Of a DNA stretch of 64,000 bases, positions 1 through 64,000 are shown in pieces. The position numbers were made by a program, and so were the translations under genes. A model generated the notes under the pieces. The model was not told the origin of the DNA. It searched no databases and worked only from the letters and a program-made list of their open reading frames with translations. Origin of the DNA: Impatiens glandulifera (lineage: Eukaryota; Streptophyta; Magnoliopsida; Ericales; Balsaminaceae). The stretch covers positions 37,643,758 through 37,707,757 of the forward strand of contig NC_061862.1 of NCBI RefSeq assembly GCF_907164915.1, given 5' to 3'. Each line of letters starts with the position of its first letter. Positions within the stretch are counted from its first letter, which is position 1.

Positions 1-1947
1 CCACTACTCATCATCAGAGTTGTATCTTGCGTTCGTCGTTGAAGAAAGAGATCCATACATCGTCGATGTTTATGTATTGGAATCTCTAGGAAATGAACCG
101 CTACGAGGATGAACCTCTCGGAGTTGTCTGAATTGGAGCATCACTCATGAAGTTATTGGCCTAAGGCTTTGCCATCACTGGATGAAGTTCACGAGGAAGA
201 AGAGCCCAAGCTTGTTTTCAAAATAATTATTTCTAACATCCTTGAACATTTTATGGCCCCTGACCTTGTTAACGGTCAATTTTTGCTTCATTTCTTGTAT
301 TCTAACTTATTTTAAATAAGTTAAAATAATCATGCTTTAAGAACATCAGTTTCCCTTTGATTGAGTCATAAACCTTTTTGATATCAATGAACGGTCTCTA
401 TTATAAACTTTTGGCCATTTTACACAAAATATTTCTTTTACCCTTCGTTTATTTAATCTATCTTAGTACATGTGTCTTAAGATAAATCTAAACATAGGGA
501 CTAAAGGTTTGTACCAATCTGTTCCTAGGACATGTGTCTAGATTGTCATCATGGTATGAGAAAATAAATATGTAAATCGATATGAATACATGTAGATGAT
601 GCGTGATCTTAATAGTACCTGGAAAAAATGAGATAGATCAAAATTAGGAAAAAATAATATATTTCAAACAAGGCCTTAAACTATTATTCTTTTATAGTAT
701 TGCTCGAAAATATTTAATTATCCATTTTAGAATTTTTAGTATATATTAAAGGGTCTCGAAATGCAAGTAATTCGAAAATACAAAATCAACCAAAAACTAA
801 ATATATCCTCATGCACGAGCAGATTGAACAATGAGTTGCTTTGGTTAGACGGTTTAAGGAAGCTGATGTCCAACAGAAGGAGCTTGAGTTTGATACTCTA
901 GATGATTGTCTTTTCCTTTATTTTATTTTCTTTTGTGTTGTATTTACACAATGACCTACATGCTCTTATCCACACAGCAACAAACCAACTAAAATAAAAT
1001 GATCATAACTCATACCTCTTAAGTCTTAACCAATTCTCAAATAATATCTAATAGGATTAGAAGAACAAACCTACCATGATCAGTTCATAAGCATCAACAA
1101 TGCAACAACAACATCAGGACCCATTGCAACTTGAACAAATTCCTCCAACCAAACTTAGAAATTGACATATGAGGATAATCAAAAGGATTAAAGAACCATG
1201 TTAACATCACCGATCTACCATTTCATCAACATTGCATCTTGATTCTTACAAAAATCTGATGAACACATTGAAACCTCAAAACCTTATAAATCATTTTAAA
1301 TATCAACTAAATGTTCATAAACATACTAATATCTTCTAAAATTTATCACTCGATTATGAATCAAAATATCTCAAACAAAGGCATTGAACTTGATTTTCAT
1401 CATCATTAGATTACATCAAATTTGGCTTTTCAAATTTAGTAGAAATATAATGGACTCAAATTAGTCAATGGATTGAAAACAACATTTAGGGCATATCCAT
1501 ATCATACAAACAATGAAACACACAAAATCTAAGTATTATGAACTCAATTTTCAGTAAGTGTAGTTTTCATTAGAACATTGGATTAAAGTAAAAGTGAAGA
1601 CTTTCCCTTAGGTTCTGAACCTTCAAAACAATCCTAGCAAGCGTTTAAAAATCCTCTCTAGCCTTACACATCCCTAGATCTTAGCCTTGGGAAATCTCTC
1701 CAAGCTTCAAAGCAACATTGGCGACGGGTTATCTTTTGTTCCTCCCTCTCTCTAGCTTGTTCTCTCTACTAAATGAAATCTCCCCTGATCTCCCTTCTCT
1801 TCCTCCTAGTTAAAGGAATTCTCCCCCATTTAACGTGTCCACCTTCAATCTCCAAATTACCCTCTTGTTTCCTTTGAACTTCACCGGACAAATTAGACAG
1901 TTTTGATTGATGACGAGGCGCTCGTAAATTTCTTCGTGATTCCCTTT
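1..1947. other. Repeat-derived flank, no gene seen
   Basis: I see no intact coding region here. Positions 961-1330 form a dispersed repeat listed separately. Read on the minus strand, 1600-1947 has a leader-like look with purine-rich GAGAGAG runs. With 9682-10653 it may be one long LTR-like sequence split by the Copia element at 1948-9681. A short stretch near 815-915 reads as a broken peptide on the plus strand, which I could not assign. Confidence 0.4.
961..1330. repeat. Dispersed repeat copy 1
   Basis: This segment aligns by eye with 58214-58557, in the same orientation, with scattered substitutions and small indels. Shared blocks include TTGAACAAATTCCTCCAACC and TTAGAAATTGACATATGAGG. It is probably part of an LTR or another high-copy repeat. 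No coding potential is evident. Confidence 0.75.
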
Positions 1948-2876
1948 TAAAGGAATTGTGTCCTTTAATTTAATGTGCAATGACTAAACTTGGATATGAC
2001 AAATTAACAGATATAATTTAATCCGATTATTTTAGGAGTCGTAGTGCTTTGCTAGAAGTCAACTACGATTAATGGGTTAAACCTATAACTATTATAATCA
2101 GGTCCTATGAGGTCACACACTTAGAATTGACCGACTAGATAAACGAGAAAGATGGTTAATTATTAATACATATTATATATTATTAATAATAATAAATATT
2201 ATTTATTTGTGAAATAAAATAATATATAATTAATACATATTAGATATTATTAATAATAAGAAATATTATTTATTTGTGAAATAAAATAATATATAATTAA
2301 TGATTAATTATGGAGTTAAGATTGTGAAATAAAATAATATATAATTAATGGTTAATTATGGAGTTAAGATTGTGAAATAAAATAATCTATAATTAATACT
2401 TATTAGATATTATTAATAATAAGAAATATTATTTATTTGTGAAATAAAATAATATATAATTAATGGTTAATTATGAAATTTTATTTAATAAAAAAGGATT
2501 CACTTATTTGCAAAAAAACGTAAGTGAATAGAGAGAGAATTGTTCCTCTTTTAAAACGGCTTTTGCTATATTACGGTGAGAACTCCAAGAGGAAGAAATC
2601 ATCTTTTAATCTAGAAATTGGATTGCTTCCCCTTTGTCTTTTTCGTCCTAGCAGTCGAAAGTAAAGAGATCTAGTCGGGCTCGTGTGGACTAAGTAGAGG
2701 AGCAACACGTATGGCTCTCGATTATTCATTACTACCAGATCTGATCCGGGTCACGCATCAAAGGTATATTTCTATAAACTATATATCATGATTCTATCAA
2801 TTATGCATGATCATATGATTAGATGTTTAGATTAGATCTATAAATTATTCCGCTGCGAACATCTAATTAACCGACA
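1948..2876 (+). repeat. 5' LTR of the old Copia element
   Basis: It matches 8756-9681 along its whole length. It ends in ACA directly before the primer binding site. Positions 2158-2470 hold an AT-rich internal repeat: a block of roughly 60-100 bp built around ATTATTAATAATAAGAAATA and GTGAAATAAAATAATATATA, present in several partial copies. Confidence 0.92.
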
Positions 2877-2877
2877 G

Positions 2878-2889
2878 TGGTTTCAGAGC
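2878..2889 (+). other. Primer binding site (initiator tRNA-Met type)
   Basis: TGGTTTCAGAGC sits two bases after the 5' LTR end. It differs by one base from TGGTATCAGAGC, the usual plant Copia site complementary to initiator tRNA-Met. Confidence 0.85.
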
Positions 2890-3894
2890 GCAAGGTTGCA
2901 TATATTGAAAGGATCAATAAATTAACTGTTAATTTTGATGGGGATCTATATCGATGATATAATTTTACATAGATTAAGATGTAAAACTATCTTTAAGAAA
3001 ATAAAAGAAATATTTATTTTAATTGGATTATATAAATATTTGGATCAAATAAATATGATATATTTGTTTTCTAAAAGTTAGGAAATCCCACTTATTAAAG
3101 ATTAATATTTTTTTTAGTGTGGCCCAGAAATACGATCTGAGCATCGTTATGTTTTCTTATAACACGATCTACGTATCGTTATGTATTTTGTAATTTATTT
3201 TGATAACTAGATTATTATAAATAATTATGCAATACAAATAAGAACCATGAAGTTCAAGGATGGAGATCCATGAAGGGTGCAAGCATGGAGACCAAAGAAG
3301 TTTAGTTCTTTATATATATTTTTTTTGCATCTTAAGGGCCATACTAGGATCACAATTTTCATTGCATTGTTTTTATTTATAATAATTTTCACTAATAAAT
3401 AAAAGACAATCAAAACTTAAGTTCCTAAAGAAAATTGGGGCAATGCCTTTCCGTGTCATGACCCATGAAGTTTATGGTTTTGGTTGGATAGGTTTCGTAA
3501 AAGCGAGGGTGTCTTTCCTCAACCTTAGGCTCCTGAGGATGAATCTATACGGGGATTCATAAACCTTGATACGGTTGTACCCAATAAGAGACCAAAATGC
3601 AAAGTTTTGGATCTTGAGGCATGGGGATGAATCCTACATTAGATGTGGATCATCAACCAAGAATTATAAGAAGTTATAATTAGTAATTGTTACTTACCTT
3701 GAACACACAAGACCTAAGGCAGTGCAAAAGTATGTTGGAGATTGTCTATAATGGGATCTTGGAATCATTTTATTCATAAGGGACTATAAAAACTTGAATA
3801 AAATGTGCATTCACTTATTTTAAATTGTTCAATTATAGTATTTTGCAAATTTCAAAACATAAACTGATTGTATGTCATTTATATTCTGTAGAAT

Positions 3895-4846
3895 ATGTCG
3901 AACGATAATTTGAAATTCTCTCTGCGCTCAATTGTTGAGAAAAACAAGCTCAATGAAACGAACTTCCTTGATTGGGAAAGGAATCTGAGAATTATTCTCA
4001 GGTCTGAGGGACGTGAGGACGTCCTAACTACCCCTATCCCTACTGTGACCGGAATCTCATCAGATGAGGAGAAGGCAACATCAACTCGGGTGAAAACTGA
4101 AGCATTACCTGTTACTTGCCTCATGCTAGCTGCAATGGAGCCTAAATTCTGATGCTTATACTATCATAACTGAACTGAAAACGCTGTTTCAGGATCAGGC
4201 AAGGATAGAGAGATATGAGACTCACAAGGCTATACTTGATAGCAAGCTTGTGAAGGAAAAACCTGTGAGTCCTCATGTGATTAGCCTGACTGGGATTTTC
4301 AAGAGGATGGAAATCTGGGGACCCTATATGACCAAGAGTTGGCCACTGATATTGTTCTTAGATCCTTACATGATGGTTTTGCCCCATTTAGAATGCAATA
4401 CCATATGAATAGTCTAAAGCATGATCTGAATGAGCTCCCATAACATGCTTAAAAATACTGACGGCAATATTATTGATGACAAGAAGAAGGAAGTTTTAAA
4501 TGTCAACAATGGAAGGGGTTTTAAAAAGGTGGCTAAGAAAAGAACAATAACCAGGGAAGGCAAGCAAGTTGCCAAACCCAAGGTTGGTGAGAAGCAAAAG
4601 ATGACTGCTGATCATGACTTGTTTTTACGCCAGCCAAGGACACTAGAAAGAAATTGTCCCAAGTACCTAGAAGACAAGAAGAACGGGACTGTGAGTTCCA
4701 CTTCAGGTATTTATGTTATTGAGATTATGACAACTGATGTTCTCACATTAAATAATGGTCCTACTTGGTTATTAGATACTGCATGTGGTGCTCACATTAT
4801 TTCATATGTGCAGGGACTTAGAAATAAAAGACAAGTGAAGAAATGA
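3895..4846 (+). pseudogene. Copia gag, broken
   Basis: The ATG at 3895 opens an 85-codon reading frame with the usual Copia Gag start, including a W-E-R-N-L-R segment around residues 45-50. It is interrupted by a stop at 4150. Homologous sequence continues in other frames, and a frame from 4430 to 4846 covers a lysine-rich part and the start of the protease region. The end of the zinc-knuckle region survives near 4650 (R-N-C-P-K-Y). Gag would form the particle that packages the element RNA. The breaks mean no intact Gag is made. Confidence 0.75.
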
Positions 4847-7800
4847 GAGATAGACCTGCGCATTGTAAATGGAGCAAGTGTTGATGCACTTACCGTAAGA
4901 GATTTAAGTCTATCTTTACCTTCTGGTTTAATATTAGAACTGAATAATTGTTATTATGTTCCTTGCAATACTAAGAACCTTGTTTCGGTTGCTGTATTAC
5001 ATTCTGAATGTTTTGAATTTAGCATTAAAAATGGAAATATTTCTATTTTTATGAATGATATTTTCTATGCGACGCTCCAATGAGTAATGGACTCTTTTTT
5101 GGATCTCAAATCAGAATTGTATAACATAAATAACAAAAGACAAAAATTAAATAGTTTGAGTGAGGCCTACCTATGGCATTGTCGATTGGGTCACATTAGT
5201 GCGAATCACATGAAGAAGATCCACAGAGATGGGCTTCTAAAAGACATGGATTTTTGAATCCATTGATACATGTGAATCATGTTGATGGGCAAGCTGGACA
5301 AGGTCACATTTCAAAGGAACGTTTGAAAGGGCTACCTGAAACTACTGGGCGTAATAATAACTGATGTATGTGGTCCAATGAGCACTGAAGCTAGATGGTG
5401 GCTATAGATACTTCATACATTTACTGATGACATGCGTATATATGGGTATATTACCTCTATATCACATAAATCAGAGTCCTTTGAAAAGTTCAAGGAATTT
5501 CAAAAAGAAATAGAGACTCAAAGTGGCAAGAAAATAAAAGCACTTGAATCTGATCGTGGTGGGGAGTACTTGAGCCACGGAATTTAATCATCATTTGAAA
5601 AAATGTGGGATAGTCACACAGTGTCTACCCAGGAACACCCTCAGCCAATGGTTGTTGTCTGAAAGGAGGAAAACAGGACTTGTTAGACATGGTCCGATCA
5701 AATGATTGAGTTTTGTAATCTTCCGGTATCCTTTTGGGAATCGCCCTCACTACCGTTGTACTTACACTAAATAGGACTCCGTCAGAACTGTAAACAAAAC
5801 TCATATGCGCTATGGACTGGAAAGGTTCTAAAGTGTCTTTTTCTGACAATATGCGGGATGTGAAGCTTATGTAAAGCATTTACAAACAGAGAAACTTGCC
5901 CCAAAATCAGATAAATGCTTTTTTTATAGGTATCCAAAAGGAAGTTTTTGGATAATACTTCTACAACTCCAACTCAGCAAAAGGTGTTTTTGCACGGGAT
6001 AGTGTCTTTTTGGAAAGAGAGTTCCTTTTCCAACAAGTCAAACTGGGAGAAATATTCATCTTGAAATAGTTCAAGATGATGAAGAGCAACAACTCAACAA
6101 CAAAATAACATGGATGATGTCGATGCAGAGATGATTACTTTGAAGGCTCAGGTCCTCAGAACATCAAGCACCAGAAACAAGAGGATCTACAAACAGTTGT
6201 AGATCATGTTCCGGATTTAGTTGTTTGTGAACAAGTTGAACCCACTCGTTAGATCGGAAAGGCCAAGGGTACAACCAAGACTGTTACTGATGATTCATCT
6301 TAAATGTAAGCTTTGATGTTCTTATGCTCGAACATAGCGCAGCCTTCGACCGATAAGCAAGCAGTGACGGGTCCAGACTCCAATAAATGGCTTGACGCCA
6401 TGAGGTCTGAAATGGATTCGATGTTTGAAAATCAAGTATGGGACTTGATAGATTTGCCAAATGGGGTAAAAACCATAAGAAGCAAATGGATTTTCAAACT
6501 CAAAAATGACAAGGATGGAAATGCATCTGTTTTACAAGGCAAGACTAGTTGCCAAAGGTTTTTAAACAAATTCATGGTATAGACTATGACGAGACATTTT
6601 CACCAGTTGTCAATGATTAGATCCATTAGGACAATCCTAGCTATTGCTACATATTTATGACTATGAGATATGGCAAATGGATGTCAAAACCGCTTTTTCA
6701 AAATGGTTTTTTTGGAAGAGGATGTGTACATGACACAACCTGAAGGTTTTGAAGATCCAATCATGCTGGGAAGGTAAGCAAGCTTAAGAAGTCCATTTAT
6801 GGACCTTAAGCAAGCATCCATGAGTTGGAACTTTCGATTTGATGAAAAGATCAAAGAGTTTGAATTCATTACATACGAAGAGGATCCTGTGTTACAAGAA
6901 GTTTAGTGGGAGTAAGGGCAACCTTCTTAGTCTTGTATGTGGATGACATACTACTATTGGGAATGACATTCCGATGCTAGAGTCCGTAAAAGAAGGATGA
7001 AGAAATGTTTCTCAATGAAAGAAGACTTAAGAAAGGCCGAGTACATACTTGGAATTAAGATCTATAGAGATAGATCTAAGAGGCTTCTTGGATAATTCAA
7101 GGAACTTATATTGATAAGATTCTTAATAGATTCAAGATGCAAGATTCCAAGAAGGGATTTTTACCCATTCAACAAGGTGTATATCTCAGCAAGACGTAGT
7201 GTCCTAAAACACCTACTGAGCTTGAGAAGATGAACAAGATCCCATATGCTTCTGCCTATGGATCTATCATGTATGCCCTGGTCTGTACACTGTCCAGATG
7301 TTGCATATTCTTGAGCATGTGTAGCAGATACCAATCAAGTCCTGGAGACGCACCACTGGAGTTTAGCTAAGAATATCCTGAAGTACTTAAGAAGAATAAA
7401 GGATGATTTCTTAGTATATGCGGGAGATGAAAAATTGATCGTACAAGGCTATACTGATGCAAGCTTTCAGACTGACCCGAAATGGCTTGAGTCTCAATAG
7501 GGTTATGTCTTTATCCTTAACAGAGGAGCTGTGAGCTGGAAGAGCTCCAAGCAAGGTACAATAGTAGATTCTACAACAGACGGCTGATGTACATTGCTGC
7601 TAGTGACAGCAGCAAAGGAGGCCGTTTTGGATGAGGATAGTTCTAGCTGAACTCAGGTTGTTCTATAATTTCAATGTCTATTGATATATTGTGACAACAA
7701 TGGTGCCATAGCTCAGGCAAAGGAACGAGTTGAGCTCCAAATCCAGACACTTTATGAAAAAGTATCACCTTATTCGACACATCATCACTATGGGTGATAT

Positions 7801-7924
7801 TATGATGTTTAAGGTGCATAGTGATGACAACATTGCAGATCCACTGACCAAACATATGCCTAGGCCCAAGCATGAGAGTCACATTAGGGCTAAGGGTCTC
7901 AAGCACATTGAAGAATGGCTTTGA
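4763..7924 (+). pseudogene. Copia pol (protease-integrase-RT-RNase H), broken
   Basis: Pol remains are spread over all three frames. In order: a protease motif (W-L-L-D-T-A-C-G) near 4765-4800; the GAG-pre-integrase histidine motif (L-W-H-C-R-L-G-H) near 5170-5200; an integrase core near 5340-5860, with the second catalytic Asp in S-D-R-G-G-E-Y near 5550-5570; reverse transcriptase from about 6385 (W-L-D-A-M-R-S-E-M) with a damaged catalytic stretch near 6940; and RNase H near 7430-7924, ending in A-D-P-L-T-K. More than ten stops or frameshifts are visible, so it is non-functional. It is clearly older than the other Copia elements in this window. Confidence 0.85.
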
Positions 7925-8744
7925 GTTTGTTTTTGTATTACATTATGTATTTATGAGTGTTAGACACCAATTTTATGTTTGACTTGATGATTTTATTATA
8001 TATGATATTTCATCCTTATTTATATTGTTTTTATCGATATTGAATAATATGTCCAAATAATTCATTATTAACAAATGGATCGACCCTTAAGTGTTCTGGT
8101 GAATGAAACCCCATTAAGTGAAATGAAGTTTTGAATTATTAAAAGTCTATAGTTTGAAATCATTAAATGGATATAGATGATTTTATAAGTTACTATATTG
8201 TAAGCTGACTGATAGCGTCAGGTTTCATGGGCTATAAGGACATGGAGATGTCTAGTCAATTACATATATGTGTATGGATGATACATGTAAGACTGACCCA
8301 CCTTAAGACTCTCCAAAAGAGATTGTAGAGTTTTAAGTTAAACCATGTTTAGTAGATTCCTCAGACATGAGTATGTTGTGGGCTCACTTGATGATTGATA
8401 TTTCTTTGACACTGTTAAACGCTTCCGTAAAAGGGAGTTATAAAGGCAGTAGTTGGGATTGCTAAAAATTGAGTGGGAGCCATAGTCATACAAGAATGGA
8501 GAAGTCCTCCTACTTCATGTATACTGTGATACATTGAACAGGAATGGTGTCTCAGCCACTTGAAGAGCGAGAACTGAAAATGCATGGCCATGCTCGGATG
8601 GATTAATATGAATCATCCGTTTAATTGACAGTTCAAACTCAGAGTTCAAGAAACATATTTGATAGAAAGGTATGAATGTTACCATATCATCAAATAAGAC
8701 ATTAAGAGACAAAGCTATCTTATATTGCACACTTGTTTAAGGAC

Positions 8745-8755
8745 AAGTGGGAGAT
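8745..8755 (+). other. Polypurine tract
   Basis: AAGTGGGAGAT lies immediately before the 3' LTR. This is the usual plus-strand priming site position and a typical Copia sequence. Confidence 0.8.
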
Positions 8756-9681
8756 TGAAGGAATTGTGTCCTTTAATTTAATGTGCAATGACTAAACTTG
8801 GATAGGACAAATTAACAGATATAATTTAATCCGATTATTTTATGTGTCGTAGTGCTTTGCTAGAAGCCAACTACGATTAATGGGGTTAAACCTATAACTA
8901 TTATAATCGGGTCCCATGAGGTCACACACTTAGAGTTTACCGACTAGATAAACGAGAAAGATGGTTAATTATTAATACATATTAGATATTATTAATAATA
9001 AGAAATATTATTTATTTGTGAAATAAAATAATATATAATTAATACATATTAGATATTATTAATAATAAAAAATAATATTTATTTGTGAAAATAAAATAAT
9101 ATATAATTAATGGTTAATTATGGAATTAAGATTGTGAAATAAAATAATATATAATTAATGGTTAATTATGGAGTTAAGATTGTGAAATAAAATAATATAT
9201 AATTAATATATTAGATATAATTAATAATAAGAAATATTATTTATTTGTGAAATAAAATAATATATAATTAATGGTTAATTATGTATTTTATTTAATACAA
9301 AATGATTCACTTATTTGCAAGAAAACATAAGTGAATATAGAGAGAATTGTTCCTCTTTTAAAAATGGCTTTTGCTATATTACGGTGAGAACTCCAAGAGG
9401 AAGAAATCATCTTTTAATCTAACAATTGGATTGCTCCCTTTGTCTTTTTCGTCCTAGCAGTCGAAAGTAAAAAGATCTAGCCGGGCTCATGTGGACCAAG
9501 TAGAGGAGCAACACATGGGGTTCTCGATTATTCATTACTACCAGATCTGATCCGGTTCACGCATCAAAGGTATATTTTATAAACTATATATCATGATTCT
9601 ATCAATTATGTATGATCATATGATTAGATGTTTAGATTATATCTATAAATTATTCCGCTGCGAACATCTAATTAACCGATA
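8756..9681 (+). repeat. 3' LTR of the old Copia element
   Basis: It matches 1948-2876, starts TGAAGG and ends ATA. It is followed by the target duplication CCTTT at 9682-9686. The AT-rich internal repeats recur at 8965-9290 with small length differences from the 5' LTR. Confidence 0.92.
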
Positions 9682-11222
9682 CCTTTACGTGGTTTCTAAT
9701 CATTTTAAAACTGGTGGTCCAATCGATCTTTTTGATTTATTTTGGATTTATTTGAGAATTCATTTTCAACTGCCAACAAATTTATTTTAAAATATTTTAT
9801 TTTAATTATTTAATTTAATATATTTTGTTTAATTATATATATTATATTCATAAAATTAAGTAAAAATAAAATATATGTATATTTTAATATTTATGTAATA
9901 TATGTGTTATTTTAATATTTATAAATATAATATATTTTATTTTAATATATAATATTAAAGTGTATATAATGTATTTTATTTTTGATTATAATATTTATTT
10001 GAATTATTTAATTTATAATAATTATTTTTAATTATATATATTATATTTATAATATTAAGTAAAAATATATATATATATATATATATTATTTAATATTTAT
10101 GTAACATATTATTTTTAATATATGTATTATTATTTTAATTATATATATTTAAATTTATAAAATAAAGTAATTAATAAATTAGTGTAGAATATGTATAATT
10201 AAAATGTTAATTAATGATTTATAGAGAAAATATGTTAGTTTAGGAATAAAATGTGGTATTTGAAAAAAAATGAAAGGGTGGTAGAACTGGAATTGATTCA
10301 TCTATCAATAGCCTGCACCACGTCTTAATTAGATTTAATTTAAGTCATGTTTGATTCCTTCTATATTTATAAAATAAATAAACTAATATTGTAATCAAAA
10401 TATATATTTTTTTTTATTTATTTATTTGGTTTGGTTTATTTAATTTGTTTAATTATTTATATTTTTTTATGTTTTATTTAAATATTCCGTAATTTTAATT
10501 ATCTTTAAAATTTGGTTGATACGACACTATTTTCTAAAATTAATTATTTATTTTAATCATTTGTATGTGAGCCCGTAAAGGATTTTAGGAAATAATTTCA
10601 ATCGCTCAAGATTATTTAAAATTATAAATTGGGGTAATAAATGAGTGTCTACACATTGGAAGCTCTAAATCATTTTAGAAAAATCCTAAAAATATAGGAT
10701 GATCAAAAATATTATTTTCTACCAGAATAATTTGTTTCCAACAATTTTAGTACTTGTTGGAAAATGATCTATCTTTTAGAGATCATATCTTGAGTTCTAC
10801 ATTCTTAAAATTTACAAAATATTTATAGAATTCCCATAAAATTATTTTTGACCTCCATAAAAAATTTAGAATTTTTGGGGCACATTTGGAGAAACACTTT
10901 TTTCCGTAATGTCATATTAGAGTTCTACAACTTCGAAAATTCCAAACTCGAGCACAACATACTTTTAATATTATTCCCGACATGTATATAAATTTTCATA
11001 ATATTAAAACATTTTCGAGAAAATGTTTGCCTTTTGTAGTGTTATAAATGGGGCTACCATACTCCAAAATTATATATGTGAATTTTCTTATGCTCGTATA
11101 CCCATTTTTTACAAGGAGTCATAGTCTTAACTCCAATCAAGAAACATGTGAATTTTCACTTCACATTTATGTTCTCTCAATGCTCGAGACGTGTTCGTGG
11201 CTCTTTAATCTCAACATTGTCT
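9682..11222. other. AT-rich repeat-derived sequence, no gene seen
   Basis: Extremely AT-rich to about 10560. On the minus strand a sequence beginning TGTAGACACTCATTT starts at 10653. This resembles Ty3/Gypsy LTR starts, and a related start (TGTAGACCCCC) is seen at 44946. Positions 1600-1947 plus 9682-10653 may therefore be one minus-strand LTR split by the Copia insertion. From 10654 to 11222 I see no recognisable feature. Confidence 0.4.
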
Positions 11223-11573
11223 AAACATAATAGACACATATAGTCATCTTTAAGCAATGAATAGGGTTAGACCCTCATTTAGACACAATTTATGATAATT
11301 AAAAAAGCAAAAGAGTTATGAACTCAAAACGCATGTGTAACAATCCTTTCAAACATTGAAAATTTGGCTAACTATTTTCAACTACAGACTACCTCTTGTG
11401 AACAGGCATGAGTAATATAACGTTGAGGGTAGGGACATATCTAGAATTTGGAGTTGGGGTAAGCTTAATATGAATTAACAAAAAAATTGTAATTAAAAAA
11501 CAAAAGGTAAATATTTCGCACTTCATCTGATCGCACGATAGATCATGTTGTACAGAAGTAGGGGTAACAGAAG

Positions 11574-12242
11574 TAGGGGTGTAAGCAAAACCGAAAAATC
11601 CAAACCGAAATAATTATAATCAACCGAATTGAGTTCTGTCTGGTTCATATTCTTGTACTGAACATGGCATCTTCGGTTTGGTGGTTTATATAATAAAAAA
11701 ACCAACGGTTTAACCGACCGATCGTATATATACGTGTTTTTGATATATTTATAAATATATGTCCTTTTATCTTAGTGGTAACTCTTGAACATAATAAATT
11801 TTTTGTTCAGGATCGAATTTTGGCCACACACAAATTATTATTTTGTATATTTCATGTCTTTTTTCTTTCTTAAACTCATTTAATTAATATTCTAAATATT
11901 TTTTTAAGTTAAATAGTTATTTTATCATTTAATTTATAAAATTTTATTATAAACTCAACTAGTTTTTTTCTTCTTTAGTTTATTATATATTATATATATA
12001 TATATATTTTATTTATAAAACTAAACTAATTTTTTCATTTTTTATTATATTAGTTTATAAATATATTTGTTATTTTTTCAACGATTAAACTAATAAATCG
12101 ACCGAACCGATTTTATAACCGACCAAACCGATACGATCATTAACCGCTAACTGACAGATGAAATTTTGAAAAAAACGACACCAATGTTTGAGAAGAATGT
12201 TTCGATAAAAAAATCGAACGAACCGAAACGTTTACACCCCTA
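11574..12242. mobile_element. hAT-like MITE, copy in tandem unit 1
   Basis: The terminal inverted repeats are TAGGGGTGTAA at the left and its reverse complement TTACACCCCTA at the right. Left flank AACAGAAG; the right flank has lost one A compared with units 2 and 3. The interior is rich in AACCGA/TCGGTT motifs and has no coding capacity. TIR type and 8-bp duplication fit a non-autonomous hAT element. Confidence 0.75.
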
Positions 12243-12756
12243 ACCGAAGTAGACCAAGATAGTAATATTATATTGGATTGAAAAAATAGGAAATTAGAGG
12301 GTAGTTTTGACCTTATTTTATGAAAATAATTTTAAAAAATTGAGATAGACTTGAGCCCATAAACACATTCTCACAACCTCTCTCAAGTCACATCCAAATA
12401 ATTATAAATTTATAATAAAAAAAATTTAACAAAACTAACAATTAATTAATTAATACTTCTTAATTATTAATTAAGATATGAATCAACATCTCAATTAACT
12501 CTCTTTTTATTTTAATTCATTTAGCTCTCTCCTTTAATAATAAGTCTTAGTTCTTTCTCCTTTAAAATATAGTTGTCACCATTAAAAACTAAATTAAGTA
12601 TATATATAATAATAAAATTTTAGTTTAACCGTTCTAAAAAAATAGTTTAACCTCGGCTAGATCATAGTTTTCAAAACAAAATTTGAGTTTGACGGACATA
12701 GCTTGACTAGGCTTAAGCTTCATCTTACTCATTTATCTAATTCCCTATATGTAAGG

Positions 12757-12794
<38 letters not shown>

Positions 12795-12796
12795 CT

Positions 12797-12836
<40 letters not shown>

Positions 12837-13317
12837 GTATATATATATATATATATATATATAATTATATATATATATATATAATTTGGTAGGGTGGGCT
12901 TAAGTCTAGAGAGTCCCCACATACCTATGTCTCTTGCTAATTTTCATTTCTCACATGGAAAATGGAAACATAATAGACACATATAGTCATCTTTAAGCAA
13001 TGAATAGGGTTAGACCCTCATTTAGACACAATTTAGTGATAATTAAAAAAGCAAAAGAGTTATGAACTCAAAACGCATGTGTAACAATCCTTTCAAACAT
13101 TGAAAATTTGGCTAACTATTTTCAACTACAGACTACCTCTTGTGAACAGGCATGAGTAATATAACGTTGAGGGTAGGGACATATCTAGAATTTGAGTTGG
13201 GGTAAGCTTAATATGAATTAACAAAAAAATTGTAATTAAAAAACAAAAGGTAAATATTTCGCACTTCATCTGATCGCACGATAGATCATGTTGTAACAGA
13301 AGTAGGGGTAACAGAAG

Positions 13318-13988
13318 TAGGGGTGTAAGCAAAACCGAAAAATCCAAACCGAAATAATTATAAATCAACCGAATTGAGTTCTGTCTGGTTCATATTCTTG
13401 TACTGAACATGGCATCTTCGGTTGGTGGTTTATATAATAAAAAACCAACGTTTAACCGACCGATCGTATATATACGTGTTTTTGATATATTTATAAATAT
13501 ATGTCCTTTTATCTTAGTGGTAATCTTGAACATAATAAATTTTTTTGTTCAGGATCGAATTTTGGCACACACAAATTTATTATTTTGTATATTTCATGTC
13601 TTTTTTCTTTCTTAAACTCATTTAATTAATATTCTAAATATTTTTTTAAGTTAAATAGTTATTTTATCATTTAATTTATTAAATTTTATTATAAAACTCA
13701 ACTAGTTTTTTTCTTCTTTAGTTTATTATATATTATATATATATATATATATTTTATTTATAAAACTAAACTAATTTTTTCATTTTTTATTATATTAGTT
13801 TATAATATATATTTGTTATTTTTTCAACGATTAAACTAATAAATCGACCGAACCGATTTTATAACCGACCAAACCGATACGATCATTAACCGCTAACTGA
13901 CAGATGAAAATTTTGAAAAAACGACACCAATGTTTGAGAAGAATTTTTCGATAAAAAAATCGAACGAACCGAAACGTTTACACCCCTA
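13318..13988. mobile_element. hAT-like MITE, copy in tandem unit 2
   Basis: Same element as at 11574-12242. Flanked by AACAGAAG (13310-13317) and AACCGAAG (13989-13996), an 8-bp duplication with one mismatch. Because the same flank recurs in all three units, the MITE was present before the unit was triplicated. Confidence 0.78.
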
Positions 13989-14534
13989 AACCGAAGTAGA
14001 CCAAGATAGTAATATTATATTGGATTGAAAAAATAGGAAATTAGAGGGTAGTTTGACCTTATTTTATGAAAATTAATTTTAAAAAATTGAGATAGACTTG
14101 AGCCCATTAAACACATTCTCACAACCTCTCTCAAGTCACATCCAAATAATTATAAATTTATAATAAAAAAACTTTAACAAAACTAAACAATTAATTAATT
14201 AATACTTCTTAATTATTAATTAAGATATGAATCAACATCTCAATAACTCTCTTTTTATTTTAATTCATTTAGCTCTCTCCTTTAATAATAAGTCTTAGTT
14301 TCTTTCTCCTTTAAAATATAGTTGTCACCATTAAAAACTAAATTAAGTATATATATAATAATAAATTTTAGTTTAACCGTTCTAAAAAAATAGTTTAACC
14401 TCGGCTAGATCATAGTTTTCAAAACAAAATTTGAGTTTGACGGACATAGCTTGACTAGGCTTAAGCTTCATCTTACTCATTTATCTAATTCCCTATATGT
14501 AAGGTATAATATATATATATATAATATATATATA

Positions 14535-14635
<101 letters not shown>

Positions 14636-15064
14636 GGTAGGGTGGGCTTAAGTCTAGAGAGTCCCCACATACCTATGTCTCTTGCTAATTTTCATTTCTC
14701 ACATGGAAAATGAAACATAATAGACACATATAGTCATCTTTAAGCAATGAATAGGGTTAGACCCTCATTTAGACACAATTTATGATAATTAAAAAAGCAA
14801 AAGAGTTATGAACTCAAAACGCATGTGTAACAATCCTTTCAAACATTGAAAATTTGGCTAACTATTTTCAACTACAGACTACCTCTTGTGAACAGGCATG
14901 AGTAATATAACGTTGAGGGTAGGGACATATCTAGAATTTGGAGTTGGGGTAAGCTTAATATGAATTAACAAAAAAATTGTGATTAAAAAACAAAAGGTAA
15001 ATATTTCGCACTTCATCTGATCGCACGATAGATCATGTTGTAACAGAAGTAGGGGTAACAGAAG

Positions 15065-15740
15065 TAGGGGTGTAAGCAAAACCGAAAAATCCAAACCGAA
15101 ATAATTATAAATCAACCGAATTGAGTTCTGTCTGGTTCATATTCTTGTACTGAACATGGCATCTTCGGTTGGTGGTTTATATAATAAAAAACCAACGGTT
15201 TAACCGACCGATCGTATATATACGTGTTTTTGATATATTTATAAATATATGTCCTTTTATCTTAGTGGTAAATCTTGAACATAATAAATTTTTTTGTTCA
15301 GGATCGAATTTTGGCACACACAAATTTATTATTTTGTATATTTCATGTCTTTTTTCTTTCTTAAACTCATTTAATTAATATTCTAAAATATTTTTTTAAG
15401 TTAAATAGTTATTTTATCATTTAATTTATTAAAATTTTATTATAAAACTCAACTAGTTTTTTTTCTTCTTTAGTTTATTATATATTATATATATATATAT
15501 ATATTTTATTTATAAAACTAAACTAATTTTTTCATTTTTTATTATATTAGTTTATAATATATATTTGTTATTTTTTCAACGATTAAACTAATAAATCGAC
15601 TGAACCGATTTTATAACCGACCAAACCGATACGATCATTAACCGCTAACTGACAGATGAAAATTTTGAAAAAACGACACCAATGTTTGAGAAGAATTTTT
15701 CGATAAAAAAATCGAACGAACCGAAACGTTTACACCCCTA
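15065..15740. mobile_element. hAT-like MITE, copy in tandem unit 3
   Basis: Same element, with flanks AACAGAAG (15057-15064) and AACCGAAG (15741-15748). The terminal inverted repeats are intact as in unit 2. Confidence 0.78.
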
Positions 15741-16259
15741 AACCGAAGTAGACCAAGATAGTAATATTATATTGGATTGAAAAAATAGGAAATTAGAGGG
15801 TAGTTTGACCTTATTTTATGAAAATTAATTTTAAAAAATTGAGATAGACTTGAGCCCATTAAACACATTCTCACAACCTCTCTCAAGTCACATCCAAATA
15901 ATTATAAATTTATAATAAAAATTTTTTTAACAAAACTAAACAATTAATTAATTAATACTTCTTAATTATTAATTAAGATATGAATCAACATCTCAATTAA
16001 CTCTCTTTTTATTTTAATTCATTTAGCTCTCTCCTTTAATAATAAGTCTTAGTTTCTTTCTCCTTTAAAATATAGTTGTCACCATTAAAAACTAAATTAA
16101 GTATATATATAATAATAAAATTTTAGTTTAACCGTTCTAAAAAAATTAGTTTAACTCGGCTAGATCATAGTTTTCAAAACAAAATTTGAGTTTGACGGAC
16201 ATAGCTTGACTAGGCTTAAGCTTCATCTTACTCATTTATCTAATTCCCTATATGTAAGG

Positions 16260-16334
<75 letters not shown>

Positions 16335-16407
16335 GGTAGGGTGGGCTTAAGTCTAGAGAGTCCCCACATACCTATGTCTCTTGCTAATTTTCATTTCTCA
16401 CATGGAA

Positions 16408-16777
16408 TCAAGTATCGAATCCTTAAAAATGAATATTATAATATTTTCTTAGTTTTCATAATTTTCATAATTTCTTTGAGAAGTAAACTAATGTGACGAT
16501 TTTCGAAATCAGTTGGATTAATACGTTTAAATACGTATTTCTAATAGGGCCAATTTTAAAAGGCTTGTGTTATAGAACTCTACTCTTTACGAGATTATAG
16601 AGGAAGGTAAGTCACATGGTTCTCTAACATAACCTATTAGAAAACTTTTTCCTAAAATAGTATACGAGGTCAAGCCTACCATCGAAGTCCTTTGTTGTGT
16701 ACCCTCCAAAGACGGATCACACGAATGGACAAGTGAAGCATGGAGCTCTAATCAATTTTCAGATCGTATGACTCGTA
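16408..16777. other. Unassigned sequence
   Basis: I see no reading frame or repeat here. It lies between the tandem units and the 3' LTR of the minus-strand Copia element. Confidence 0.3.
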
Positions 16778-17051
16778 TGTTGTTGTAGAAAAGAAAAGTA
16801 TGGGGAAAATATAACATATTTTGATTGTATTTTATTAAGTTTTAGGCATAGCCTATTTATACTTACAATATTGAATTGAAAAAGAAATAAATAACGGAAT
16901 AAAATCTAATTTAATCAAATAAAGTAAAATAAGGGAATGTTCTTAGCATATTCCCAAAATATGCTTTAGCATATTTTCTAAGATAAAATTATTGGGTTGA
17001 TATTATTTAGGGCCTGATTTATTGGGCTTAACAAGATTATCCAGCAAATCA
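16778..17051 (-). repeat. 3' LTR of the split Copia element
   Basis: On the minus strand it starts TGATTTGCTGG right after the purine run ATTAAGGGG and ends CTACAACAACA. About 190 bp match 33411-33599. The 5' copy lacks the first 85 bp or so of this LTR. Confidence 0.7.
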
Positions 17052-17805
17052 CCCCTTAATCTCGTTATACCACTTCAACTTATTTGACACTAAGCCTCAA
17101 ACGTATCTCGATGAACTTTTTCCTCCCCGATGCCTTTGTTAGGATATCATCTAGCTGTCCATCAGTGCCAACGTGGTCAATGTCCATCTTGCTTACTTCA
17201 ATGCACACTCAGATATAATGAAACATCGTGTCAATGTGTTTACTCCTCTCATGATGAATTGGATTCTTACAAAGAGCAATGGCTGACTTGTTATCAACTA
17301 ATAATTTGAATTTCAATTCTTTACACCCAACTAGCTCGCCAATAAGTCGACTTAGCCAGACCCCTTGACATGTCGTTGTCGCCTCTAAGATGTACTCGTC
17401 CTCGTATGAAGATAAAGTAACAATCTTCTACTTATGTGAAGTCCAAGTCAAAATGTAACTTCCAATAAAGAAAACTATCCTGGAGGTGCTTTTACGGTCG
17501 TCAACATCTCTAGCGAGATAACTATCGTTGTATCCTTCTAATGTAGCTTCACTTCCTTCCGATATATAACATCACCCATAACCCAACGTACCTCGTATGT
17601 AATGAAGTATCTGCTTGATCGAAGCCCAATATTAGGAACTTGGCGCCTCTATGTATGAACTTACTATGCCCACAACATGAGCAATATCAGGTTTACTAGG
17701 TAGAAAAGACTGTCGGTACGCTCCGATACCTTGTTGCATCCACAACCATACTCCCGTCATTCTTGCTGAGATGGAGACGATGCTCCATTGGACTATGACA
17801 CGGGT
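17052..17805 (-). pseudogene. Copia RNase H, 3' part of split pol
   Basis: Read on the minus strand, this encodes the Copia RNase H region, including a D-N-K-S-A-I-A-L-C-K-N-P motif and H-H-E-R-S-K-H-I-D near 17220-17310. It ends in D-I-L-T-K-A-S-G-R close to 17120, with a stop at about 17088. Several stops are present. It is the continuation of 30331-32879. Confidence 0.82.
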
Positions 17806-19068
17806 TGTTAGGATCTAGGTCGGGGCTGGGGAACCGGGGTCTGACCGGTTTACACCTTTCACTCAACGGTTGGTGTTTAATCTGGTTAGAGGTTTCAATA
17901 CTACACAGGCTGTCACAAACCCTTGAACCGAGTTCAAGTGCAGAAGTGGTTTGTTTCAGACTGAAGCAACACGCACACGGGATGAATGAGGCCGGATTTG
18001 GATAAAGTCGGTTTGGAGTTTAGTGGGTCGGTTTAAGTAATGTTTAATCGATTAGGGAGGTATGAGTCGGTTAGTATGAATCGGTTAGAATGTAAAGTCG
18101 ACAAAAAGTAAACAAGACAGGTTTTTTTGGATGTTCGGAGATGAAACTCCTACGTCACCCCTTCTTCTCGAAACCGCGAGAAGGATATTTACTAAGGAAT
18201 ACACAAACACAATATCCGATCAAGACTTATTTTCTGCTCGATAAACACTCGTACAATTCTCACCGAAATTGTAATCTTACTTCAAATGCACACTTAAGCT
18301 TTTTAATCTTAGAGAGATAAACGCAACTTATAACTTGGGTTGTTGTAACTGCTAGAACTGGTAACTACATTTACTCCTCTTCAGTTTCTTCTTTTATAGG
18401 TGAAATGTGCCAACGGTCACATTTCTTCTCCTTGAATCTAATTGGTTGAGCAGAGGTTTAGTGATTCAAACCTGGCGGTTTATGCTTCCAATGCGTAGAT
18501 CAAACCGACTAGGTTTGTCTTTTACTTAATGTAGCAATTGTCGGTTGGACAGTTGCCTACACCTGGAAGGTTGCGCCTCTGACTTATCCCAGAATGGAAA
18601 GATCTCTTCAGACGGTCTTCTGTAGCCTGCAGAGTATCCTCAGACTTGTATGGATATGGCAATTTTACAGTCTGTTCCTTTGGTATCATCTTCCGCAGAT
18701 ACTCAAAGTATCTGTTTACACCGATTTGTAGATTGTACTTAGTTTGATGTTCTTGGCTTCTTTCTCTAAGTAGCTTCTTCGTCGGTTTTTCGGTTGGATA
18801 CATTTCGGTTTAGGATGTCTACCGGTTGTTTAGGTTAACCGGATGACTTCAAGTTTTTCATAGCTTCAGGTTAACAGGATGACTTCCGGTTTTGGTTACA
18901 TTTTTTGCCTTGTCTTCTAACCGGTTTTGTTTTCCTGATCGGTTGAATTCTTGAACGGTTGGATTACATGACTGGTTGGATTATTTTACCGATTCTGGTT
19001 CTTAACCGTTCCTGCACAGGAAGTTTGTTTTTGTTAAGTTCTATTAACCGGTCTAATTTTATCTAACA
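17806..19068 (-). repeat. 3' LTR of the SIRE-type element
   Basis: It matches 29055-30330, with a 12-bp or so gap near 17890 and scattered substitutions. It is rich in CCGGTT-like motifs and contains a 93-codon open frame also kept in the other LTR. Confidence 0.93.
18522..18803 (-). CDS. LTR-borne small ORF, 93 aa (3' LTR copy)
   Basis: An open frame of 93 codons that begins M-Y-P-T and ends C-Y-I-K. The same frame with the same start and stop is present in the 5' LTR at 29784-30065, with about 11 amino-acid differences. The product would be basic and partly helical, with no signal peptide or membrane segment. I do not recognise it. Because LTRs also hold promoter and polyadenylation signals, the frame may be chance. 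What is notable is that both copies stay open. Confidence 0.35.
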   Translation of the reverse strand: MYPTEKPTKKLLRERSQEHQTKYNLQIGVNRYFEYLRKMIPKEQTVKLPYPYKSEDTLQATEDRLKRSFHSGISQRRNLPGVGNCPTDNCYIK

Positions 19069-19313
19069 ATTTCTCCCTTTTTGATTATTTTATTTAAAAT
19101 ATTCAAAACCATGTAAGAATTAAAATGTAGGTCGGTTGTTTTAAAAGTTTATGTGGCCGGATTTTTGGAAAATGACTTAGAAAATTTTTTCGAAAAATTT
19201 TGGAAAAATTTGAGAAAAATGTTGAAGAAAATTTTTATCTTATCAATTTCTCCATTTTTGATTATTTTATTTAAATTATTCAAAACCATGCAAGAATTAA
19301 AATGTAGGCCGGT
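19069..19313 (-). repeat. Polypurine tract region, partly duplicated
   Basis: The polypurine tract on the minus strand (AAAAAGGGAGAAAT) ends at the 3' LTR boundary, 19069. A segment of about 69 bp, 19069-19137, recurs at 19245-19313 with few differences (AAAAATGGAGAAAT at the matching place). Both copies hold the T-rich run read as the purine tract, so the element has a second, slightly altered tract 176 bp upstream. Confidence 0.8.
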
Positions 19314-19388
19314 TTCCAAAAATACTTTATATATATATAAGTGGGAAATATATTAGAATTGACATAAGTAGTAGATAATTAAAATTTT

Positions 19389-21150
19389 CTATTCCCTCTT
19401 CTTAGGCATGAATTTTTCCCATAGGTAGTCGGTCATCATTCCCTTTCCCGGATTGCAGGGATCGGCGCCAACTCTGGAGGAGGATCCCTGACCGCCCGAG
19501 GTCCTGGTGAATGGTGAGACCGGTGAAGGAACCGATCTGAGTGGAATCGCTTCGAGACCCCGCATTCTTTTGAGCGGCGGTACGACCTCTTCCTCGAGTT
19601 CTTCGTCCTCTTGTGAAGCCGGGTTGATTGGAAGAGGAGTAGCCAGTTCAACAATGTTGTCCAATAGCTTTGTAACCGCTGCCCTCTTGTGATGAAATCT
19701 GGAAAAGAGTGACGCTTCTTGGTGAGCAGGTTCCGATTCTAACAGTGCCAACTCATCGGTCAGTTCCCGTTCCTTAGCCGTTAGCATTTCCAGCACTAAG
19801 GCCTCGAAGTGGGATTCTTCCGTCCCAGGTATATGTTTTTCACGAAGATAACGAACGTGGACGGAAAGTTCTATCAATCTGGCATGCGGTTCGACCATCT
19901 TCCCTCTTTGAAGAGCGGTCACCATGCTCTTAGCTTTTGTATGGTTTAGCACCGATGTTTCCATCTCAATTAGCTTTTCATATCTCCGGTCTGCGGGATG
20001 CGCCGGTAATATATTGGCATAAAGAACTTCCTGCCGGTTTTGAGCCCATTGAAAGTAGACATCGCTCGCAGCGTGAGCCTGATCGTAAAGTTTCTCCAAT
20101 ATTTGGGAGACAAGTTCTTCTACCAACTATCGAACGTTTTCGTTTGCGGTTTCAAATCTTTCCGGTTGCCTGGCTGAACCGGTTTCGACATCAACATTTT
20201 TGGCTGGTTGTTCATCGACCATCTTCCCCTTCCCTTTGTTTGACTGATTCTCCTCGGTGTTGTGGGAGTGAGTCCGGCTAGATCTAGCCGTCGAGTTCTC
20301 CGGATTAGGGGTGTCGGCCTGAATATTAGCAGACCCGGTCTTGTGCGGAACCGATTTGTTTCCGGACTGTTCACCCGCCGGAGCCTTTTTCTTTCTAGGC
20401 TGTGATTTCTTTCGGGTGTTTTTACTGGCGGAGACCTTTGTCTTGCCCGGTTTGTCCTCCGATTTCATAAAGTGATGGGATTTTATGATCTTGCTGGGAG
20501 GAGTAAAAACGCCCGGACCAGTTTCGGCATTGAAGTGGCGCATTAGCTTTCCAAGTGGAACGGCGTATTCCCACGACCGTTTTGAAGATGGATCCACCAT
20601 CTCACATAAGTTAGAGAAGATTACCTTGGCCCAGTTGATCTTTATTCCTCTGACCAAACCGGCTATCATCTCAATCTTAGAGCATGTGAGGCGATCGTAG
20701 TTGCCTCCCCTTCCTTGGAACCGACTTTGTGAGAATCTCGCAAAGTGGCCTATACTCCGGTTTGAGGTCGTTCTTCTTGTCGGACACTGCTATCGGTTCT
20801 TTAGTATCCGAAACTTTACCGCAAACCGCAATGAAAACATCCTCCTTTGTAAGAACCGAGAAGTCGCTCCCCTCTGTCGGTAATCGGAGAACCTCAGCAA
20901 CCGATTCTTTTGTGAGACGAAACGGTTTTCCGCCGATTGTTGCGGTTATAACACCTTTACTGTGGACGGCGGTTTGGAAAAATTCCATGACCGCGTCTTG
21001 ATACAGAATGAACGGTCCGCTCAGAAAGTGTTCAAGACCAGAAGCATAAATAAGATCTAGCATCTGTTTAGCTTCCGTCGATCTGATTGCTCGAATTTAT
21101 TCGAAGTCGACTTGGAAGATGTGAGTAAAAAGAACAGATTCGCGACCCAT
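19389..21150 (-). pseudogene. Extra gene C: paralogous domain plus long C-terminal extension
   Basis: The likely start is the ATG at 21150 (M-G-R-E-S-V), about 110 bp after a TATAAATA box. In frame it would give roughly 585 residues. The first 230 or so match genes A and B: V-D-F-E near residue 15, M-E-F-F-Q-T-A near 55, L-P-T-E-G near 90, and I-N-W-A-K-V-I-F-S-N-L near 160. There follow a Lys/Ser-rich basic linker (20430-20127), then a helical, Glu-rich segment that could form coiled coil (20126-19560), an acidic patch, and the end F-M-P-K-K-R-E. Three breaks are visible: TAA at codon 18 (21097-21099), a one-base frameshift in a G-rich run near 20705, and an in-frame TAG at 20127-20129. I do not know its function. 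The basic plus coiled-coil design suggests nucleic acid or protein binding, which is inference. Confidence 0.7.
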
Positions 21151-21260
21151 TTTTACTTGGAGAGACCGACAGATTGAAAGATTGAGAGCTTAAGAGAATT
21201 TTGAGTGCTAGAGAGAGAAAGCAATTTCGCGGAAGAAAGAAATAAAATGACTGATGAGGG

Positions 21261-21268
21261 TATTTATA
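21261..21268 (-). promoter_or_regulatory. TATA box of extra gene C
   Basis: On the minus strand GGGTATAAATACC, a strong plant TATA box, 111-118 bp before the ATG at 21150. The stretch between box and ATG is CT-rich like a plant 5' UTR. Confidence 0.6.
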
Positions 21269-21315
21269 CCCGCGGATTGGAGTGTAAACCGCCGCGAACC
21301 GTCACATCAAGAGTT

Positions 21316-21380
21316 GGCGGGAAATTTTCCTCCAAAATGTCTTTGGGCGGCAAGTTTTGGCGGGATTTTTTTGAGCGGGA
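21316..21380 (-). promoter_or_regulatory. Cluster of E2F-like GGCGGGA sites upstream of gene C
   Basis: GGCGGGAAA at 21316-21324 (TTTCCCGCC on the gene strand), GGCGGGATTT near 21358-21367 and AGCGGGAAG near 21373-21381. The first matches the E2F consensus TTTSSCGC exactly. They lie 50-120 bp upstream of the TATA box. Function is inferred only from the match. Confidence 0.35.
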
Positions 21381-21615
21381 AGCATTTAAGGCAGTTATTT
21401 TTGTAACCGATTATTAGAGAGGCGGTTATTTAACCGGTAATTTAGAGAATCGAAAGGCGATTTTAACCGGTTGGAATTTAAACCAATATTTAAACTTAAT
21501 AATTTTGAACCGATACTTGAAAATTAATATTCATTTTTAATTAACGAAGAGAAACATGATAGAGCCGATGTGAAAATCGGTTTAAGAAACAATTACAAGG
21601 GTAGGATTGAATATC

Positions 21616-22311
21616 CTAAATCATTCTAGAGATTTTTTTCATTCGCCATTTCTCGTTGAGGATGTTTGAGGGATTCACCGGTGTACCCGGTCCAAGATTT
21701 GGAACGTTGGCCCAAAGGAACCGGCTCAGTTGAGGAGCATTGCCGAACCGTTTCTTCGTTTCGACCATGGTTTTCAAGTTGTTGGAGATGACCGATGCCC
21801 AGTTTATGGGGGTATGGCTGACGATGTAGGTCATCATGTCGAAAGCTTTTCTAGAATAGTTTTGGTTCGGAGATTGGCAGATGATGGACCGGTTAATGAT
21901 CTCATGCATGAGTTGGATGTGAGGGGCGAGGTCGGCGTTAATGCCGTGATTCTCCACCGGTGTGTCGGTTCCGGAGAACATTTCAGCGTAATCAACCGCT
22001 GCGCTGCCCACCCATGAAGGGAAATCTGAGAACCCCTCAATGGGAAGATTGAACATTTCGGATAGTCCGCTCTCGGGAATAACGATAATATTGTTTTTCA
22101 CTATGGAGACAATGGCATCGCCGAGCATGGATGCATTATCGAAAAATTCCAACACCTCTGGAATGAATAGAGGTCCGGATTCTTTGAGGAAACCGCGAAG
22201 GCCGGTGTCGTCAAGGGATTCAAAAAGTATCTCCCTTACTTCAACATCCTCCATGTCGAGGACAAATTCGAAGTCGATGCATAGGTAATTTCTGAGAGTG
22301 CGATGAGACAT
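21616..22311 (-). CDS. Extra gene B: intact copy of the paralogous domain, 231 aa
   Basis: An open frame from ATG 22311 to the stop at 21616-21618, with no internal stops. Shared with A and C: I-D-F-E at residues 13-16, V-L-E-F-F-D-N-A near 53-60, L-P-I-E-G near 89-93, H-E-I-I-N-R-S-I near 136-143, P-I-N-W-A-S-V near 168-174, and G-P-G-T-P-V near 208-213. It has no signal peptide, membrane span or catalytic motif that I recognise. I recall a family of plant transposon-encoded proteins with a similar pattern (Pfam calls one 'putative plant transposon protein'), but membership needs a profile search. It ends shortly after the shared domain, without the extension of C. It has its own TATA-like box and sits about 470 bp from gene C. 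Confidence 0.7.
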   Translation of the reverse strand: MSHRTLRNYLCIDFEFVLDMEDVEVREILFESLDDTGLRGFLKESGPLFIPEVLEFFDNASMLGDAIVSIVKNNIIVIPESGLSEMFNLPIEGFSDFPSWVGSAAVDYAEMFSGTDTPVENHGINADLAPHIQLMHEIINRSIICQSPNQNYSRKAFDMMTYIVSHTPINWASVISNNLKTMVETKKRFGNAPQLSRFLWANVPNLGPGTPVNPSNILNEKWRMKKISRMI

Positions 22312-22385
22312 GTTTCTGATTTTGCTTAAAGAGAGAGTTTACAATATTTTGTTTGGAGGTGTGTTGGTGTGAAGAGGAGAAGTTT

Positions 22386-22393
22386 CTTAAATA
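22386..22393 (-). promoter_or_regulatory. TATA-like box of extra gene B
   Basis: TATTTAAG on the minus strand, 75-82 bp before ATG 22311, followed by a CT- and A-rich leader. Confidence 0.45.
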
Positions 22394-22723
22394 GATATGA
22401 AATTGGAGGGAAAGTTTGAGCATTTAATGTTGATATTCCGTTTTGTCTCATTAATGCTAGGAATATTTGTATTTTCAAAACGCCTTGGGAAGTGGTTACT
22501 TTTTGACCGATTGCGGAGCCCGAGGCTGAGAATCTAGTTGGAAAGGAACTAAGTTTATGTAATTCCCCATGCAGTTGGAATTCAAAAGTTTGTTTTCATT
22601 AATGGAAAAGGAATTACAATAAACCGAAAGAAACATGGATTAAACCGAAAGGGATCATAATTGAGTAGGATAACAATACAATCGGTACATGGAGCAAAAT
22701 GACCGGTTGTTGGAGGAGTGACT

Positions 22724-23467
22724 TTAATGGCCGGAGTTGGTAAGGTGCCGGTTCTTCTTCTTCCAGGCCTTCTCGAATCGCTCATAGAAGGCGTCGGCGG
22801 ATTCCCAGGTCACGACTTGGGACTGGTTCAGCCCCTCGCCCGGACATAGCGGAACTCCGAGTTCCATAAGTAGAGAGCTGATATGAGGAATGAAGCCGGT
22901 ATGACAGGTGGTGATCATCCAAATCAGGATGTCGAACAGCACCCTGGACCAATTGACCGGAGTATCAGTTGTGATAGCGGTCATGATGTTGAAGACGGTG
23001 GCGCAGTAGGTGTTTGTGACTTCTTTCCCCAAGATGGCTCTACCGATGATGTCATTGAGAAGCTGGTATTCAGCCCTCAATGATGACCGAGCTCCGTGGT
23101 CATCGACCGGACGGTTCGAGCGAGAGAAGTTCAAAGAGATTTCGGCTTTTAGTTCGGCCGGAGCGTTCAGATCGGTAAGACCTTGCTTCGGAAGGTCGAA
23201 GTACCGAGCAAAATCATGCTCGGAGAAGTCAAACACGGTTCCTCCAACCCTAGATTGGATGAGGGTATCAAAGTACGGAGTACTGCGGAAGACCCTAGCG
23301 TTATGGAAAAATTCGAGTACGGTTTCAGGGAAGATGACATGTTTGTCATCTAGAAAGGGTTTTAGACCGATACTCTCTAGAGATTTAAGCATCTTGAATA
23401 TCTCATAATGTTCTGTCCCTTGAGTGGAATCAAAATCAACTTGGAGAATGTTTTGAAACTAAGACAT
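22724..23467 (-). pseudogene. Extra gene A: paralogous domain with an early stop
   Basis: The frame from ATG 23467 has TAG as its third codon (23459-23461), then stays open to 22724, about 247 codons in all. A later Met at 23392 could start a 222-residue product. Shared motifs: V-D-F-D just after the stop, V-L-E-F-F-H-N-A near 23320, L-P-K-Q-G-L-T-D near 23190-23170, L-L-N-D-I-I-G-R-A-I near 23060-23030, and P-V-N-W-S-R-V-L-F near 22960-22935. It ends in a Lys-rich tail (W-K-K-K-N-R-H). Similar in length to gene B. Function unknown. Confidence 0.65.
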
Positions 23468-23526
23468 TTTTGTCTTAGTGAGATGATAAGTTGATATTTG
23501 TGGATATTTGTTTGATGTTCGTCTAA

Positions 23527-23534
23527 CTTATATA
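23527..23534 (-). promoter_or_regulatory. TATA-like box of extra gene A
   Basis: TATATAAG on the minus strand, 60-67 bp before ATG 23467. The leader between them is A-rich with few G residues, as in plant 5' UTRs. Confidence 0.45.
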
Positions 23535-23996
23535 TTAGTTGAGGGGTGATAGTATTATCTAGTGGGTGGCAGGTGATTTAGTTTATTAACCATAGGATAG
23601 AGCATTTTGCATGAATTAGGTATGTCTACAGCCTAAGGTGTGAGTCATAGGCCTGGACGGTGAGAGATATCATATCTTCACGTCTTTTGAGGTATGACTA
23701 TTTTGCTTTGAAAAGGTATCCTTTCAGAACAGATACATCTAAACATAGACAGTTGTTCCAGTTTTGTTAGGGAGCCAAATAATCCAGAATATATATTATA
23801 TTCAAACCGGTTAGTTTTCAGTCATTGGTCCCGATGCGGTTAATTAGTGTAAGCACTAAGTAACCGGTCGGTTTACTGTAACTGATAGACGAAGCGGTTC
23901 TTCAATAAATACAATGGTAAATTCGGTTTCCGACATTTTAGGAAGAATTGTCGGTTTTGTCTGTCCGAACCGATTTTCCCTTTAAAGATTAAAGGT

Positions 23997-26900
23997 TTAA
24001 GAAATGAGTTGATTAATATCGGTTAAGCCGAGTATGTTTCTGAAGTAAGAAAACTTAGCTTCCTGCAGCGGCTTTGTGAAGATATCGGCTACTTGTTGTT
24101 CTGTTGATACGTATTCCAGTCGGATATGCTTTAACATGACATGTTCCCGGATGAAATGATGCCGTATGTCGATGTGCTTGGTTCTAGAGTGTAAAACCGG
24201 ATTGTACGTGATTTCTATGGCACTTGTGTTGTCACAGAAAATTGGAGATTCTTCGGCGGTGATACTGAAGTCCTTTAGTTGTTGAATCCATAGGAGTTGT
24301 GAACAACAACTTCCTACTGCCAGATATTCAGCCTCTACGGTTGATATAGCAACCGATGTTTGCTTCTTGCTGTGCCATGACACAAGCTGGTCACCTAAGA
24401 ATTGGCATGTTCCGCTAGTACTTTTTATGTCAACTTTACAACCTGCATAGTCTGTATCGGAGTAAGTACTTGTGAGGTTAAAAGATGAGTCTTTCGGATA
24501 CCACAGACCGACTTCAGGGGTTCCCTTTAGATATTTTAGGATTCGCTTAGCGGCTGTATAGTGAGACTGTTTGGGATTAGCCTGAAATCTTCCACACACT
24601 CCGACTGCAAATAGTATGTCCGGTCTACTTGCTGTCAGGTATAAGTGTGAACCAATGATTCCACGATAGGCGGTCAGATCTACTGCCTGACCGTCATCAT
24701 CTTTGTTCAGCTTAATTGATGAGCTCATTGGCGTAGCCGCGGAGGAGCATGTGTCCATCCCAAATTTCTTCAGAAGTTTCTTTGTGTATTTGGGCTGACT
24801 GATGAAGGTTCCTCCTTCGAGTTGTTTAACCTGAAGGCTTAGGAAGAAGCTTAATTCTCCCATCATACTCATCTCAAATTTTTTATTCATCAAGGTTGAG
24901 AATTTATCACACAGCTTAGGATCGGTTGATCCAAAAATGATATCATCCACATATATTTGAACAAGTAGAATGTGTCCCTTTTTCTCAAATTTAAATATGG
25001 TTTTATCCACTGAACCTATGGTGAAATCATGATGTAACAGAAATGCGGTTAATGTATCATACCAAGCTCTAGGAGCTTGTTTTAAACCGTACAGTGCTTT
25101 ATTTAGGCGGTATACATGATTAGGTAGGTCAGCATTTTTAAAACCGGGTGTTTGTTCAACATATACTTCCTCACGTAAGTCACCATTTAAGAATGCACTT
25201 TTAACATCCATTTGGAAAACTTTAAAGTTTTTGAAAACAACGAATGCTAGAAAAATCCTAATGGCTTCAATTCTAGCTACAGGAGCAAATGATTCTTCAA
25301 AGTTAATGCCTTCTTCCTGTTTGTATCCTTGTGCCACTAATCTAGCTTTGTTCCTCGTAACCAAACCGTCTTCATTGAGTTTATTTCTGAATACTCATCT
25401 TGTTCCTATGACCGGTTGATCTTTCGGTCTAAAGACTAGGTACCAGACTTTGTTACTCTCAAACTGGTTTAACCCTTCTTGCATTCCCAAGATCCAATCC
25501 GGATCCGACAATGCTTCATCCACCCTTTTCGGCTCAATCTGGGATATGAACGCGAAATTAAAGTATTCCTCCAGTATTTGTTGCTTAGTTTGGACAGGTT
25601 TTGAAGGGTCACCTATAATAAGGTCAGGAGGATGATTTGTGTTCCTTTTAAGATTCGGTTCAAGAGTGTCTATCAAATTACCGTTTGTTTGATCAAGGCT
25701 AGACATATCGGTAGGCTGAACAATAATGTCAGACCGAACGATTTCCTCAGTTTGAACCGAGGTGTCAGCTTCCTACTGTGTGGCAGCTTGATCCGGCTGG
25801 GTTTCATCAGCACCCGTTTGGTCATAGACAAACCGTCTGAAAACCGGAACCTCATCTTCACTATCAGAATGGATATTGTTATTTTCCAATCTGTTGTGTA
25901 GATCAAAGGATGATGCGGTGTTATATTCAACCGATTCATCGAATACAACATGAAGAGATTCCTCCACGGTTAAAGTACTAGTATTATATACTCTATATGC
26001 TTTACTAACTTCTGAGTAACCTAGCATGATCACAATATCGGATTTTGCATCAAAAGCAGATAAGTAGTTTTTGCCATTTATGTGAATGTAACACTTACAA
26101 CCGAAAATTTTGAGATACCTAATGTTAGGAATCCTATCAAAATATACTTCATACGGTATTTTGTTGTGAAACTTGTTGATCAAAGACCGGTTTTGTGTAT
26201 AACATGCAGTATTGATAGCCTCAGCCCAGAATTTTTGAACAACACATGAATCGGCTATCATTGACCTTGCGGCTTCCTTAAGAGTTCGGTTTTTTCTCTC
26301 GGCCAGGCCATTCTGTTGAGGAGTTCTAGCACTAGACAACTCGTGTCTAATGTCGGATTCATCAAGAAATTCATTTAGAGTACTATTTGTAAATTCAGTT
26401 CCTCTATCACTCCTAATGATGTTTATGCGTGTTGATTTTTCATTTTGCAAACGTTTAAGCAATGTAATTAAATTTGATGTGGTTTCACGTTTAGATGCCA
26501 AAAATATGAGTCATCTATACCTAGAATAATCATCAAAAACTAACATAGTGTAAAGCATACCACCTAGACTGGTGACCCTAATCGGTCCAAATAAATCCAT
26601 GTGAAGGAGACCTAAGCATCGGTTAGACTGAATGTGTCTTTTACTCTTGAAGGTTGACTTAGTTTGTTTACCCATTTGACATGCTGAACACACCTTATCT
26701 TTATTAAATACTATATCAGTAATTCCTTCAACTAGCTTTTTACCGCGGATATAATTTAAAGTTTTGAGGTTTAGCCTTTTATGCCATAGTCAGGTTTGAT
26801 CGGTTTTAGCTACCATGCAAACAGGATGTTCTACTTCACTTTTCCAGTCTACCTTGTATATATTTCCTAACCTATCTCCGGTTAGTAGTATGTTAACCTG

Positions 26901-27254
26901 AGAGTTTATAACTAAGGATGCATGTTTGAGAAATTCTACTGTATATCCAGCATCACACATCTGACTAATGCTTAGTAGGTTAAAATGTAGATTTTCAACT
27001 AGAAGTACATTATCAATTGTTAAATTACCATGGACAATCTTACCCTTGCCCACAGTTCTACCTCTTGTGTTGTCACCGAAGACAATCATTGCACCGATTT
27101 CTATTTTGATGTCGGTTAGAAGGTTGTTGTTTTCAGTCATGTGTCTAGAGCAACCGCTGTCTAAGTACCACTCAGAGTTTCCTAGCCGTTTCTTCATATC
27201 CTGCAAAATATACATATTTACAACTATTTGGTACCCACATTTACTTGGGTCCAC
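23997..27254 (-). pseudogene. SIRE-type pol: protease to RNase H, one frame with four stops
   Basis: From 27254 to 23997 the domains lie in one unbroken frame interrupted only by nonsense codons: TGA at 26790, TGA at 26511, TAG at 25773 and TGA at 25395. Order: protease with D-S-G-C-S-R-H-M near 27155; integrase with the Asp of H-M-D-L-F-G-P near 26600, the Asp of R-S-D-R-G-T-E-F near 26405 and the Glu of A-E-R-K-N-R-T-L near 26300; reverse transcriptase with M-D-V-K-S-A-F near 25207 and Y-V-D-D near 24945-24955; and RNase H with its Asp, Glu and Asp near 24455, 24330 and 24230. The last block, 25364-23997, is 455 codons without a break. All catalytic residues I looked for are present, so only the stops inactivate it. 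Confidence 0.92.
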
Positions 27255-28205
27255 AATTGATTAGTCCCTTGGGTATCCACACTTTAATAAGTCGGATAAC
27301 TTTCCCAGTTATAGTTCTAACTAGTTTTCCTGTACTCGGTTTGACATCTTTTTGTTTTCCTAAGAGTGCCTTGTTTTGTGGTGGCATTTGGTTTATTCTT
27401 TGTGGTCGTGGATCGGTTTGCTTACCTTTTGGCCAGTTGGCTTTCCTTTTCTCAGGATGAAGCCATTTTTCGAAAGTCAGTTGGACTTACATAGGTTATT
27501 TCGTCTTCCGGTTTTGAATCACTTTGTTCTTCATCGTCGGTGGAAGAGCTCTTGAAAAATCTTACAAAGGGAAGATTGTCTTTTGTGAGCTTCATTTTGT
27601 CCGAATGGTTCCGGTTGGCGGATTTGTTGTTTTTGTACCCAAGACCGAGTTTGCATTTGGGATGTCTCTTATACTTAGACAACTGATTCACCATTTCAGT
27701 GGATCTTTTCCATGCGGCTATTTGATACCGGGTTCGGGCATCGTCCTCTTCGGTCAACTCTTGAACTGACTCCTTGAACTGTTCAGTCTCAAAGGATAGT
27801 TCAGGTGCTGCCTCGGTTTCTAGGATTACATTAGGTTGGATGGTTTTTGGTTCGGACAGGGTTGGTGCTCTGGGGTCGGTTCTAAAGTTGAGTTGGGTTG
27901 GTATTAAGGTTAAATAGGTTCTTATACTCTGCTACCATGTCATTTAGTGCATTAAATAACTCATCTTTAGTAAATTCTTCACAAGGAGAGTCAAATACTT
28001 GTTCCTCATTTGCCATGAAACACGTGAGTTCATCATCGCTGTCACTGTGAGCCCATAAGCTTCCTCCATCATCGGCTATCAGTGCTTTCTGAACTTCCCT
28101 TTCTTCACCAGTTTGTAGATAGTTGTTTCGGTAGTTCTGATCATCCGATTTCCGGTCATCCCGTCTTGGTTTTCTGCATTTCCCCCTTATATGTCCCAAA
28201 AAATT
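27255..28205 (-). pseudogene. SIRE-type gag end and gag-pol joint, two frameshifts
   Basis: After the zinc-knuckle stop at 28206 the same frame stays open to 27882 (G-H-I-R-G-K-C-R-K-P at its start, then an acidic stretch). The match then continues in another frame from about 27840 to 27452 (E-L-T-E-E-D-D-A and a Lys-rich segment), and returns to the pol frame by 27254. This gives two frameshifts, one near 27840-27880 and one between 27452 and 27260. Confidence 0.75.
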
Positions 28206-29015
28206 TCAATTATAACATCTAACATTAGATTTATCACGGTAGTTATAGTTGTTGTTTGTCGGTTGACTTTTCTTCATGAATCTGCCAAACTTCTGTGCAA
28301 GCATTGCCATGGCATCTTCAGTAAACTGTTCAGCGGTTCTAATCGGTGCAGGAGTAGCCGGTTCCATAGATGTGACTAAGGCCTTTGTAGAGGTTGAAGC
28401 TGAAACTTCATCTTCAATCCTAGATTTCATCTCAAACTCATATGCCTTAAGATCTTCGAATACATCGTGTAGCTTCATCTTGCTTAGGCAGTTTGATTGC
28501 CTCATCACCATTGTCTTTATATCCCATACGCTCGGAAGAGATCTTAAGGCTTTCATGATGGTATCCTTGTTATCATACTTCTTTCCAAGGGTTGATAGCT
28601 CATTTATCACATCTGTAAACCGGTCACTGTACTCCCTCATTGTTTCTCCTCGTTTCATCTTCATGTTTTCAAACTTCTGGGTAGCCACCATTAACTTGTT
28701 TTCCTTGGTTCTTTCATTTCCCCCATGAAGTTGAATCACCGTTTCCCATATTTCCTTTGCGGTTTCACAATCTCTGACCTTACAAAAGGTATTCATGTCC
28801 AAGCCGTTGATGATGTGGTTTCTAGCATGGTTGTCCAGATTATTTCTTCTCCTAACTTCTTTTGTCCAATCCTCCCTATCTTTATAAATCCTTATCGGTC
28901 CTTCAGACAGGATGAACGGCATCTCATCATCCATAGTGATTAAGTGCAGGTGCATGCGTAACTTCCAGTTGACGAAATCATCACCTTCTAGCATTGGAGA
29001 CTTCTCGAAAGTCAT
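28206..29015 (-). pseudogene. SIRE-type gag, stop inside the zinc knuckle
   Basis: The ATG at 29015 lies 26 bp after the primer binding site. The 269-residue frame carries the Copia Gag region (W-K-L-R-M near residue 17, then a long helical capsid-like part with M-R-E-Y-S-D-R-F near 125). It ends at TGA 28206-28208. That codon takes the place of the second Cys of a C-x2-C-x4-H-x4-C zinc knuckle: C-Y-N precedes it and G-H-I-R-G-K-C follows. One base change thus both ends Gag and removes a zinc ligand. Confidence 0.9.
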
Positions 29016-29040
29016 GCTTGCTTGAGTATTGAAACTAACT

Positions 29041-29052
29041 GCTCTAATACCA
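29041..29052 (-). other. Primer binding site of the SIRE-type element
   Basis: On the minus strand TGGTATTAGAGC, two bases after the 5' LTR end. It is one base off the common initiator tRNA-Met site. Confidence 0.88.
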
Positions 29053-29054
29053 AT

Positions 29055-30330
29055 TGTTAAGATCTAGGTCGGGGCTGGGAATTGGGGTCTGACCGGTGTA
29101 CACCTTTCACTTAACGGTTGGTGTTTAATCCAGTTAGAGATTAACACTGGGTTTCAATACTACACAAGCTGTCACAAACCCTTGAACCGAGTTCAAGTGC
29201 GGAAGTGGTTTGTTTCAGACTGAAGCAACACGCATAAGGGATGAATGAGGCCAGATTTGGATAGAGTCGCTTTGGAGTTTAGTGGGTCAGTTTAAGTAAT
29301 GTTTAATCGGTTAGGGAGGTATGAGTCGGTTAGTATGAATCGGTTAGAATGTAAAGCCGGCAGAAAGTAAAGAACAAGACAGGTTTTTATGGATGTTCGG
29401 AGATGAAACTCCTACGTCACCCCTTCTTCTCGAAACCGCGAGAAGGATATTCACTAAGGAATTCACAAACACAATATCCGATCGAGACTTATTTTCTTCT
29501 CGATAAACACTCGTAAAATTCTCACCGAAATTGTAATCTTACTTCAAATGCACACTTAAGCTTTTTAATCTTAGAGAGATAAAGGCAACTTATAACTTGG
29601 GTTGTTGTAACTGCTAGAACTGGTAACTACATTTACTCCTCTTCAGCTTCTTCTTTTATAGGTGAAATGTGCCAACGGTCACATTTCTTCTCCTTGAATC
29701 TGATTGGTTGAGCAGAGGTTCAGTGATTCAGACCTGACGGTTTAGGATTCCAATGCGTAGGTCAAACCGACTAGGTTTGTCTTTTACTTAATGTAGCAAA
29801 TGTCGGTTGGATAGTTGCCTGCACCTGGAAGGTTGCGCCTCTGACTTATCACAGAATGGAAAAATCTCTTCAGGCGGTCTTCTGCAGCCTGCAGAGTATC
29901 CTCAGACTTGTATGGATATGGAAATGTTACAGTCTGTTCCTTTGGTATCATCTTCCGCAGATACTCAAAGTATCTGTTTGCACCGATTTGTAGATTGTAC
30001 TTAGTTTGATGTTCTTGGCTTCTTTCTCTAAGTAGCTTCTTCGTCGGTTTTCCGGTTGGATACATTTCGGTTTAGGATGTCTACCGGTTGTTTAGGTTAA
30101 CCGGATGATTTCAGGTTTTTCATAGCTTCAGGTTAACCGGATGACTTCCGGTTTTGGTTACATCTTTTGTCTTGTCTTGTAACCGGTCTTGTTTTCCTGA
30201 TTGGTTGGATTCTTGACCGGTTGGATTACTTGACCGGTTGGATTATTTTACCGATTCTGGTTCTTAACCATTCCTGCACAGGAAGTTTGTTTTTGTTAAG
30301 TTCTATTAATCGGTCTAATTTTATCTAACA
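29055..30330 (-). repeat. 5' LTR of the SIRE-type element
   Basis: It starts TGTTAGATAAAATTAG at 30330 on the minus strand and ends TTAACA at 29055, next to the primer binding site. It matches 17806-19068. Confidence 0.94.
29784..30065 (-). CDS. LTR-borne small ORF, 93 aa (5' LTR copy)
   Basis: Same frame as 18522-18803, with start and stop in the same places. It differs at about 11 of 93 residues. No recognised domain. It would lie near the start of any transcript begun in this LTR only if the start site is upstream of 30065, which I cannot tell. Confidence 0.35.
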   Translation of the reverse strand: MYPTGKPTKKLLRERSQEHQTKYNLQIGANRYFEYLRKMIPKEQTVTFPYPYKSEDTLQAAEDRLKRFFHSVISQRRNLPGAGNYPTDICYIK

Positions 30331-32879
30331 CGAGTTATAGTCACACATGCCAGCTTTCTCCAAAATCTTTGTAGCATATGCCTTTTGACACAATGTAATC
30401 TCATTTTCGTTTTGACGTACTTTGATCCCCAAATAGTAACTTTGAAGACTAAGGTCGCTCATTTTCAAAATTTCTTCCATTTGTGTCTTGATTAATGATG
30501 TCTTGTACACTTGTGCCTGTAATAATCAAGTCATCCACATAGACACCCACCGATAAGAAAGATTTAGTACCATACTTGAGCGGGTTTCTTGTGAAACTAG
30601 GTGAAGTAAAGGAGGTATCCATTTTTTAGTACCATGCTCGTGGTGCTTGTTAGAGCCCATAAAATGCCATACTCATCTTAAGAACATTACCTCCATTCTT
30701 GGAATCGATGAACCCGGGTGGTTGTTCTACATAGACCTCCTTTGCGAGATCACCATTCAAGAATACTAACTTCATGTCCATGTGGTGTAATTTCCACTTG
30801 CTTTGTGCAAAGAGTGCGGTTAACATATGTACTATTTCCATTTTTGTTACTGGAGAAAAAATTTCCTCGAAATTCACCCTTTTGCGTTGCACATATCCTT
30901 TTGCGACGAGTCTCACCTTGTGTTTCACGACGTTGACATAGGGGGTCCTTTTAACTTTGAACATCCATTTAAGTCCAATGGCTCGATGACCAATTAGAAG
31001 TGACACAAGCTCCCACATCTTGTTCTCAAGAATCGACTTCATCTCTTCCTACATGACATCCTTCCAAGATACATTGGTAAGTACCTTGTCCACGCTTTTA
31101 GGCTTCTCAACCGCCAAAAAACAAAGTTCACTTACTTCGACATTAACGACATAATAAGTAGGATTTTAAATGTCTTCAACCCGTCGGTAACGTCAAGGTT
31201 CTAAATTGGTATTGAGGGTGTCATCATGTGTTGGGCGGTGTGTCCCACTAGTTTTACCACGAATATAGCACAAGCATTTGTGACTCTAGTTCCCGTGCAC
31301 TAGATTCAAAACTCTGGTCTATGGGTGACCACCATGCATATAACTGGTGTTTTTCCCATATCCGTGCTATCAACTATCTCCCAATTCAAGACACGATGTT
31401 TCTCGAAAACGTCTTTGGTCATGTTTAACTGCTTCCTAGCTGAATCATACACCTGATAGGCTTTCGCTCCCTCTTTGTATCCCACTATTACCCCAGGCGT
31501 TGAGTGATCCACGAGAATGTGAATGTCCGGACCGAGATTCTTCACATGTGCTACGCAGCCAAAAGTCCTCAAATGGTGTACGTTAGGCTTCCTCTTGTTT
31601 CAAGCCTCGTAAGACGTCATGCCTTCAACACTCCTTGTAGGTGCGTAATTTAGGAGATATATATTCGTCTTTACTGCCTCTCCTTAGAACATACCCAGTA
31701 CTTTCATTGACTTCATAAGACAACGTTCCATCTCTAATACTATTTGGTTACACCTCTCTATGACGCCATTTTGTTGTGGTGAGTAGTAAGTCATAGTGTT
31801 GTTCTTAATACCGTTCTTCTCACAAAATTCTACGAATGCATCAGAATTGAACTTGCCTCCTCGTTCGGATCGAAATGCGATCAATTTGCACTTGTGTTTT
31901 TCTTCTACTACCTCTTTGATGTTTTTGAAGTAGAGCAACACTTTGTACTTCATTTAGAGCACCTCAAGCCACATATATCGATTTAAGTCATCGACTACAA
32001 ACAAAAAATACAATTTCCCACATCCGGTTGTTGGTGTGATCGAGCCACACAGATCGATGTGAACTAACTCTATGAGGCATTGTGCTCGATATTTAGTGGT
32101 TTGTAAAAATGGAGTCTTGTGCTGTTTTTCGAGCACACAATCATCACAGAACTTCTCCACATGCTTGATTTTTGGAATAATATGTACTAACCCCTTGAGC
32201 GAGAGATTTCAAAGATCACTGAAGTACAAATAACTAAAGCATGCATGCCGCAACCACACGATATCAAACTTTTAAGTCAATAGACTTACTGGTGTTGCGA
32301 GATTCAGTTTAAACGTGTAAATTCAATTATGTGTTTGCTGAACCCGAGCAAGTATTTTTCTTAAGTGATTAGAGATACAAAGTATCTTATTTTTTATGAC
32401 GATCTTGCAACCATTTTTTTCTCATGTTGACAAAGTTAGAGGAGATTACTCTTTATGCTTGGGATATAGAACACATCAAATAGAATATTATGGTCGCTAA
32501 CAACATATTCAATCATTACCATGCCCTTTATGCATATATTTACCACAGAATTGTCGTCGAACCGTACTTTACCCTTTACGATTTTGTCAAGATTTGTAAA
32601 CATCTTCTTGTCAATCGTCATGTGACTACTAGCTTTGGTGTCTAGGTATCCGTTAGTGTTATCCCTAGGTACTAAATTTTATTCATTTAAAAATACCTCT
32701 AGTACGTCATCGCCATCGTCAACTGATGTTGTGGTACAGATTTGTGCCATTAGTAGCATCAGACCTTCATCTTCCTTAGAATTTGCTTCTGCGAGATTCA
32801 TTTACTCTAGGTGCTCTCGGTCTCGCTTCTCCTTGCGACATTCCTTGACCCAATGACTACAGATTCCACAGTAATTACA
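30331..32879 (-). pseudogene. Pol of the split Copia element, broken
   Basis: Reading on the minus strand: a C-x2-C-x4-H-x4-C zinc knuckle at 32838-32879, protease region near 32640-32436, an integrase-zinc segment near 32160 (C-D-D-C-V-L-E-K-Q-H), integrase core with H-I-D-L-C-G-S near 32060 and N-G-V-I-E-R near 31760, then reverse transcriptase from about 31042 (M-W-E-L-V, and M-D-M-K-L-V-F-L-N-G-D-L near 30780). The frame is cut at 30331 by the SIRE-type insertion and resumes at 17805. Numerous stops and shifts make it non-functional. Confidence 0.85.
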
Positions 32880-32913
32880 ACTTTCTTTTTTCGTTCACCG
32901 TTTTCACCTTTCT

Positions 32914-33360
32914 TTATGCCGTTGTTGAATGAGCCTTTTTCATGCTCACATTCTCGTTACTGAGACCACCATTCCTCTTATGCATGAACACTGGATCGCC
33001 CAACACCTCGAGCTCGTTGACGATCATGTCGAAAGCCTCCATCTCCTTGCCATCTTTAAATGCGAGATTTTCAAACTTTGTCCACCATGTTTGTTCTTTG
33101 GCTTCTCGGACATGTTCAACTCCGACCTGCATGATTTTTAGTGTGTCACATGCTTCATTGGCCGTCTTTTTGCTTCCAAGGGTTTGGATCAACTCCAGTG
33201 GCACTGTCCGGAGAAGTAACGACTTAGCCCATTGATCTTCACGAAGACCACCTGAACCATTTTCAATGACATCCCACAAGCCTTGCGCTTGTATATGCAC
33301 TTTCATTAGGATTTCCCAATCCGCATAGTTAGTACGCGCGAGAGGCATGAAGTGCATCAC
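32914..33360 (-). pseudogene. Gag of the split Copia element
   Basis: An open stretch of 148 codons with the usual Copia Gag start (A-R-T-N-Y-A-D-W and a G-L-W-D-V-I-E segment). The nearest ATG is at 33357. A break lies between its end at 32914 and the zinc knuckle at 32879. Gag would form the particle of the element. Confidence 0.75.
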
Positions 33361-33410
33361 CCTTCATTCTCTCAACCTTTGTTAATCATCTTTTTTCCTT
33401 TCCCTATCAT

Positions 33411-33599
33411 CGTTGTTGCAGAAAAAGAGAAAAAGAAAAGTATAGTGAAAAGAGAAAAACTTTTAATTGTATTTTATTAAGCACTAGGCATAACCTATAT
33501 ATACTTACAATATTGAATTGAAAAAGAAATAAATATGGAATAAAATTTAATCTAATCAAATAAATTAAAATAAGAGAATGTTCTTAGCATATTCCCAAA
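33411..33599 (-). repeat. Truncated 5' LTR of the split Copia element
   Basis: It matches 16778 to about 16970 of the 3' LTR. Homology stops abruptly at 33599, leaving out the outer 85 bp or so, and unrelated sequence follows. Confidence 0.72.
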
Positions 33600-34368
33600 T
33601 GTGAAACGAACCCAGTGTTCTAAAAAATGTTAAAGGCAAAATACGTCATTTCTTGCTAATGAATTGTTCTCAAATCTTTAGGAAAATGATCATTATTGTT
33701 CAATTTACAATCTCCTCTTTAAGGAATTGAATTTGGACATTAAAATCAAAAGTTTAATTTTTGAAGAATTAAAAAAAAATCTAAAATTGCCCAACTAAAG
33801 GATAAAGAAACATTTTTAATCCTTCTTCAAAACGATGTCATTTTTGGGCATGCGATATGCGTGTTGAAAGGAGCCAAAACGACGTTGTTTTGGGTCACTT
33901 GTGATCTTCTTGAACTTTGATCGGGGTGATTCGCGTATGATGGTCATCGTTAGCCGCTCCGTGCGCAATTGATAATTTTCTTGTCGTCGTTGACTTCTCT
34001 AATGATTATCAACATTTGTCTACGACGTATGTCAACGGTTCTTCGACAATATATATTTTTTTATTTAGAAACCCAAAATTTGCACCCTAAGTTTATATTT
34101 AAATTTAGTTCTATTTAAATAAAATAAAAGTAGTAAATAAAACCAACAAATTACTCTAGTAGAAGAATAATCAATAGCGACGAAATTAATGACATGACAT
34201 TGTTACCGTCGTTCTTGGTAAAATAATAATGAATAATACAATATATATTTATTAATAACCACCGCCATTTCATCCCTTTTAACATTTTTTTATCAAAAAC
34301 CTAAAATTTAAACTTAAATCAAATAAACATAAACATAAAAGTCTTCTTAAAATTTGTGAGAGTTAATA
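33600..34368. other. Unassigned sequence between two elements
   Basis: No gene seen. The motif AAACGACGTTGTTTTGG near 33877 is of a kind common in plant LTRs. Both edges are abrupt truncations of neighbouring elements. Confidence 0.3.
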
Positions 34369-36540
34369 AGGGAGAGTACTACAAAATCCCATTGACGAAC
34401 CATTTGTTCTTCCAACCTCTTCATCTCCAAAGAACCTCCACAACAGAAAAGACAAATGACAAATCCATGTGAGCGACCTCTTACTAGCGAAAGTCGTTTT
34501 ATTTGCTTCTTTCTGTTTGTTAGCATCCATGGCTTTCATGAAAGGAGCCCTGTAATCAACGCCAGACCTGGTGAGGTTGACACTTGCATCCTCTCTCGAC
34601 AAGTTGTTATTCGTTGATAGAATCACCCAAGGACGGGCGACTTTATCAGATCGTATAGGTTGTTTTTCAGATAGAGGAAACAAGGGTGAAGCAATAGCAT
34701 CAGGGACATTAAACAATTTTGGCACCACTTCCCATGCACGAGGCCCTACCGTTGCAGAGATGACCGGGGTAGTTTTCTCAGCGGCGTAATCCCATGGGAC
34801 AACACTTGCGGCGCTAACCTTCTTCTTCTTTTTCTTAGCATCAGATGACACCATCGCAATTTCCATAGGGTCAGCATGAATGAGGGAAAGAAGGAAATCA
34901 GCAGAGAATGAGTCTTCAAAAGTTTCGATGACATTGACCCCATGATTAGGAAGAGGGTTCTTTACAACGTTAGGCTTAGCCATGATCCCTGCATCGATTA
35001 AGTCTTGCAATTTAGCTCTCAGGGCATAACAATGGTTTGTTTCATGACCGTGGGCCTAATGGTATTCACAAAAATCTTTCTGATGTTTTCCAGCTATTTC
35101 CCTTCCGGGCCGAGGAGTCAACGGGGTGACGAGTTTCTGGGACATCACCACTTCTAGAGCTTTACTAAGAGGCATGCCTAGATCATCATATTGGTGAGGG
35201 GGAAAGGTATTGGTACGATTAGGCACGTTGCGGGAAGTGTTCGCGGGATAGCGAGGCGGGGTAGGAGGCACACTCTCTTTAGGACCTTCCATATTTACTT
35301 CTGAACTAGCCCAAGTTCCAGCCACATAATGGGTAGCAGGGGCCCTCGGTTTAGGCACAGGGTATGCTCGAGAAGGGGGGTAGGAAGCGACGGCTTTGTT
35401 CTTCAAACGAGCCTTCGATCGGTCCATGTTCTTGCCCGTTTTTATAAGAGTGACCATGCTGGTGAAGATGTGCGAGGCTAGCTCGCTGTTGTACATGTCA
35501 TTTAGGTTTTCAAGCATGAGGTCAATCTGGGCCTGTTCCGAAGGCGGGGTGTCAATGTCGGACACTGCTGCCCTCCACCTATTGAGGAATGATTCAAACA
35601 TCTCCTTATCGCCTTGCTTGATGTACTTTAGATCTCTTTTTGTGATCTCTTGATAAATAAACATCTTGTACCTTTTCGCAAAGGCGTCCCCCAGCTCTTT
35701 GACAGTCGTGCAGCGTGAGATTTGGTTCCGCAGGTACCACCTCAATGCCTTCCCGGTCAAATATCGAGAGAATAGACGAAGCAGGGTTGGCGTGTCTAAG
35801 TGTAGAGGACCCATTGCATCAATGTAATTATCAAAGAACAGGGTTGGGTCTTCGGTTCCAGTGAATTTACCGATGTCCGGCAGTAGTAAGTCATGGGGAA
35901 CGGTCCCCTTCTCGGCCTCGCGGAGACCTTTCTCCCAGTCATGAACAATTTTTGGGGATCCCCCTTGAGAGATCTGGTTCAGTTGCACCTGCATCTTTTC
36001 CTGGGTGTCAGCGAGCTTGGACATCATAGCGTGGTACTCCGGCGGGTATTGAAAAGCTGCGGTATGATTCACAGCGGGAGCAACTCGAGTTTGTTTTTTA
36101 CGGCAAGAAGAACTCTCTTTGTTGGTGGACAGCGAGGCACGGCTATGGTTGTCAGTGTCTTCATCATCAATGTCTCCGTACCATGACGATTCTTCTTCTT
36201 TCTCCTCCTCAGAATGGGAACCATAACCTACAACAGAAGGATGACGAACGCGATTCGTGGCTCGAGTATTGTCGTGACGCATACCATGGGGTTGCTCCTC
36301 CAGCGGGGTTGGATTTGTGGGGGGAACGTCTCGTCGTGCACCCTGAGGTGAAGGAGCAACGGGTTGGGCCACCGTGGCTGAAGTAGGATCGGTTGTGGTT
36401 CTTAGCAAGTTAGCGCTGATGACGTCCACATTCTCGGAGTGTCGAGTGACCACCAGCATCATGTTCTTCATCATATCACGCATGTCCTACGACTCCACGG
36501 CGGTAAGAGGTTGGGGACTCGAATGGGGAGTTTCAGCCAT
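34369..36540 (-). pseudogene. Gypsy gag with two in-frame TAG stops, cut short
   Basis: The frame begins at ATG 36540 (M-A-E-T-P-H), has TAG at codon 18 (36487-36489), runs open to a second TAG at 35056, and continues in the same frame to the truncation at 34369. The Gag capsid-type domain lies at about 35870-35390 (W-Y-L-R-N-Q, then F-L-N-R-W-R near 35590). The second TAG falls inside the zinc motif, between C-E-Y-H and H-G-H-E-T-N-H-C. The remainder includes a poly-Lys run near 34830 and V-V-P-W-D-Y near 34800. No protease motif is reached. Both stops fit CAG-to-TAG change. Confidence 0.82.
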
Positions 36541-37210
36541 CTCAGGAATTGGGCTTGTAGACTTGGTGAACCGTCTAGTTGAAGGGTCTCTTCGAGGTGC
36601 CGTGGTGAATGAATGGAAGATCCTGAATGAACAAGCATTCGATTAAATTGCTTGTTCGCGTTAGGAGTTCTATTTTGAAACATATTCACATTTACGTACG
36701 AACACAATCGTCACATTTTTTATCACATAATTATATCAACATCGCGCAAACATGCTCAACATTCATCTTTTAAATATTGTGGTTGGCTTACAGCGTGGAG
36801 AACGCTGTAATCAAGAAGAAGTAAGATGAGAGAGACTAATGTATCTTAGAGTTTCAAGCGATATATTTTTGGGCACACAGCTTGTCGGTGTAGTTAGTAT
36901 CCTATAAATACTCCTTAACTACACGACTTTGAAGTAAAATGAGCGTTTGAGCCCGTTCATATGCAAATAATATTTATGACAACGTTTCTATTTGCACACC
37001 CCTTAAATTAAAAGCGTCAAGCTTTGTCGGGTTTTACCCTCATGCAATTTGAACAAGCAAACAATCAAGCAAATGTGAATACAAAATTCACATTGTTCAC
37101 GAGTTCTCACACCCTCAAGCAAAATGTTGTGAAGTTATAAACGTAACATCCTTCGAAATTTTTGGGGTAGTTTGGACAACTTCATGTTTTGAGCTAAACA
37201 TCTTAGGTAA
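36541..37210 (-). other. Leader of the Gypsy element
   Basis: Non-coding sequence between primer binding site and gag. No extra gene seen, although elements of this lineage can carry one here. Confidence 0.5.
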
Positions 37211-37228
37211 TCCTCAGCAGAGTCGCCA
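37211..37228 (-). other. Primer binding site of the Gypsy element
   Basis: On the minus strand TGGCGACTCTGCTGAGGA, six bases after the LTR end at 37235. The same kind of site is common in Tat/Ogre-lineage elements. Confidence 0.75.
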
Positions 37229-39881
37229 GTTTTCTGTACGCGTTCAATTCAGTTCCCTTCCATTTTCTGGCGCGTGTGCCCCCCTTTTTTATTGATTGGC
37301 ATACGCTCCCTTTTTTCGAATTAAATTGGCCCGTACAGGTTTTAAATCGAATACACTCGCGAATGTATCGATCTAATTGACTTTAGAATCGCCACTTTAG
37401 TTTACTTCCCAAAGAAACTAAAGAAAAGAAAAATCAGAGATCTGTTTTAAGAGTTCGGTGTTTGGTTACGTATTAGGAAATGGCCTACGGTGCTATGTCC
37501 CATACGCCTGTCTTTACAGACAGTCTCTACTCCTAAGTAATTAGCCATATGATGTTTGAAGGATTATTACGTTTTCGTTCTAAGTTCAGAACTCTTTTGC
37601 TTGTGTGAGAAAATCTTAATCATTTGTAAGGGGCTAGTCCTATTCATGAGGTGCTTGAAGAGGATAAAGCATTGAAAAGCATTGAAGCATTGAAAAGCAT
37701 CGAATAGCATATAGCAAAGTTCTCAGGAAAAACAAGAGTCACGATTCCAGAGGGAGGACATACAAGTGTGAACGATAAGGACAAAGTTTCGAGTTGAAGA
37801 TTGGAAGTATTATGCTCTTTAGACAAAGGAGAGAAGATGATAAAATAACTCAAGGTCCCAAGTGTTTCCCATTTTTTTAAGAATTTTTAGAGTTAAGGAA
37901 AACTGAGTACAACTCATTAAAATGAGTCATTTTCAAGAATAATTCCCAAAATTCCCAAAAACATTCATATGATAGTCAAAATATTATTAGGAGCTCATAG
38001 GAATCGAGTTTGGAATTTTCGGAATTATAAAACCCCCGATATGACACTGCAAAGATAGAAAGTTTTCCAAACGGGCCTTAAAAATTCCGGTAAAAATTAT
38101 TTTTGAAGAAAATAATATTTTGAAATTTTTGGGAAAATTTGAGAAAGTTAGAAAGTGATTTGAATACTTGAATCCTCATTTTAAAGTCGTTTGTTGAATT
38201 CAGGAAACAAACAGGACCTTAAGTTATTTTATTTTTGGTTTTTAAAAAGTTTAAAATTAAAATAAAATGAAAATCAAGCCCCGGAGTTTATTTAAAAAAA
38301 GAAAGAAAAGTTGGAGGGCTATTTTAATCTCGAATTAAAAATAATTCGAAATTAAAATAGAAAAAATACCCATTTAAAGATTAAAGAAGCCCAAGGGCTT
38401 CTTTGCAACTTCAACAGAAGTTGGGGAAAACAGATAAAAGAAAAGAAAAGTTAACCATCGTCGGCCTTCTCCCTGTCTCCGGCGAGGCAATTTCCGGCTA
38501 GACGACCTCCGGCGAACCCTGCGCCTGCAACAGTCATCCGTTCGACGAGATCCTTGCGACGACCTACTCCGTTTCGCTTGGAGTTCCAACATCCCAATCG
38601 GATTAACCCTAAACATTGGCTAGCCTACTTCCAGTTTCCCCAACAAGCCGCGACGATGCTTGAGATCGCCTAGGGCTCGCCTACTCCAGGACGCGACAAA
38701 GCTCGATGCTCAACTCATCTATTCTTCATAGAGTCCGCCTGAACCGCTGCCTATGCGCCGGAATCGCGATTGATGACTTTGCTGCTGTAAACTCTACAGC
38801 AGACTTTCAGAAGGAAACAGCCTGTGCGGGTTTCTCCTTCGACACAATTATCGTGATTGCAGCAGAAGCGGATTCATGAATAAAGAAAACCTAACCTATC
38901 AAGCTTTCTAGACCATCATAACCTAACATCTAAGCATTCAAGTGATTAAAACCAACTACAACAGCAAAACACACAATCGTAATCTAAATCAAAGAAAGAA
39001 CATGCAATTGCATTTTAACCATCAAATGGCATCGGTGTTCATAACCGATGCCTCCAATCAACATTTCAAATACATTATTAAGTTTGAAGGATTACCTGAG
39101 TAATGATGGAAGATGAGATGAGAGGAAGAGCTTGGAACGAATGAAAGAGGTAACACAGACAGTCTCCGTTTACTTCTTTCCCTTTCGATTCGATTCGCTA
39201 GTGTCGTCTTCTTCTTCAAGTGTCCTATGTAGCTGATGTTCCCACGCGGATAATGAGGCGGAGAATCAAAGGACGTCCACCAGTGAATTCTCTGTCATTC
39301 TTCGTCGTGTAGCTGCAGCCAAAATCACAGGTAACAGGCTTTGATGTTTGTATTTCTTCTTTGACTGAGAAAGGAATCAGATCTTCAGGTCGAAATTGCC
39401 CTCCCCTTTCTTCAACGATGGAAGCAATATCTAAACTCTCTCCGATTTGGTAACCGCCCCTCCAGATCAAAAAAACTGAAAAACTGATGCCCTCCCCTTA
39501 ACTGATCTCCTTTCTTTTTCTTCAGCACGGGGACCTATTTGGAATTTTGGAAAGATTCGAGGGCACGCTCGGAATAAAGAAAATATATACATATATTATT
39601 TTTTTTTCTTTTCCGTTTTTTCTTTTCCATTATTTGCACTATCATCCCAAATAAATCTGTCTGGCCTCGTTTTTGCTCAGAAAATTGTGAAAATGTTATG
39701 GCAAATTCTTAACATCACGAACGTGAATCTCCTTTTTGAATGAACCCAAACGGACCTCTCTATCTAAAGTTATGATATTTTAAAGTCACCCTTCCATTTC
39801 AATCTTTTCAATCCCACAGTTTTCACTTTCATAACTTTAATAGCCCATAACTTTGTGCACAGGGCTTTTCCCACAATGAGG

Positions 39882-40211
39882 TGTTGTTTTTGGCACAATT
39901 AGAATCCCACATCGGAAGATGATGGGAGTGAAAGAAGTTTCTTAGTATATAAAAGAAACTATATTCACAATTAGCAGAAATCCCACATCGGAAGATGATG
40001 GGAGTTGGGGAAGTTTCTTAGTGTATAAAAGAAACTCTCCCCTCTTTGGTTTATTGCACCCAAATTTGTATCTCTTCTTCCTTATTAATTGATAGTCTTA
40101 GTGCTCGGAGACGTAGGCAATATTTTGGCCGAACTCCGTTATCAAATTCTGTTAGTGTTCTTTCAGTTTGTTTTTTCTTCTTTTGTGGTTCTGTCAGGGT
40201 TTTCCCCAACA
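39882..40211 (+). repeat. 5' LTR of the young Copia element
   Basis: TGTTGTTTTTGGCAC at the start, CCCAACA at the end. Three differences from 43470-43798: one deleted base near the first TATA box, one G/A and one T/C. Confidence 0.96.
39902..40036 (+). promoter_or_regulatory. Duplicated LTR promoter block with two TATA boxes
   Basis: A block of about 58 bp beginning AATCCCACATCGGAAGATGA is present twice with a 76-bp period. Each copy ends in its own TATA box: TATATAAAAG at 39946-39955 and TATAAAAG at 40024-40031. The same duplication is in the 3' LTR. Confidence 0.75.
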
Positions 40212-40213
40212 AG

Positions 40214-40226
40214 TGGTATCAGAGCC
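40214..40226 (+). other. Primer binding site of the young Copia element
   Basis: TGGTATCAGAGCC two bases after the 5' LTR, the standard initiator tRNA-Met type. Confidence 0.92.
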
Positions 40227-40243
40227 GAAGGTTCTTCCTTGGC

Positions 40244-43200
40244 ATGGTGGACTCTTCAAAAGGGGCGTCAACTCCTTCGTCATCTTGGACGAGGACACCG
40301 ATGTCGAATTTGAAGTTTGCGGTGGAGATCTTTGATGGAACTGGGCATTTCGGCATGTGGCAAGATGAGGTTCTAGATTGTCTTTTTCAGCAGGGTCTAG
40401 ATGTTGCTATTGAGGTCGGAAAGCCAGATGGTATAGAAGAAAAAGAGTGGAGTATCATGAATTGGTTGGCGTGCGGAACAATTCGGTCGTGCCTGTCCAG
40501 AGAGCAAAAGTATGCTGTGAAGAATGAAACTTCTGCACAGAAGCTGTGGCAAGCATTGGTGGACAAGTTTCTGAAGAAGAGTGGTCAGAATAAGCTCCTT
40601 ATGAAGAAACGACTGTTCCGGTTTGAATACCAATCAGGTACTACGATGAATGAGCATTTAACTAAGTTTAATCAGTTAGTAGCGGATTTGTTAAACCTTG
40701 ACGTTAGGTTTGAGGATGAAGACTTGGCTTTGATGTTGCTATCGTCCCTTCCTGATGAATTTGAACACTTAGAAACAACGTTACTTCATGGGAAGGGAAA
40801 TGTTTCTCTTGATGCTGTAAGTTCTGCTTTATATAGTCATGAATTAAGAAAGCAGGATAAAAGGAAAAACAAAGTAGATACAGCAGATGAAGCATTGATG
40901 GTCAGAGGCCGTCAGCAGAACAAATCAAAAGGGAAAGGAAGAAGATCTGAAAGTAGAGTTACCAAAGATGAATGTGCTTTCTGTCGTGAGAAAGGACATT
41001 GGAAGATTAACTGCCCAAAGTTGAAGAAGAAAGAGAAAGATTCTGAAGATGCGAATGTTGCAGAAAACAAAGGTGATGCAGATTCAGAATACTCTTTATC
41101 GATGTCACACACAACATCACATCCTGATGCGTGGATATTGGACTCAGCCTGCACTTATCATATGACACCAGTTCGAAAGTGGTTCTTTGACTTTAAGGAG
41201 CTAGATGGTGGAGTTGTTTACATGGGAGATGCTAATACATGTAAAATAAAGGGGATAGGTTCAATCAAGCTGAGGAATAATGATGGATCCACTAGAATTA
41301 TTAGAGATGTTCGGTACATACCAAATATGAAAAAGAATCTCATTTCTTTGGGGGCCTTGGAGTCGAAAGGCCTACATGTGAAATTGGAAAATGGAGTTCT
41401 TAAGGTAATATCTGGAGCGCTAGTGATGTTGAAAGCTATCAGGAAGAGTAATAATTTGTATTACTATCAAGGTAGTACAGTTAATGGGACATCATGTGTA
41501 TCAACTTCCGGGAGCAGTAAGGAGTTAGAGGCAACAAGGCTATGGCATATGCGATTGGGGCATGCTGGTGAGAAATCTATGCAAACTCTTGTCAAGCAAG
41601 GATTGTTGAAAGGTACAAAAGTTTGTAAGTTAGATTTTTGTGAACATTGTATTCTGGGAAAACAAAGGCGAGTAAAATTTGGCACTGCTATGCATAATAC
41701 CAAGGGTATTTTGGATTATGTGCACTCAGATGTCTGGGGACCTGCCAAGACTCCTTCTCTTGGAGGTAGACATTACTTTGTTACTTTTGTTGACGATTTT
41801 TCCAGAAGAGTTTGGGTGTTTACTATGAAGAACAAAGGTGAAGTGTTTGAGATTTTTCTTAAATGGAAAACTCAAGTTGAAGACGAGACAGGAAGAAAGA
41901 TCAATGTTCTCCGGACTGATAACGGTGGAGAATACAAGAATGATCCATTCCAGAAGTTATGCCAAGAGTGTGGCATAGTTCGACACTTCACAATTAGAAA
42001 AACACCACAGCAGAATGGAGTATCGGAACGTATGAGCAGGACATTGGTGGAGAAAGTTCGATGTATGTTGTCTAATGCTGGGTTAGACAGGAAATTTTGG
42101 GCAGAAGCTGTGTCATACGCTCAACATTTGGTAAATCGCCTACCATCATCTGCACTTGGTGGCAAGACTCCATTAGAGGTATGGTCTGGAAAACCTGCAA
42201 CTGATTATGATTCTTTGCATATTTTTGGTTCTACTGCATATTATCATGTAGTTGAATCAAAGTTGGATCCACGAGGAAAGAAGTCTCTTTTTATGGGATT
42301 TACTACGGGAGTTAAAGAGTATCGCCTCTGGTGTTTGGATGCAAAGAAAACCATTATCAGTAGAGATGTTACTTTTGATGATTATTCAATGTTGAATAAG
42401 GTAACACCAGACAAAATTGATTGTACTCCGCAACAGGTGGAGTTTGAACAGATAAAGATGAGCCCAACTAGAAGTGACTCTCCGACGACAGACGAAGAGT
42501 TAAATGAGGAAGAGGTTCTGACCCAAGAACCTTCAGAACAAAGTGAATCAATTGTTGTTAATAGGCCAAGACGAGTTATTCAAAAACCAGGTCGGTTTGT
42601 TGACATGGCGGCCTATGCACTTCTAGTCGTAGATGATGTTTCATCCACTTTTTCAGATGTCAGTCGAAGTACTGAAAATGGAAAAAGGAGAGGTGTTATG
42701 GAAGATGAGATGCAATCTATTCAGAAGAATGAGACATGCAAGTTGAGACATCTACGAAAAGAGAAGAAGGCTATTGGTTGTAAATGGATCTTTGCTAAGA
42801 AAGAAGGATTTCCTGAAAAATTTGATGTTCGCTACAAAGAAAAATTGGTAGTTAAAGACTACGCTCAGAAGGAAGGAGGTGATTATAATGAGGTACTTTC
42901 TCATGTTGTTAAACACTCTTCCATTAGAATTTTGTTGGACTTGGTAGCGTACATGAATTTGGAGCTAGCTCAACCAGATGTGAAGACCGCAGACATACAC
43001 GGTCATTTGAATGAGGAAATCTACATTTATCAACCAGATGGATTCAAAGTTGCTGATAAAGAAAATTGGGTTTGTAAGTTGAACAGATCATTGTACAGGT
43101 TGAAGCAATCGTCGAGACAATGGTACAAGCGACTTGATAAAGTTATGATTGAGCACAAGTACACAAGAAGCAGATTCAGTTCATGTGTGTATTTGTGCAA

Positions 43201-43378
43201 ATTGCAAGATGAGTCTTACATCTATCTACTCTTGTACGTTGATGATATGTTGATAGCATCAAAGAGCCAATATGAAGTTGACAAGTTGAAGGCTCAATTG
43301 GGTAAAGAGTTCGAGATGAAAGACATGGGGAAAACCAAATCTAATTGTTTAGATTTGGTAAACATCTTCCGCGTTTGA
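40244..43378 (+). CDS. Copia Gag-Pol polyprotein, 1044 aa, truncated after RT
   Basis: The start is placed at ATG 40244 (M-V-D-S-S-K-G), just past the primer site. The frame is also open upstream into the LTR for 66 codons. In order: Gag; zinc knuckle C-A-F-C-R-E-K-G-H-W-K-I-N-C at 244-257; protease with D300 in W-I-L-D-S-A; GAG-pre-integrase histidine and cysteine motifs; integrase with D496, D559 and E595 (D-62-D-35-E); and reverse transcriptase with D912 and Y-V-D-D at 998-1001. It stops at residue 1044, about 15 residues after the usual E-F-E-M-K-D-M-G segment, where normal elements continue into RNase H. Some RT positions look unusual (A-D-I-H-G-H-L where A-F-L-H-G-D-L is typical; D-Y-A-Q for G-Y-A-Q), so RT activity is doubtful even though the catalytic aspartates remain. 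Confidence 0.93.
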   Translation: MVDSSKGASTPSSSWTRTPMSNLKFAVEIFDGTGHFGMWQDEVLDCLFQQGLDVAIEVGKPDGIEEKEWSIMNWLACGTIRSCLSREQKYAVKNETSAQKLWQALVDKFLKKSGQNKLLMKKRLFRFEYQSGTTMNEHLTKFNQLVADLLNLDVRFEDEDLALMLLSSLPDEFEHLETTLLHGKGNVSLDAVSSALYSHELRKQDKRKNKVDTADEALMVRGRQQNKSKGKGRRSESRVTKDECAFCREKGHWKINCPKLKKKEKDSEDANVAENKGDADSEYSLSMSHTTSHPDAWILDSACTYHMTPVRKWFFDFKELDGGVVYMGDANTCKIKGIGSIKLRNNDGSTRIIRDVRYIPNMKKNLISLGALESKGLHVKLENGVLKVISGALVMLKAIRKSNNLYYYQGSTVNGTSCVSTSGSSKELEATRLWHMRLGHAGEKSMQTLVKQGLLKGTKVCKLDFCEHCILGKQRRVKFGTAMHNTKGILDYVHSDVWGPAKTPSLGGRHYFVTFVDDFSRRVWVFTMKNKGEVFEIFLKWKTQVEDETGRKINVLRTDNGGEYKNDPFQKLCQECGIVRHFTIRKTPQQNGVSERMSRTLVEKVRCMLSNAGLDRKFWAEAVSYAQHLVNRLPSSALGGKTPLEVWSGKPATDYDSLHIFGSTAYYHVVESKLDPRGKKSLFMGFTTGVKEYRLWCLDAKKTIISRDVTFDDYSMLNKVTPDKIDCTPQQVEFEQIKMSPTRSDSPTTDEELNEEEVLTQEPSEQSESIVVNRPRRVIQKPGRFVDMAAYALLVVDDVSSTFSDVSRSTENGKRRGVMEDEMQSIQKNETCKLRHLRKEKKAIGCKWIFAKKEGFPEKFDVRYKEKLVVKDYAQKEGGDYNEVLSHVVKHSSIRILLDLVAYMNLELAQPDVKTADIHGHLNEEIYIYQPDGFKVADKENWVCKLNRSLYRLKQSSRQWYKRLDKVMIEHKYTRSRFSSCVYLCKLQDESYIYLLLYVDDMLIASKSQYEVDKLKAQLGKEFEMKDMGKTKSNCLDLVNIFRV

Positions 43379-43469
43379 GCCGGCGCTGAGGAGCGCCAAT
43401 TGGAAGCACTGAAGGACTATTTTTAATATTGAAGAATTAGTATTTGGATATTGTGCCAAGGTGGAGATT

Positions 43470-43798
43470 TGTTGTTTTTGGCACAATTAGAATCCCACAT
43501 CGGAAGATGATGGGAGTGAAAGAAGTTTCTTAGTATATAAAAAAACTATATTCACAATTAGCAGAAATCCCACATCGGAAGATGATGGGAGTTGGGGAAG
43601 TTTCTTAATGTATAAAAGAAACTCTCCCCTCTTTGGTTTATTGCACCCAAATTTGTATCTCTTCTTCCTTATTAATTGATAGCCTTAGTGCTCGGAGACG
43701 TAGGCAATATTTTGGCCGAACTCCGTTATCAAATTCTGTTAGTGTTCTTTCAGTTTGTTTTTTCTTCTTTTGTGGTTCTGTCAGGGTTTTCCCCAACA
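43470..43798 (+). repeat. 3' LTR of the young Copia element
   Basis: Near-identical to 39882-40211, preceded by the purine tract and followed by the target duplication TGAGG. Confidence 0.96.
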
Positions 43799-44946
43799 TG
43801 AGGTTGGTACCATTGGAAAGGCAAGACTCTTTCCTACATCTCTATTTTCTATTTTTCTCACGAAATGGTCCGTGTTGGTCAGGAGACTAGCCTCATAGAA
43901 ACGCGTCAGTTCACGCCTCACCTTTGCTGCAAGCGACTTGGACTGAGATTAAGGGAGAACTGGGAAAACTATTTGGTATATTTGAAAAGAGAATTGAAAG
44001 GGATTTCCAATGGTAGCTCATACACTGAAGTTGGATCATTGGTTAAACAGATATGATTTTTGGAAGTGCAGCATAGTTTCAAATGGCTCCCAGGATTTGA
44101 ATCGCTAGTACTGCTTCCCTTGTACAGATCGAATGAGGGCCTTAACCTTCGAACCACGGTTCGGGAGTGGTGCCAATGGAAAGATATGCGAGTTATCTTT
44201 CCAACCCAACTTGAAATATTCAAAACCATCAAGTACATATCAAGTTACGAATTTTTAAGTGAAAGGGTGTTCGATTTAAACCTCTTAGGAACACCTTCCA
44301 GTATGACCGAAATTCGTCTAGATATACTGCACCAATGGGAGATTGGGCTACACCATATGAAAGAGGACTAATGTAACTTTTCAAAACATCCAAGATCATT
44401 GAATTTCATCCAGTATTGAAGCGGGGGTAAATTCATGAAGTCTAGGGTTCCAATGGAAGCTCAATGGGGACTTCAAACTTAAGGATTCTTGATTCTCTTT
44501 TCCAATAATCCCCTTTACAAATAACTCACTTTTCAAACAATCCGGTTTTTCCACTTTAAAAGACCAGTATACTCTTTTCCCCCTTCTTCTTGACATGTGC
44601 TTGATCCCTCTTTGACCAAGGTTGACTCGTCGGTTGGCAGGTTGACTCGGGTTGACCCGTTCTCTTGTTTTCCCTCTTTTTGGGCATTTTCTGCACAAAT
44701 TTGCAAACAGTAATATTATACTTAAAATTCAAGATTTTTAAAACGTACAACATGAACGTGTCACGGGTTGGGAAAATAGAGTCATTATGAAATTCGACCT
44801 TTAGATCGTTATCTTTTAATTTTTTCTGGGTCGGTTTTCCACGAGGTGTTTCTATTTTTGTTTTCCCGGTTCAATAAACAAACATGAGTATTATTTCGGG
44901 CCGGGTTTTTTATTAGGTATCTAGGGTGTAAAAATGGGGGTCTACA

Positions 44947-45092
44947 GGAGAGTACTACAAAATCCCATTGACGAACCATTTGTTCTTCCAACCTCTTCAT
45001 CTCCCATTGAAGAACCTCCACAACTGAAAAGACAAATGACAAATCCATGTGAGCGACCTCTTACTAGCGAAAGTCGTCTTATTTGCTCTTAA
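44947..45092 (-). repeat. Second fragment of the Gypsy internal region
   Basis: About 140 bp that match 34369-34510, same orientation, with one 5-bp gain (CATTG) and few substitutions. It starts at the same base as the truncated end of the first copy and abuts the LTR start directly. Right of 45092 the match ends. Confidence 0.88.
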
Positions 45093-46929
45093 TATTTCAC
45101 AAAAGGAAGCGGGGAATCTATATAAAAGGCTTATGACGAGCTTATTTGTTCCTAATTCAGAGGGAAAGTCTGTTTAACTTATTCAGGGGATGTTCGATCC
45201 CATGGAAGAATATGTGTCTGAGTCTAAAAAGCTTTATTTCTTTATTGATCAGGTTTTGTTTGGCTAGGTGTTTCAAGGGTGCAATTGTCTTTAAACTTGT
45301 CTATTATCATTACCCGTTTTATGAAAAGTGAATCATTTAATGAACTTATGTATAGGAACTATATAATGACAACAAAATAACATTCCACATACTAACATCA
45401 ACATCTATACTTGATGAGATTTCAAACATTAGTAGAAGATAACGAGTTGTTTATTTAAGGTAACCCAAAAATCAATATAATTAGAACTCTTAAATATATT
45501 GAGTACAACATTAAGAAGAGATTTCACACACCATCATTAATAACAATGCTGGTTAAATTCAATAAGGAAATAATGAATGATTATTGGTGCTAGGAATAAA
45601 GAAAAAAATAAGTATATCAATCCTAGAACACATTTTGTAACTTTGAAGTATAGAGCTTGCGAGTAACTTTTAATTATTGCTGATAGAATTTTAATTAGAG
45701 TGCTTCTTAAATAGTGGTTTGGATATTGAACTAACTAGCTCCGGTCATTTTATATGTACTAAATCATTATTTAAATTTCTCTATAGGTTTTGGGTTTCCA
45801 ATATTTATTCATTTTTATGTGGATCATGTCAATCCTATTATTTTATGTTAGAATGTCATATTATATGTACTAAATTAGGTATTCAAATTTTCTATAAGTT
45901 ATGGATTTCCAATATTTATTCACCTTTATGTTCAATCCTATTATTTTATATTATAAGCCTTTGGGCTTTTTATAATCATCTTTTTCTATTGCTTAGTTGA
46001 CAGAGTTTGTCAAATCTCCTCTCAAGAGAGAGCTGGTGGAATGATTAATCTGATAGATATCTATTGTCTCTTCAATCGATCTTGTGATACTAGTATGCGC
46101 TATGATGTTTTGTCTAAGTGATTTATTCACTATTTTTTATTGAATTTCCATTATTTGTGATCCAAACAATACAAGAAAGTGAATAAATTATAGTGATTGT
46201 ATTTAGTCTAATTATATTGTAAGACAGACACATTTGTGAAATGTTAATAGAATAATGTGACTTCCTTAGAAATGTTTAGTTGCATATGTATATATGTTTA
46301 GTTAATTTGTTGAATTATCACTTAGTAGAGATCTCCAAAGAACCTGAATTAATGGTTTAATTCCTTCTACTTTCAATAATTTGACAAATCTAAAATCGGT
46401 AAGGAATTAATTTCATTTGTAAAGAAATTTTATTAATTAAGATTTTATTCACTTTAAAATAATGCTATTTTTCAGGGAATATGAATTTCACCCAACCTAG
46501 CATATCATTCCAAGTGCTATAAATTATAAAGAATCTGGAAATATTATGAGTTAATTATTATAAGATTATATTCTTTATATGTTTTATTCAGTCATTTAAC
46601 TTATTAATTAAATATGTTTTAGTAGGATGCTAAGAAATTGTAGAATTATTATTGGTCCAGTTTGTGTATAATATAGGATGCTGAGCAATTGCAGAATTAT
46701 TGGTGTAGTTTGTGTTGATATTGAGAAATTGTAGAAATTCACTTAAAGATTTCACACAAAGACCTATAAGAATATAAGATTTGTGTTTTTTTAAGAAAAT
46801 TCAGCTTTAACTAGTTCACTAGTCATATATTTTGTATAAATAATATTTCTATATTATAGAAATAAATCTAATGTATGGTAATATGAAAGATATATTCTTT
46901 TTGTATTAAAAAAAATTATTTGGAGCTTA
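45093..46929. other. Intergenic sequence with small tandem duplications
   Basis: No gene seen. Two local duplications: a 111-bp unit at 45751-45861 and 45862-45960 (shared TTTCCAATATTTATTCA), and a roughly 52-bp unit near 46624 and 46676 (AGGATGCTRAGMAATTG). Confidence 0.5.
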
Positions 46930-47153
46930 TCTGAATTTTGGCGACCATGATTAAATCATTTAGCCACCCTTTAGTGACGGTATTTTGTTCTCATTAGCCA
47001 ATACTTTAGCGACGGTATTTATTACTGTACCCATATTTTAGTTACGGTACATTATCGACGTGTCTTTCTACCGTGAGAAATGATTTGCAGCGACGGTAAA
47101 TTAACCTTTAGCGACAGTTTTAGCATCGTTGTTGCTATCTTTTTTTACTAGTG
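46930..47153. mobile_element. CACTA-type terminal fragment
   Basis: Right-hand end TTTTTTTACTAGTG at 47140-47153, the inverse of the CACTAGTAAAAAAAG start seen at 59281. Before it, GCGACGGT and TAGCGACGG motifs recur in both orientations, as in CACTA subterminal regions. The opposite terminus was not found. Confidence 0.65.
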
Positions 47154-49029
47154 TTATATAGATTTAAATTTAATTTTATATTCTTAATTAATTTGCATTT
47201 TGTTTTGTTTTTCCTGGAAAAAAGTTTATTGAACGTTAAGTAAAACGCGGCCTAAGCGCAGCATGCCACCTAGACCCCAAACCAAACTAGGTATTCCATA
47301 AATGATTTAAAAGGACAAAATTCTTAGCTTGTTTGTGCGTCTTTTGTGGAAGATTTTTTGTAGCCTCGTGGAGCTCGAGGCAACAAGGAAAATAAGGCAA
47401 CGATAAAAAGCAAGGAAGGGGTTGTTTTTGGGAGAATAGTAGAGAAAGAGAGGCAACGAAGGAACTTCTTTTGGTTGACTAGAGAAGAAGAGCATATGGA
47501 AAAAAAAGTTTTCTTCTCCTCTCATGCTCCTATCCAATTTCAGGTTACGCCACAATAGGACTCTCCAATTTTGTTGCTATGTTCCAATGATTCTAACACG
47601 ATAGAAATTGAGAGCTTTCATATCAAGAATGTCAGCTAAGTCTAATTTTTAATTGTTTTTATAAGTTTTTTAATTCCTAGTCATGTTTATCCCATGAAAA
47701 GTCAATACTATGATAAGTTAGAAAATCATGCATAGGATTTTGAAGGAACTTCGAGTTTGAGTAGATTTCTTACTTTAGTAATTATGAAATTTTATTCATG
47801 ATTTCTACTGTGAAGATTCATTGTTCTAGAAATATTTGGTATGATTGTTTCAGTTTGAAACTCTATTTGTTTATGCTTGTATGATGATAAAAAGAACAAA
47901 ATACTTCAAGATCATTAAAAAGAAAAATAGCAGAAGAACTTTATTTATTCAGCTTTGCTTTGTCCACATATAACTGTTCTAAACTATTGGTCGAGAGACC
48001 CTTGTCTTTTTATTAATACGAATGTGTAATCCTGTCTCATAAGAATTCGTAGTAGGTGAACATTAATTTAATCGATATTTCATTTGGAATTCTGACGATT
48101 CGGGTGAATTTGGTATTCAGGTCTTTCTAGTTTCATCAGAAAGTCTGTAAGGCAAACCAAAATAAAAATAGATCATTGTTGTCTGTTCAAAGTATACTAA
48201 AATATTTAAGTATATAAAGTAATAATAATAAAAATAATTAATTATATAAAGCTTCTATCACATGGATGAATAAAAGCACATCACATTTGAGACTTTGGGT
48301 AATGGGGTGAACTTGACGTGTAATACTATGATTTGAGTGTATGAGATATATTTGGAATTGTAGATATTTTTTGGATTATTTTCGTCTATATGACATTTAT
48401 TATAAAAAAAAATCTTGTAGACACACATTTTAAACCATATATTTTTAATTTTTAATATGTTAATTTTTTTTTAAATATAAATTATATCTATTTTTTAATT
48501 AATTATTTTGTTGTGCAGAAAAGAAAATGTGAAACAGGGCCCTGATGCTTCTCCCACGGATGATAGTAACAAATGAAAAATGAGTTTTTAAAAAAAAAAA
48601 AAAACAACTCAAATAGACATTTGTGAACTTTTTAGTGAATAAAAAATAGAAATGACCACAAAATGATTGAGATCATTTTCCCAAACTCTTGCACGAAACT
48701 AGAGACCGGTTAAGAACTATTTGTCCGACGAAACATTAGTATATATTTTCGAAATCTACAAAATTAGGGCTACGTGTTGTTTAGCTCGAGGTCGGGATTT
48801 CTTCAATTCCTCTTATAGACCATTTCACGCAAGAAGGGAAGGCATGAAAAAGGGAAGAGGAAGAAAAAAGAGAACCACAATTGCTTCACTTTTGGATTTT
48901 GAGATTTCTTAGCTTTTGAAGCTAGAGGTTGCTTTCCATTGTGAGATCGGCCCAAAATTGTTCCTAGACCCTTTCGTAATATGTGTACCACTTATGAGCA
49001 TTCCTATTCGCCTATAGTACTAGAAATTT
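47154..49029. other. Intergenic sequence, no gene seen
   Basis: AT-rich with short chance frames only. Confidence 0.4.
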
Positions 49030-49530
49030 TCTTAATATTTTAAGTTTAAGACCAATAACCATAACAATAACAATAACAATAACAATAACGTAGACGCATG
49101 ATTGATACATAAACTAAACACATGCTTATTAGATTCAGTTTTAAATGCATATTTTTAAGGTGTAAAACAATATATTTTTAAATGACCAAAAGTGTAGAGT
49201 CGAGACCGTCATGTGACGGGTACGTGAGATATAACGTCGATACTTTTTCTCACATGTAACCAGCATTGAACCAAATACATAATCTCTAAAACACGTTTGA
49301 ACACGCAAAATATTTTCCCCCTAATTTCTCAATGAGTAACTAGGTGACGACTCTAAAAAATGTCAAAACTAGTCTAAATTGACAATTTTAAACATGCGTG
49401 CTCTAGTTGCGTCTACCATTTTGTTCCTCGTCTCACTCAAGATTCGAGAGGAATATAAGTTATGTGAATGACTATCAAGTTCAAAAATACATTTTCTAAA
49501 AGGGTCGATTTTTAGGGTTACAACTTTTCT
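49030..49530. repeat. Dispersed repeat, copy with empty MITE site
   Basis: It aligns by eye with 52570-53335, apart from the MITE in that copy. Shared blocks include CAAAACTAGTCTAAAT and GTTCCTCGTCTCACTC. It is probably LTR-derived: the block TAGGTGACGACTCT resembles parts of Tat/Ogre LTRs. Confidence 0.7.
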
Positions 49531-51549
49531 AGCTTCTCTACTAGTGATTAATCGATACTTAACTTGAATAATCTTTTGGTTATCTTTAAGAATATTATTT
49601 TTATAACTATAACAAAAAAACAAATCTAAAAAGTAAAAAATCCAAAATAATAAATAAAGGGAAAAATGGTACATCACCCAAATTCGTTTTTCTACATGCA
49701 TTGGTTCTAATTTTGGACACATCACTCTATTGTTTGAGGTAGTACATGATGTGCGTGGTGCGACATCATATGTACACCTATAGTATTATGTACAAAGATT
49801 AGTTAATGACGAATGGAAACCTATTCCAAATTTGATGGATGTTTCGTAAGTTTAACATAGGTCCTTGGATCGATCCCCACTTCCATATTTTTGTGAGTTT
49901 GTATTTTAGAGGTAGCAAAAGGCGGGGTATAAATTCTTGATTGAGGGCATGCTCTTATTTTACATTGATAACTTTGCTTGACATGTTTTCCAGTTGGACG
50001 ATCCATTTACGAACTAACTTTCTCTTAACATTTTACTTAGACACAAAAATCAGATCATTACTCCCAAGACTCATCGTTCGTCGTGCCCAAGCAATAGAAC
50101 CACGCTTGTAACCTTTATTATGTACCTACTATACTTATGTAAATATGTGTATGCTTTATAGTTGAGATAAACGTTCATTAATACATTCTAAATTAAAAAA
50201 ATAACATGTCTTGTGTTTGTCTATAATTTTTTTTGTAGGTAGATCTACGTGGAACAAGTATTTAAAAGGAAAAAACACCAAAGGGACGCCTACTAAACTA
50301 AGAAAGGCGACACCGATTTGGGCGGCTACACAAATTAATAAAAAAAATAAAAATGTAGAACTAAATATGTTAAGTTTTAAATTGATTGAGAAATATATTT
50401 AAGACTTTTTTATTATTATAAAATAACAAAATAAAATACTTAAAATAATATTTTTTTTATTATTATATGTAGATTTTTTTATTTAATTATTTATATATAT
50501 ATATTAATTTTAAATAATTTATTATTATAAGAAAACAATTTATGACATTGTATGAACACTTTTATATAGCACATATTTTATATTTAATTATTTTTTAATA
50601 TTTGTCTACTTATCTATTATAATAATTTATTTTTATAAAAAAAAATTAAGACATTGTATACAACAATTTTATTACCTTGTATTTGTTTTAATTATTTATA
50701 TGTATGTATATATTAATTTTAAATATTTGTTATTTAAATATCTATTATATTAATTTATTTATTTTTAAATAACTTATTATATTCAATTTATTTTTAAATA
50801 ATTTATTATATTCAATTTATTTATTTTTCTAATTTTGATAAAGGTTAATTCTAACTAAATTTGGTTATTAAATAATCAAAATTATTATAAATATAAAAAA
50901 ACTAAATAAATTGTTTAAATGATTTTTTAAATAAATATATAATAATAAAAATATTATACTCAAGTAAGACTTTAATTTGATTGGGAATTTAATTCAAAAT
51001 TAAATGACTTGATAAATTATTTTTTAAAATTATTTTTGTTCTTATATAATGGATGTTGTCAATTTATATGATTGGTACTCATGTACTATATATTTGTTTT
51101 TAGATATTTTTCAAACTTTATATAATTTATAAATTTAAAAATATAAATAAACATTAAATTTGGATTGAATTTAATTTTATAAATTAAAAACAATTTAAAA
51201 TTTTTAATAATAATATTTATTTTTAAAATATTTATATATAAATAATATTTGTTTATATTTTAATTGTACAAATGTACGAATTTGCACCAGATCAGTGCTG
51301 CTAGTTAAATTAATACAACAAAACTAGTTAAAGCAAAATTTGATTGTTACATTCAAATTAAGAAATTTTAATAAGTGTTATATATTATACTAAATTGAAA
51401 ATTTAAATAATTAGAATATGTCAATATATAGTAATTTGTTTGATGATATAATTTATTATTTAATATAACAATTACGTATTTATTTTATAAATATTATTTA
51501 GATAAAAAATTTGACTTAACTAAATAACTTATTAATGTTTTTAAGTTGG

Positions 51550-51551
<2 letters not shown>
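49531..51551. other. AT-rich intergenic sequence, no gene seen
   Basis: Very AT-rich from 50400 on. No feature I can support. Confidence 0.4.

Positions 51552-51623
<72 letters not shown>
51552..51623. repeat. (TA)n microsatellite
   Basis: About 36 uninterrupted TA units. Confidence 0.97.
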
Positions 51624-51626
<3 letters not shown>

Positions 51627-51817
51627 ACTCAAGCAAACAAGGCTTAGGCACTGATGCCCAAACCAAACCCCAAAAGAATTCAAACAAACAGGGACTAGGT
51701 GCCAGCTAAGCACTCAGACCCTCTTTCCCTTTCATCCCCGCTTGTCCATCTCCTCTGTGTCTGATGCTCCTTAACACCATTAGAAAAACATCTTTCGGAA
51801 AAATCCAGTTGCTGGTC

Positions 51818-51994
51818 TCAAAAGACAAACAATGATGGAGACGCGAGGATCACGAGGCCCACGAGGAAACAGTTAGATAAAAAGATCGAGGGAAGGAGAA
51901 AAAGGAAGGAATAGAGAGAGAAAAGGAAGAGCGGCCATTGTTGATGTTCTTGAAGCTTTTGCTGCTTCTTAGTTTTGGAGTTGGAGATCTCCAT
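51818..51994 (-). CDS. Candidate small membrane protein, 58 aa
   Basis: Single-exon frame from ATG 51994 to the stop at 51818. Residues 1-20 are polar and basic (S-K-T-K-K-Q-Q-K-L-Q). Residues 21-58 are very hydrophobic, with two possible membrane segments (about 21-37 and 41-57) joined by a short turn. A TATA-like sequence, TTATATAG, lies about 50 bp upstream of the ATG (52045-52052), and the region before it is CT- and C-rich like a promoter. I do not recognise the family. The layout is like that of small plant growth-related membrane proteins but without a diagnostic motif. A chance frame cannot be excluded. Confidence 0.4.
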   Translation of the reverse strand: MEISNSKTKKQQKLQEHQQWPLFLFSLYSFLFLLPSIFLSNCFLVGLVILASPSLFVF

Positions 51995-52060
51995 TGTAGG
52001 TGGTATAAATTGCAAATTGAAATTGTTTTGAAACAATTTGCAAACTATATAAGCCCCCAA

Positions 52061-52569
52061 ATCACTCTCATTCTTAATGTAGCTTTATAATTTGTTTTCT
52101 TTAAAAAAATACAAAATGAATACACCAACAAAGGATTTGAACTCGTTTGATTCTCTAAATATATTAATCCCAGAACATCTACGCTAAGAGCGTTTATGTT
52201 TTCAACCCGAAATCCCTTCCTTGTTAATCCCGCTCCTGAAACTTGCTCAACTTTCTTAGATACTCGCCGTTAAAGTTTCTCGTCAACTCCTTAACCACCT
52301 GGCATAAAGCAAGATTGATTTGCTCCATTTTGTTATTTTTTCTTCTTATTATTTTTTATATTAAACGGCCTTATTTAAATTTAAAAAAAAAAAAAAAACA
52401 AAATTCATAAAACATTATTTTAAAAAACACAAAAAATATATTATATATAAATTACAAAATGATTTCTAATAAAAACTAAAATATATACCTAAGCCGGTTT
52501 GTTTGAATTCTATTTAAACTAACTTTTTTATTTTGTTCTATACGCACCTTTCTCAATAACAAGTACTAT
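52061..52569. other. Intergenic sequence, no gene seen
   Basis: It contains the presumed upstream region of the small candidate gene and otherwise nothing I can support. Confidence 0.35.
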
Positions 52570-53335
52570 CATTTATTTTATTCATTATATTTAAGATTTA
52601 AAACCATGATATAGACACATGCCCTAGAAATACAAAACCATACACGTATTTAAGCTTAGATTATTTTTAAACGCATGTCTATGATTGAATAAATAAATAA
52701 GGTGATGAATAATATTATTTTAAATGGTCAAAAGTGTAAAGTAAAAATTATCAAGTGAGAGGCATGTGAGACATGGCGCGGTAGCCATTTATCACGTGTA
52801 ACCAGGGACGGACTCAGGATTCGGTGGTGGGGTGGGCTTAAACAAATTTTAGGTTGAGCTAAAGTAAGAAACGAGAAAATTTTGGATAAAATGGGTAAAT
52901 AAAGGTAAGTTTTACCATTTTTTAATAATTAAATAAATAAAATAGTGAATTCTATTGAATTTTTTTTAATTAGGGGGTAATATTATATTTTTAAACGTAA
53001 AAATAAAATAAAATCGGGGTGGGCTTCTTCCCACTCGAGCCCCTACCTAGATTCATCCCTGCGTGTAACCAAGCACCGAACCAAGAACATAATTTCTAAA
53101 ATTGTTTGAACACGTAAAATATTATTCTTTCCTAATTTTTTGAGTAGTAAATTAGGTGATGAATCTACAAAAATCAAAACTAGTCTAAATCGATGTTTTT
53201 AAATTCACTCTAGCCAAACCTACCATTTTGGTTCCTCGTCTCACTCGAGAGGAAGGTGAATTATGGGACGCGACTATCGAGTAACGAAAATCTTCTCAAG
53301 AAGAGTCTATTTTTGGCGTTACACCATGATTCATA
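52570..53335. repeat. Dispersed repeat, copy interrupted by a MITE
   Basis: Homologous to 49030-49530 on both sides of the MITE at 52803-53061. Confidence 0.7.
52803..53061. mobile_element. hAT-like MITE with perfect 8-bp duplication
   Basis: 259 bp, flanked by CGTGTAAC at 52795-52802 and 53062-53069. Imperfect terminal inverted repeats: CAGGGACGGACTCAGG at the left, CAGGGATGAATCTAGG (reverse complement) at the right. No coding capacity. The related repeat at 49030-49530 shows the unoccupied site (CATGTAAC followed by CAGCATTGAACC). Confidence 0.9.
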
Positions 53336-53386
53336 TATTTGTCTTTTTTTAAGATAAATATTATACAAATGGACCAAGTGGGAGAA

Positions 53387-54178
53387 TGTAAGATTTAATT
53401 TCATGTAACAAATACAATGTAATACACATTAAGGTGTAAATGGTTCTATTCGATAATGTGTACAAATTAATTTGTATATTGCAACCTTTGGAATTACACA
53501 ATGAATGTAGGAGGTTATTCTCCATATGATATTTAATGTATTTAATTCATTGTAATAAATTTATAAATTTAATTGTATGGTTACAATAATCTCCATAATT
53601 TCATTTTAAGGTAAATTTATAAATTTAATTGTATGGTTACAATAATCTCCATAATGTCATTTGAAGGGAGAGAGAGTAGTTTATATTAAACAAATAAGTC
53701 TTTAGAGCTAAGGTGTTCATCGCCAATTTTCTTGTGGCAAGCAATGATTGGAGGTAAGTGCTCGATTCAATCACACTCTAAGGTTCATCGCCAATTTTCT
53801 AGTGACAAGCAATGATTGGAGGTAAGTGCTCGATTCAATCACACTCTAAGGTTCATCGCCAATTTTCTAGTGACAAGCAATGATTGGAGGTAAGTGCTCG
53901 ATTCGATCACGCTTCCGCTTTTTGGTTTAATATTCATAAAGATTTTAGAATCATTAAAATGATTTTACTCTAAGGTTTATCGCCAATTTTCTAGTGACAA
54001 GCAATGATTGGAGGTAAGTGCTCGATTCAATCACACTCTAAGGTTCATCACCAATTTTCTAGTGACAAGCAATGATTGGAGGTAAGTGCTCGATTTGATC
54101 ACGCTTCCGCTTTTCGGTTTAATATTCATAAAGATTTTAGAATCATTAAAATGATTTTAATTTAAAGATTTTGCAACA
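53387..54178 (+). repeat. Copia-type 3' LTR remnant
   Basis: A purine tract CAAGTGGGAGAA (53375-53386) directly precedes TGTAAGATTTAATTTC, and a plausible end CAACA falls at 54178. No gag or pol precedes it, so only the 3' end of an element remains. The end position is uncertain. Confidence 0.6.
53710..54159 (+). repeat. 68-bp minisatellite with a higher-order duplication
   Basis: Five copies of a 68-70-bp unit start at 53710, 53780, 53848, 53972 and 54040, each with CGCCAATTTTCTAGTGACAA or a variant of it. A larger block, 53848-53967, recurs at 54040-54159 (period 192 bp). Confidence 0.9.
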
Positions 54179-55105
54179 GGTTCTCCCCAACCATTGTCCT
54201 AAACCTAAGTGACCAAAAACAATTGTTGACAATAGTTTTCTTCATTTCAAAAAAAAAGTGTTGATAGTGTTTTCCATTTTCCATGTTTATCATAAAAAAA
54301 TTGTAAACTAAATAATGCACATAATTTATACTAGTCATATAAAATGATTAAATGAAAGAAAATAAATATTAGTAGAAAATTGGTGATGTGTTGATGATTG
54401 TAGAGATGAATTTGTGGGTGGGTTACCGATTATTATAACATAAGGTATGTTATTTTGATTATTTGTTAATTTGATTTCCTTGAGTATAAGAATCACAAAT
54501 AAAATCATGAACATACTTTGATTGATGGACTTTATAGTTTGAATGTTTGGGAAATTTTCCAAGTATGCAAGTGTTTCTTTGTTATTTGCAAATTATTATT
54601 GGAGGATGTTGCTCAACAAATATCAGTTAGGGACAAAACACGCATTGTTTTATATCCTCTTAGAATCTTTAGGGTAGTAGAATAGATTATTAATGTCTCA
54701 CATTATATGTTATTTTTCTGATCAAATAAAATGCATATTACATGATGGTTTTGATTTTAACCCTTATATGACATGATAAACTCAATGTTCTTTGTATCAT
54801 ATTTATTTTTTAAGTTTTTAGAGATCAAACAACAATGTTGAAGAGTTAGATTTTCCAGTAATGTAGAAGAAGGGTATTCTTAATATCATGTTGAAGTGTT
54901 AAATTTTTCTGTTGAGTTGATGGTGATGTGTCATATATGCTCATGGAAAGCTGTCCAAATGAATCTATTGGACGGAGAAAACTAGAGTATTATATAAATA
55001 TTTAATGGTTAAAGTAAGAAATTTTTTTACAAAAAAAAAAAATATTAGAAAGGTAAATACAATTGAGTACACGGAATTGTGTCATTTATTCATTGAGTTG
55101 TCTCT
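54179..55105. other. Intergenic sequence upstream of the MFT-like gene
   Basis: No gene seen. Confidence 0.4.
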
Positions 55106-55113
55106 CATGCATG
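55106..55113 (+). promoter_or_regulatory. RY motif CATGCATG upstream of the MFT-like gene
   Basis: A perfect CATGCATG palindrome 186 bp before the ATG and about 90 bp upstream of the TATA-like box. RY motifs are bound by seed B3 factors such as ABI3 and FUS3. Two more lie at 56518-56525 (intron 2) and 57872-57879 (40 bp past the stop). Confidence 0.5.
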
Positions 55114-55203
55114 TTATGTACAATTGGCCCTCTCTCTTACATTGTTCTTTCCCATATTTTAACCCACTCATCTACTCCAACTGTCCATCTATTTATTTAT
55201 ATA

Positions 55204-55213
55204 TTTATATACC
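55204..55213 (+). promoter_or_regulatory. TATA-like box of the MFT-like gene
   Basis: TTTATATACC about 90 bp before the ATG, followed by a CT-rich leader. Confidence 0.5.
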
Positions 55214-55298
55214 AATATCCTTGACTTAGTTCTATCAGCCTCCTCTTATCTTCATCAGCTCTTCATTTCTTTCTCTGTTTTAATTCCTCTCCTCTCAG

Positions 55299-57832
55299 AT
55301 GGCTGCTAGTTCGATAAATCCTCTGATCATGTGTAAAATAATTGGAGATGTGGTGGATCCATTTGTGCCCACAGCAGACATGGATGTCTACTATGCAACC
55401 AAGCATGTTACTAATGGCTGCAGCATCAAGCCTTCCATGGCTTTCAATCCCCCGACTGTCACCATTTCTGGATTGCCTAATGAGCTTTACACCTTGGTAA
55501 TGATTTCTCTATCTACCTTTTATTTTATTAATCTTTTTTTGGGTATTTGAGTTAGTGCATGTAGAATTCTTTTTATATCAAACATGAAAATTATATTTAC
55601 TAGAAAGTCACATTTTCTTTTGTTAGAAAAATGATTAAGAATTTTATACAGATTAGGCACAAGAATCAATTAAACAATTGTCCGTTACTAAATTAAATAT
55701 TAAAAGTCTAACCATCGATCTCAGTAACAAATAAAGTTACCGGCTTTGTTTTAGAGGTTATTGCCCTCATTTGAATTTTAGGTTAAACGGGATTTTGGGG
55801 TTTTCTGTTAGTTATTGCGTCGATTTGGACTTTTACTTGCACGTTAATTGGCTTTTGACCTGAGATATTTTACATTACAAGTTTTGGTTGATATTTTTTA
55901 AGTAGGTATTGCCCAGTTTTAGACTTTTACATTTACAATGATAAATTAAATGCAAGTTACAAAATTTACTGGAGTTAAATGTATGATTTATTTTGTAAAA
56001 TAACATAAAGGGTATAATATAAAATAATTTTAAAAAAATATAAAAAATATTTTATTTAATAAATTAGGTAATGTGATGTATGAAAATAAAAAAAAATGAA
56101 TGAAATGATGTAACTGTTGAATTTGTAAAATAAATCAATCCAACTTTCTTTAAGAAAGTTAAATAACAATGCTACTTGAATATAATGTTATAGCATGCAC
56201 TGAAATGGACCACTTAGACCTGCATTGATTAATCAATTAATTGTCAATAAGTGAAAACTAATGAACAAAGCAAACTCACATGTCATTTATTTCATAAATA
56301 CAAATGTATTTTTTTATATTATATTAATTCTTCTTTTTGGCCTGCATGATCAGGTAATGACAGATCCAGATATGCCAAGCCCTAGCGAGCCCTCCATGAG
56401 AGAATGGGTGCACTGGTTGTCCTCTCTTTCCCTTTTATCTATTTTTTTCAAAAAACTAAATAAGTACTCAAACCATTTTAAACCTATTTTTTAATTAAAT
56501 TTACAAACCTAATTAATCATGCATGTATATTAAGCCTACTATTATGATGATAAGATAAAAATAATAAATTAGAAATATATATTTTAAATGTTTAAAAGTT
56601 TTGTAATATTACAAATAGAACTTTTTAAGACTAGAAGAATTGGTTATCTATAAAAACTGAAACATCGCTTAGGAGAAAGTCACCATAATCATTGGTTATC
56701 TTACACTTTAATTCTCATTGGTCATATTTTATCTTTTTTTTAGAAAAAGTTATTAATAATACAAATTAATTTTAGAAATTCTCTACATATCATATTATTA
56801 CATTATTATTATAAATATTAAATCACTTATTTGATTAACTAAAAATATTAAAATATTCATATTTTATTTTTTATTAATTTTAAATATAATTTTTTTTTTA
56901 GTAATTAAACAAATTAAAAACTCAAATAATTTACATTTTTTAGCAAACAAGATTTGTTAGACAAAATTAAAAAAAAATCTCAAATAATCAAATATCAAAC
57001 AAGCTTTAAGTCTTGAACATCTTATTTAAACATTTTATTTAACAATTATTCCATTAAGATTTGTTTTAATAAGAATATACTAACTACATATTTCTACCAT
57101 CAAAATGCATTAAACATTAAAGGAGCAACAATAGTAACATGTAATAATATATTAAGCCTTACAAACCCATATAAAAATGTGATAGAATCCTTTGGGTATA
57201 TCAAACGCCTGTTGGGGATTCATGTTCCTTTACAAGAGTGAGGGCAAACCAGTAAAAAAAATTTTTTTTGTTTCAAATGACTGTTTTGTCCCCTTGAGAA
57301 CAGGGGTCCGTATATCTGAGGATTCAATCTCATTGATTCTCCAAAGGTTAAATCAATATAGTAAGAAGAGTTCAGCAATTCCATGTATACTAATGTTTCA
57401 TTTTATCCTTTTAGGATTGTAGCCAACATTCCGGGAGGTACCAATTCTGGTCAAGGTGCGTTAATTTTGTGTTGTGTAACCTTAAAATGTAATTAGTTAA
57501 CTAATCATTGAGTATCAGGTGGGAAGATTCAAACTCATAACCTTAAATATATGAATTCTTGCACTCACCTACTGAAATATGAGTAAACTAAAAATGCAGG
57601 AAAAGAGATAGTTCCATACATGGAGCCATGCCCAGCTGTTGGAATTCACCGTTATATTCTAATACTATTTAGACAGTCCAAATATGTTGACCAAACTATT
57701 GAGAAGCCAAATATCATAACCAGGGCCAACTTCAACACTAGAGCCTTCTCTCATCACCTATGCTTGGGGTTTCCGGTTGCAATTGTTTACTTCAATGCAC
57801 AAAAGGAACCCATCAACCAACGAAATGTCTAA
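55299..57832 (+). CDS. MFT: MFT-like phosphatidylethanolamine-binding protein, four exons
   Basis: Exons at 55299-55496, 56354-56415, 57415-57455 and 57600-57832 give 177 residues. The 62- and 41-bp middle exons are the sizes conserved across the plant FT/TFL1/MFT family, and all introns are GT-AG (the intron 2 donor, GTTGTC, is weak). The protein has D-P-D-M-P, S-P-S-E-P, R-E-W-V-H-W (Trp where FT has Tyr and TFL1 has His), G-G-T-N and G-I-H-R-Y, and ends F-N-A-Q-K-E-P. These point to the MFT branch rather than FT, TFL1 or BFT. MFT proteins act as seed dormancy and germination regulators in the ABA and gibberellin pathways. Several usually conserved sites differ: C-K-I-I-G-D-V for G-R-V-I-G-D-V, C-P-A-V before G-I-H-R, and H-L-C-L-G-F-P near the C-terminal segment. 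It may be a diverged paralogue. The frame is intact. Confidence 0.93.
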
Positions 57833-58213
57833 GTTATTTCATCTTCTCCTTGAATAAATATATATATTATCATGCATGAACCTAATTACTATATAAAGAC
57901 ATATCTCTCTATCTATCTATGATCGATCTATCAATTTAAATATACATTTCCTTTTTGTCTTTTTATCAGTTTTATGATGTGCTTACTTATTGGTAGAATG
58001 TAGTGCTCCTTCTCTTATTCACTTTTCTTTTTCAACATTCCATATATTATATACCATATTTACCTTTTTTTTAAGATTATCAAACTATTTGATTATTCAA
58101 TATTAATTACACAATAAATAATATTCAAGAAAAATGTATAAAAAGTAAACATTATAAAAATTAGAAACAAAAAGAAGGCTGGATCAAACATGAATTTAAA
58201 TTTATTTATTTTT
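57833..58213. other. Downstream region of the MFT-like gene
   Basis: Holds an RY motif at 57872-57879 and a run of ATCT repeats near 57905-57920. No gene seen. Confidence 0.4.
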
Positions 58214-58557
58214 TTCTTATCCACACAGTAACTAACCAGCCAAAATGAAATGATCCTAACTCTTACCTTTAAGTCTTAACCAATTTACAAATAATATCTG
58301 ACAGGATTAAAAGAACAAACATAACATACTATGATAAGTTCATAAGCATCAACAATACAACAACAACATCAAGTCCCATTCATTGCAGCTTGAACAAATT
58401 CCTCCAACCAATCTTAGAAATTGACATATGAGGATAATCAACAGGATTAAAGGAACATGTTAACATCACTGATTTACCATTTCATCAACATTGCATCTTG
58501 AAACCTTATAACCTTATAAGTCGTTTTATTGCTCAACTAAACGTTCATAAACATACT
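58214..58557. repeat. Dispersed repeat copy 2
   Basis: Counterpart of 961-1330. It ends next to the CACTA terminus at 58559, so the transposon inserted at or next to its edge. Confidence 0.75.
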
Positions 58558-58558
58558 A

Positions 58559-59280
58559 CACTAGTAGAAAATGTGTAATTACCAAGGAGGTTCACCGAGA
58601 GCGAGTAAATGCTCTTGGAAATTTATTTTTAACCGAGAGAATTTGTTTTCCCTCGCGAATATATAACAAGGTCACCAAGGGTAGTAATTATCTCTCGCGG
58701 ATAGAATATATTTCCGAGGGCTCTTGAAGTCAGCTCTCGGTGAACATATTATTTCCGAGTGACCGCCTTACGCCCTCGGTGACATTCTTTAATTTATTTC
58801 CTTCCTTCGTTCTCTGTCGCTACCACCTCTAGAACGGCCATAGATTCGCTCCGTCCGTCCACATATCCACTACGTCGGTCCGTCGCTCCGTCCGTTGCTT
58901 CATCCATCACCCCACCCGTCCTGCGCTCTGTCCATCGCTCCATCCTCCGCCCGCTCTGTCCTCCGCCCAGATTGATTTGTCCACAGGCTGGAATCTTGGA
59001 GAAGAAGGAAAAAACATCATATGAGTTTTGATTTTTGTCATATTCTTAATCATGTTATGTATCCCACTATCAAGATTGTTTTTCATTTGATTCATATTGT
59101 TAGGTCATGGAAACTATTTTTTCTCTCAATCTGGTTTGCTCCTTTTGATTTCTTGATATATTAAATAACTTGATCTGTTGGAATCAACTCATCGGAATAC
59201 ATTAGGTTTTCCTTAATGAAAACATATTTGTTTTCTTTGATTGGTGAGAGGAAGAATTAGGGTTCATCACTATATATGTG
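58559..59280 (+). mobile_element. CACTA-type element, left part, cut by a second one
   Basis: Starts CACTAGTAGAAAATGTG. It has subterminal motifs around ACCGAGAG and CTCTCGGT (58590-58785), then a CT-rich leader-like stretch with repeated CGTCCGTC/CGCTCCGTCC (58850-58970). No matching right end is seen before the next CACTA terminus at 59281, which suggests nesting. Confidence 0.6.
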
Positions 59281-59758
59281 CACTAGTAAAAAAAGGACCT
59301 TTAGCGACGGTTTTTCCCGAAGGTTTTGTAAACCTCTCCTAAATACTCCCGAGAGGAACAAATCCTTCGGGATTAAAATTGGATTCCAAGTGGGGTGTAA
59401 AACCTTCGGGTTTATTCATTTTTACCGAAAGTTTTTTGTAGAACTTTCGTTTTTAACCTTCCCAAAAAACCCAAAAAAATTCTAAGTGTTGGATGTGGGT
59501 TAATTGCGAAGGTTTTTGTCAAAACCTTCGGTTTTGAAATCCCTTGGTTTTTTAATTACGAAGGTTATTCAAAGACCCTTCGGTTTTGCATTTTTTGAAA
59601 ATTTCATTTCCAAAAGTTTTACAAAGAACCTTCGGTTTTTCTCTTTAAAAAAAATTTCTAATTTTTGAAATTGGTTTTTCCGAAGGTTTTTTAATAAACC
59701 CTCGGTTTTGACTAATATCAAAACCGAAAGTTGTATGAAAACCTTCGGCCTCAACCTC

Positions 59759-59766
59759 TATAAATA
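59759..59766 (+). promoter_or_regulatory. TATA box of the CACTA-borne gene
   Basis: TATAAATA followed about 30 bp later by a CT-rich leader exon (about 59790-59873) with GCC repeats, a GT donor at 59874 and an AG acceptor at 60029-60030. Confidence 0.6.
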
Positions 59767-60033
59767 CAAACCCTAACCCTTCTCTTTTTCATTCCGCTCA
59801 TCTCTCCTTTCTCTCTCTTCCGCCGCCGCCGCCGCTGCCTCCTCCAAACCGCGGGTTCTTCTCCTCTCTTCAGGTAATTTGTTTGATTTGGTTTTTTTTG
59901 TTTTGTTTATTGTAAGATTTAGATTTCTTAAGTTTATATATATATATATATTATAGATCTATATTTATGTTAGTTTACGTTATTTTGTTTGATTAATATA
60001 TATATATACATATATCTAAAATGCATTTAGGAT

Positions 60034-60330
60034 ATGGGTGATGATTCGACATGGAAGAGACTTCGGCGTACACCGGAGAAACTGCATCCGTGTTACCAGA
60101 ATCTGATAACACAATCAGAAATTGCGGCACGTGAGGAAGAGGTAAGAAAGATGACGCTGGAAATGGAACAAATCCGACTAAGGGATGCCGAAAGAGGTCG
60201 TTTGCTCAGTGAAATCAAAGCGGACCGGGCCGAAATGTCTCAGAGATTAGAGAATCTCGAACAGGAACTTGTCTTGTTGAGGAGTCGACTGAATCAACCA
60301 CCCCCTCCTTCCACCCCATCTAATAATTAA
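60034..60330 (+). CDS. CACTA-borne 98-aa coiled-coil protein
   Basis: ATG four bases after a clear splice acceptor. It starts M-G-D-D-S-T-W-K-R-L-R-R, has a long charged helix with heptad pattern (about residues 30-85, rich in E, R and L), and ends in a Pro-rich tail P-P-P-P-S-T-P-S. The frame stops in its second exon. Plant CACTA elements carry TNPA-like DNA-binding proteins and a transposase. This one is too short for either and is best seen as a small DNA- or protein-binding factor, or as a truncated gene. No frame breaks. Confidence 0.6.
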   Translation: MGDDSTWKRLRRTPEKLHPCYQNLITQSEIAAREEEVRKMTLEMEQIRLRDAERGRLLSEIKADRAEMSQRLENLEQELVLLRSRLNQPPPPSTPSNN

Positions 60331-60545
60331 TTTCTAGATTTATTATGGATTTATTATGGATTTATGACAGTTATGTTTTAATATTTATGAATTATTGTTA
60401 TTATGCTTGTTTGGTTTGGTTGAATATGTTTTAAATAATTATGTTTTTGTTGACTTATAATCTTTTTTTAAAAAAAAACCGCATCCCCAAAACCGAAAGT
60501 TTATTTGAAAACCTTCGGTTTTGACCTTACATTAAAAAAATCATA

Positions 60546-61660
60546 GGGTAAAAACCGAAGGTTTTCTAATAAACCTTCGGTTTTGACCTAACATTAAAAA
60601 AATCAGAATTTTTTCTAAGTATGGGGAAGGGTAAAAACCGAAGGTTTTCTAATAAACCTTCGGTTTTGACCTAACATTAAAAAAATCAGAATTTTTTCTA
60701 AGTATGGGGAAGGGTAAAAACCGAAGGTTTTCTAATAAACCTTCGGTTTTGACCTAACATTAAAAAATCAGATTTTTTTCTAAGTATGAGGAAAGGTAAA
60801 AACCGAAGGTTTTCTAATAAACCTTCTGTTTTGACCTAACATTAAAAAAATCAGAATTTTTTCTAAGTATGGGGAAGGGTAAAAACCGAAGGTTTTCTAA
60901 TAAACCTTCGGTTTTGACCTAACATTAAAAAAATCAGAATTTTTTCTAAGTATGGGGAAGGGTAAAAACCGAAGGTTTTCTAATAAACCTTCGGTTTTGA
61001 CCTAACATTAAAAAATCAGATTTTTTTCTAAGTATGAGGAAGGGTAAAAACCGAAGGTTTTCTAATAAACCTTCGGTTTTGACCTAACATTAAAAAATCA
61101 GAATTTTTTCTAAGTATGGGGAAGGGTAAAAACCGAAGGTTTTCTAATAAACCTTCGGTTTTGACCTAACATTAAAAAAATCAGAATTTTTTCTAAGTAT
61201 GGGGAAGGGTAAAAACCGAAGGTTTTCTAATAAACCTTCGGTTTTGACCTAACATTAAAAAAATCAGAATTTTTTCTAAGTATGAGGAAGGGTAAAAACC
61301 GAAGGTTTTCTAATAAACCTTCGGTTTTGACATAACATTAAAAAAATCAGAATTTTTTCTAAGTATGGGGAAGGGTAAAAACCGAAGGTTTTCTAATAAA
61401 CCTTCGGTTTTGACCTAACATTAAAAAAATCAGAATTTTTTCTAAGTATGGGGAAGGGTAAAAACCGAAGGTTTTCAAATAAACCTTCGGTTTTGACCTT
61501 ACATTAAAAAATCAGAATTTTTTCTAAGTATGGGGAAGGGTAAAAACCGAAGGTTTTCAAATAAACCTTCGGTTTTGACATAACATTAAAAAAATCAGAA
61601 TTTTTTCTAAGTATGGGGAAGGGTAAAAACCGAAGGTTTTCAAATAAACCTTCGGTTTTA
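60546..61660 (+). repeat. 83-bp tandem array of hairpin units, about 14 copies
   Basis: Each unit is about 82-84 bp and has an inverted pair, ACCGAAGGTTT and AAACCTTCGGT, separated by six bases, then GACCTAACATTAAAAAAAT and CAGAATTTTTTCTAAGTATG. Copies are nearly identical. The last three or so have CAAATAAA in place of CTAATAAA in the loop. Confidence 0.95.
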
Positions 61661-62871
61661 ACAATTCCCAAAAAACTTCTGATCAAGGTCAAGACCGAGA
61701 GATATATTTAAAACCTTCGCAAATACACATCAAAACCGAAAGTTAATTTTATAACTTTCGGTTTTAAGACTACCTAGTTTGTTCAATTATTTTGTTTTTA
61801 ACCCACTAATCTTAACTTCTAACTAATATAATCAATTTCGTGTTGTATTTTAAAATTTAATATTGTGTTTCATGTTCACATATTTATGATTGTGTTTGAT
61901 TATTATAGAGAAGTCTATATGAATGTTCATGTTTGATTATCTTATGAATGTAGGTAATGTTTGAACAAATGGATTGTGAAATATTTTGAATACATCAAAT
62001 GTGGTAAATTAATATTGTTATAGGTCATTAGAAGGTGAAAAACCAAAGAATTTAACCTTTTGTCAAGTGATAATTCCGAAAGTTATATAATTAACTTTCG
62101 GAAATAACCATCAAAACCGAAAGTTTTCTATAAACTTTCGGATTTTACATTTCTCAAGAACGAGGGTTTTATATAAACCCTTCGGTTTTGATGGATATTT
62201 CCGAAAGTTAATTATATAACTTTCGGAATTATCATTTCACAAAATTGTAAAATTCATTGGTTTTCTACCTTCCAATCTAGACTCCTAAATAATATAATCA
62301 AGTGTGTGTTTTTATTTTTTAAATTTTAATTGTCTTTAATGTTAAAATGTTTATGAATGTGTTTGATTATATATAGAAGTGTATATGAATGTTTATGTTT
62401 GATTATCCTATGTATTTGTGTAATGTTTGATCATATGGATTGGGAAATGTTTTAAGGATATCAAATGTGTTAAATTAATGTTGTTCAACGTTATTAGAAA
62501 GTGAGAATTCAAATAATTTAACAAGTTCTCATGTTGTAAAACCGAAAGTTAAATATATAACTTTCGGAAATATGCATAAAAAACGAAAGGTTTACCAAAG
62601 CCTCTCGTTTTTGTGTATTTAAATTTAATTCTAAAAATGTATTTAAACATTAAAAACCGAGAGTTATATTAAAACTCTCGGAATTATAACATTAAAAATC
62701 GAGAGTTATATTAAAACTCTCGGAATTTAAACATTATAAAACCGAGAGTTGTATATAAAACTCTCGGGTTCTATAAGGGTAAAACCGAGAGTTTTACACA
62801 CAACTCTCGGGTTTTAAAAATGGTAAAACCGAGAGTTCTTTATACAACTCTCGGAAATGACATCCTAAAAT
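61661..62871 (+). repeat. Subterminal inverted motifs with changing sequence
   Basis: Dispersed inverted pairs with three successive arm types: CCGAAGG, then CCGAAAG (61735-62230 and 62540), then CCGAGAG (62655-62850). Loops vary from about 7 to 15 bases. No reading frame. Confidence 0.75.
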
Positions 62872-63120
62872 TAAAACGCCTCTTCCTCTTCTTTTTCCCG
62901 ATTTCATTTTATTTCTTCTCCTCTCATCTCCTCCGCCGCCCTCTTCTCTCTCCCCGACGAACAAGCAGCCACGAAGACCACCGAATATCTTGCGCCGCCG
63001 CCCTGCCGAACACCTTGCGCCGCCGCCCTGCCGAAGACCACCGAAGCTGTTGAAGAATCGCCCCCTGCCGCCGCCGCGGAAACTTGAAGAATCTCTGCCG
63101 CTGCCGCCGCCGCCCTGCAA
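62872..63120 (+). other. GC-rich leader exon-like stretch
   Basis: A CT-rich then GCC-rich stretch that ends in CAAG before GTTAGT, a good splice donor. It resembles the leader at 59790-59873. A 24-bp or so block beginning CTTGCGCCGCCGCCCTGCCG is repeated. No ATG-started frame extends across the donor. Confidence 0.4.
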
Positions 63121-64000
63121 GGTTAGTTTAGGGTTTTATTTTGAAAGTAGGTTAGATTAGTGTTAGATTGTTGCAATTAGGTTAGATTAATTTTAGATTC
63201 TTGTTAGATTTTTCAGATTAGGTTAGATTATTGTTAGATTTTTGAAATTAGGTTAGATTGAAGTTAGATTTTTGTTAGATTGTTGCAATTAGGTTAGATT
63301 ATTGTTAGATATTTGTTAGATTTTTGTTAGATTTGTATGTTAGGTATTTTGTTTGATATTAGGTTATTTGTTTGATTTTAGGTTATTTGTTTGATTTTAG
63401 GTTATATTTGTTTGATTGGGTTGAAAATTTGGTTGATTTTGGTTAGTTTAGGTTATATTGAATTGTTACATTAGGTTTAAATTATTTTTAGATTGATTAG
63501 TTTAGATTATGTATTGGATTTGATTTTTGTAATTGGTTGTTGGATTTGGTTTTAGGTTATATTGAGTTTGGTTGTATGATTTGGTTAGATAATGTTATAT
63601 TAGGTTGAAAATATGTTTGATTTTGGTTAGTTTAGGTTTTGGATTGATTATTTTATTCGATTGATTTGATATATGTTTGGTTGAATGTTTGTTGATTTGA
63701 TTGTTATTTAATTGAGGTTTGATTTAGGTTAGATATGATTGAAGTTTAGGTTAGAATTTTAGGTTAAAATTTTGATTTTGGCTAGATTGATGTTTGATTG
63801 GAGTTTGATTCGATTAGATTTATTGGTTTGAATATTTGGTTATATTAATGTTGGTTATTTTTATTAGGTTAGGATTAGGAATTTAAGCCGCCCGCTGCCC
63901 GCTCGTCGATCTACATTCGTTGCTCTTCTTCGTCGCTCTATTTGTGCAAGGTTAGTTCTTGTTGGTTTATTATATGGTTAGGTTAGTTTCATTTTGATTT
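63121..64000 (+). other. T/G-rich intron-like stretch with TTAGATT motifs
   Basis: Degenerate repeats of TTAGGTTAGATT and GTTTGATTTTAGGTTAT. A second exon-like GC-rich island at about 63886-63950 ends in CAAG before GTTAGT. The gene would continue beyond the window. Confidence 0.35.

Follow-up and report, generated by a model that had tools for sequence, protein, structure and literature searches.

A SIRE-type Copia retrotransposon of Impatiens glandulifera carries three paralogous accessory genes, each with a candidate promoter of its own

Extra open reading frames (ORFs) in SIRE elements are already known: env-like ORFs (eORF-3'F) have been reported in 74% of these elements and are very heterogeneous (PMC6317226). 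An internal promoter, together with CpG islands, has been postulated upstream of the env-like genes of Sireviruses, where the promoter was not conclusively identified, and alternative splicing has been predicted for the env-like genes of Bagy2 and Athila and named as a route for those of plants (Neumann et al., 2010, PMC2829016). In maize, gene23 of Grande is an antisense accessory gene with its own, experimentally shown promoter (PMC7264820). The premise of an initial annotation of the locus described here, that a retrotransposon normally expresses everything from its LTR, thus needs a qualifier in view of Grande and of the promoter postulated for Sireviruses. Moreover, the domain PF20167 (Transposase_32) has been found in an extra ORF of Athila in sunflower (PMC11728184).

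Here, we analyzed a stretch of 64,000 nucleotides (the window) from Impatiens glandulifera (Himalayan balsam), in which a SIRE-type Copia element could be delimited from LTR to LTR at positions 17805-30330 by the match and ends of the LTRs and by its gag and pol domains. The element and all features given below lie on the minus strand. The 5' LTR (29054-30330) and the 3' LTR (17805-19068) are 94.3% identical over 1278 columns. Directly after the 5' LTR stands TGGTATTAGAGC, a candidate Met-type primer-binding site that differs by one base from the expected sequence. Part of gag was recognized at 28206-29015 (Retrotran_gag_2, E 7.4e-27), the integrase part of pol at 25773-26501 (SH3_retrovirus, E 3.4e-23; rve, E 1.2e-7), and reverse transcriptase with RNase H at 23997-25364 (RVT_2, E 6.4e-64). 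Copia-type gag and reverse transcriptase, an integrase that precedes the latter and TG...CA ends of the LTRs assign the element to Ty1/Copia. Traits of SIRE elements are additional sense ORFs downstream of pol and ahead of the 3' LTR, a primer-binding site for tRNA-Met and several polypurine tracts. Such ORFs occur in the Impatiens element, as does one good polypurine tract (19069-19082); a second, degenerate tract lies 177 nt further upstream. With regard to the CpG islands of the Sirevirus hypothesis (PMC2829016), the observed/expected ratio of CpG was 0.92-1.47 over 19001-24000 (one bin excepted) and 0.39-0.86 over 24001-29000.

Three genes, A (22724-23467, 247 codons), B (21616-22311, 231 codons) and C (19389-21150), follow pol in sense orientation and precede the 3' LTR. 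Their position resembles that of the eORF-3'F of SIRE elements (Sirevirus, Maximus) in the literature cited, but in the Impatiens element one domain is present as three paralogues, and a conserved core-promoter unit accompanies each of them. B is the only gene of the trio that is open in the window copy. For A, the place and paralogy given by the initial annotation were confirmed, whereas an intact frame was not, as codon 3, counted from the ATG, is an in-frame TAG in the window copy. The same applies to C, whose location and paralogous domain held but whose single frame did not: there is a stop at codon 18, the frame changes between 20677-21150 and 20127-20669, another stop separates the latter part from 19389-20126, and about 0.9 kb present in other copies is deleted near 19689 (junction at 19680-19699). 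An intron was rejected as the cause of this length difference, since the extra stretch is coding in other copies and open in L023 and L043. The layout of C comprises an N-terminal paralogous domain, a basic linker and a heptad-like tail.

The profiles of the three genes matched each other: A with B at P 99.7% (E 1e-26, 219 columns), B with the N-terminal part of C at P 98.9% (E 1.2e-17, 206 columns), and A with the same part of C at P 97.7% (E 1.7e-12, 209 columns). The shared motifs that had been pointed out at first sight are present in these alignments, and the sequences of A, B and C form three clades of 39, 41 and 40 members. On this comparison, A, B and C are diverged, anciently duplicated paralogues of one domain. 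Its nearest family, and the sole consistent match, was the transposon-associated PF20167, which has a curated cut-off of 45 bits. A and B of the window's family scored 21.7-24.1 and 22.6 bits, respectively, and so reach only 22-24 bits against this cut-off; the C part in the window scored 17.4 bits. For C, the cut-off was passed in relatives only (43 of 150 scored genome hits, one of them solely with its neighbours in frame); 8 of these 43 hits lie at copies of C. By profile, the extra ORF of Athila (PMC11728184) belongs to the same transposon-associated domain family; Athila, however, is a Ty3/gypsy element with one ORF, and the Impatiens element is of Copia type and has three copies of the domain.

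A, B and C recur in the same order in 40 further copies, all found through B, which together with the window copy gave 41 sequences for comparison (L028 and L038 were dropped for A, L033 for C1, and L019 and L034 for C3a before counting). Using variant-frequency logic earlier applied to gag and pol of Sireviruses (Dazeniere et al., 2022), we compared the ratio of non-synonymous to synonymous variants, relative to opportunity, between variants found in a single copy and those shared by at least six sequences. It decreased from 0.96 to 0.14 in A, from 1.28 to 0.25 in B, from 1.35 to 0.29 in C1, from 1.33 to 0.33 in C2 and from 1.28 to 0.48 in C3a, while RNase H showed a decrease from 1.76 to 0.10. 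This fall persisted (p 2.3e-3 or less) when CpG-linked sites as well as L009 and L016 were excluded. Amino-acid-changing variants are therefore scarce among common ones, which indicates purifying selection on all three genes while the element multiplied; by the argument of Dazeniere et al. (2022), the accessory products would favor the insertion that encodes them. The suggestion that the element maintains the gene family is borne out by this loss of variants and by the presence of the trio in a sister family (below). Selection on accessory proteins can be read from one genome in this way.

A TATA box or TATA-like box precedes each gene: TATATAAG at 23527-23534 for A (exact in 33 of 39 sequences), TATTTAAG, a weak TATA in this family, at 22386-22393 for B (39 of 41) and TATAAATA at 21261-21268 for C (38 of 40). 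The distance from box to ATG is nearly fixed for all three genes (58-59 nt in 35 of 39 sequences for A). Among flanking non-coding octamers, 10.3% were kept as well as the box for A, 0.5% for B and 0.2% for C. The leaders of A (23468-23526), B (22312-22385) and C (21151-21260, with a pyrimidine patch) are poor in ATG; after the putative start they contain 0.09, 0.13 and 0.12 ATG per 100 nt, compared with 2.59, 1.93 and 0.97 upstream. Upstream of the C box, a candidate proximal promoter (21269-21400) bears [CG]CGCC[CA]AA motifs and an E2F-like site, TTTCCCGC, at 21324-21317. It should be noted that leaders could not be separated from spacers by mean identity, both being similar to the genes, and that common variants are not scarce in the leaders of B and C (0.32 and 0.25 of sites, respectively, versus 0.39-0.44 at third codon positions). 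The density of common variants was low at the boxes of A and B, with the B and C boxes placed a few bases off in this count. No mutual similarity of the three promoters could be detected by blastn at E 1, and their common ancestry was rejected.

A TATAWAW/TATTTAAG site occurs five times in 9.7 kb of the sense strand of the window's element (a TA microsatellite left out), three of these being the boxes above, and 3.7% of random positions have one 60-130 nt upstream. Because this motif set was chosen after the sites were seen, the sister family, of which one copy was examined, is the fairer test of chance. Its reverse transcriptase and RNase H are 84% identical to those of the window's family, and its genes A', B' and C' are open, in the same order and 35-42% identical to A, B and C; against PF20167, C' scored 37.6 bits and B' 17.5 bits, with no match of A' at E 0.1. 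One TATAWAW stands before each gene, 99, 110 and 120 nt upstream of the ATG, and the chance of such a site is 6.2% per gene, or about 2.4e-4 jointly for the three of three found. The promoters of C and C' align (mean z 10.3), those of B and B' weakly (z 2.5) and those of A and A' not at all (z -0.2; 1.3 with a longer stretch, in an incomplete run). The initial proposal of a TATA box and UTR-like leader for each gene is thus upheld by conservation across copies, spacing, scarcity of ATG and the sister family.

At the level of sequence, a leader poor in ATG with a TATA box upstream at a conserved distance is what a gene with its own promoter would be expected to show, and own promoters are the best reading of these units. 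Taken as a whole, the explanation that we consider best, and probable, is that A, B and C are accessory genes kept by selection, each transcribed from its own promoter, so that production of the proteins could be uncoupled from the gag-pol RNA driven by the LTR; against it, the A box lies no higher than the top tenth of the octamers around it. Alternative splicing of an LTR-driven RNA, which PMC2829016 names for env-like genes of other plant elements, would make 3' splice sites of the pyrimidine-rich leaders, and the TATA boxes would be incidental. Tracts of pyrimidines followed by AG indeed precede the ATG in the commonest forms, by 6 nt in A, 12-13 nt in B and about 55-57 nt in C, some of them are among the best kept octamers, and in two NCBI gene models parts of genes from the sister family are joined to host genes by splicing. 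However, in the window copy neither the LTR nor gag contains a splice donor matching at least 8 of 9 positions (pol contains two), the AG past the C patch is lost in C' and L010 while TATA box and patch are retained, and conservation of the B and C boxes equals or exceeds that of nearly all local octamers; we therefore regard splicing as rather unlikely. That the frames are decaying remnants or arose by chance, and that the TATA-like sequences are incidental, might be suspected from the broken A and C of the window copy and from the abundance of such words in AT-rich DNA. The coding part of this idea is already refuted by purifying selection on all three genes, and with the boxes found three times out of three in an independent family it is extremely improbable.

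Sense orientation and position would also suit envelope-like membrane proteins for cell-to-cell movement, as they match the env-like ORFs described for SIRE elements (PMC6317226, PMC7264820). Nevertheless, no segment of transmembrane grade appeared in two A, three B and four partial C frames, the highest mean hydropathy over 19 residues being 1.49 except in the tail of C in L043. This apparent membrane tail was rejected as an artefact of a lost stop, since 16 of the 18 C ends that could be located among the 41 sequences stop before it. An envelope role is thus not supported and appears very unlikely. The gene-like look of the promoter-like and UTR-like stretches would also fit capture from the host plant. 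This is not supported either and seems scarcely credible: PF20167 is transposon-associated, protein database searches with B and the B profile gave no match, and a search with C' returned nine models from Impatiens, of which seven are C-like and two are chimeric, none of these searches pointing to a host source.

Under the preferred reading of own promoters, each gene would be transcribed by RNA polymerase II, the mRNAs would probably share the poly(A) site of the 3' LTR, and promoter C, with its E2F-like site, may fire in dividing cells. Foamy viruses, in which a second, internal promoter drives accessory genes, offer an analogy in that the promoter lies inside a retroelement, although they are animal retroviruses with unrelated proteins. 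The Impatiens trio also resembles gene23 of Grande (PMC7264820) as accessory genes of a plant LTR retrotransposon with promoters of their own, here candidates judged from sequence, but Grande is a gypsy element with a single antisense gene and the trio is in sense in a Copia element. More speculatively, the proteins might be soluble helpers inside the cell: with its heptad-like tail and basic clusters, C would be a nuclear scaffold, and A and B would be free-standing versions of the domain of C that may pair with it. As to their job, we would guess at shielding of the element from host silencing, with less than even confidence, and next, a little more hesitantly, at a cofactor in the nucleus, assembly or integration. 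AlphaFold2 models of the window sequences (two jobs) reached pLDDT 52.9 and 46.8, and the first had no Foldseek match in the PDB at E <= 0.001, so no fold is claimed; solved structures searched by sequence with the B profile gave no match.

A broader view, which we hold to be evenly balanced between true and false, is that a plant Copia retrotransposon has a small, regulated gene program of its own, with three paralogues, separate internal promoters under different control (that of C through an E2F-like cell-cycle site) and nested mRNAs like those of a complex retrovirus. The trio would have existed before at least two families diverged, and its proteins would be fast-evolving (35-42% identity versus 84% for reverse transcriptase and RNase H), with promoter C still recognizable. 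If true, this would supply the internal promoters postulated for the extra genes of Sireviruses and contribute to explaining the apparent lack of relationship among such ORFs of different elements. In the open-access PMC literature searched, we found no SIRE element described as having three paralogous genes with candidate internal promoters. Whereas no promoter was identified in the Sirevirus work cited (PMC2829016), the Impatiens element offers three short candidates with conserved TATA boxes, and thereby a concrete place for studying how such elements express extra genes. Finally, compared with the limit of 250 codons given in the survey of SIRE elements (PMC6317226), A (247) and B (231-233) fall under it, and A' (253) and B' (252) lie just over it.

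The paralogous genes A, B and C lie in sense orientation downstream of pol and ahead of the 3' LTR of a SIRE-type Copia element on the minus strand (window positions 17805-30330) within the 653.9 Mb assembly of Impatiens glandulifera (Himalayan balsam). This element contains LTRs (94.3% identity over 1278 columns), a polypurine tract, a PBS that we take to be Met-type, and gag, integrase and RT/RNase H arranged as is typical of Copia. Only B is open in the window copy: the third codon of A is a TAG, and C is interrupted by two stops (the first at codon 18) and a frame change and has lost ∼0.9 kb internally near 19689. An intron was rejected as the cause of this length difference because the stretch is coding in other copies and open in L023 and L043. 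The flanks (17740-17804 and 30331-32000) look like the RT gene of a second Copia element, which suggests that the present element is nested in it; they may also contain a 5-bp target duplication, one base of which is mismatched.

The initial annotation had proposed that A, B and C are paralogues of one domain, which was borne out: profiles built from copies picked for open frames (eight of A, ten of B and eight of C) matched one another (A-B, E 1e-26; B-C, E 1.2e-17; A-C, E 1.7e-12). PF20167, a plant transposon domain, matched all members of these profiles (8/8, 10/10 and 8/8; best E-values 2.3e-5, 1.1e-4 and 2.3e-9, respectively), with scores below the cut-off wherever bits were given. Genome-wide, 43 out of 150 scored PF20167 matches were above the cut-off, 8 of which were copies of C. 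Phylogenetic analysis of 39 A, 41 B and 40 C sequences recovered each gene as monophyletic (support 0.71, 0.998 and 1.0), and mean identity was 31% for A-B, 27% for B-C and 24% for A-C, compared with 78-86% within one gene. On the basis of these two observations, the duplications are judged to be older than the spread of the window's element family.

The proposal of a small gene family maintained by the element was also upheld. We took 40 further copies from 150 matches listed for B; all 40 had recognisable A and B, the C domain could not be recognised in L033 alone (39/40), and the end of C was seen in 36 (in L017, L034, L044 and L045 it is lost or beyond the stretch), although copies found through B give no measure of the loss rate of the trio. 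A variant-frequency test, whose logic has been published for Sirevirus gag/pol (PMC9073684), compared single-sequence differences (mostly post-insertion) with differences shared by at least six sequences (inherited). N/S relative to opportunity fell from 1.76 to 0.10 in RNase H (Fisher p 8.5e-10), from 0.96 to 0.14 in A (p 8.7e-19), from 1.28 to 0.25 in B (p 3.5e-15), and, in three parts of C, from 1.35 to 0.29 (C1; p 2.4e-9), 1.33 to 0.33 (C2; p 9.8e-11) and 1.28 to 0.48 (C3a; p 3.0e-4). The fall persisted without CpG-linked sites and without the near-duplicates L009 and L016 (p 2.3e-3 or less). As judged from these substitution patterns, A, B and C are maintained.

Each gene is preceded by a candidate promoter. 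The TATA octamer of A (TATATAAG) was exact in 33/39 sequences, the TATA-like octamer of B (TATTTAAG) in 39/41 and the TATA octamer of C (TATAAATA) in 38/40; the proportion of octamers in the non-coding flanks that were equally well conserved was 10.3%, 0.5% and 0.2%, respectively. Spacing to the ATG, which the initial annotation had singled out for checking in other copies, was near-fixed (58-59 nt in 35/39 for A, 74-81 in 38/41 for B and 108-110 in 37/40 for C), the ATG was retained in 32/39, 38/41 and 38/40, and the leaders were nearly devoid of ATG downstream of the putative start. Promoter C contained 2.17 [CG]CGCC[CA]AA motifs per copy (39/40 copies) versus 0.01 in mononucleotide shuffles, and an E2F-like TTTSSCGC in 19/40 copies; neither motif was found in the promoters of A (39) or B (41). 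CpG observed/expected was 0.92-1.47 in nearly all bins of the accessory region (19001-24000), being highest over 21001-21500 (1.47), and 0.39-0.86 over gag-pol (24001-29000). The peak near promoter C is reminiscent of Sireviruses, in which CpG islands have been reported upstream of env-like genes (PMC2829016).

One PF20167 match (contig C5, 5.80 Mb) belonged to a different element family, of which a single copy was studied (RT/RH identity with the window's element 83.5% across 455 residues). Its genes A', B' and C' (253, 252 and 955 residues) are all open, in the same order, and 35%, 42% and 41% identical to those of the window's family (family 1). This sister family is abundant and looks younger than family 1: the best 150 matches to B' were 90-100% identical, versus 66-100% among the 150 listed for family 1. 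One TATAWAW lies 5' of each ATG (A' 99 nt, B' 110 nt, C' 120 nt). With six TATAWAW in 8.9 kb, the probability that one lies 60-150 nt upstream of a random position is 6.2%, which puts the chance of three out of three at ∼2.4e-4. Using six of 41 family-1 sequences, we could align promoter C with C' (mean z 10.3) and B with B' (mean z 2.5; aligned part including CATTAAATGCTC), whereas A and A' gave no alignment (z -0.2) and cross pairs gave z 0.1 to 1.1. Blocks common to C and C' by eye were TTTTGGAGGGAAA, E2F-like sites in an aligned place, TGACGGTTC, the TATA box and a pyrimidine patch.

Most likely, A, B and C are transcribed from their own internal promoters: LTR-driven RNA would provide gag-pol and the genome copy, and three promoters would yield separate mRNAs. 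It should be noted that the spacers are on average as alike as the genes and that the leaders of B and C show no shortage of common variants, both of which count against a promoter reading. The main rival is expression by splicing. A good splice donor could not be found in the LTR or gag of the window copy, which is a weak argument against it, and the AG that could turn the pyrimidine patch into a splice acceptor is absent in C'.

No transmembrane-grade segment was observed in the frames checked, except for one lost-stop tail; C additionally has a basic linker, a heptad-like tail and an RKRK cluster. The proteins diverge fast between families yet are constrained within a family, which suggests a partner that changes over time. 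On this ground a counter-silencing role is our preferred guess, held at somewhat less than an even chance.

Extra sense ORFs in SIRE elements (PMC6317226), PF20167 in an Athila ORF (PMC11728184) and, in Grande, an accessory gene driven by a promoter of its own (PMC7264820) were already known. The open-access literature searched did not yield any Copia element with three paralogous genes that each have a conserved core-promoter unit. As the main survey of SIRE ORFs (PMC6317226) set a limit of 250 codons, which A and B of family 1 do not reach, such trios may have been overlooked.

Several additional observations were made. The spacer that separates pol from promoter A (23690-23996) had as few common variants (0.11) as first and second codon positions. 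A unit of ∼1.75 kb is repeated three times in tandem at 11223-16407 (spacing 1742-1755), with long TA runs and some nearly identical segments. L009, L016 and the window copy (contig C1: 37.51, 37.60 and 37.67 Mb) are three close copies within ∼160 kb, and unusual features of B and C common to L009 and L016 suggest segmental duplication. Among NCBI protein models, P0009 (acetylajmalan esterase-like) begins at the exact ATG of B' and continues with a piece of C' and then a host esterase; this chimeric model may stem from a transcript that starts at the B' promoter, or from erroneous prediction. P0008 (sesquiterpene synthase-like) has a piece of C' as an exon-like internal insert. P0003, P0004 and P0007 are copies of gene C, apparently transposon genes that public databases list under wrong names (DNA ligase 1-like or calponin homology proteins).
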